The position numbers and the translations under genes were made by a program. 64,000 bases of DNA from Alligator mississippiensis (lineage: Eukaryota; Chordata; Crocodylia; Alligatoridae): positions 40,743,756 to 40,807,755 of the forward strand of contig NC_081832.1 of the NCBI RefSeq assembly GCF_030867095.1, written 5' to 3'. The notes beneath the pieces are model-generated. The model saw only the letters and a list, made by a program, of their open reading frames with translations, was not told where the DNA came from and did no database searches. Below, piece after piece: positions 1 through 64,000 of this stretch (the first letter of the stretch is position 1; every line of letters begins with the position of its first letter).

Positions 1-1850
1 CTGGGAAGGTAGTACCCCAGGTATGGCCAGAACTGTCACATCGCCAGAGGCATCTTCACATGAGGCTGTCAAAATACTGCTCCACCTTCAGAGTATTTTG
101 TTTGAGAAGCAGTGTAACAGGAAGCTGGGGATTCCTGTTAGGCAACAGAAGCATGCTTGTCAGAACAGCTGGTGTTTGAGTAAACAAGCCACAGAGATAA
201 GAGCTGCCAGTCAGGGATTAGGCAGTCCCAAAAGGGAAAGGCAATTGATCAATGCAAGCAAAAGAGCCTAACACCTGGGGCCAGTGAGTCACGTGATGCA
301 GGTGGTAAGAGGAATGCTAGATAAGGGCAGGCTCGGAAGCATAAGCAGGAGTTAGAGCTTGAGGAAAAAAGCAACTGCTAGAGGAAGCTTTTCAGTGAGC
401 CAAGCACCCTTCCCCAAAGAAAGACTGATCATTAGGAAGTCCTGGAAGGGGAGCTGGACCCTTGAAAGCCAGGCAGGGAAAGGCGCCCAGCAGGGCTGCC
501 CAGGAAATTTTGTTTATCCCGATCCAAGGGGATTTAGCATGATAAAAGGTACAGCTCAGTTCTCTTCTGCTTGTTGTGCATTTGAGCAGGCCTGCTCAGA
601 TTAAAGGGATATTATATCTTTTATCCAGGGTGGGGTATGTTTAGTTGAGGTGCATGCCTGAGTTTCTGTTTGGTGAAACCAGTGGTTTGGGTGGGACTAT
701 TTGGGGTGGTATGAAGGTCCTGGCAGTGCCCTGAACAGGGCAGAAACTCCACCTGGAGTTGGGCAGAGACTGAGCCCAGGACAGGATGATGCTGCATAGT
801 GGGAGGCAGAAATTGAACCCAGAGGTAGCCCTGAACAAAATGGAAATGGATAGGGCAGAGAGCAAAAGAGGTGGAGGCCAAGAATATCTTGTCCCTAGAT
901 GAGAACACAGAATAATTGAACTATAACACCTGTTAGGCATGGGTGTGGCAGGGGGTGATTGGAGGCCAGGGATGTAGCCCTAAAGGAATCTAATGGGGAT
1001 CGGTACTCGGTGAGAGTGATAGGGCCAAACAAGTGATATCACTAGGATCCCGGACTGTTTCCCAACATTTATTCCTCCAAACTTTTCATCAAAGTGCTGG
1101 CAGGTGACAGAAGAAAGGGTCCAAGAACTAGGCAGGAAGGGGTTTGATGGGTGTTTGGGGGTGCTACTTCCTCATGTGACCTCATCCTGCAACAAGCAGT
1201 CTGTGACCACATTACTGAAGAATGCAGTGCGAAGAATATGCCAAAGCCTGAGCTCTGAAAGTAGTCAACAAACAGCTACCTTAGCCTTTTTGTCTCTTGA
1301 TGAGCTGTGTGTATGTGCGAAGAGTTTTTCTCACTCTCGGTCTCGGTGCACTTTGTAATGTGAGTCAAACTTTCCATTCACACCTACTCTCCTGTCAGGC
1401 CTAATAGTATGGGTAAGACATTGAGGCTCCAGTAACCTGGCCATCAGTCTTCACAGTAAAGGGAGTCACACAGGTGTCAGTGTATGGAGTTCACTATGAT
1501 TCTTCAGTTTTATGCAGAGCACATGATTGTCCCCCTAGCTGTGCTGGCTCAGAAATTGGTGTCCTCAACCCTGACATGCATAGTAAAAAGGAGCTGTATC
1601 TGCCCAGCCACTGTTCAGAGTGCAGCAGCACTTTCGACCTTATTCACCAGTCTCACATGCCTATTCACAAATACAAAGTACCAAACAATACCAAATGGGG
1701 CCTATTTGCACAGCACCCAGAATGCTGAATTAGCCTTTTAACATGAGAGTTGCCCCTGTCAACTTTCCTGTGATTTTAATGCCAGCATAGGGGCATGGCT
1801 ACATCTAGTTTGGGTGTGAGACTGCAATTCAGTCTCTAGTTTGGGTATGA
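1..1850. other. ARAP3 intron, no gene seen
   Basis: Short ORFs only, none with a recognisable domain and no splice-flanked segment resembling the missing PH1 or SAM exons. A short direct duplication (TAGTTTGGGTGTGAGACT and TAGTTTGGGTATGAGACT, about 32 bp apart) lies near 1808-1855. Confidence 0.6.
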
Positions 1851-1854
1851 GACT

Positions 1855-3190
1855 TATGTTGATCAGAAAGAGGACAAAGGAAGCTGTGGGTCTATTGCTA
1901 AATAGCCAGGGTGAGCTCCTAACAGAAGATACAAAAACAGACCTGCTCAACAGCTACTTTGCCTCAATCTTTATGAAACAATAAGCTGCAACCAGACAGC
2001 AAATAAAGATTATATAGATAAGTAAAGGAAAAGTCTGACAGTCACAATAATGACAAAGACAGTCAGTGTTTGATTTTTTTGAATGAATTTAAGTAAGCAG
2101 GTTGCTGAAGGAGCTGTCACAAAGGATCTTGGAGTCCTTAGCAATACTATTTACCAAAGCATGGGAGACAAGGTTCCAAAGGACAGGAAAAGGGCCCCTC
2201 TTTACAAAAGGCAAAAAGGAAGACCCAGAAAATTATGGGTTAGTCAGCCTGGCCTCAATACCCAGGAAGTTACTGAAGCAAATTATAAAGTCAGTTTGCA
2301 AGCACCTGGAGGAGGAAAAGCTGCTCACAAGCAGACACCATGAATTTGCTGAGAATAAATCATGGCAAACAGATCTGGTCTCCTCTGAGAAAGTAACAAG
2401 CTGGCTGGATGACAGGACATGAAGTATAGTGTACTTGAATGAAATAGAGCACCACAACTATCTTGGTTATGAAAGATTAAAGAAAATGTTTATGGAGGGA
2501 ATAGGATGATAGAAAAGGAAGTTCTGGCAGCTTAGTAAGGGTGTGTGATGAGTGGAGTTGTGTTTGGCCTCCTGGTTGCAGCGCAGACTGGAGGGTGCCT
2601 AGTTGTTCCATGCTTCTGGGGAGCAAGGAAGGATTTTTCCCCCTGCTGTTTGCTACTTGTGTCTCAGGAGGGAGAGGGGGATCACCTTTCTCAGAATCAT
2701 TAGGTGCTGGCCTCCGCCAAAGCTAGGGATTTTGGCAGGTGTGCTGATGCTCCTGCTGGGACTTAAAACGCCCAGATTTTCCTGGGTAGAAGGTCTTGTT
2801 CTGCTCAGGGTCGGACTGATTTGGGATCACAGAGGAACTTTACCCCACTGTCTGATCAATATGGAGTGTAAGGGGTTTTGTCTTCCTCTAGCAGGGGGCA
2901 TAGTCCTCTTCCTTGGATCTCTGGAGTGAATTTTAATAAACTATTTCCTGTCCTTGTAGTGGTAGAACATTGACAGTGCTCTCATTCCCCCTGCTTTGCC
3001 TGTGGCAAGTTAAAAGGTATTTTTGCTGTTTGGGGCATTGTGCCTGGTAGCTGTTCATGAAAGTCGTTCACAAAGATTTTAAGAGCAAGTTAGACGAGCA
3101 CTTGTCTAGGACAGTTTAGATAGAGATGATATTGTCTTGAGCAGCTGTTTGGAATAGATGTGACCTCCTGAGGTCTATGAAACAAGTTGA
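1855..3190 (+). repeat. CR1 LINE, old and degraded
   Basis: Traces of CR1 ORF2 are readable: DLLNSYFASIF near 1940-1975, and KEDPENYGLVSLASIPRKL near 2215-2275, which corresponds to the CR1 block KKEDPGNYRPVSL. The 2540-2960 part resembles the non-coding segment of the copy at 11400-12195. The last part (KSKLDEHLSRTV-like, then a GACCTCCTGAGGTC tail) is the usual CR1 3' end. Many frame breaks. Confidence 0.75.
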
Positions 3191-3519
3191 TCTGAGTATG
3201 GGACTGTGAGCTAGGACATTGTCAAGCTCTCATCCCAGCCCTGCCACTCACTGCATGGCCTTTGGCAGGTCTCTACCCATCTTTGCTTTAGTTTAGGCTT
3301 ACCAGTAGCTTTTCCTGCCCCTGCCTTAGAAGGATGAGTTAGTGAAGAGCCAGATACAGGGAAATGAGTATTGCTAAAATTAATTGTGGAAATTTGCTGA
3401 GTTAAACACCCAGTGCCCTCTCTGAAGGGGACACCCTACCAGTCAGGACAGTGGGACCCCATACAGGGAATCACAGAACAGGGTTCTGGTGTGCAACCTC
3501 CCTCTTGGACCCATTCCAG

Positions 3520-3640
3520 GACCCATACCCTAAGGGGGTGATCCCACTCTCCGTCATCGAGATGGCACGCTCTACCAAGGAGAACAAGTTCCAAGTTGTC
3601 ACCAGCCACAGGATCTTTGTCTTCAGAGCTGAGAATGAGG
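3520..3640 (+). CDS. ARAP3: ARAP3 visible exon 1 (PH1)
   Basis: 121 nt, enters in phase 0 after CCATTCCAG and leaves in phase 1 before GTAAGAG. Encodes DPYPKGVIPLSVIEMARS and then KFQVVTSHRIFVFRAENE, the middle of the first, PIP3-binding PH domain. Confidence 0.92.
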
Positions 3641-6600
3641 GTAAGAGAAACCCCCAACCAGAACTCCCCCATTCACAGCTATCTCCTCCCCAATCAGAAC
3701 CCCGAGCCCCAGACCTCCCCTTCCAAGTCACTTTCTCCAGTCCCCAGCTCCTATTTCTTTCAGCTATAAACCACAGGCACAGACCTCCCTTTTGCCTATC
3801 CTATCCAGAACCTACAAGCACAACCTCCCATTCCCTACCCCAGCCAGAAATTCCAGTCATAGCTCTTTCCTTTGCTGCCAAGCCTATGCCCCCCTTACCA
3901 GACCCCTGAACCAAGCTCCTCTAGAATCCTCCCTCCATAACTTCCTCACCTCAGTCATATATCTCCCTCTCTCCTGTGGAAACTTCTCTCAGTCGCCACT
4001 TCTCCATGCGCTCTATGGTCCAGTGATATTTCCCTTTGCTGGCCCACCGCCACTCCTGCATCCCCAGTGCTGCAGCAACTCTCTTGCTGCAGTGACAAGC
4101 ACCTCTTCCCCATGTGTGTTGAGGAGAAGCTCTCTACAGCTCTGTCCACAGGTGCTGCTACCCTTTTGTTGTGGCCCACTGCACATGGGGCTGCCAGTCA
4201 GGTCTATGCTACACAGCTGGTTGAAATAGAAAGACCCTAACTTCTGGTTGAGTTCAACACATGAAGACCTGGCTTTTCCCTGCATGGGATAAATTGGCCT
4301 GTGCTGCAACACTCAGTGTCTCCAATTCTCCCCAGTTCCACATTCACTTGCCTCTTCCTCTTGGCTTCCCCTGCCCTGCTGCTTCCACAGCTCAGCGGAA
4401 TGAGTGGTGCTCCACCATGCAGAAGAAAGTGGCAGAGCAGCGGCAGGTCAGCTCCCGGCCTCGTCACACCAGCAACAGTCACTGGCAGAAGTCCGGCTGT
4501 CTGGAGTTCAAGGGTCACAAGTCTAAGGTGTTTGCAGTTCTCAGCCTGGCTGAGATGTGGCTGTACAAGAGTGAACAAGTGAGTGTGGCAGCCCAAGTGC
4601 CTTGGGAAAGTGTGGGGTGTTTCTTGATGAAGGTGTCCTGGGGTCTACTTCACGTAAGGGTGAGTCTGAAGTCCTCTCCCTAGCAGTTCCTGGGCCTCAC
4701 TCAGGAGTTTGCAAGAGGGACACTAGGCTGAGGCCTCTGTCCAGGAGTGGAGATATTTTTGGGAGCCTGTGTGCCTTAGCCCTTCATACCAGCTAGTGGA
4801 AGCAGGATCACCCTGGCTAGAGTGGCTAGAGACCATGAAAAGGCTGCAGTGTGGACATGTGCAGGGCCTGGGAAACTAGAAGTCCATTTCCATGCTTTGT
4901 CACTTCCACCAGGCCATTCATAAAATCATAGAGAAGTAAAGCTGGAGGGTCCCTCCAGAGGCCATCTAGTCCAACCCCCTGCCTGAGGCAGGATCATCCT
5001 TATCCAAACCATCCTATACAAACCTTCAGGAAGGCCTTCGAAGGTGAACAAGTTAAGAGGCTGTGACTTGGATGACTACACAGTCCGGTGGGTGGCGAAT
5101 TGGCTAGAGGGTCGCACCCAGAGAGTCATAGTGGATGGGTCGGTATCGACCTGGAAGGGTGTAGGCAGTGGGGTCCCGCAGGGCTCGGTCCTTGGACCGA
5201 TACTCTTCAATGTCTTCATCAGCGACTTGGATGAGGGAGTGAAGTGTACTCTGTCCGAGTTTGCGGATGACACAAAACTGTGGGGGGAAGTGAACACGCC
5301 GGAGGGCAGGGAACAGCTGCAGGCAGATCTGGACAGGTTGGACATATGGGCGGAAAACAACAGAATGCAATTCAACAAGGAGAAATGCAAAGCGCTGCAC
5401 CTAGGGAGGAAAAATGTCCAGCATACCTACAGCCTAGGAAATTACCTGCTTGGAGGCATGGAAGCAGAAAGGGATCTTGGAGTCCTAGTGGTCTCCAAGA
5501 TGAACATAAGTCGTCAGTGTGACAAAAGTCATCAGAAAAGCTAATGGCACTTTGTCGTGTATCAGCAGATGCATGATGAACAGAACCAAGGAAGTGATAA
5601 TTCCCCTCTATCGGGCGCTGGTCAGACCGCAGTTGGAGTACTGTGTGCAATTTTGGGTGCCGCACTTCAAGAGGGATGTGGATAACCTGGAGAGGGTCCA
5701 GAGAAGGGCCACACATATGGTTAAGGGCTTGCAGGCCAAGCCCAATGAGGAGAGACTAGGGCACCTGGACCTCTTCAGCCTCTGCAAGAGAAGGTTGAGA
5801 GGCAACCTTGTGGCTGCCTATAAGTTCATCACGGGGGCACAGAAGGGAATTGGTGAGGCTTTACTCACCAAGGCACCCCTGGGGGTTACAAGAAATAATG
5901 GCCATAAGCTAGCAGAGAGCAGATTTAGATTGGACATTAGGAAGAACTTCTTCACAGTTCGAGTGGCCAAGGTCTGGAATGGGCTCCCAAGGAGGTGGTG
6001 CTCTCCCCTACCCTGGGGGTCTTCAAGAGGAGGTTAGATAGGCATCTAGCTGGGGTTATCTAGACCCAGCACTCTTTCCTGCCTATGCAGGGGGTCGGAC
6101 TCAATGATCTATTGAGGTCCCTTCCGACCCTAACATCTGTGAATCTATGAATATGAATCTATGAAAACCATAATCTAAACTCTACATAAGATTACCCTCA
6201 ACCCTGACACAACACAGAGCTAAAACTCTAACCTGCCACAGGTAATGCAGGGGAAACATGGCAGCCATCATCCTGCTTCTATTAAATGTTGTCAGTATAT
6301 GCTCAAGAGATCCTTCTTGCCACAGTATACTGGTGGCTATTATCTGAACTCACAGATTGACTCCCCACTGTGTGAGAGGAGCCTGAGGTGGACACTGGGG
6401 CCAGAGAGAAGCAAGACACAGCATGGAGATTGCCCTTGCAAGCCATGCTTGAGTTGGTCTGGGGTGGTTCCTGGCATGGGTAGCCCATTTTTGACCTACC
6501 CCCAGGCACAAATATATGTGGATCTAACAGTTCCATAAATGCTGTCCATGTAGAGAAGCACCTGCTTGTGGGCACTACCCTCTGCAGTTTCCTGCCTGCC

Positions 6601-9600
6601 ACCCTGGGTTCACTGGTATCTGTCTTGGCCATGGGACTGCTCTGCAGAGAACTGTAAAGAGCACTGTGCCTGCTGTGGACCTGGGCATAACTCTGTGAGA
6701 CTATTGCTCACCACCACCCCCTCACCATATCCATCTCTGTTTGCAGTTCTTTAAAATGCGTATTGGCATCTGCTTGATTGAGCTGCGTGGTGCTACTATC
6801 CGTGAGGCCAAGCACCGTAGCTTTGAGCTCATCACCCCATTCAAGATATTCAGGTAACTGGGAGCTGCAGTCCTGGGGTTTGGCTTGTTTCTAGAGCAGG
6901 AGTGGGCAATTATTTGGACCTGTGGGTCTCTAGGGGAGTTTTAATGAGCTGTTGTGGGATGGGTCAGCACTCCCTCCCCTCCCCACCCTTGCAACAGCTT
7001 ATCATAACTCCCTATGTGGGATGGGGCTGTGGGCAGATGGGGAGCAGTGTTTGGGAGTGGGGTGGGCTGGCAAGGCTGGGATCATGGGGTGAAGTCACAG
7101 GGCAGAGACAATGCAGAGTTGGGGCTGGAGCAAAGCCATGATCTGCCCGCATGCCCCTGCTACAGGTACTGGTTCTGCAGGCAGGGGCATGCAGGAAACG
7201 GATCGCAGCTGTGCCCTGGATCCTGGGCCTCAGGCCCCAGCCCTATGCTGTCACCACCCCAAGATGGCAGATCTGGCCCTGGATGCATCTCCCTGCCCAG
7301 CCATGGCCCCATCCTATCCACCTGACTGCATATACTGTGCCCCAGCCCTGGCCTGGGCCCCAGTGTCAATGCTCCAAGATCCAAGGGTCTCCCTGGCCCC
7401 TCCCACTCATCTCACTCCTGGGTGCTGCTCCCTGCCTGCCCACAGCCCCACCCCAGCTACTCAGCTGAGCATCATGCCCGTATGTTCCTGCCCTCCCAGC
7501 AGTTGGTGCAGGGCAGATGGGCCAGGGTTCCTGGACAGCGGAGCCAGATTTGGCAGTTGCAGTAGCTTTTCCACCAGGGCTGATCGCACGCACCATGGCT
7601 CAGCCCCCCAACTCCCCCCCCCCACCCCGTGCCTGGGCCTGGCAGGACCAAGGGACCTGTTACAGGCCAGATAAAATCCCTCAGTGGGTCAAATCTGGCT
7701 CGTGGGCTATATTTTGTCCATCCCTGCTCTAGAGAAACCTGCTGTGTTTTGGGGGCAGTGTGTGGGATCCTAGTGCAACTCAGGGACTGGTGCAATTGGG
7801 GCTCTGGGTAACTGAGGTGACTGGGGAAGAATCCAGGAAACTCAGTGTTTGCCAGATGTGCTTGTGCCCCCCCCCCCCCCCCCCCCAGTTTCACAGCTGA
7901 ATCAGAGCGGGAGAAGCGGGAGTGGATGGAAGCCCTGCAGGATGCCATTGCAGAGACACTCTATGACTATGAGGTAGCTGAAAAGATCTGGTCCAACAAA
8001 GCCAACAAGTTCTGCGCTGATTGCAGGGCCATGAGCCCTGACTGGGCATCCATCAACTTATGTGTGGTGATCTGCAAGCAGTGTGCAGGCCAGTATATTT
8101 CCTTCATTCCTGCCAGCAGGTAGACAGGAGAGGCTGGGGGACACTGCTCCTGAGTGGGGCAGTGGGTGGGATGGCTGGGTGACTGAATTAGCAGCTTGGC
8201 TACTTGGCTACAAGTCATTAAAATCACATAGACAGAAGGAAAGGAAAATGGCTGAATTGGCTGATCAGCCAGTTGATGACAGGCAGGTTGAGTTGTGGGT
8301 ATCTGACTGGACAGACTGGGGAGAGTGCTCATGTATTTACACACTCGTTGCTGCTCCCAACAGGTCAGCACCGGGGTCTGGGCTCCAACATTTCCAAAGT
8401 GCAGAGCTTGAAGCTTGACACCAGTGTCTGGAGCAATGAAATTGTTCAGGTACAAGAAGTGTCCTGCTCCCCAGCACTGCCCATTTGGGTTGCATGTGAT
8501 CTGAGGCCAGGGCTCTTGTGTCCAAAGGGGCTGCTGCTAGTATCACAGAAACATAGTGCAGTGAGAGTGCCAGCTCAGGGGAGTCAGTGGAGAACCAGAG
8601 GTCTGAGGGGCTTATCTCTCTGGGGATGCCATAACAGGAACCCACAGTTTCCTCCAAAGTCTTGGGTCCTCCTCCATTTCTGTCTATTACCCCCATACCC
8701 TCTCTGGAAGCTTGAGGTGTCCTTCTGCTTTGCTAGCTCATAGATCGTCCCCTCTTTTTTGAAACCAATGTTCTTGTAGCTGTTCATTGTGCTGGGGAAT
8801 GAGCGAGCCAACCAATTCTGGAGCCCACACATCCCACCCTCTGAGGCCCTTTACCCAGATGCCAGTGCAGAGCAGAGACGGGAATTCATCACTTGCAAAT
8901 ATCGGGATGGGCGATACCGCCTCCAACACCCCAGCTACAGCACTCAGGAGGAGTTGCTGCAGGTGAGTGCTGGTCTGGGCTGGCACACAAAGGCAAACAT
9001 GAACCCAGCTATATGGGCACATGCAAGATTTGGGGGCATTGGGCAAATCCTTCAGAGAGTACTGCAAGCCCTTCATTCTAGCCCTGATTGTTCCTGTAAA
9101 AGCACTTGTATCTCAAGTTCAGATCCTTTAAGGGTGTAGAGGATAATGCATCCCATATATGCACACTCACTGGTCTCCTCCAGCCAATCAGTGATGTGCC
9201 AGGAAGCTGCATAGCAGGACAGACATGTGGCAAGTTGGTGTGCCTCCCTTTACAAGCCCCCAAGTTAGCACAGTTCATTGGCTGCAGGGCCCGGGGACAA
9301 TAAGTTCCCACATGGCTGAGAAAACCATGGCCGCCTATGACATCTCTCACCCACAGACACTTTGTGCTGCTGTGGCAGGACCCAACCTGCTGAAGACAGT
9401 CCTGCAGTTCTTCTCCACTGCTGAAGCTGAGGCAGCTTTTGATGTAGGAGGCTGTGATGTGTCTCAAGGTGTTGAACTGTGGCAGATGTCTGAGAGCAGC
9501 TGCCATGGGAACAATTCAGGTAACAAGAGCCACCAGAGCCTCTCTCCCCTACAGAGGGGCAGTTCCATGCTGCTGCTGCCCCTACACCCTCTACTACACC

Positions 9601-12600
9601 TCCCATTCTAGGCCATCTGGTTCCCTTCCCGCTACCCCTAACTCTTCTGTGGAACGTCCTGGGCGTCAGAACTAGAACCTTGAAGCTCAGGCTGTGGCCA
9701 GGACTGTGCACACCCAGTGGCTAATCCTGCATAATGCCCATTTCCCTCCAGGATCATGTGTCTCTGTCTCCCACATTTAAGTCAGGGTGACAGGTGCATC
9801 TATGAACCCCCTCTGCCTTGGGCTGGGAGGGGTTTTTTGTACTGCAGCATTCCATGTCCTCTCTTTCGACAGTAAGACCCCCCAAGGTTGTTGTATTTCT
9901 GCAAGGTCAGTGCTGCCCCATACCTTCTGTTCTGATTCTTCACAGTATGTTCAGCAGGGAGCCATAGTTCAGTGGAGCCAAGCCTAGACAGCGTCTACAA
10001 TGAGATCACCCAGCCAGTGATGCACAGTGGCTACCTCTATAAGGCAGCAGCCCTCCCCAGGTCTGGTGTCAGCAAGAAGAGCAGAGATGGTAGGTTTGGG
10101 GCCAGGCCAAGCATTACAGTGAATGTGATAGGGAGAGTCTGTCTTGCCATTGCTAACTGAGTGCTCCTTGCAGAATTCTGTCGCGTGTGGTGCTCCCTGG
10201 AGAAGTCCCTTCTGTTCTATGAAACTGACAAGTGCACTGAGCCACTGGGGAAGATTGAGATGGCTGATATGGTTTCTGTGGGTGTAAGCAAGATGGAGGG
10301 CCCAACCAGTCCTGGGCCTACAGAGAGGTATGCATAAGCACAGTCTGCATCCAGGGGCATGCTCTGGGGTGACCAAGGGTGAGGCTCATGAACACATCCC
10401 ACCATACCTCCTCCCCTGTCATGGGTGCTCTGCATCTGCAAGACCAGTAGCTCAGAGGTAGTGAAGCCCACAGGCACTGGGTAGAGGCAAGTTGCTCTGG
10501 GCCTCTTCCTGCCTTACAGAAAGAGGCAATAAGTTATCCCATGGTCAGAGAACTTTATAAAAGGGAAGGGAAATAACTCACAGAAGAGGGATGCTAGCAG
10601 TGAATGTGGGGGCCAGTGCTACAGACAAGCCACTATAATAACAGTCTGGCCTGGAGTGAGCCTCCTTCTCTGTCCCTTCTACCCATGACTGAGCCTGTGG
10701 GAAAGGGAGCTTGCTTGGCAATTCCTTACAGGTAGTCCTCTGGCTCAGAAGGTTACTGAATCCAGGTCCCTCTATTCAACCCTGTGGGGATGTCTTCCAT
10801 GGGCTGCCCAGCTCTGATTATGGGGATCTTCTGTTTGGTGTGGTGGATGCTCCAGAAAAAGCCACTCAAGGCAGCTGGGAAGGATTGCCCAATGACCCTG
10901 AGCCATATACTCCTTGATGTAGTCCCTGCTATCCTAGGGAGCTGAGTCTGGCTCTCTGTACAGAGGAGAAACTAGTGCTGACCAAGCCATGCACCATTGG
11001 AAAGATCCCCTTGCATGTCTCCACAGCTGGAGAAGTCCAACTTTTTGCATTCTGCCCAGAACTCCAGCCAGTCCTGCAAGTGCATCATATTCAGTGTTAA
11101 TCTCCTAGGGCATTTTCTTCCCTGGGCAGGAGTTCAAGGGAAGGCCTCAGGGTCAGGGCTGCAGGTTTATTGGAAAGACAAGGTGATCCCTGTGCCAGGC
11201 CCCCAGGACCTGGTGAGGCCTCCCTAATCTGATGCCTTTGCCCTTGCAGGTTTCGCTTTACCTTGGACCTCTTCCTGGGCAGTGAGAAAGTACAGCAGCT
11301 GGGAGCTGATGGGCCTGACACCCTTCAGGCCTGGGCCAGTGCCATTGGCAAGGTAAGCAACACACCTGCAACAAGGTGTTCAGCCAGACCAGTCCCTCTG
11401 AGGGGACCTTGAGGAAAGCAGCTGCTGATAGGTTCTTGTCTGATTTGTCTTATTTTAGACTGGATATCAGGAAAAACTTCTTCACTGTTAGACAGTCAAT
11501 TCCACTGACTCACTGCTCTAGGGAAATGGTGGAATCTGCCTCATTGTTCAAGAAGAGTTTGAACAAGCATTGGTCATTGATGAGCTAGGAGGAACTATGC
11601 CTATGCTCTACTGTGGGTAGTAGTTCCTGTGCTTCTGGATTTTGTTGGTGGCCACGTGGAGCTGGGAAGGATTTTTTTTCCTTTCAGTTGCTGCTCATGT
11701 TGGGAGGGGGGTTGCTTTCCTCAAATGCATTGAGTGTTCAAAGCTGGGAATTTTGCTAGGATGTGCTAATGCTCCTGCTGGGACTAAAACCCAGAAATTC
11801 CTTGCTTTCCCTCTGCTCCAGATCAGACTGGTTAACCAAATTTGGGATCAGGAAGGAATTTGACTCCATGGTCAGATTGGTAGGGACTGTGGGGGGTCTC
11901 TTCTTTCCTCTGTAGTGGATGGCTGGCCCTCTTTCATGGATATCACAAGCATATTTTAACAATCCCTGCAGCAGCAGCACACTGGCTGTGGTTGTCCCCC
12001 AGGTTTACCTGTGGCAGGTTAAGAATGCTGTGCTAGTAGTGGTGTGACAGGATTAACTATATAGTGCTAGTAATAGGTTAGACAAGGGTTTGTATGAATT
12101 GGTTTAGATAGGAATGATCTTGCTTTAGGCAGAGAGTTCGATTAAATGATCTCCAGAGGTCCCTTCCAGCCCTACCTTTCTATGATTCTGTGATCTCTCT
12201 GGTATGGTAAATTCCTCCCAAAACAGTCATGCCATGGATCCTATTCTCCTTCCCCGGCTAGGGCCCCGGCCTCTGCATTGGGCCCCCATTCTCCTCCCTC
12301 ACCCCACCTGGGCCGTGGACCTCTATGTTGGGTTCCCATTTCTGTCCCCTAACTTGGGCCCTGGCTCTCTGTGCCAGTCCAACCCTGTTCCCCTTCCCAA
12401 GCCAAGGTTTGGCCCTCCATGTTTGCCCCAATGCCATTCCCTCTGTATGGGGTCTAGACCTGTGCTCTATTTCCCCTTTCCTTCCCATGATGGGGTCTTG
12501 TCCTTCTGTGCTAGTCCTCTATTCCTCCTGCTGTCTTGTTTGGCCTAACATAGTGCTCGTGCCCAGATCTACCCAGCCTCTCCTTCTCTGTGCAGTGGTT

Positions 12601-15600
12601 CACCCCAGTCAGCTGTCACTGCCTGTTGGGCTATGAGTTCCAGAAAGTGGGCCAGCTGCGCTATAAATCCATGCTCAACCCTGATCAGTGGCTGCAGGGC
12701 TTCTTCATCCTGCAAAAAGCTCACCTGTTCATTTGCCCAGTGGAGGAAAAGGCAGCTGAGGACAGCATCAACCTCCGGAGGCTACAAGAGCTCAGTGAGT
12801 GTGGACCTTCCACTTCCCAAATGAGAAACTACAGCCCTGCCCCTTCTCTGCCCCTGTAGAAGGCTGCATCTTAGTGCTAGATCAGTGAGGCCCATGTTAT
12901 TATGGCTACATTTAAGTGATGGGTCAGTGAAGTCTGTTCTGTGTGGCTGAGCACCATTAACCATGAACCCTGCCTCATCTTGGAGCAGTGTTTCTCAACT
13001 TTTTCAGACTCAAAGGATCCTTATAAGACTTAAAGTACCTATCAGAAAATGCCAGCAATGAGCTTTCACTCATTTCTTGACTGCAGAAAAATAACAGAGC
13101 AAGTCTTCTGTTGCAAAGAGTTCAGAAAGACCACAAAGGGCAAAATTTTTTTAACACAGTGGATTCCTGATTGAAATATCTGGTTTATCTTGTGAATTGT
13201 GTGAGTGTTTGCACATCTTACAGTGCTAATATTGCACAGAACCCATTAGTACCCATAAAGGATCTTCTAATACCCTAGTGAGATAATATAATACCCAATG
13301 GCACCCCAGTTGAAAATTGCTGCCCTAGAGGAACTGGATTTCAGTGCTCAGTCAGCAAGGCCCAAGCTGCCCAGCTGAGTCTGCATATATGCTCAGGGAA
13401 GCTGAGCTGCCCTCTTTGGAGTTGACTGCAATTCCGTGCTAGATCAGTGAGTCCCATGCTATGTGGCTGTGCAGTGTTAACCACTAGCCCTGCCTCGCCC
13501 TAGAGGGACTGCATTTTAGTGCTGACTCTGTGAGGCCTGTACTATGTGGTTGAGTGGCATTAACCACTGGCTCTGTCTGCATCAGAACAAGCTGCACTTG
13601 ACCAGTCTGCACTTGGTCAGTGAGGCCCATGGTATAAGGCTGAGCACTGTCAGTGACTGGTCCTGTCCTGGCTGAAAGAGGCTGTGAATGCTGATGTGTT
13701 GCATGTAGTGCTGTGAAGATCCTTCTACCTGACTTGGGGGTTCACTGCACCCTAATGTGAGATCTCTCCCTGATCTCAAGGCGTCATCTGATGTATACTT
13801 TTGTTCCCATGCAGGTGTGGTCCCCCTTAGTGAAACTTCTGAGAAGAAAGAGATGCTGATCCTAGTGGAGATGGGGAGGTAAGGTCTGCTGGAAGGGCTC
13901 TCAAGCCACTGGCACAGTGCAAGGCCCTGCTGCTCTCTCACAGCCACGCCCAGGGCAAAGTGCCCACAAAGTATTCCTGGATCATCACTGGGAGGAGTGG
14001 GGCTGGAGCAGCTTGCAGAGCAGCTTGCTTCTCAGACTTCCTCAAGGAAAGTGCCAAGGAAACCTACTTGCTGGGAGGAGTGCCATTGAACCCTAGAGCC
14101 ACAGCCAGAGTTTGTTTGAAGGATTTTCACAGCATTACGTGCAACACACCAGCACTCACAGTCCCTTTCAGGTGGGACAGGGCCAGTCACTGATATAGAA
14201 GGTCTGCTCTTGGGCCAGGCAGGGGGGCAGAGCTCTACCCAGCCCAGCATGAACATCCCCTACAGTGGGTTCCCTTGCTACGGTAGTGCTACCCAGTATC
14301 CACCCTGATTTAACTCCCTTGCATATTGACCCAGCCTTAGGGCTTCCCCTACCTCCTGAAGGTTAAACCCCTGTAGACAGGTTCATATCCAGCAAGATAT
14401 GGCTCCAGCAGGACCCAAGGCTGGTAGTGATGGCCCTTCTGCTTCTCTAGACCTTCACAGAGGGGTGGGGAGTAGGGGGGGGTAAGTCCTGGGGGCAAGG
14501 ATGTTCATTCCTTGCTTTTTGCCTCTTTTGTTCTCAGGACCTTTTACCTGCAAGGGGTGTCACGAGTGGACTTTGCAGCATGGTGCATGGACATTCAGGC
14601 CTCAGCAGGGGGCTGGGGTAATGCCCTGCGAGACCAGCAGCTCAGCCGGAGCAACATCCCCATCATCGTGGACAGCTGCATTGCCTTCATCACGCAGTAT
14701 GGTGAGCACTGCCACTGACCCCATAGTGTCTCCTGTCATTCACAACCACACTCCACCCTCCAAAGAGGCAACATAGCAAAAGCCAGTAATTTGGGCGTGG
14801 AGCAGAAGGTGTGGAGCAGCAGGCACTGCATTTGGGAGGGCACACAGTGAAGCACCCATGCACACAATGACCCGGGTGACACACACACACACGACTTAGG
14901 AGGGCATGCTCAAGTCATATTAGCTCCTGACTGCTGATCCTGGCTCCCTTTGGGGACCCTGCCCTCCTACCCCCAGGGCTGCGTCATGAAGGAATTTACC
15001 GGAAGAATGGGGCCAAGTCCCGCATCAAGGTGCTGATGGAAGAGTTCCGGCGGGATGCCCGTAATGTGAAGTTGCGCATCAGTGACAACTTCATTGAGGA
15101 TGTGACTGATGTGCTGAAGAGATTTTTTCGGGAGCTTGAAGACCCAGTCTTTACCTCAGAACTGCACCCACAATGGAAGGAGGCTGCAGGTATCACCTTC
15201 TGTCTCACCCTGCCTTCATAAAGCCTATGGTTCTTTTTCACCCAGACCCTCTTTTGCAGCAGTGCGGCAGTATGCCTGGGCACCTGGGAAAAAGCAGATT
15301 CAGTGACTTCTGGTTGCTGCTGCATTCATAATTGCAAGCATGTGGCTACCAGCAGCAGCCACTTTTTTCACCCCCAATCCCCTGCCCACAAATCAGTGCC
15401 TGGGGTAGTTGCACCTATTGCCACTCCCTCTCTCTCCGCCCCACTTACACCACTGTTCTTTAGCCTTCCATTGAGGTCTTTATGATAGGGACAGGCTTGA
15501 GCTGACCCCCTCTGGGAATGTGGACTCTGAACCCAATTCTCTCCTGGTTTGTGTCATGTGCCAGCTGGTACCCCAGTGCTTAGGGCATGTAAATTGTCAC

Positions 15601-18600
15601 CACTCTTATCGGCAGCATGTTACACGTATTTATTTTTTTAGATTTATAACTTGCCCTATCCAAAAGTCCCACAACAGCTTACGTGAGCTGTGCAGCAGCA
15701 TAACCAATACCACAAGGGCAGTGAGTGCAAACTGGCCCGAGTTGGATCAGTCAGCAGTAGCTGCTTGTGCTTATGCCCATCAATGATGGGATGGCAAGGG
15801 AAGCATTGCTGGGGCAGGTGCCACATAAATAAGGTGTTGTGCTGGCATCTTGCTTTTGTGATTGTTTCCTCCCTCCAGAAATATCCCAGAAAGCCCAGCG
15901 TTTGGAACGATACAAGGAGTTGATTAACCACCTGCCTCGCCTAAACCGCAAGACCCTGGCTGCTCTGATTGGTCACCTCTACCGGTCAGTCTATCCCTCA
16001 TTGGTCACTTCCTGCTTCTCTTGTAAGAAGCAATGTGATTCTTTCTGGGCTGGAGATGTAGGGCAAGCCCTGGGCTGACCTCAGCCAACAGAAGTGGTTT
16101 AATCAGGATAGGCCGTATGTCTGCTCCCTTCATGCCCCATGCCGTCTGGGACACCACTGGTCTCCAGCTCCTCTGGACAGGTGGTGGATGGCTAAAAATG
16201 CAAAACTATTTTCACAAGGTGAAGTTAGTTTCATTTCCCAGGGGCTAAGGCAGAACAACTTGGAGGTTTTTCATTACTGACATTTTTCTCTGTTTCCTTT
16301 CTCCCTATTTTTGTTCTCTGTTTTTTTCTTGCCACTCAGGTTAATAAAATAATAGGTTTTCAGGACATATGGTTTTCATTTTGTTTTCTACTTCCCTTTG
16401 TTACTGTTCAAAATTATTCAAGCCCAGTTATGATGAAAAATTGGGAAATTTCAAAACCCTGAAAGATTCTTGGATAAAGGTTTCTGGTTTTGAAAAAAAC
16501 TCAGTAAAAAATTAGGATGATCAGTTCCACAGGGTGTTGGGAGCAGGTCTGGAGGGTGCTGAAGGCTCCTGGTTTCTTATGCCATGGCACTGGTCACACA
16601 TGGCGAATTCTCTCTTTCCCGGGCTACCAGGGTGCAGAGATGTGCTGACTTCAATCAGATGGGTACCAAGAACCTGTCGCTGCTTTTTGCTCCCAGCCTC
16701 TTCCAGACAGATGGCAAAGGTGAGCATGAGGTCAAAGTGATGGAAGACCTGATAGACAACTACGTCCGCATTTTCAATGTAAGCTCCCTTCACTATGTTC
16801 CCCTCACCCTCTCCCTGTTCCCTTGCCTTCCCCAACCTGGCAGTACTCTGCCTCTCCCTCCTGCCCTGCCTCATTTCTTTTTCCTTCTCCTGACAGATTG
16901 ATGAGGATCAGGTGTCACAGATGGACCTAGAGAACAGCTTGATTACCACCTGGAAGGATGTTCAGGTACTGGAGACACAGGTGCACTATGTGATGAATCA
17001 CCCTCCCTTGGGGATACTACAGTTTTGACCTCAGCCTCTGCTGAGGTCTGCAGGCTTGCAGAACCCTTAGCAGTGAAGATGGCTGGCTGGGAACAGCTCA
17101 GTTCAGGCCATGGCTGTAAGTCCTCCCATTCCTGTAGGTATCTGTGGGGGTCACTGTTCCAGCATGGGTCTGCTCAAGCCCCTTAGACGAGCCCCATGCT
17201 CTCTCAGCACTAATCACCTCTCGAATGAGGCTTCCAGTAAGTTATTACTGCAGCTTACCAAAGAGCAGTAGACAGCATTGCTTCCCAGCTTTCAGCACTC
17301 TAGTTTTTTAATCTCCTGATCCTCTTCTCCCTGGTGTTGTTTCCCTATAGTGAATAGCTATTTTGTGAGGGGCCCAAAACCCCCTTCTCTTTCCTGACAC
17401 CAGTCACAGTTAGTTGAGTGCAGCTGTTGTGGATGCAAGAGAATAGAAGGCCTGTTTGCAGGAAATGCTGTACTATGCTACTGATTTGCCACACCTGTTC
17501 CAGCCTCTGGGGTTGGGTTTCCAGGACACTGTGTGCTCCCAGGGGCTTAACCTATCCTCAATTATCTCTTCTTTCACAGCTTTCACAGGCTGGGGATCTC
17601 ATCATTGAGGTTTACCTGGAGCAGAAGCTGCTTGACTGCTGCGTCACCCTGAAGGTGAGGGAGCAAGCATGTGGCCTGGCTGTAGCCATTGGCACAAAGT
17701 TACACAGATATGCAGGTGTCTGACTTGTCCGTGGCTCTTGGATAGCTCCACTATCCATACAGAGTCACAGTGCTGGGAACTCCTTTGTGGGCACACACTG
17801 GAAGTGGAAGTGGCTGCTCAGAACATCAGAGTTGTCCTGTGGTGCCAGAAGATACTTAGCGAGGAAGAGGAAGCCATCTATTGACTAATTTCCATCCTGC
17901 CATCAGTTTCCCATGTAGGCAGTGGTGAAACTCACTGATGGCCACAGGGCTTAGACCAGTTTGGTCCTGGAGCTGAGCATTGCTGAGCTGACACATTATG
18001 TCCCCAGGTGTCACCCTCTATGACAGCTGAGGAGCTGACCAACCAAGTACTGGAGATGCGCAGTGTGGCTGCAAGCCTGGACATCTGGCTGACCTTTGAA
18101 GCTCTAGAGAATGGGGAGCTGGGTGAGTGTGAGGAGTGTCTTGCCATTGAGGTGAGGGCAGATTGAGGGGAAGAGGCAGTGGGTGAGTGGGGAAGGTGGT
18201 GCTGAGTTGGGGGGGGCAGATTGAGGGAGAGAGGCGAAGCTGTACCGTTGCGGGGAAGGTGGCACTGTGCCATTAGGCATTGGTTGGGGAAAGCAGTGTT
18301 ACACCTTGGAGGGACGAGGGAGAAGGCAGCGCTGCATTACTGGGAGGATGGGGAAGGGAGTGCTTCAGCACTGAGGGGAGCAGGCACTGTAACACAGGGT
18401 AGGGGAAAGGGCACCATGCTATCAGAGATCAGGGAGACTGCTTGGGTGGGATGATCTAGTTGGGGATGGTCCTGCTTTGAGCAGGTGGTTGGACTAGATG
18501 ACCTCCTGAGGTACCATCCAGTCCTAATTTTCTATGATTCTATGAAAGGCAGAGCGAAAAGTCATAGTTCTGGTGAGTAAGGGGTGCATCCACATTTCAT

Positions 18601-21600
18601 CTATGAAATGTTCAAGCTTTGGAGCCCCTGTACCTGTTGCCATGAGCCACCATGTAGAGGGGCACACCTGCCCCTCAAAGCCTCCCAGGTGCTAGTGCAG
18701 CCTGGTGGTGATGGCTTGCTCAGTGCTGTCATAGGGTCCTGCCTCACAATGTGTTCTGGACTTCTGTCCCAAGTTAGTGATATGCTTGCCCCAAATCAGC
18801 TTCTCCCACTGCCCAGCAGCAGCATCTGAGTAGGCCATGTCTCCTTCATCCTTAGAGCGACCCTTGCACCCCAAGGAGAAGGTCCTAGAGCAAGCTCTTC
18901 AGTGGTGCAAGCTGCCTGAACCAAGCTCTGCCTACCTGCTGGTGAGGAAGGTACCCATAGGAGAAGGTGGCTGTCTCTTTACAGGTGAATCCTCCTTCCC
19001 CCAACAACATGGTGGTAGGTCCTGCAAGGGACTATCAACTTATGGCCCCCATTCTCTTGGAGCAGATATAGTAAGGTCAACAATCCTCTCTCTGCCTGGT
19101 CCTTCAATTTCTGCCTTCTTTTGAGGCTGCCTGCAGGGGCCAGAGCAGGCATAATGTGGCCGTGGGTGGCACTATCTGGCTGTGGGGCTAGACCTCACAG
19201 TCCTGCTGAGTGAGTTCCAGCAGAAAAGCCCCTGAAGGTTGAAAAGGCAGTGTCCTGTGAACAACATCTGAGCTTTAGGTCTGACAGGGCAATAGTTCCA
19301 TGACCAAGGGAGTGCAAGCCAGGTAGGGGGGGGCTCTGCCACCTGCCACTCTTCCCTTCCTGTTAGCCCCTAGTCTGCTCCCACCATGCTCTTCCTTTTC
19401 CTTTGCCTGCTCACTCTAGGCTCCCATTGTGTTTCTCAGCAGTTTCCCACAGTTAATGTTGCTCCTCCCCCACTGCACAGGTGCCAAGAGGGAGAGCCCC
19501 AAATGTGGGCTACTGAAGTGCCGGGAGGAGCACCCCAAACTCCTGGGGAGCAAGTTTCAGGAGCGATACTTTGTCATCCGTGATCAAAAGCTGCTGCTGC
19601 TGAAGGAGAAAAGGGTAAAGCTCATCCCAGCAGCCCAAGCTTTGGCTAATGCCCATCCTGCTGCCAGTCTCCCACCTGGGCAGTGGTGAGACTCACTGCA
19701 CTTTCTAGAAATCCAAGGTATCAGGGAATGGTGTGCACAGGGAAGGGCAGCCTCATGAGCTGTGGAGTAAAACTTTACCTGGTCCTGCTTGACTGATTTG
19801 TGCCAAGAGCCGGTTCTGGAATCTTCTGCTATTTTCCCTACACATGTGGGGAGAAAGGCTTCTTCCCTCCCTGCGGAGCAGGAGACCACTAGGTCTTCCC
19901 CATAGTGGGAACCCAGAGGTCAAGTGGCTGCTCACTTATGGCTGTGGGAGGGGCATGCTGACAGGGTAAGCAGGCCTGAACTGGCCTAGGTGAGAGGAAG
20001 GGGTACTGATGTGGAGGGATAGAGAGGGAAGGGAAGCAGGTGCCAGTTAGGATGACTGAACTAGGGGAAATCAGGGAATGCTGGTAGGGCAGGGGAGGCA
20101 AGGGAACCAGGTGCCAGCCACAACAGGGGGAAAGAGGAGAGAAATGACTGGCAGGGCTTGCCTTGGCTAAGTGTCTGCTCTCGTTCTCCAGAGTGCCAAG
20201 CCAGAACGGGAGTGGCCTCTTGATTCAGCCAAGGTTTACATGGGGATCCGGAAGAAGCTGAAGCCACCCTCTCAGTAAGCCAGGTCCAGGGGCTGAGCCA
20301 GATTAACAACTCCCTCTGATCACTAGCACCTCCTCTAACAGAAGCTCCACACCCTACCTTGTCCTGGAGCCTGTAGCTCCATACTAGGGAAGCTCTTTCA
20401 CAGTATTCTGCCTGGAGCCCTCACCTCCTAGCCTCAGGGCCTGACCTAAAGGGAACTTGCCAGAGCACAAAGTATGCTTGGTGCTCCCCAGAGCCCAGCA
20501 CTGTGCCACAGCCACAGCAAGGTCAGATCTTGATAGTGACCCCTTTGCAAGTGCTTGCTTGTGGCCCTGTAGTGTGACCTGCTTGTGGTCCTGTAGGCCT
20601 TGTGCCCTAGCTCCCATGTTGGCCCTGGTCCCAAATAATCAGCCTGACCCCAGCTTCGGTTCCTAATCCCTCAGCTCAACCTATCCCCCTAGCTCTGGCT
20701 GTAGAGCTCATAAGCTCTGACAACATCTGATGTGCTTCAGTTGCCCTGCCTGACTCTGCTATTGTCCTTTCACTCCAGGTGGGGTTTCACACTGACTCTG
20801 GACAAGCAGCAACTGTGAGTATTTTGTATCTCTTTCTCCTGTGGGCAGGGACCTCCACTTCACAAGAGAGGCAGGCCATGAGAGCACCCATGTGCCTGAC
20901 CTGCCCTTGGGTTTTTACAGCTGTGATCACTCCATCTCCGGTCCTCTCTGACCCTTCCTCCTTAACCCCCAAGCCCATTTTAATTCCCGCCCTCAACAAT
21001 GATGAGGAGTAAAAGCCTGGCTGCACTGGGCACTGATGTGGTGGGAGCTGGAGAGGATGTGGGCAGGAGCACCGGGCCAAGCACACCTTTAATGCAGGCA
21101 GGCTAGTGCAGGACCCTCAGGAAAATGCATGGAGAGAGAGTGGGCATGAGTGACTAATGAGAGAGTGAGTAGAGTAAGAATTGCAGGCTGGGCTTGTAAA
21201 CTGGGAGGCTGATAGAGCAGAAGTTGAGGGGCTATGGTCAGGCCCCAAAGATGGGAAGAGCAAACTGTCTCTGTGCTCCAGAACGTGTGCACGTGTGTGT
21301 GCAGTATAGCTTAGGTGGAGGGGTGGGGTAGCCTGTGTCTGTGAATGTGCATATATGTGTGCAGGGTGTGTATGTGTGCAAAGGGGTAGCCTGTGTGTGA
21401 GAGGTGGGGAGGGAGCCTGTGGAAACAGCACCATAGAGCCACCTAGAGAACAGCCCTGTTGGCTGGGCTCTTGAAAAAGCTGGTGATGAGAGGCAGACCC
21501 CAGGGTCCCAGTAACCAGTCAGTATCTCCTTTGACTGTTTTGTAGGTATCTGGCATGCACAGGGCAGGCTGAGTTGTGGGACTGGATCACCAGCATCCTG

Positions 21601-24600
21601 AAAGCTCAGGTGGGTGAGAACTGCCATGCCAAGCCCACAGAGAGCCTGGGCAGGGCTGGGGTTCAGCAATGCCAAGCACTAACATGTCTCGTGATGCCAT
21701 GCAGCATGATGATCTGCGCTCAGTGATCCTACGGCGGCGCTCCTCCTCTGACCTCTCCAAACAGAAGTTTGGCACCATGCCACTGGTCCCTTTGCGAGGA
21801 GACAGCACTGACACTACCATGCTCTCTGCCAACCAGACCCTGGTAAGATAGCACCAAGGCTTAGCAGGGCCCTGCAACCCTGTGTTCCATGCCCACTGGG
21901 CCATCCCAACCTCAAGAGCACTTCCTGTCCAACTGTAGGCAGACACAGGGGGAGAGCAAGTGAAACATGCCTGTGAGCAGCTGTGGCAGTGTGTGCAGCA
22001 GCACTGTGTCTGTGTGGGTGCTCTGTGCCTGTGTGCGAGCAGGCCATATATGTGCTTGCAGGAGTACCACTCTGCGTAAAGCGTTCGCAAATTGTGTATA
22101 GCAGTGTGGTGCACTTTGCCCACGTGTTGAGTTTTGTTTCCCCCAGAGCTCTTTGCAGCCCTGGCGCTGTTCTGTGTTGTTAGGTGCTTATTCTCTCCCC
22201 CATCTCCCTCTGTTTCCAGCGTCGCCTGCACAATCGAAGGACTTTGTCCATGTTCTTTGTAAGTATCTGCATGTCTGATGCATATTCATGCAGGGGTTTA
22301 CAGCCTTTAAGGATCATCTACAACAGCAGGGAGAACCTGGTGATTGGGGGTTTTGGAAATGGGGGCCTATTTGCAAAGCCCAGCCCTTATATTGTGACTT
22401 AGTCACAGTGATCATTTAAAGAGCAGTCTGGCCCACTAGTTGCGGGGTGGCCCCTCCAGTGCTGATCTGAGGGTGCTCAGTGCAACACAATTGGCCAAAG
22501 CCTGGGCAGAGTTTGGGGAAATTGCCCTGAGGAGTATCATTAGCTATTGTCTCATGGTCTTGCTCAAGGACTGAGGGACCATACTGGTGCCCTGTCTAAG
22601 CTGTAGACTGTGGCACCCTGAATTCCTGGCCTCTTGCTTGAGCAGGGGGTTCCTCTTTGCTTGCTGCTCTTGCTTGCTGTGTGGTGTTCTGCATGCTGAG
22701 GAATTACTGTCCCACCCCACCCTAGCAGTAGGCAAGGAGATACCATCCAGGGAACACAAGGCAGAAATCTGCTCCACTCTACACTATGAGGCAGCTGCTC
22801 CTAACATTTCTGACAGTCTCTACTGGGGCTGAGATGCCATGTACTCAGTCTGCATTGGTCAAAGGGGATATCTTTGGTGTGCACTATAGAAGGAAAATAA
22901 GCTGTCAGTGAGGAAAACTCTCTTGCCTCTCTATTTACTCATCTCACTAGAGCCAGATAACCCTATCAAGCTCCCTATGGCTACATCTAGTGAGCATGCC
23001 CAATGACTGGAACTGTTGAGTTGCCTCTGACCCTGTAAGTCCTGCTCTGTGTGGTTTCCACTCTGCCCTGAGTACATGCTCAGGTTTCCAGGGAAGTGCT
23101 GGGCAACTAAGGCCATGCAGCAGAGCTGGGCTGGGAGAGGCAGAGGCGGAAGCATGCCCTATTGCTTGACTTTGGTGCAAAATGCTGTCACAACACAGCC
23201 ACTGGGTGTGATGCAGCAGTTCTGCTGGGTGCCACTGCTACAAAAGGTAGGAACATGTCAAGCACTGGAATTGAACTGTGCCTACTTCTGTGGAATAGCC
23301 ACTAGACTGAGACTGAAACACTGTGCAACACCCAAACCACATGTGGCCCCAGGAGTGGGGAATTGCTATCCCTCACTGCCATATGTGCTGTGACCCAGAG
23401 TGGTTGGGCTGATGCACCCCTGCCTCTTCTGCTGTCAGGTTTCCTGACCCAGTGGAACAGCTCCAGCTTCAGTGTCTTCTCCTAGGGCCTATCTATACTG
23501 CAGCAGTTGTATATTGCAGCCACACTAGTGTTGAGTACACCTTACCCACCCATGCCTACAGGTGTAGCTGTTCTTGGATGCTCCCCTGTACCCACCCTCA
23601 AGCACTCTACAGAATGAGGTCTTGGAAATGGCTACAGAGGGAGGGCCCTGATCAGCCTTACCAGCATATGCCTTAGTCTGGAGCATCTCAATAAGGGCAG
23701 GGGTAGGCATGCTTGAGAATGACCAGGCCAGGATACACCACTACCAAGGTGTTAAAAAGCCCTTACAGCTGCATGAATAGATGCTTTTGCCATAGTCTGT
23801 TCCCACAGCTGGTGAGCTGAGACTGGGGCAGGATCTGGTGATTCAGAGAGAGCGAGAGAAGGAAGACCATTTGACCTAGTCCAGCCTGGCCTTACCCCAT
23901 GCTCCATCTAAGGCTAAGAGCCTTCTGGGGAGCAGCTGACTAGAGATTATGTTCTGAACAGCCCAGAACAGATCCATCACAGTTCAAGCCCTTGTCTGGG
24001 GAAGGTGCAGAGCTGGTGGCTGAAGAGACCAGGGAGTGATGCTGGGCTGAGAGAAGTCTCTTCCTGTCTGACTGTGATGTGGGGAAGAGAAGACTGTACC
24101 GATGGGGGGATTCCTGCCAATGCAAATCAGCCACAGGAATTGAGCAAGTCTGGGAAGCCCACTTAAGGCCAACATCTGCTGGGCTTAGGGCAACAACATG
24201 GCCTTATGCTCCCTTCCCTGGCAGAGAAAGGTACAGGAGAAGGCATCTCTCACAAAGGGCCTGCCTCCCACTGCTGCAGCTGCCTCCTGCTCATTTGGTT
24301 CCCCTGCTGTTGTGCAGGTGGCTAGGAAGTTTGGTCACCTAATGTCTGTACCTGCTTTCCACCTGCCAGGACCCATGGGGAGGGATCAGACCTGCACAGC
24401 ATTCCCCAAAGTTCCAGGCTCTCTGCTGCTAGGGCACAGACAAGACCTCCAGGCTCAAGGCAGATAGACTGGGGAAAGGAATGGCATCTAACCATGGAGG
24501 AAGAACTGTATCCCAGAAAATGTTCTCTGAGTCTGGGGTTCTATCACACATCTAGCCCCTAATCTCTCTCCCTTGCCAGCCCATGAAAATGCATCAGGAC

Positions 24601-25185
24601 TCACTGGATGAGCAGCAGGAGAAGGAAGCAGCAGATGCAGAGCCTGTCTATGAGGAGGTGGGCAACTTCCCTACACTGTCCCCGCTGGAGCTGGACAAAG
24701 GCCTCCTGGCTGCGCTGTCCCAGGTGCCTGCTGTGGACAGATCCGTGAAACCAACCCTGTTCTCAGAGCAGTCTCAGCACCCAGCACTTCGCTCCTCACT
24801 GCCTCCAAGCCCAGGCCAAAAGGTGTCCAGCATGCCCTTTACTAAGGCACTTTCCCTTGAAAGAGGCCTCAACCTGGAGTCTGAAAAGGCCCTGTACCAC
24901 ACCAGATCATCTGGGCTCAGACCTACCAAAACAGCTTCCCTTGAGAGAAATCTAGAGCCATCCCAAGTACTACCTGCCTTGGCACAGGAGCAGGAGGCAG
25001 AGCAGAAACAGCCTCTAGTGCTAGAGCCCTTGTTTGGCAAGGCACCCCCTCCAGAGGCCTCCAAGAAGATCAGCCATCTGCCTTCACCCATCAATGATAA
25101 GCTGATGCAGGAGCTGAGCAGCGTCATCCTCAGGAAGAATGAGGGCCAGGGCCCTGAGCTTGGGCCAGGCCAGCAGATCACGTGA
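3520..25185 (+). CDS. ARAP3: ARAP3, 3' part: ArfGAP with RhoGAP, ankyrin-repeat and PH domains 3 (27 exons, 5' end outside window)
   Basis: Dual GTPase-activating protein recruited to the plasma membrane by PI(3,4,5)P3, inactivating Arf6 and RhoA (family knowledge). Joining the 27 exons listed separately gives 3831 nt, exactly 1277 codons including the stop. Domains in the visible protein: end of PH1 (1-60), PH2 (75-175), ArfGAP (176-300) with a CX2CX16CX2C zinc finger, PH3 (385-490), PH4 (490-600), RhoGAP (600-785) with the arginine finger in GIYRKNG, RA (808-910), PH5 (915-1016), then a low-complexity tail with a YEEV tyrosine motif. Order and sequence match ARAP3 rather than ARAP1 or ARAP2, and the FCHSD1 neighbour agrees. 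The exons for SAM and the start of PH1 were not found in 1-3519, so the first intron seen is over 3.5 kb. No stop or frame break was seen. Confidence 0.95.
4391..4578 (+). CDS. ARAP3: ARAP3 visible exon 2 (PH1 end, PH2 start)
   Basis: 188 nt, acceptor CTTCCACAG, donor GTGAGTG, leaves in phase 0. Encodes the PH1 C-terminal helix (NEWCSTMQKKVAEQR), a basic linker, and the start of PH2 (GCLEFKGHKSKVFAVLS). Confidence 0.92.
4918..5040 (-). repeat. CR1 3' tail, minus strand
   Basis: Reads AATCATAGA...CCATCTAGTCCAACCCCCTGCC on the plus strand, the reverse complement of the CR1 3' terminus. It abuts the plus-strand copy that starts at 5041. Confidence 0.8.
5041..6167 (+). repeat. CR1 LINE, 5'-truncated, reverse transcriptase C-terminal half to 3' tail
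   Basis: Encodes the RT segment SGVPQGSVLGPILFNVFISD, the catalytic FADD box at 5260-5271, and the CR1 C-terminal block RLDIRKNFFTVRVAKVWNGL. The reading frame shifts once near 5520-5545. Ends with the CR1 3' UTR and a run of TATGAATC-type repeats. One of the better preserved copies here, and it lies in the ARAP3 intron between visible exons 2 and 3. Confidence 0.92.
6747..6853 (+). CDS. ARAP3: ARAP3 visible exon 3 (PH2)
   Basis: 107 nt, acceptor TGTTTGCAG, donor GTAACT, leaves in phase 2. Encodes the PH2 strands RIGICLIELRGATIREA and SFELITPFKIF. Confidence 0.92.
6897..7726. mobile_element. hAT-type non-autonomous DNA transposon, about 830 bp
   Basis: Left end CAGGAGTGGGCAATTATTT and right end ...TTTTGTCCATCCCTG are imperfect inverted repeats. 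They are flanked by TTCTAGAG (6889-6896) and CTCTAGAG (7727-7734), a 7/8 match to an 8-bp target duplication, the size made by hAT elements. The interior is GC-rich and has no transposase ORF. It contains a C-run near 7613-7623. Confidence 0.8.
7867..7886 (+). repeat. Homopolymer run of 20 C forming the polypyrimidine tract of ARAP3 visible exon 4
   Basis: TGTG, 20 consecutive Cs, then AG and the exon. The run takes the place of the usual mixed U/C tract. Its length in the source DNA may vary or be mis-assembled. Confidence 0.9.
7889..8088 (+). CDS. ARAP3: ARAP3 visible exon 4 (PH2 end, ArfGAP zinc finger)
   Basis: 200 nt, enters after a run of 20 Cs plus AG and leaves in phase 1 at a GC donor (GCAG/GCCAGT). 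Encodes the PH2 C-terminal helix (REWMEALQDAIAETL) and the Arf GAP zinc finger CADC, 16 residues, CKQC. The GC donor is chosen because GCA G + GT CAG CAC CGG restores the invariant AGQHR of the family; the nearby GT (CA/GTATAT) does not keep frame with any acceptor. Confidence 0.88.
8364..8449 (+). CDS. ARAP3: ARAP3 visible exon 5 (ArfGAP)
   Basis: 86 nt, acceptor CTCCCAACAG, donor GTACAAG, leaves in phase 0. Encodes QHRGLGSNISKVQSLKLDT and SNEIVQ. It holds the conserved arginine of ArfGAP domains (QHR). Confidence 0.92.
8780..8962 (+). CDS. ARAP3: ARAP3 visible exon 6 (ArfGAP end)
   Basis: 183 nt, acceptor TTCTTGTAG, donor GTGAGTG, phase 0 at both ends. Begins LFIVLGNERANQFW and continues through EFITCKYRDGRYR, the last helices of the ArfGAP fold and the start of the ankyrin-like segment. 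Confidence 0.92.
9357..9519 (+). CDS. ARAP3: ARAP3 visible exon 7 (post-ArfGAP linker; alternative donor at 9468)
   Basis: 163 nt if the donor after TTCAG (GTAACA) is used. An in-frame alternative donor after TCTCAAG at 9468 (GTGTTG) gives 112 nt and removes 17 residues. Both leave in phase 1. Encodes TLCAAVAGPNLLKTVLQFF and an acidic linker. The longer form has the better donor; the shorter form is nearer in length to the human linker as I recall it. Confidence 0.8.
9946..10089 (+). CDS. ARAP3: ARAP3 visible exon 8 (PH3 start)
   Basis: 144 nt, acceptor TCTTCACAG, donor GTAGGT, leaves in phase 1. Encodes SLDSVYNEITQPVMHSGYLY, where SGYLY opens PH3. Confidence 0.9.
10174..10327 (+). CDS. ARAP3: ARAP3 visible exon 9 (PH3)
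   Basis: 154 nt, acceptor CTCCTTGCAG, donor GTATGC, leaves in phase 2. Encodes EFCRVWCSLEKSLLFYETD and IEMADMVSVGVS. Confidence 0.9.
11250..11352 (+). CDS. ARAP3: ARAP3 visible exon 10 (PH3 end)
   Basis: 103 nt, acceptor CCCTTGCAG, donor GTAAGC, leaves in phase 0. Encodes FRFTLDLFLGSEKVQQLGAD and the PH C-terminal helix DTLQAWASAIGK. Confidence 0.92.
11400..12195 (+). repeat. CR1 LINE 3' fragment
   Basis: Begins in the conserved C-terminal ORF2 block (RLDIRKNFFTVRQS at about 11450-11490) and runs through the 3' non-coding part to GGTCCCTTCCAGCCCTACC and TATGATTCTGTGA. The middle (GGAAGGATTTTT..., GCTCCTGCTGGGACT) is shared with the copy at 1855-3190. Confidence 0.88.
12237..12545. repeat. 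Decayed tandem repeat, unit about 48-50 bp
   Basis: C/T-rich stretch before ARAP3 visible exon 11. A theme of the form CCC-x-GGGCC(C/G)TGG-x-CTCT-x-TG-x-TGGG-x-CCCATT recurs about six times with heavy divergence. Confidence 0.55.
12596..12794 (+). CDS. ARAP3: ARAP3 visible exon 11 (PH4)
   Basis: 199 nt, acceptor CTGTGCAG, donor GTGAGTG, leaves in phase 1. Encodes WFTPVSCHCLLGYEF, GFFILQKAHLFIC and INLRRLQEL. Confidence 0.92.
12860..13700. repeat. Intronic minisatellite, unit about 85 bp, split by a DNA transposon
   Basis: About six diverged copies of a unit that starts CTGCATTTTAGTGCTAGATC, continues CAGTGAGGCCCATG and ATGTGGCTGAGCA, and ends TTAACCACTAGCCCTGCC. Copies start near 12862, 12915, 13335, 13423, 13510 and 13595. 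The element at 12986-13322 interrupts the array. Confidence 0.7.
12986..13322. mobile_element. hAT-type MITE inside the minisatellite
   Basis: Ends CAGTGTTTCTCAAC and GTTGAAAATTGCTG are imperfect inverted repeats of the familiar CAGTGGTTCTCAAC type. Flanks TCTTGGAG and CCCTAGAG differ only by transitions (5/8 identical), as expected for an old 8-bp duplication. Its interior is clearly related to the copy at 35469-35738 (shared CTTCTGTT and CAGAAAGACCACAA). Confidence 0.78.
13815..13878 (+). CDS. ARAP3: ARAP3 visible exon 12 (PH4)
   Basis: 64 nt, acceptor CCCATGCAG, donor GTAAGG, leaves in phase 2. Encodes VVPLSETSEKKEMLILVEMG. Confidence 0.9.
14538..14701 (+). CDS. ARAP3: ARAP3 visible exon 13 (PH4 end, RhoGAP start)
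   Basis: 164 nt, acceptor TGTTCTCAG, donor GTGAGCA, leaves in phase 1. Encodes TFYLQGVSRVDFAAWCMDI and then NIPIIVDSCIAFITQYG, the opening helix of RhoGAP. Confidence 0.92.
14977..15189 (+). CDS. ARAP3: ARAP3 visible exon 14 (RhoGAP, arginine finger)
   Basis: 213 nt, acceptor ACCCCCAG, donor GTATCACC, leaves in phase 1. Contains GLRHEGIYRKNG, whose arginine is the catalytic finger of RhoGAP domains, then EEFRRDARNVKLR and LKRFFRELEDPV. Confidence 0.94.
15879..15984 (+). CDS. ARAP3: ARAP3 visible exon 15 (RhoGAP)
   Basis: 106 nt, acceptor CCCTCCAG, donor GTCAGT, leaves in phase 2. Encodes RLERYKELINHLPRLNRKTL and AALIGHLYR. Confidence 0.92.
16631..16778 (+). CDS. ARAP3: ARAP3 visible exon 16 (RhoGAP)
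   Basis: 148 nt, acceptor GGCTACCAG, donor GTAAGC, leaves in phase 0. Encodes NQMGTKNLSLLFAPSLFQTD, containing the RhoGAP signature NL-x-FAP, then MEDLIDNYVRIFN. Confidence 0.93.
16897..16965 (+). CDS. ARAP3: ARAP3 visible exon 17 (RhoGAP-RA linker)
   Basis: 69 nt, acceptor CCTGACAG, donor GTACTG, in phase 0 at both ends. Encodes IDEDQVSQMDLENSLITTW and KDVQ. Confidence 0.9.
17580..17654 (+). CDS. ARAP3: ARAP3 visible exon 18 (RA start)
   Basis: 75 nt, acceptor CTTTCACAG, donor GTGAGG, in phase 0 at both ends. Encodes LSQAGDLIIEVYLEQKLLD and CCVTLK, the first strands of the Rap-binding Ras-association domain. Confidence 0.92.
18008..18122 (+). CDS. ARAP3: ARAP3 visible exon 19 (RA)
   Basis: 115 nt, acceptor GTCCCCAG, donor GTGAGTG, leaves in phase 1. 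Encodes VSPSMTAEELTNQVLEMRS and DIWLTFEALENGEL. Confidence 0.93.
18140..18430. repeat. Decayed G-rich tandem repeat
   Basis: GGGGAAGGTGGTGCTG, GGGGAAGGTGGCACTGTGCC, GGAGAAGGCAGCGCTGC and similar motifs recur every 50-60 bp just after ARAP3 visible exon 19. Confidence 0.5.
18440..18548 (+). repeat. CR1 3' tail
   Basis: GGTTGGACTAGATGACCTCC, then TGAGGTACCATCCAGTCC, ending TATGATTCTATGAA. Only the last 100 bp of a CR1 remain. Confidence 0.88.
18856..18984 (+). CDS. ARAP3: ARAP3 visible exon 20 (RA end)
   Basis: 129 nt, acceptor CATCCTTAG, donor GTGAATC, leaves in phase 1. Encodes ERPLHPKEKVLEQALQWCKL and VRKVPIGEGGCLFT. Confidence 0.93.
19481..19614 (+). CDS. ARAP3: ARAP3 visible exon 21 (PH5 start)
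   Basis: 134 nt, acceptor ACTGCACAG, donor GTAAAG, leaves in phase 0. Encodes KRESPKCGLLKCREEHPKLL and FQERYFVIRDQKLLLLKEK. Confidence 0.92.
20192..20274 (+). CDS. ARAP3: ARAP3 visible exon 22 (PH5)
   Basis: 83 nt, acceptor GTTCTCCAG, donor GTAAGC, leaves in phase 2. Encodes SAKPEREWPLDSAKVYMGI and RKKLKPPS. Confidence 0.93.
20779..20814 (+). CDS. ARAP3: ARAP3 visible exon 23 (PH5 micro-exon)
   Basis: 36 nt, acceptor CACTCCAG, donor GTGAGT, enters and leaves in phase 2. Encodes WGFTLTLDKQQ. It is the shortest internal exon placed in ARAP3; both neighbours join it in frame. Confidence 0.9.
21546..21609 (+). CDS. ARAP3: ARAP3 visible exon 24 (PH5 end)
   Basis: 64 nt, acceptor TTTTGTAG, donor GTGGGT, leaves in phase 0. 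Encodes YLACTGQAELWDWITSILKA, the last PH strand and C-terminal helix. Confidence 0.92.
21705..21842 (+). CDS. ARAP3: ARAP3 visible exon 25 (tail)
   Basis: 138 nt, acceptor CCATGCAG, donor GTAAGA, in phase 0 at both ends. Encodes HDDLRSVILRRRSSSDLSKQ, a basic serine-rich stretch conserved in human ARAP3, then KFGTMPLVPLRGD. Confidence 0.93.
22220..22258 (+). CDS. ARAP3: ARAP3 visible exon 26 (tail)
   Basis: 39 nt, acceptor GTTTCCAG, donor GTAAGTA, in phase 0 at both ends. Encodes RRLHNRRTLSMFF, identical to my recollection of human ARAP3. Confidence 0.92.
24580..25185 (+). CDS. ARAP3: ARAP3 terminal coding exon (visible exon 27)
   Basis: 606 nt including TGA, acceptor CCTTGCCAG. Starts PMKMHQDSLDEQQEK and carries DAEPVYEEVGNFP, the tyrosine motif phosphorylated by Src-family kinases in human ARAP3. 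Then follows a Ser/Pro-rich stretch with two similar blocks (TKALSLERGLNLE and TKTASLERNLEPS). It ends near LMQELSSVILRKNEG, a conserved C-terminal helix. Confidence 0.93.
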   Translation, partial: PMKMHQDSLDEQQEKEAADAEPVYEEVGNFPTLSPLELDKGLLAALSQVPAVDRSVKPTLFSEQSQHPALRSSLPPSPGQKVSSMPFTKALSLERGLNLESEKALYHTRSSGLRPTKTASLERNLEPSQVLPALAQEQEAEQKQPLVLEPLFGKAPPPEASKKISHLPSPINDKLMQELSSVILRKNEGQGPELGPGQQIT

Positions 25186-26440
25186 TTTCCACTGCTGGAC
25201 AGGAGGACATGTGACCTTGGGTGGCAGAGCAGAGGCAGCAGGTCATATGACTAGTAGCAGTAGATACAAGGTCTGGGGTAAATGGACCTGTCATGTGGCA
25301 CCTGAGTGCTCCCTTGTGGACCATTTCTGCCTCCTGCCACAACCCCAGGAGCCAAATCAAGAGTGAGTATTTGAGACTAGAGGAGGCATCAGCTTCCCTG
25401 GCCTTTGGATTGGAATTCCTGAGACATGCTGTGTCGGATCAGATCTGCAGGGAAAGAGGGAAGATAACTGCCACTGTTAGCAGCTGTCAGTTGTGCCCCT
25501 CAAATGTCTGCACCTGAGCAGTGTCTGTTAGTTACAACATTGTACCTGCAGAAGGGAGCCATGATGGCTTAGTTATCCCTCAACCTCATGGTCCACGTAG
25601 GAAGATGTGTACACAAAGATGTATATCTTTATGATAAAGGTGCATATCTTTATCACAAGCATCACACAGGATAAGTGCAGAGCACCACAGCTACAATTGT
25701 TGAAGAGCCTGGAGCAGTGGAAAGCATTGCAGAGCCAGACCCAGAAACAGAGAAGTTCCTGGGGGTGGGGGAACAGGAGCTACATCACAACAAGTCTGCA
25801 GAACTGGCATTACATATGCAGAGGGAGCTGCATATGCACGGTCTCAATGTGTGGGTGCATGGCTTTAACATGCAGGATGCTTGTATGAGGAATGGGTGCA
25901 TCTGTATACATGTGCATGTAATTCCAGTGTGTATGTTGCCTATGTGCCTGTCAGCCTTCCAGAGGGGCTTACTTTGTTCTAGACAGAGGTAGACAGGGCT
26001 AGTGGGAAAATGGAAGTGGCAGCACTGCTAAAGCCCATCTTCTTAATTACTATTACCCAGACCCCACAGGTGGTCTGTGGAGGCTGTGTCCAGAAGAAGG
26101 GCTGCCTTATAGCATTAGAACTCATCCTAAGCAGAGAGAAAAAGGAAAAAGTAGAGTCAAGTTTGGAAAGCATCGTGGCAATCAAGTACCCCTCTCTGCT
26201 GCTCTGCAATGTTCTGACCTGTGTCTTGTTGCCACTCCATATGTATTATAGTATCTGTATATACTTTTTATATGCTGCCTGGGACAGGGCCAGGGGACAT
26301 GCACTGTCCCTGGGCAGGAAAAGCACCATCTGGGAGATGGGGACCTTTATAACAGAGGATGAAACTCGCTCTGTTCCAGAATATTTATATCTGTTTCCTC
26401 CACCTTCCATTTGAATAAAGTCTTTGTACCTCCAGACAAT
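25186..26440 (+). other. ARAP3: ARAP3 3' UTR
   Basis: About 1.25 kb between the stop codon and the first good poly(A) signal, with no convincing ORF. Around 25615-25660 there is a short AT-rich stretch in which ATATCTTTAT occurs twice, next to GATAAAG. Confidence 0.7.
26414..26419 (+). promoter_or_regulatory. ARAP3: ARAP3 poly(A) signal AATAAA
   Basis: The canonical hexamer, followed about 40 nt later by a G/T-rich stretch (TTGGTGGGGG) that fits a downstream element. It ends a 1.25-kb 3' UTR. Confidence 0.75.
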
Positions 26441-28519
26441 ATGATTATTGCACATTGACTTGGTGGGGGAGGGGAAGCAGTTAACAGATATGGCTGAAGC
26501 AAGAATGGGGAAGGGGTGATGAGGGCAGGGGCTGAGGCATGAAAATGATGGGCAGAACCAACAGGAAGAATGTAAATGGTGCATGGGAACCAGGCTGGTG
26601 TGTCAGCCCAGCAACATGGGCTGGTGGAGAGAAGCAGAGGCCCCTCTGGGCAGCCTATGGGAGAAGTGATCATTTAATTACTTGACTAAATATGAGCTGA
26701 GGTGCCTGAGTTGGGTTGTGAGCCTAAAATCAGCTTTATGATTCTGGGTGGTCCTACATAAGTTGACTCACCCTTTTGGGTGACCCACCTTTACAATAGA
26801 GATAAGTAGCTTAGTAGGGACTGGAGTTGCTCCCTTCCCAACTTCTGAAGGCACAGGGAACGCAACTGCTTTTGTGTAGAGGGAGCATTGGGAATGCTAC
26901 TGTGTGCAGGGTCTCAGCAGCACATGCTGCTTTTTTTTGCCTCAAGCACTGTGGGATTTTCAACCTGCAGGCCATTCACTGCATCCAGAGCAATAGGCTG
27001 GCTGTGTAGCAAGGGTAGGGAATGGCCAGAACAGCAACCAGACTATGCTAACCTTCATGGTAATTGAGCTCTCCTGGGGGTCTAGGTTGCGGTACATCAG
27101 GTGCATTTGGTGTTGCAAAGCCATTTGTTTCCATCTTTGAGAGGTCACCCACATTCCTAAGGCCTCAGCCAGTCTCCTAGCCTTCTGCTTGCCCAGCTTG
27201 GAGGGGACTGCCAACTCTTATGGCACAGAAATGGCACCAGGTATTTTCTTAGGCTGGTGGATCCATGCCATCTCACTGCCTATCTAGCTTGCTAGCTGCC
27301 CTGTATGCTGTTCTATAAGAGCCTTGCCTCCATCTCAAGGCCATGTCATGGGTTGCTACTGATAGGCAAGGTGCCCAGGTAGCTGGTAGCTGCTGTGGTA
27401 GGAGAAATTGGGTCCAGCTTGTACCTACAGACTAGAAAGCAGCGGGAGAGCTGTTTCTGGAAAATGCAGTGCCAAGCAAAGTGTCTGGGGCTTTTTTTGT
27501 CTGAGGAACTGATCTTAGTATCAACTGTGAAGGTCTTGTGCTCTGTGGTCAGACATGCCTCATGGTGTGCAACAGGGGAAGCCCAAGTTTCTCTAAGAAG
27601 TGTCCTTCTCTGTAGGAAGCAGCCCTGTGAGAACTGAGCTGGATTTCATGCCTCATGCTCTGTGGCTTTGGTTTCCAGGAGAGGCAACAGCTGAGGAATC
27701 AGTTAAGATGAGGCAGGAGTTCATATAAAAGCCTCATCACTGAAACAGTGACTCCTGTATGAAGGGTGGTTGCCCATTCCTTCCCACAACACCTTGGGCT
27801 GATCAGGAGGGGAGGTTGCGGGTGTGCCATTGGAAGACAGTGGTATTGTGCATGTTCCACATTCCTGCTAGAGAGGTGAGGGGCAAAGTGCAGGATGAAG
27901 ATCACAGTGGCCTACATGCCACACCAGGGTCCCTGAGGAACAGCAGGGAACTGGAGGTCATGGAAGGAGCTACACAAGGCCTTAGCAGGGTAAAAGCGGG
28001 GGGAGGGGGGGCAGTTTGTGCTCACAGTGGTGGGTGATCACAGAGCTGAAACAGGTGAACTATGGCAGGGATCAGGAACCTAGGAACTGGATCTGCCCTG
28101 GAGCCTGGGGTCTTTGGTGACATTCAGCGGCAGGAGACTTCTCCCATACCACACCATGGTGGGCAACCAGGAGAAGCAGTGGTGATGACCAGGTCCTAGT
28201 ACTTGCCCACTTTGGATCCAAGCTGGGTCATCCCAGCCTGCCACTGGAAAACCATTGCTGACCCTTGCTATGGTCATGGAGTTGAGGGCCCAGGTGGGAC
28301 CCAGGGACCATCCCCAAACTGAGTCCCCGGACCAGTCATGTAGGGGGAGCAGGTGTAGCTCACAGTGCTCGAGGAACAGGTCTCTAGTGAACAGTTATGC
28401 CACGAGACTTCCTGGAGAGGAAAGGTTTCAACTGTAAATCAGTCACTGGAGAAGACAGAAACAGTAAAGGTAGAAATCACCTAGACTTTAGTTTTAAGAA
28501 CCACAACTGATCAAACACT
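26441..28519. other. Intergenic, no gene seen (between the convergent ARAP3 and PAR 3' ends)
   Basis: Only short ORFs without recognisable domains or codon pattern. No identifiable repeat apart from short homopolymers. Confidence 0.6.
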
Positions 28520-29280
28520 CCTGATTTGCTTTGAGCTCTTTTATTGGTGAAATTACAGTAATTTCCAAGCCATGCTCCAAGTGTCACCGCTGCACAATCT
28601 GCAGCCAGCCTGAAATGAGAGCTTGTGCTTCATCCGCCACACACAAACCTACCAATGCTGCAAACCACATCATGCTGTTCCATTACAACATAAGCACAGA
28701 CTATTGTTTTTTGTTCCCATGATTTCAAGCTGCTTCATCAGGTGCTGCTCCACAATGCAGGCACAGATTGTCAGTACATGACACACTGAATCATGAATGT
28801 GGGCTGAGTGCAGGGTATGAACTGAAAACCAGAACAAGAGCCTGCAGCCCACTAAATGGGTTACTCTTTCTGTGTTCCCAAGTAACTCTGCAAACATCGG
28901 TGTCTGAACACGCAAGAAGCAACACCAGCTCTGACCACAGAGACTGTAAGGCCCTTCCTGCAGGGGCAGAATCCAGCTGCATGGAGTCTGTGGGGTCTGG
29001 CAGTGACATGGAACTTGTGTCCAAGCAGAATGGAGTCCAGTCATTGTGTGCCAGATGGGGCAACTGATTATACAGGCAGAGCCGAGGAGGATTCAGAGTC
29101 ACACTGGGATTACTGCTTACAGGCTCCTTTGCCGCATCTCCTATTGCATTCTGCCCACCTCTTGCATGAAGCATGACTGACCACTGGGGCTAATTTGTTT
29201 GAGTCCTCCACACAAAAAGGTAAAGGAAGAACAAGGCAAGACCAACTATAATGGCTCTAGGGGACCACCTCTGCCCCAAC
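28520..29280 (-). other. PAR-like receptor 3' UTR
   Basis: The region between the receptor stop codon and the minus-strand AATAAA at 28545-28540 holds no convincing ORF. Confidence 0.55.
28540..28545 (-). promoter_or_regulatory. Poly(A) signal of the PAR-like gene
   Basis: TTTATT on the plus strand is AATAAA on the minus strand. It gives a 3' UTR of about 750 nt after the stop at 29281. Confidence 0.6.
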
Positions 29281-30329
29281 CTAGGGCTGGCTCTGTTCGC
29301 TGGACCTCAGAGGCAGCACTAGGTTCTCACAGGCCCTGGCCAAAGAGGCCTTGTCTTGCTGTCTCCAGGGGCAACAAACCATGGACCCGAGTTGGGCCCG
29401 GAAATCCCGGGAGATATAAAAGTAGATGAAGGGGTCAAAGCAGTTGTTGAAGGCGCTGAGAGCCAGTGCTAAAACATAATGGATGTAGGCGTCATTGCGG
29501 GACGAGGATGTGCCCTGTAGGTAGTGGGAAAAGAGCAGCACATTGCTGGGGGTGAAGCACAGGGCAAAAACCAGTAGCACAAGGACCAGAACTCGCACCA
29601 CATGACCATAATGCCCCCTCGTGGCAAGCAGATGTGCCAGCACACAGCCATAGGAGAAGACAATAATCACAAAGGGGAGTACAAACCCCAGAACTACCAG
29701 CGTAGGAAAGTAGTAGGCCAGGTACTGGGTTTCTGTGGACTGCTCCAAGAAGTCATGGCAAGTGGTGATGTTCAGCTGCGGGACATGCTGTGAATGGTGG
29801 ATGAGCAGCAGTGGACTCATACCCAGCCCTATGGCCAGCCATACCCCGATACAGATGCCTACTGTGCCACATACTCGCTCAGAGCCTCTCCAGATGAATG
29901 GGTGCACCAGTGAGACATACCGATCCAAGCTGATGCAGGTGAGGAAAAGGATAGAGCTGTACATGTTTCCATAGAAGAGGGTGACAAGGGCCCGGCATGC
30001 ATATTCCCCGAAGAGCCAATTGTTGCCCAGCAGGTGGTATGAGATCTTGAAGGGCAGTAGGAGGACAAAGAGCAGGTCAGCACCTGCCAGGTTCAGCAGG
30101 AAAAGGGTGGAGGCACACTTCTTGGTCTTGGTGGCCAGGACCCAAAAGGCCATGGCATTGGCTGGCAGCCCAACTAGAAGTACCAGAGTGTAGAGCATGG
30201 GGAGGAGGCGCGTGGTCACTGTACCATTGAGATGGTCCTCTGGGGAGGCACAGCGGCATGTGAAATTCCTACCCGTTTCCTTGCAATTGGAGATACGGGT
30301 CAGGGCTCGGCCTTTTGATACTCTTTTCT
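29281..30329 (-). CDS. PAR-like receptor exon 2 (cleavage site, 7TM body, C-tail)
   Basis: The acceptor on the minus strand is TCCTATCATGTCCCCACAG. Translation open upstream of it is intronic and should not be taken as the N-terminus. It encodes EKRVSKGRALTRISNCKETG, then NFTCRCASPEDHLNGT (two N-glycosylation sequons, NFT and NGT), and seven membrane spans. The C-tail is short (about 40 residues) with CC in GSMVCCPW that could be palmitoylated. Confidence 0.93.
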
Positions 30330-33300
30330 CTGTGGGGACATGATAGGAAAGTGGGTTAGGGCACTCTGTGGATCTGCATTCCAGGAACATGACACACTGC
30401 ATGTGGACTGCCTGCATGCCTCCCTAGGCATGGGTCTGGTGGGCACACCAGCTACCTGCACTCTGCTAATCCCCAGCAGGGGTTGTGCACAAGTAGGAGG
30501 GCTTTTGGCCTTTCTGAGAGAGATTAAGCAAGAGGGAGATCTCTGAAAAATCCCCATTTTGCAGAGACATATCCAAGGTACAGAGAAAGCAAGAGGCTTT
30601 CTGGGGCTGTAGACAATGAGAAGGAAAAACAGGACCTGGGAGTCCTAAACCACAAGACTGTCCTGTCCATCCCTGTATGAAGCCACTAGATGGCAGTGGT
30701 CTAGCACATCCCTGTTGGAGCTGAAGGTTTGTGGATCCAGTCAAGGGTGCACCTAGGTTATGCTCTGCGTGGCTAATGAATATTGTAATTCCAGTGTAGC
30801 CCCTTTTGGCAACAGTGGGAGCTGCCCTAGCCCCCTGCCACTGCCTAAAATACACTAAAGCAGCTGAGCCTGGGCAGAAGGATGGGAAAGGGAGGCTTTG
30901 GAAATATCAGTTCCTCCTCCAGCTCACCAAGCAAGAGCAGCTTCTGATAGGGCAGCTCTATGTTCATCATTTTGAGTTGGGGGAAACAATGAATCTTCCT
31001 CCAGCTCAATATTTGGGGCACTTACAGGTAAGTGATGCCCTGGGGTGCACAAGCCCTGCTAGAGACCCCAACTCCCCAACTCCATTTTAATTATGAAGGC
31101 AAGCAGCCTGAATGCAAAGAATTGCCTGAGTCCCAGGACTGGATCAGAAGCTCTGGCCTCACGTGTGGGTGAGGTGGTCTTCCCAGACCAGACAAGTAAT
31201 ATTCAGAGCAGGGCTGTAGGGTGCTTCTGTGCAGTATGCATGCCGACAGCTGAGGGCTCAAAATTTCTGCACTGTGGATCAACCCAAAAAATGGATGGCA
31301 AGTGGAATTGGTAAGTTACCTTGCCCATCAGCCCATCCCACGCACAAGCAGCATCATGGTCTGTCAGTCACACAAAAGAGTTATGGAATGGATACAGAGG
31401 CATAGAGGTTAAAAAGGGGGTTGCCTGTCTTGTGGCACAGTTGTCTTGTCCTTCTCTGCATCTCACTGAGCAGTAGCTCCTATGCTGACAGAGGTTGTAC
31501 CTTTCTTCCTGCACTGTTTTTCAGTGAATACAAGTGGAAAAGGGGGTGGGGGATAGAAGAGAAAACCTCCAAAGAGTCACCTCAAGTTGAAAATGGTATT
31601 TTTTTCATTTTCAAAAAATCAAAAACAAAACACAAAACAAACAGAACATTTTGTCATTATCACTGGTAATTAAAAAGTTCTGTCAAAACAGACATTGTCC
31701 CTTGGAAAACTGGGATCAAATCCAATTTTTCTGTCCAGCACATTTTATATTAAACATCAGCATAGGAAGGACCCTGCTAGAAAGTATCCTTCAGAAACCA
31801 TTCTTGTCAGTTTTGTGTGCCTTCAGTGCAGTAAGTGCATCAGGTAGCCTGTATATTTATTCTAGGGAGGACCAGAAATGTAGACAGTGGACTCCTGAGT
31901 GGACTCCTGACTTAGAAATCTTCTGCTAAGAACCATAGCAAACTAGTTACTCTGAATGGCAATTGGTTTCACAGCAGGACTTGGCCCAAGTTCAACAGTA
32001 TAAATAGAAAAAAGAAGCACTGCAGGCCCCAAAGCAACAGACTGAACAGGAGGTGTGACAGTGAACAATGCTGACAGTAGAGTAATCCAGATAAGGGGAA
32101 GAAATTACCCCGCAGCAGTGAGTTCTGCACAGAGGAATCAAAGCTCTCATGCTGAATTCTGCAGCTTGAGATGCTGACAGCCATCCATGTTAGTGACTAA
32201 GCTGCAGAGACATATCTACAAAACTCAAGAGCTACACCTGTGGCCAAGCATACGCTTGGAAAGCAGAGAGAATGTGCAAGGTTCAAAAATATCTGGCAAG
32301 TTTTCAGTGTCAAGCAAATGAGCTGCTTACAGCACATGAAACAGCAACCCGAGCAAAGTTTCCTAGCTTCATAGTAGCTAGGGTCAGGAGGGACCTGAAC
32401 AGATCATCTAGCCTGACCCCCTGCCACAGGCAGGAATGAATGCTGGGTTCACAAGACCCCAGACAGGTGATCATCTAACCTCTTTTTAAATTTGCCCAAG
32501 GTAGGGGCAAGGACCACTTCCCTAGGAAGTTGGTTCCAGATTCTGGCCATCCTAACTGTAAAATATTGCCTCCTGATCTCTAACCTAAACCTATTCTCCA
32601 TCAGCTTATTACCATTGTTCCTCGTCACCTCAGGTGGTGCTGGGGAGAATAGGGCTCTTCCTATTTGCGGATGATCTCCCCTGATGAGTTTGTAGACAGC
32701 CACCAGGTCCCCCCTCAGCCTCCTCTTGCAGAGGCTGAACAGGTTCAGGTCCCTCAGTCTCTCCTCATAGTCTCCCCTCAGTCTGTCCTGCTGCCCTCTC
32801 ACCAAACACGTGGCCCTCCTCTGAACTCTCTCCAGGCTGGCCACATCCCTTTTAAAGTGTGGTGCCCAGTACTGGACGCGGTACTCCAACTGCGGCCTGA
32901 CCAACGTCGCATAGAGGGGGAGCATCACCTCTCTGGACTGGCTTGAGATGCATCTTTGGATGCATGACAAGGTATGGCTAGCCTTGCTGGCTGAGGTCTG
33001 GCATTAGCAGCTCATGTTCATCTTGGAGTCAATAATGACTCCAAGATCCCTTTCCACCTCTGTGCTTTCAAGAGGGGAACTCCCCAGCCTGTATGTATGC
33101 TGTGGATTCCTTCTCCCAAGGTGCAGCACCCTGCATTTGCCTATGTTGAACCCCATCCTATTCTCATCTGCCCACTTTTGTAGTCTGTCTAAATCTAGTT
33201 GCAGCCTCTCTCTCCCTTCAAGTGTGCCCACCTCACCCCCCATCTTAGTGTCATCAGCAAACTTAGACAGCGTGCTTTCCACCCCCTCGTCCACATCACT

Positions 33301-36300
33301 GATGAAGATGTTAAACAGTGTGGGCCCAAGGACCGAGCCCTGGGGTACCCCACTGCTCACATCTCGCCAGGTTGAGTACAACCCATCCACCACTACTCTC
33401 TGGGTGCGCCCCATCAGCCAGTTTTTTTACCCATCCAACTGTGTAGGCATCAATGCCACAGTCGCTTAATTTATTAACGAGAGTGGGGTGAGAGATGGTG
33501 TCAAAGGCCTTCTTAAAGTCTAGAAAGACTACATCCACGGTGACACCATCATCCAAGGATTTAGTTACCTGGTCATAAAAGGCAATCAGGTTGGTCAGGC
33601 AGGACCTGCCTTTGATGAACCCATGCTGGTTGCCCCTGAGCATGATCTCCCCTGCTGGCCCCCCACAGATGTGCTCCTTGATGATTTTCTCCAAGATCTT
33701 CCTGAGGACTGAGGTGAGGCTTATAGGCCTATAGTTACTTGGGTCCTCCTTCCTCCCTTTCTTAAAAATGGGGACTACATTAGCTAGTTTCCAATCCCCT
33801 GGCACCTGGCCAGATGACCACGAATGCTCATACAGCCGGGCCAAGGGCTCCGCGATGACCCCTGCCAGCTCCTTCAACACCCTCCAGTGGAGGGCATCTG
33901 GACCTGTGATTTAAAAATGTCTAGCCCTTCCAGAAGGTCCCTAACTACCTCTGCGCTAACCCAAGGCCTGAGCTATCCCCAAGATTGTCCCTACCTCTGG
34001 TAGGAGGGATGTCCCAGTCCCTGTTCAAGAAAACAGAGGCAAAGAAACTGTTAAAAATATCGGCTTTCTCATCTGGCGTAGCCACAAGGTTACCATTTGA
34101 GCCTTGCAGGGGCCCTACATTGCCTGGTGCCCTCTTCTTACTCCCAAAGTGAGAAAGGACTTCTCACAGACAAGAGAGCCGACTACTTGGTAGGAGCTAA
34201 CTATTACCTGAGCAAAGCTATAGCTAGCTCAGGATATGGGACCCTGATCAGTAGCACTGAGCCTGTCTGGAAAGGAAGGGGAATTGGGCACATGACTTTG
34301 TTCACATAGCCTGGGCAGTCTGGCAGAATGGCTGAGTCAGCAGCCAGACTAGCTACCAAGCTCAGAACAAAACTAGAGACCAAGAGCAGTGCTCCGTGGG
34401 AAGCTAAGCTAGCTGGGTGGAATGTCCCAGCAGAAGGCAAGCTCACGTAACGGGGAATCTTCTGGGCACATGCGGGGCTTGGTGCAGGAACATGCAGAGT
34501 TTAAAGTGCCAGGTTTTTTTTGTTTTCTTTTTGTTGTTGTTGTTTTTATGCCTGCAAGCACCCAGCAGCAAAAAAAAAAAAAAGCCAGCACCTATGGATC
34601 AATGCACTGTTCAGTTGAAGTATCAGAGTTGCTCCCTACAGACACAGATGGCACTAGGGGATGAGCCCTACCACAGACCTTGACTTTACATTCCTGCCCT
34701 GGGGAGGCTGACAGCTACATCAGAATAAGATCCATAGAGAGGCTGAGGAATTAATTATAGCAAAGAAAACAGCAATAACCTCCTTCCTCCTCCCCACTGC
34801 ACACGTAAGCCTAAGCCACATAGAAACCAGTCTGTGTGCAGAGCCAGGATGCCCCTGCAATTCTTTATATGCACAGGAGTGTCACAGGATTAGCAGGACA
34901 GTAGTGGTGGATACACATACAGACCCAGCAGGCAACAACAGGGACTAATATTAGAATCCAAGTCCTTGTCCCTGTTGCTGCTTAAAACATTCAGTTAGAC
35001 CAGGGCTGAGGCACTCAAGTTTACTTGATGTCTGGCAAAGGGCACTATGTGCCTGTTTAATGCATTAGAGCAAAGGGAATGTTATAAGAGAAGCATTAAG
35101 CTTGAATGTACAGAGCCAGCCAGAGGGCATTAAGGACTGCACTTATTAGCACTGTGCTCCATAAATATGTTGCTTGTTAAAGTTCTGCTGAAACAGCTCA
35201 TCTACCCTCCGTCCTCTACCAAAGTCCTTGATTTACATTTTATTGTGCTACAGCTCTCTAGTGGCCAAAGAGCTTCAGATACTGTAATGTCCATAAAGTA
35301 TTCATGCACAGAATTCAGCCGTTGACCTTCCATTCTACGATGCCCACAAAGCTGTCATAGCTATTATACTGGGTGCCCAACCTACCAGCCTACTTTATGT
35401 TTCAGAAGAATTCTGTGGCATTTTACCATCCAGCCCAGCTGCTGCCCTAAGCAGGAAAAACTTTACTGCAATTGTTCTTAGTCATTTTGGACTTGGGGCA
35501 CCCCTTGTTAGCCTCAAGACATCCCTCAGAAAATGCCAGATCTTAGTTTTTACTCTGTCTTTAACTATGTAAAAGTAATACAACAAATCTTCTGTTACAA
35601 AAAACTCAGAAAGACCACAATAGGTCAGAATATTTTAACACTACAGATTCCTATTTGAAGTCTCTGGGTTTAGCTTATGAATCATGTTTGTCACCTAACA
35701 TTGTGAGGTACTGATGGCACCCTGTTTAAGAATCACTGCTTTATTGAATTCAGGCAACAGAAGAGAGAAATTTGGGCAAAAAAGGGAATGGTTGAGTCCC
35801 AGAGCCCTAACTGGAGACAAGCAAGTACAAAGCACCACAAAAAAATGAAAACTTGCAGGCCAAAATTTTCAAACCTTAGGCCCACAGTTAGCTATATACT
35901 TCCATATATATAGGCAGATACTTGAACGGCCTCATTTTCAAAGTGCCAAACTCCTAAGAGCCCAACAGACTCCAAGTCAAATGCACTACCTTTGCAAATC
36001 AGGCCATTCATCTGGGTGCTTACATACATCATTAGTAGGATTGGCAGAATTCAATTTTATTTTTTTTTAATTTTGAAAGCTAAAATCGGTTAATTTTTTT
36101 AGCATTTATTTCAATTTTTATCAATTGAAATGTTAATGATTACACAAAATTAAGGGTGTTTTTTAATTTGGCATGTGCATACACACATGCAAGCATGTAC
36201 AGTGGCTGCTGCAGGATCTGGGGCCCATGACAGTAAGGCTGTGCCGAGAGTGGGGGCTGGAGGGGCAGGGCTGGTAGAGCCCTGGAGCCCAGTGCTACTG

Positions 36301-37707
36301 GTCCCTCATTCTGCCCAGGGCCCAGCCAGGCCACCATGGGAGTTTGGCCCCTGCCCAGGCTAGAACCTGGGCAAAGAGAGCAGCTGGCAGCACTGGGCTC
36401 CCCAGTGCTACTAGCCCTGCCCTTGCAACCCCCACCTCCCAGCACAGCCTTTCCTACTGGCATGGCCTCCAGCTCCTGCAGCAGCTGGGGGGCAAGGATG
36501 GGTGTATGTACGCATACACATGCTACCCTACCCAGGATTCCCTTACCTCTGTCCTGGGTTTTGTTATTGGGGGGGTTTTATGTCTCCTTTACGTAAATTT
36601 CAATGATGTCTGTGAGTGTCAGGTGAAACAAACATGTTTATCCATATCTATTGATAAAATCGAATCCTGCCAAGCCTAATCATTAGGAATCTAGAAACAG
36701 GCCCCTGTTTTAAAGCATGATCTTTTACTGGTCCTCAGCTGTGTTTCAGAAATAGTATGTATGTATGTACTGGAAATGGTACGAACTCCAACTCTTCTGC
36801 TCTCAGATTAGGCAGGGGAAGTTTAAAGCTACAAGAGATACTATTTTATTTTCGCAAAGACAGGGATATTTTAACAGTTTCTTTGCCTCTATTTTCTTGA
36901 ACAGGTGGAAGAGGGTGAGCCCACCCATAAACTCACATTAGACTCATAACTAGAATGTCTTCAAGAGATGCATGCTTCAAAAGGGTGAGTACCCTTCATG
37001 CTTAGCCCTATTGCTACAGAGCCAGGGTCAGTCCCAGCTCAAACAACACATACAGCTGAGTGCACCAACAGGATAAGCAGTAACAAGAGGGCAGACCCAG
37101 CACCTCCTGCCTGGAGCTGGTGTGCAGGGCAGATCATTTGGGCTCCTTAATAAATGTATAACCAAACATCAGGAACATTGGCTAGGGATTCAGTCCTGCC
37201 AGACTCATGCACCTACAAAGGATTTAGGGCCAATCTCTTTCTTGTGAGGCAGGGGTCCAGCTTAAAGAGAGAACTGGACCTTCTTGCCTTAAAAAGAATA
37301 CAGCAGCATGTTCAGTCTGCTTATGGGACTCATGGTGATGCAGCCTCTATGACATGCCACAGGCCAATGACTTCATCTACCACGCAGAACCTGGTATCTC
37401 CAGGGACAAGAAAGCATCCCTGGATCATATAGAACCTCAGGAGTCTAATTGCATGTCAGTCCCAGAGACACCAGTCATCCTTCCCAGTGTAGAGGTCCCA
37501 AAAGAGGGTATGATGGGTATGGAACCCTGGGAGTTGTAGCAGCTGGAAGCAAAGGGGCAAACTGCCAGAGATTCTTCACAGCATGAAGAAAAAGATCTTA
37601 GAGGACTTACCTGTGGGACATTGTTCAGCCCAGCAGAGGCAGGTGCAAGTAAGCAGTAGTGACATGCAGAGAGCTTTAGACCACTGTGAGGATTGCAGGT
37701 GCATCAT
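29281..37707 (-). CDS. Protease-activated receptor (PAR/F2RL family, PAR4-like), two exons
   Basis: Rhodopsin-class G-protein-coupled receptor activated by proteolytic unmasking of a tethered N-terminal ligand. Coding exons are 37707-37611 and 30329-29281 (97 + 1049 = 1146 nt, 381 residues plus stop). The family two-exon layout with a phase-1 junction after the signal peptide is present. Seven hydrophobic segments follow. Diagnostic residues: GLPANAMAFWV (TM1), NLAGADLLF (TM2), FYGNMYSSILFLTCISLDRY (TM3), ITTCHDFL in extracellular loop 2 (CHDVL in other PARs), FTPSNVLLFSHY (TM6) and DPFIYFY (TM7). Predicted cleavage site SKGR/ALTRIS. SLDRYVSLVHP and the RGHYGHVVRV segment before TM6 resemble PAR4, while FYGNMY and the cleavage residues resemble PAR2, so I assign no orthologue. 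No break seen. Signalling is expected through Gq or G12/13 by family. Confidence 0.9.
30330..32367. other. PAR intron, no gene seen
   Basis: No recognisable coding or RNA gene. An A/T-rich stretch at about 31590-31740 (runs of T and A around TTTTCATTTTCAAAAAATC) looks like an old repeat remnant that I cannot name. Confidence 0.55.
32368..34142 (-). repeat. CR1 LINE, longest and best preserved copy in the window
   Basis: 5'-truncated. Reading the minus strand from 34142: NGNLVATPDEKADIFNSFFA-like N-terminal linker, VLKELAGVIAEPLARLYEHS, KKGRKEDPSNYRPISLTSV, RGNQHGFIKGRSCLTNLIAF, SGVPQGSVLGPTLFNIFISD, FADDTK (FADD at 33261-33250), and RLEIRRQYFTVRMARIWNQL, then the 3' tail at 32368-32450. Long open stretches remain in three frames with only a few breaks, so it is young relative to the others. 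It lies in the PAR intron in the sense orientation. Confidence 0.93.
34143..35460. other. PAR intron, no gene seen
   Basis: Contains a T-rich run at 34511-34546 and an A-run at 34571-34583, otherwise unremarkable. Confidence 0.5.
35469..35738. mobile_element. hAT-type MITE, same family as 12986-13322
   Basis: Ends CAATTGTTCTTAG and TTAAGAATCACTG are imperfect inverted repeats. They are flanked by CTTTACTG (35461-35468) and CTTTATTG (35739-35746), 7/8 identical. The interior shares CTTCTGTTACAAAAA and CAGAAAGACCACAATAGG with the other copy. Confidence 0.82.
36036..36678. mobile_element. hAT-type fold-back transposon with perfect 8-bp target duplication
   Basis: Left end TAGGATTGGCAGAATTC and right end GAATCCTGCCAAGCCTA are 17-bp inverted repeats with two or three mismatches. 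Both sides carry ATCATTAG (36028-36035 and 36679-36686), a perfect 8-bp duplication. Outer arms are A/T-rich and the interior GC-rich, and long parts of the left half pair with the right half (for example GGGGCAGGGCTGGTAG near 36260 against CTACTAGCCCTGCCC near 36410). No transposase. Confidence 0.88.
36860..36910 (+). repeat. CR1 internal fragment (short)
   Basis: GATATTTTAACAGTTTCTTT and GCCTCTATTTTCTTGAACAG encode DIFNSFFASIFLN, the same CR1 segment found near 34060 in the minus-strand copy. Neither a 3' tail nor a longer match was seen. Confidence 0.6.
37611..37707 (-). CDS. PAR-like receptor exon 1 (signal peptide), predicted
   Basis: On the minus strand an open stretch starting ATGATG at 37707 encodes a typical signal peptide: polar start with one lysine (MMHLQSSQWSKA), hydrophobic core (LCMSLLLTCTCLCWA), then EQCPT. 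It ends in ACAG/GTAAGTCC, a near-perfect donor in phase 1, matching exon 2, with the junction codon GAG (Glu). Start choice among M37707, M37704 and M37665 is open; the longer forms give a more usual n-region. No upstream 5' UTR exon was identified. Confidence 0.72.
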
Positions 37708-40480
37708 ATTTGCTGTCCAGGTTGAGCTCTGCCTTCCCTGAGCCACAGCAGTCTCTAAGGAGTGTGCTCAGCCTCTTTCTGGGGTCAGTCTCGTTTTAGG
37801 ATGTTGTGGGGAGTCTGTGAGTTATATTGAAACTGCAGGCTCTAAGCCTTTCCCCTTGGTTCCTTCTCTGTCGCTCTCTCTTCCTCTTTCCTGTCTCTCG
37901 ACATAGCTGGAAGCTGTCTCCTTTTATTGCACAGAAGTGCAGAACAGATGCACAGGCTGAATCTCTAACCCAGACAGACAGATCTGGAATGCCCCCAAAG
38001 CATGACAGAAGCCTCTGGGTGGGAAGTCGGGGACAAAGAGAGCACTGACATCAAGAAAGAGGCAGTCAGGAGTTTCAAATGCCCAGGTCTGATGGTAAGA
38101 GCCTGAGAACACAGACACACGCCACATATCTGCACATGGAAGCCACCAGAACACGAAAACTCCCCTGGAATCACTAGCCAGCAGGAAGGGGTTTGGAGCA
38201 GAGCATCTTGTTACCAGCACAGCTCCCAGCCCAGTACAGAGAGCCAGACCCGTAAAGGGATTTAGGCACCCAGAGATGCCAATATGCATCCAGAGGGATT
38301 TTCAAAAGCATTTTCAAATACAGCCGTAAGTTTTAACCCTTTTGGATGTGGCCTTAGAAAACATGCACTGATATGAACTAATTCCTAGGGTTGAAAGGAA
38401 AGAGCAGGTTCTGTGGAATACCAATGTTTTCCAGGATTAGTCCCCTCAACTCAGGATTGGTTTCCCTTCAGAAACCACTGATGGAGAGTAGCAAAGATGA
38501 AGTGATAGTATTTGAGAGACATTTAATGCAGGTCTTTAAAAATTACTATAGATCACAGAGAGTCAGGTTCTTTTTAGAGGTTTCCTGAATCACCAAAGAG
38601 AATTCTATCACATATGTCTAAGCATAGGCTGGTCCAAACCCACTGGAAAAGTTAAAACTCTTAGTTATCAGACTTTTTTTTGCCAGGTTGCATGTACTTT
38701 ACTGTACAGTGACTCTGAAGTCCAGAAGCCTATGCATAGTGGTGTGAACAGGAAGTGAAAGGTAGCCAGGATGTGGATGCATTTGGGGTATGGTAAGGTA
38801 TTTTGCAAACTCCCAAAAATTCTGTAGCGGGCACTGGGCCAACTGCTGCTCACTCAGCTTTGGTTGGTGCTCTAGTTACAGCAGTAGTTTCTGCTTGGTG
38901 ATCTCCTTTCCTGCGTCTCCCTTCAGTGCTGCTAGCAGTTATTGGGGATTCACTGCATCTTCCCATGTACCCCACTGCTGGAGAGATAGTTAGCCATGTT
39001 AACTGCCACTGCACATGAATATAGAGAGAGGTAGTTAGCCATGTTAGTCTGAAGTCAGGCAGAAGGCAGAGTAGATTTGCACCTTTTAGACTAACAAAAT
39101 CAGAAATGTATAGCATAATCTTTTGTAAGCAGAGAGCTCACTTCATCAGACAATGTGCATGAATACAACCAGTAAGGCTGAGCCAGGCTGTAGTACTGAG
39201 TGCAAATCTTGTAGCCACTACAGCCCACCTCACCTCCTCCATTGCAGATCTTCTCACCCATCCACCCTCTGACTCCTCTAAGTGGCTCAGCAGTCGATTG
39301 GTAGGGGTATGCACTTAGGAGCAGATTTGCAAAGAAGCTTGGTACCCAGTGGATGCATCTACTATTGCTAGCACCAATATATACAGGTATTAGAAAAATG
39401 AGGATCAGCTCCTGATCTCCACATGGCTGGTAGGCAGATGCTCTGAGCCAAAACAGCTCTCCCCCTGCAAGGATCAGTCGGGATGGGCCCCCATGCCCCC
39501 CTGGCCAGCCCCCAGCAGGCACCTGGGGAAGCCTAGAGCTCCCCCTGGTTACTGTGGGGGGCACAACACACAGAGCAGGGCAGGAGCAGCTCTGGACTGA
39601 ATTGCTCCTGACAGGCACATGTTTAGCTGCATGCCTGGGATTGCTTTAATGAGCCTGAATTTTCTGCACAGAAAAATTCTTAATATGTATATAAGCTCAG
39701 GGGCAGAGCCTACACAGTCTGGCTCTAGAGGCTGCAAAGGGTTGGCTTAGTTCAAGCGGCTTTGGCTAATACCATGCCTAGCTTTGTCGTCTCTGCACAA
39801 TTTTGTGACAGTGGAGAATTGCTTTCTTGCTTTCCCCCTGGCCTTTTGGCTAGGAGCAAGTGAGACTAGGGGGCATCCAAACCCCAGGGTCCCAGGACAT
39901 AGGGTGTCTGTCACAAGGTTTGGGGAGTATTTGAAGCCCCAGACTGATGAGCCTGGGAAGGAGGATATTTGCCCTGTGGTAGGGCCACATAGGCTTAAAC
40001 GATTGAGCTCTGCTCAGTCGAAACTTCGAACTTGACTATTGTGCTTTGCCCAATGGAATTTGGAACTAATTTGGCCTTTGAAGCAAAACAAGAAAAAAAA
40101 TCCAGTGCAGAGGGAATACAGGAGCTCCTATCTGGCACAGGGGCTATCTTGAGTGTTGCTGCCCTACAGACATATTACCCAGGGTAATGGGAAACCTGGT
40201 TGTGCAGGCAGGTAGCCATAAACAAGTGGGGGTTCACTTGGTGTTGCAGCCAGGTTTACTCCTTGGTTACAGCAGAATACTAAGCACTTTTGAAACTCTA
40301 GCTATTATTCTCCCATTTCCCATCTTCTCCCTACCAGCTAAGCAGCCCTCAGCTCTTTCTTCTCCTGCACTGAGAGAACAGGGCGGGAAATGGGGATAGA
40401 CAAGGAAGAGAGTAAAAGCCTGGAAAGCCACATCCTGCTCCCCACGAGCAGAAATGCAAGATGCGCCTGGGTCTCAGCGT
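37708..40480. other. Intergenic between the PAR-like gene and FCHSD1 (divergent 5' ends)
   Basis: No gene recognised. It must hold the PAR promoter and any 5' UTR. One interspersed repeat at 38975-39170. Confidence 0.5.
38975..39170 (-). repeat. Interspersed repeat of sauropsid type (CTGATGAAGTGAGCTC...)
   Basis: On the minus strand: CTGATGAAGTGAGCTCTCTG, ACAAAAGATTATGCTATACA, TTTGTTAGTCTAAAAGGTGC and GACTAACATGGCTAACTACC. I know this arrangement from turtle and crocodilian genomes but cannot name the family with certainty. The end motif GTTAGCCATGTTA occurs twice, near 38989 and 39034. Confidence 0.6.
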
Positions 40481-40981
40481 ACGGGACCGCAGCCACTTCC
40501 CGAGTGCCAACATCAGCTAGCTGAAGCCCGCTTCCCCCGTGGCCGCGATCCCAGCTCCTTGCCCTGAAGGTCTAAGCTGCCCACGTCCCCCGCAGGCAGG
40601 TGTCTCATGCATTTTGCCAGCATCTCCGGACGGTTTCCTCCCTCTGCCCAGCCTAAGACCCACCCGCCTCGGCCAGGACAGAGCCGCCGCCGCCCACACC
40701 CGCAGGCTGCGCTCCGTCCTCTGCGGCATCCACAGCAGCGCTGCCCTCCCGCTCGGCGAGGCTCCACGGGCCGCCCCAGGCTCCGGCCTCCCACGCCCCA
40801 GAGCAGACGGGCACCTGCGGGGCGGTGCCAGGCGGCTGCCCCGCCCCGCCCCGCCGCCGTGCCGCCGGCTCCCGGCAGGTGGCAGGGCCGGCCGCGCGGA
40901 GGAGCAGGCGGGGCGGATCCCTGCAGTTCCGGGCTCCTAAGGCCTCGGACGCGGCCGTGGGGCGCTGCGCGGAGCGAGGAC

Positions 40982-60198
<19,217 letters not shown>

Positions 60199-60904
60199 CT
60201 CTGCTCCCAGGACCTGACCCAGATCCTTTGGCTCCTTCTGAAACAGCCCAATCCCTCCAGCTTAGAGCTGAGTGCACAGCCTGCAAGTCACCTGAGCCAA
60301 ACTGCTGTTACAAGAGCCGGTGGATGGACGAGCTTCCCACTGCTTCAGCATCTGCCCTTCTACACAGCCAGCAGCAGAACTGCAACTCCAGTAGGGTGCA
60401 AGTTTGTCCCCCATAGCCTCTGCTTCTGCCCTGGCTGTCTTCATTGTGCCTACCCAAGGACTGCAGGGGTCTTTTAGGGAATACAGAGCACTGTTAGACA
60501 TTGATTGTTTCTTCCCTCAGCACCAAGGAGGGCTGAAGCGGCAGGTCCCCCCTCTCCCCTCCCCTCCTGCTGGGGACATCTCCAGCAGAGGCCTCCATGT
60601 AGAAAGTGCTTCACCTGAAGTCTGAAAAGGGGCCAAGTGCCTGGTACCACAGCTGTCTGCTTTCTGCATTCCAGCCTGCTGGGACACTGTCCCCAAAGGT
60701 TCTGTCCTGCTGTGCTCCCATGCAGTGTGACTCCCAGCTGTCCTGTGAGAGTTGATCCTGCCCTTCATGAGCCAGGTATCTGAGGCTCCTGTTCCCTGCC
60801 CCCAACTCCCTTGCTCACATGCTCTTAGCTGGCATTTCTGTATATTTCTCTTAACAGATGCTGAGAGCTTATTCCCTACAGAACTTGTCCTTCTGCCTAG
60901 CCTC

Positions 60905-62034
60905 GGGATAGAATCATAGAAAATTAGAGTTAGTAGTGTCCTCAGGAGGTCGTCTAGTCCAACCCTTTGCTCAAAGCAGGACCATCCCCAACTAGATCAT
61001 CCCAGCCAAAGCTTTGTTGAACCAGGCCTTAAAAACCTTCAAGCATAGAGATTCTACCACTTTTCTAGAAAACCTATTCCAGTGCTTCACCACCCTCTTA
61101 GGCAGGAAGTTTTTCCTAATATCCAACCTAAACTTCCCTTGCTGAAACTTAAGACAACTGCTCCTTGTTCTGTCATCTGCCACTACTGAGAACAGTCCAG
61201 CTCCACCCTCTTTGGAACCACCCTTCAGGTAAAAGCAACTATCAAATCCCCCCTCAGTCTTCTCTTCTGCAGACTAAATAAGTCTGGTTCTGTCAGCTGG
61301 GGCGCATTCCTCATAAGTCATGTGCCCCACCCCCTAAACATTTTTGTTGTCCTACACTGGACTCTACACAAAGGATGTGGACAAGTTGGAGTGGGGGACC
61401 CAAAACTGGACACCAGGTGTGGCCTTGCCAGTGATGAATAGAGAGGAATAATTACTTCCCTTGATCTGCTGGCAACACTCTTACTAATGTAGCCCAGTAT
61501 GCTATTAGCCTTCTTGGCAAGACGGGCACACTGTTGATATATTCAGCTTATTGTCCACTGTAAGCCCCAGGTCCTTTTCTGCAGAGCTTCCACTTAGCCA
61601 GTTGGTCCCAAGCCTGTAGGGGTGCATGGGACTCTTCTGTCATAAGTGCAAGACTGTACTTGTTGGACCTCGTGAAACTTCTTTTTGACACAATCCTCCA
61701 ATTTGTCTAGGTCACTCTGAAATCCTAGCCCTACCCTCCAGTGTATCTACTACACACTCCAGCTTAGCGTCATCCACAAAATTGCTGAGGGTGCACTCCA
61801 TCCCATCTTCCAGATCATTAATGAAGATACTGAACAAAACTGGCCCTAGGACCGACCCCTGGGACACTCCACTTGATACCGGCTGCCAAATAGACATCAA
61901 GCCGTAGATCACTACCTATTGAGCCCAACAATCCAGCCAGCTTTCTACCCACCTTACAGTCCATTTACCCAGCCCATACATCCTTAGGTTGTTTGCAAGA
62001 ATGCTGTGGAAGACTATCAAAAGCCTTATTAAAG
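60905..62034 (-). repeat. CR1 LINE, minus strand, 5'-truncated
   Basis: The minus strand encodes SGVSQGSVLGPVLFSIFIND, FVDDAKLE (the FADD box reads FVDD), and GKFRLDIRKNFLPKRVVKHW. The 3' tail is at 60905-60990 with AATCATAGAAAATTAG on the plus strand. It starts about 700 bp after the FCHSD1 stop, so it may lie in the 3' UTR. Confidence 0.9.
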
Positions 62035-62270
62035 TCAAGGCCAGGTTCTTTGGGTAGATGTGATATCTTTTACTAGACCAACTGAGTAGTTGGAAAAATG
62101 TTCTTTGCAAGCTTTTGTGCACAATCACACTCCTTCAGGCATAGGAACAGAAGAGACTCCCTGTGCCTGAAGAAGGGTGATTGCACCCAAAGATATCAGA
62201 TTCACCCAAGGAACCTTGTCTGCCTATGTCCTTAGACCAACACAGCTACAACCTACACCCCTAGAAATGG
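62035..62270. repeat. Fold-back interspersed repeat next to the CR1
   Basis: GGTTCTTTGGGTAGATGTGA near the left end pairs with ATCAGATTCACCCAAGGAAC near the right, and CTCCTTCAGGCATAGG pairs with TGCCTGAAGAAGGG. The right part (GCCTGAAGAAGGGTGATTGC ... GACCAACACAGCTACAAC) is of the sauropsid type where CTGAAGAAG precedes GACTAACACGGCTAC. Confidence 0.6.
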
Positions 62271-62459
62271 TAGAGATAGACATAGTACATGGTGTTGCTA
62301 TCAAGGGCTGCAGTAGCTGGGCCTCACCCTGCTGGACTCAGCAGGAGCTGCTTCTGCAGAACAGCTGTTCTTCCATGGTCCTACTCCCTGCCCCCTGGGG
62401 GAATGGGTTCCTGAGAGTCCACCCTACTGCCAGGAGCTCAGGCCCAGTTCCTGTGTCCA

Positions 62460-62465
62460 AATAAA
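62460..62465 (+). promoter_or_regulatory. Possible FCHSD1 poly(A) signal AATAAA
   Basis: I saw no AATAAA or ATTAAA between the FCHSD1 stop and the CR1. This hexamer, 2.26 kb downstream, is the first good one on the plus strand. If used, the 3' UTR would contain the CR1 and the fold-back repeat. A non-canonical signal near 60850 is as likely. Confidence 0.3.
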
Positions 62466-64000
62466 ACCAGTTCTGCATATGTTCAGCAGCTTTAATGATT
62501 TTAGCTTGTCTATTTACAGTGCAGTTGAACACCAAAGCAATCAGCAGCTGCAGGAGAGGGCACCTGGGCCTCCCCAGTGACCATGTCATTGTCATAACTC
62601 ACTCTGAACTAGAATGCACAGGCTTAGAGCTACAAGGGCAGCTGCTTCTATCTTGCTGGCTGCCAGAATCAGGCTCTGGCCCCTAGCTCCTAGCTAGTGT
62701 GGAAGAGAAGGCTGCCTAAAGTCAGACAAAAGCCCTGCCTGTTTGCAAGCTGTTTCCCATCTTGGAATCCCAAAACAGGGCTTCTTCAGCCTGCTCCCAT
62801 CCAGGTATTAATGAGGTTCCCTGAGGTGGAGACACAGAGCTGGACTGCCCTAGGCAGAACACTTGCAAGTTCCCATCTGTGTGAGTTGGCATCAAGGGGC
62901 AATGATTGCTGTTTAGAACAGGAAGAGTTGGAGGCCAGGTCACTGCAGTCGTTTGTTCTGAGCTGCTTCAGGACTGACTCAGCCCATCCTCGGTTCGTAT
63001 GATCTTGGGCAGGGCCCCTGTGGGAGGTGGTGATCTGTCTGGTTCTGCTTGTTCTTGTGAGTACATGCAGAGGGTGTCTGCGCAGCACAACGTAGGGCCA
63101 TGAAGAGATCGCCAACCTACCTTGTTTGGAGTTAGTTCCAGTACCAAAGCTAGACGAGCACAGCACTCCCCCAGCCTAATTAGCCCTGCCTGAAAAAGCA
63201 GGGTAAATGAGCCCATGTGGATTGCTGCACTAGAACTAACTTGGGTGTCTTGGCATGGTGCTACATTGTGCCACATAGCCATACCTATGCATACGGACTA
63301 AACACACCTGGGCTGCTTCAGCATGCCCAGCTCCACTGCCTTAACTTGAGCAGGAGCTGATCCCCATGTTCTGCCACAGTCATGTATGTGCACAGTCTGT
63401 GCCAGTAGCTGATTCACAGCATAGGCACTAGTCAGTTATAAACTGCGTATACACGTACCATGCCATTAGCCCAGCTCTGTCCCACTTGGAATCACTAGCC
63501 ATGGGCAAGAGCATAGAACAGGGCAGTAACAGCTGGGCCAGGCTCTGGGCTGCTGCAGGTCATTTAGACACAAGCAGAAGCTGGGACAGAACATAGCTAT
63601 TCCTTCATGAGGCCGTCTCTTAATCTTAGAACTGCAGCTGACCTGAAGGAGCTACCTGCATCCCAGCACCTCAACTGCAAGGTGGAGCAAGGCTGTTGTC
63701 CAGGGCCTATGATTGAGACAGTTGCTCAAGCACCAGCTGGCAAAGCAGAAGACCCAAGGTGGGGCTGCACCCTTGGACCATGACATGGATCTGAGCAGGC
63801 GTCTTCCCAGGCTGCATGGGGAAGCTGCTATTGCCCTTGCAGTAATAGAAGAGAAGCTGCAGAGCTGGGACAGGCCCCAGTGCACTAAGTCAGGATCGTG
63901 CTGCTGGTATCCTGGTGGTGCCAGGCTGAAGGAAAGAGCTGAAGTTCTCCTTAAGGGGCTAATTTGGGGCTGAGAGACTGTGGCTCTGTCTGCAGCTCTG
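62466..64000. other. No gene recognised at the right edge
   Basis: Several ORFs of 60-126 residues on both strands, none with a recognisable domain. By human synteny the RELL2 gene would be next, probably convergent, but I could not match any segment to it. Confidence 0.5.

Follow-up and report, generated by a model that had tools for sequence, protein, structure and literature searches.

The 64,000-nucleotide window analysed here, from the genome of Alligator mississippiensis, contains a minus-strand gene for a protease-activated receptor (PAR) in the gap between ARAP3 and FCHSD1, both of which lie on the plus strand. The gene has two exons and encodes a product of 381 amino acids. Exon 1 (37611..37707, minus strand) carries the start codon, a signal peptide (called by eye) and the first residues, and ends at a GTAAGT donor; the ATG codons at 37704 and 37665 are alternative starts in the same frame. 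The intron (30330..37610, minus strand) is in phase 1, is about 7.3 kb long and harbours a reverse-transcriptase fragment; it leads to a CCCACAG acceptor and exon 2 (29281..30329, minus strand), which encodes the cleavage site, the seven-helix domain, the C-tail and the stop codon in a frame that is open throughout. Exon 1 was placed by a splice and reading-frame check and by tblastn on the window. Crocodylus and Dermochelys orthologues as queries recovered both exons, exon 1 at 88% (E 8e-13) and 71% (E 6e-11) identity, respectively, which rules out a chance reading frame. A tandem PAR cluster is ruled out as well, since seven tblastn queries found a single PAR within the window.

On the ARAP3 side, plus-strand frames encode the start of the ArfGAP domain (7821..8120, Pfam; further piece 8780-9136), in two frames other than that of the RhoGAP exon, and the RhoGAP exon itself (14931..15218; further piece 16563-16898). 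The best PDB match of the latter is 5jd0 (E 1.3e-25), and ARAP3 entries are its sole PDB matches at E < 1e-6. A long plus-strand frame at 24556..25182, with no match in Pfam, probably encodes the ARAP3 C-terminus. Beyond the receptor gene, two short plus-strand stretches resemble FCHSD1 and are presumably its start (MQPPPRKV, 40982..41005) and a further exon piece (14 residues, 42199..42240). A plus-strand frame at 58312..58671 encodes an FCHSD-type SH3 domain that we take to belong to FCHSD1; its best PDB matches are FCHSD2 and KIAA0769, presumably the same protein. The original prediction of an intact PAR between these two genes, on the opposite strand, is thus borne out by the exact coordinates, the open frame and the flanking ARAP3 and FCHSD1 frames.

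The product is a class A seven-helix receptor (Pfam 7tm_1, 164 bits), and its closest solved relatives by sequence are PAR2, PAR4 and PAR1, followed by P2RY8. An AlphaFold model of exon 2 is helical (pLDDT 84.9), and its seven top PDB fold matches are all PAR1 or PAR2 structures, the first being 8xos (PAR1). The CHDFL, SLDRY and DPFIYFY motifs and the two-exon layout that had been read from the letters are all present; this layout, with a first exon coding for the signal peptide, is a hallmark of PARs. The CHD of extracellular loop 2 (within CHDFLE) comprises residues 223-225 (29752..29760, minus strand), and DPFIY of helix 7 residues 331-335 (29422..29436, minus strand). In PAR2, it is the CHD strand of this loop that docks the tethered ligand. 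Six PAR2 positions at which alanine mutants strongly lost activity are described in the accessible part of PMC12673148, and the window receptor keeps five of these six; the equivalent of one PAR2 residue, L230, occurs in 0/10 amphibian sequences.

We refer to the receptor as PAR5, a name that a literature search did not find in use for a protease-activated receptor. Its predicted protease cleavage site, SKGR (30307..30318, minus strand), would be cut after the arginine, and the predicted tethered ligand begins with the neo-N-terminus ALTRIS (30289..30306, minus strand). The site is conserved: GR stands 30-34 residues before the first transmembrane helix (TM1) anchor in 37/39 sauropsid sequences (K-G-R in 32/39) and is found in 10/12 amphibian sequences (K-G-R in 8/12), the usual GR being missing from both salamander sequences. 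With only three acidic residues in the 34 after the cleavage site, PAR5 has no acidic hirudin-like stretch. Although it shares its overall fold and the general tethered-ligand layout with F2R/PAR1, this absence and the long branch between the two set them apart. Because the cleavage site resembles that of PAR2 and no acidic stretch is present to dock thrombin, enzymes of the trypsin, tryptase or matriptase type are likelier activators than thrombin. A trypsin-like serine protease would cleave PAR5 after SKGR, the new ALTRIS terminus would fold back to reach the CHD strand in extracellular loop 2, and the activated receptor would then signal via heterotrimeric G proteins.

Orthologues were found in Crocodylus (94% identity), turtles, tuatara (482 bits), birds, caecilians, salamanders and frogs (about 300 bits). 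No mammal or squamate was present among the 116 named sequences of the best 120 database matches. The relatives are named PAR2-like, PAR3-like or PAR4-like. One of them, P0031, is a bird-like protein of 362 residues, including a leader, encoded on a contig of 1,380 bases, which suggests a spliced transcript.

Residues reminiscent of PAR4 and of PAR2 are mixed in the receptor, as had been noted originally: a PAR4-like cysteine after the tethered ligand (C48) stands beside the PAR2-like K-G-R site. Counted by stretch rather than by aligned column, a cysteine lies between the tethered ligand and TM1 in 37/39 sauropsid and 11/12 amphibian sequences, the bird residue being about five positions further along and therefore perhaps not the same cysteine. 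The stretch also contains a cysteine in 105/107 usable sequences of the ray-finned set and in gorilla PAR4; it has none in the 19 usable cartilaginous fish sequences or in 107 other usable sequences from a list dominated by PAR2. An alanine following CHD occurs in 114/118 ray-finned PAR4 sequences (118 of the 120 listed were used, P0039 and P0094 being left out), in 2/2 PAR4 sequences and in 6/20 cartilaginous sequences, but in none of the 96 clade sequences with the motif (0/84 sauropsid, 0/12 amphibian). The proline of CHD-A-L-P is found in two of these 96, and the window receptor reads CHDFLE.

Phylogenetic trees were built with 20 ray-finned and 21 clade sequences, chosen for spread from those found, together with PAR1, PAR2 and mammalian PAR4 (gorilla, human and one further near-identical sequence); PAR3 was absent. 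The chimeric P0039 was left out, as was P0121, which is named as Pongo PAR1 but is ruled out as such, being PAR2 by sequence (98% identity to human PAR2). In the 67-row tree, the 21 tetrapod sequences form one clade with support of 100/100 (99/100 without PAR1). The 20 ray-finned PAR4 sequences (97/91) fall apart from it, and so do the three primate-type PAR4 sequences. PAR5, ray-finned PAR4 and primate PAR4 group together at 92/92, which drops to 52/87 without PAR1. The separate clade that, together with the same gap location elsewhere, had been expected of an additional receptor is present in these trees of PAR1, PAR2 and PAR4 sequences.

We consider it probable that the receptor is a working PAR related to PAR4 and a distinct, older paralogue of mammalian PAR4 (F2RL3). 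The PAR5/PAR4 split would then be earlier than the divergence of amphibians and amniotes; crocodilians, turtles, birds, tuatara and amphibians would have retained PAR5, and mammals and apparently squamates would have lost it. The main competing explanation, to which we give a clearly smaller but still appreciable chance, is that the gene is simply F2RL3, a single tetrapod PAR4-type gene that occupies the ARAP3-FCHSD1 gap in non-mammals and that, in the mammalian line, was relocated to the 19p13 region and evolved rapidly. PAR5 lies between ARAP3 and FCHSD1 rather than at the location of human F2RL3, presumably 19p13. The post-ligand cysteine is PAR4-like, and the known distributions of PAR5 and PAR4 look complementary, as a single fast-diverging gene would also make them. 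A protein search with a sturgeon query listed many ray-finned proteins named PAR4 and no tetrapod PAR4; a sauropsid or amphibian PAR4 was likewise absent among the matches listed, and such lists cannot reliably exclude one. With one-to-one orthology, however, sauropsids and primate PAR4 would be expected to form one clade, and primate PAR4 falls outside the tetrapod clade. Forcing the two together, with primate-type PAR4 sequences on a long branch, was disfavoured in three tests, with p-AU of 0.053 (just above 0.05; dlnL 33.8), 0.012 without PAR1 (dlnL 22.9) and 0.035 on 4-state recoded data (p-SH 0.07). The long branch and odd composition of primate PAR4 could place it outside the clade as an artefact. 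CHD-A-L-P is common to primate and ray-finned PAR4 and not to the tetrapod clade, and gorilla PAR4 has P-A-P-R at the cleavage site where PAR5 has K-G-R.

The deeper branching order admits more than one arrangement. Grouping primate PAR4 with PAR5 or with ray-finned PAR4 was equally acceptable (p-AU 0.444 each; 0.348 and 0.339, respectively, without PAR1), and the former was also accepted on 4-state recoded data (p-AU 0.402); a grouping of primate PAR4 with PAR2 was not rejected either (p-AU 0.141). The trees thus give equal standing to the tetrapod clade and to ray-finned PAR4 as the nearer relative of primate PAR4. Of the two possibilities raised at the outset, a moved or retained PAR4 and an additional PAR lost from mammals, the latter is favoured by the clade support, the outside position of primate PAR4 and the missing CHD alanine, and is tempered by the equal acceptability of PAR5 with primate PAR4 and by the one nesting test of the three at 0.053.

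That the gene is an orthologue of PAR2 or PAR3, as several database names of its relatives would have it, is very improbable. The human PAR2 cleavage site is also SKGR, yet identity to PAR2 sequences is 34-38%, the usable PAR2 sequences have no post-ligand cysteine, and the nine PAR2 sequences form a clade of their own (100/100) with the window receptor outside. PAR2 orthology in particular is ruled out by distinct PAR2 genes in the same or related species (Crocodylus porosus, Rhea pennata and Rhinatrema); in Crocodylus porosus and Rhea pennata the longest contig listed for PAR2 differs from that for PAR5. Least probable of all is a decaying duplicate without function, given the open frame, the clean splice sites, the 94% identity to Crocodylus, the conserved cleavage site and pocket, and P0031 with its leader and apparently spliced transcript.

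The idea of an additional PAR is not new, although the name F2RL4 occurs in a single paper of the literature searched. An Ensembl-based survey from 2019 named a PAR group near F2RL3, with an amphibian and five birds, F2RL4, and held it separate from F2RL3, according to its accessible text (PMC6504862). PAR5 is probably this group: like it, the clade described here has frogs, many birds and no named mammal, whereas the single sentence on F2RL4 in that text gives no location, cleavage site, or crocodilian, turtle or tuatara member. Zebrafish PAR4 was not found according to the accessible part of PMC3408399, and zebrafish PARs are assigned to PAR1 and PAR2 only in that of PMC2793433. A literature search on sauropsid F2RL3 found nothing, and the accessible parts of PMC3408399, PMC2793433, PMC4596860, PMC4290089 and PMC12954441 do not address sauropsid PAR4. 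The tetrapod clade includes many birds and Xenopus tropicalis P0113, which may be the Xenopus sequence of the 2019 survey.

The human set of four PARs is probably incomplete for land vertebrates, since relatives of PAR5 are found in turtles, tuatara, birds and amphibians and no named mammal is among the matches listed. PARs, which are drug targets, convert the activity of clotting and tissue proteases into cellular signals. A more far-reaching reading, which we regard as rather doubtful, is that PAR5 is an ancient fifth subtype, a trypsin-type sensor of PAR4 ancestry in non-mammalian land vertebrates, perhaps on nucleated thrombocytes or epithelia, whose loss left mammals with PAR4 as the sole, thrombin-tuned member; mammalian PAR biology would then be a reduced form of the tetrapod one. 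As the proposed fifth subtype is filed under three PAR names in birds, crocodilians, turtles and amphibians, studies of PAR1-4 function in these animals may read the wrong receptor.

On the minus strand of the window, a protease-activated receptor (PAR) gene, here termed PAR5, is encoded by two exons delimited by reading frame and splice sites. Exon 1 (37707..37611) contains the start and signal peptide, exon 2 (30329..29281) the remainder of the receptor, and they are separated by a phase 1 intron of about 7.3 kb. Both exons were recovered with the Crocodylus and Dermochelys orthologues as queries, and the gene model therefore has support beyond splice consensus. Pfam assigns the product to the class A receptors; its nearest solved proteins by sequence are PAR2, PAR4 and PAR1, and for exon 2 as modelled by AlphaFold (mean pLDDT 84.9), the first seven PDB matches are PAR1 or PAR2 structures.

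The flanking genes lie on the plus strand. ARAP3 is represented by two ArfGAP pieces identified by domain match (7821-8120 and 8780-9136) and by a RhoGAP exon (14931-15218) whose PDB matches below E 1e-6 are only ARAP3; its final long frame appears to end near 25.2 kb. On the other side, FCHSD1 presumably starts near 40982, judging by resemblance to FCHSD1 sequence, and an SH3 frame (58312-58671) has KIAA0769 and FCHSD2 as top PDB matches. PAR5 and FCHSD1 are thus arranged head to head, about 3.3 kb apart on opposite strands. The original prediction of an intact two-exon PAR in the ARAP3-FCHSD1 gap, on the strand opposite both neighbours, is borne out by the coding sequence, the recovery of the exons and these flanking matches. 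The human gap is not known to contain a receptor; human PAR genes reside at 5q13 (F2R, F2RL1, F2RL2) and 19p13 (F2RL3). At human 11q13, P2RY2 and P2RY6 lie beside FCHSD2, near ARAP1; with this arrangement in view, the related receptor next to FCHSD1 and ARAP3 in the window could reflect either chance or an ancient cluster.

Relatives of PAR5 are widespread. Among the best 120 of 921 matches in a first protein search, with scoring confined to the 7,998 candidates with the most words in common, identity to PAR5 was 94% in Crocodylus porosus, 60-72% in turtles, 62% in tuatara, 51-66% in many birds and 42-50% in caecilians, salamanders and frogs, followed by sharks, rays, Callorhinchus and one sturgeon. 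Mammals and squamates account for none of the 116 named rows among these 120, an absence from the top matches only. Database names are inconsistent (PAR2-, PAR3- or PAR4-like). Both PAR5 and PAR2 are present in Crocodylus porosus, Rhea pennata and Rhinatrema; in Crocodylus porosus, the longest contig is 37,982,970 bases for PAR5 versus 75,875,076 for PAR2. Four PAR-type proteins of the shark Heptranchias perlo (P0078, P0093, P0094, P0102) share the same length of longest contig (38,965,612), which suggests a tandem array. A protein labelled PAR1 of Pongo abelii (P0121) matches human PAR2 at 98% identity across 95% of the query, and is a mislabel or fused model.

We consider it likely that PAR5 is a separate, older paralogue of PAR4. 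In a 67-row tree, 21 tetrapod sequences form a single clade (support 100/100), ray-finned PAR4 (20 rows) forms its own (97/91), and three PAR4 rows (gorilla, human and one further) sit on a long branch; jointly, these groups receive 92/92. Without PAR1, the corresponding values are 99/100 and 97/91, with only 52/87 for the three groups together. Of the two choices posed originally, PAR4 or an extra PAR lost from mammals, the separate clade favours an extra PAR, and plain F2RL3 is less favoured.

A displaced F2RL3 is a rather improbable alternative. Joining primate PAR4 to PAR5 or to ray-finned PAR4 is equally acceptable (p-AU 0.444 each; 0.348 and 0.339, respectively, without PAR1), and joining it to PAR2 is 21.9 log units worse (p-AU 0.141, not rejected). 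If PAR5 were the sauropsid orthologue of mammalian F2RL3, however, mammals and sauropsids would be expected together, apart from amphibians, and forcing this grouping is costly: 33.8 log units (p-AU 0.053), 22.9 without PAR1 (p-AU 0.012), and p-AU 0.035 with p-SH 0.07 on 4-state recoded data. These tests are weakened because the primate rows sit on a long branch and are unusual in composition. With the recoded data, ray-finned plus primate PAR4 ranked first among five trees, exceeding the free search by 0.01 log units. Without recoding and with PAR1 included, amphibian PAR5 with primate PAR4 gave p-AU 0.006.

Among discrete characters, a cysteine after the tethered ligand is a PAR4-like feature of the PAR5 clade: counted anywhere between ligand and TM1, by stretch rather than aligned column, it occurs in 37/39 sauropsid, 11/12 amphibian and 105/107 usable ray-finned rows (118 given), in 0/19 usable cartilaginous rows (20 given), and in 1/108 usable rows of a PAR2-dominated list (120 given), namely gorilla PAR4. 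Bird PAR5 carries it about five residues farther from the cleavage site. In ECL2, alanine follows CHD in 114/118 ray-finned PAR4, 2/2 PAR4 and 6/20 cartilaginous rows, but in 0/84 sauropsid (86 given, fragments included) and 0/12 amphibian rows; PAR2 has valine (118/118). Two residues beyond, proline is found in 114/118 ray-finned PAR4, 117/118 PAR2 and 13/20 cartilaginous rows, and in 2/96 of the PAR5 clade. These residues set the clade apart from PAR4 as common to fish and primates.

The PAR5 clade is probably the group near F2RL3, comprising amphibian and five bird sequences, that is named F2RL4 in the available text of PMC6504862, the sole occurrence of that name in the literature searched; in the same literature, no paper mentioned PAR5 alongside both protease-activated receptor and thrombin. 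Our analysis adds crocodilians, turtles, tuatara, caecilians and salamanders to this group, together with a location in one crocodilian and a cleavage site. A protein named PAR4 occurs in many ray-finned fish, although the accessible part of PMC3408399 reports PAR4 as not found in zebrafish; this protein often carries R↓[ST]F with C-N or C-K after it (38/106 usable rows by strict pattern).

The PAR5 N-terminus in the window reads SKGR, then ALTRIS. GR lies 30 to 34 residues ahead of the TM1 anchor in 37/39 sauropsid rows (K-G-R in 32/37); of the other two, one has an incomplete N-terminus and one, missed by the pattern, has SKGR visible by eye. Amphibians have GR at 27 to 33 in 10/12 rows, eight with K-G-R. 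Neither salamander row (P0088, P0099) has GR in the expected range, one having it slightly farther out; both read SGQK↓LGSY at this stretch, and activation may differ in these members. At the second position of the ligand, 10/11 sauropsid and 7/10 amphibian tree rows have L or M and 17/20 ray-finned PAR4 rows have F, while the nine PAR2 rows have L, F or M. Since only three acidic residues occur in the 34 positions past the window's cleavage site, a hirudin-like thrombin-docking stretch is unlikely. Judged from its residues, the predicted site would be cut by a trypsin-like enzyme, and the cut receptor would signal through G proteins in the usual PAR manner. According to the available text of PMC12673148, PAR2, whose ligand pairs with ECL2, loses much of its activity when D228, L230, P231, Y323, H310 or Y311 is changed to alanine. 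The window retains D, L, Y, H and Y, with P replaced by E; amphibian rows keep these positions less well (Y323 10/10, H310 7/10, D228 7/10, Y311 5/10, P231 1/10, L230 0/10).

The C-terminus, LPLRSSEQSQP (29284-29316, minus strand), is strikingly alike across crocodilians, turtles and most birds (LPLRSSEQSQ or near variants) and different in amphibians; it is possibly a regulatory tail motif. Finally, Pfam reverse transcriptase (RVT_1) fragments lie within the PAR5 intron (33311-33910, minus strand, E 6e-15) and in the ARAP3 region (4987-5541, plus strand, E 1e-13); from the habit of such genomes, we take both to be probably CR1-like LINEs.
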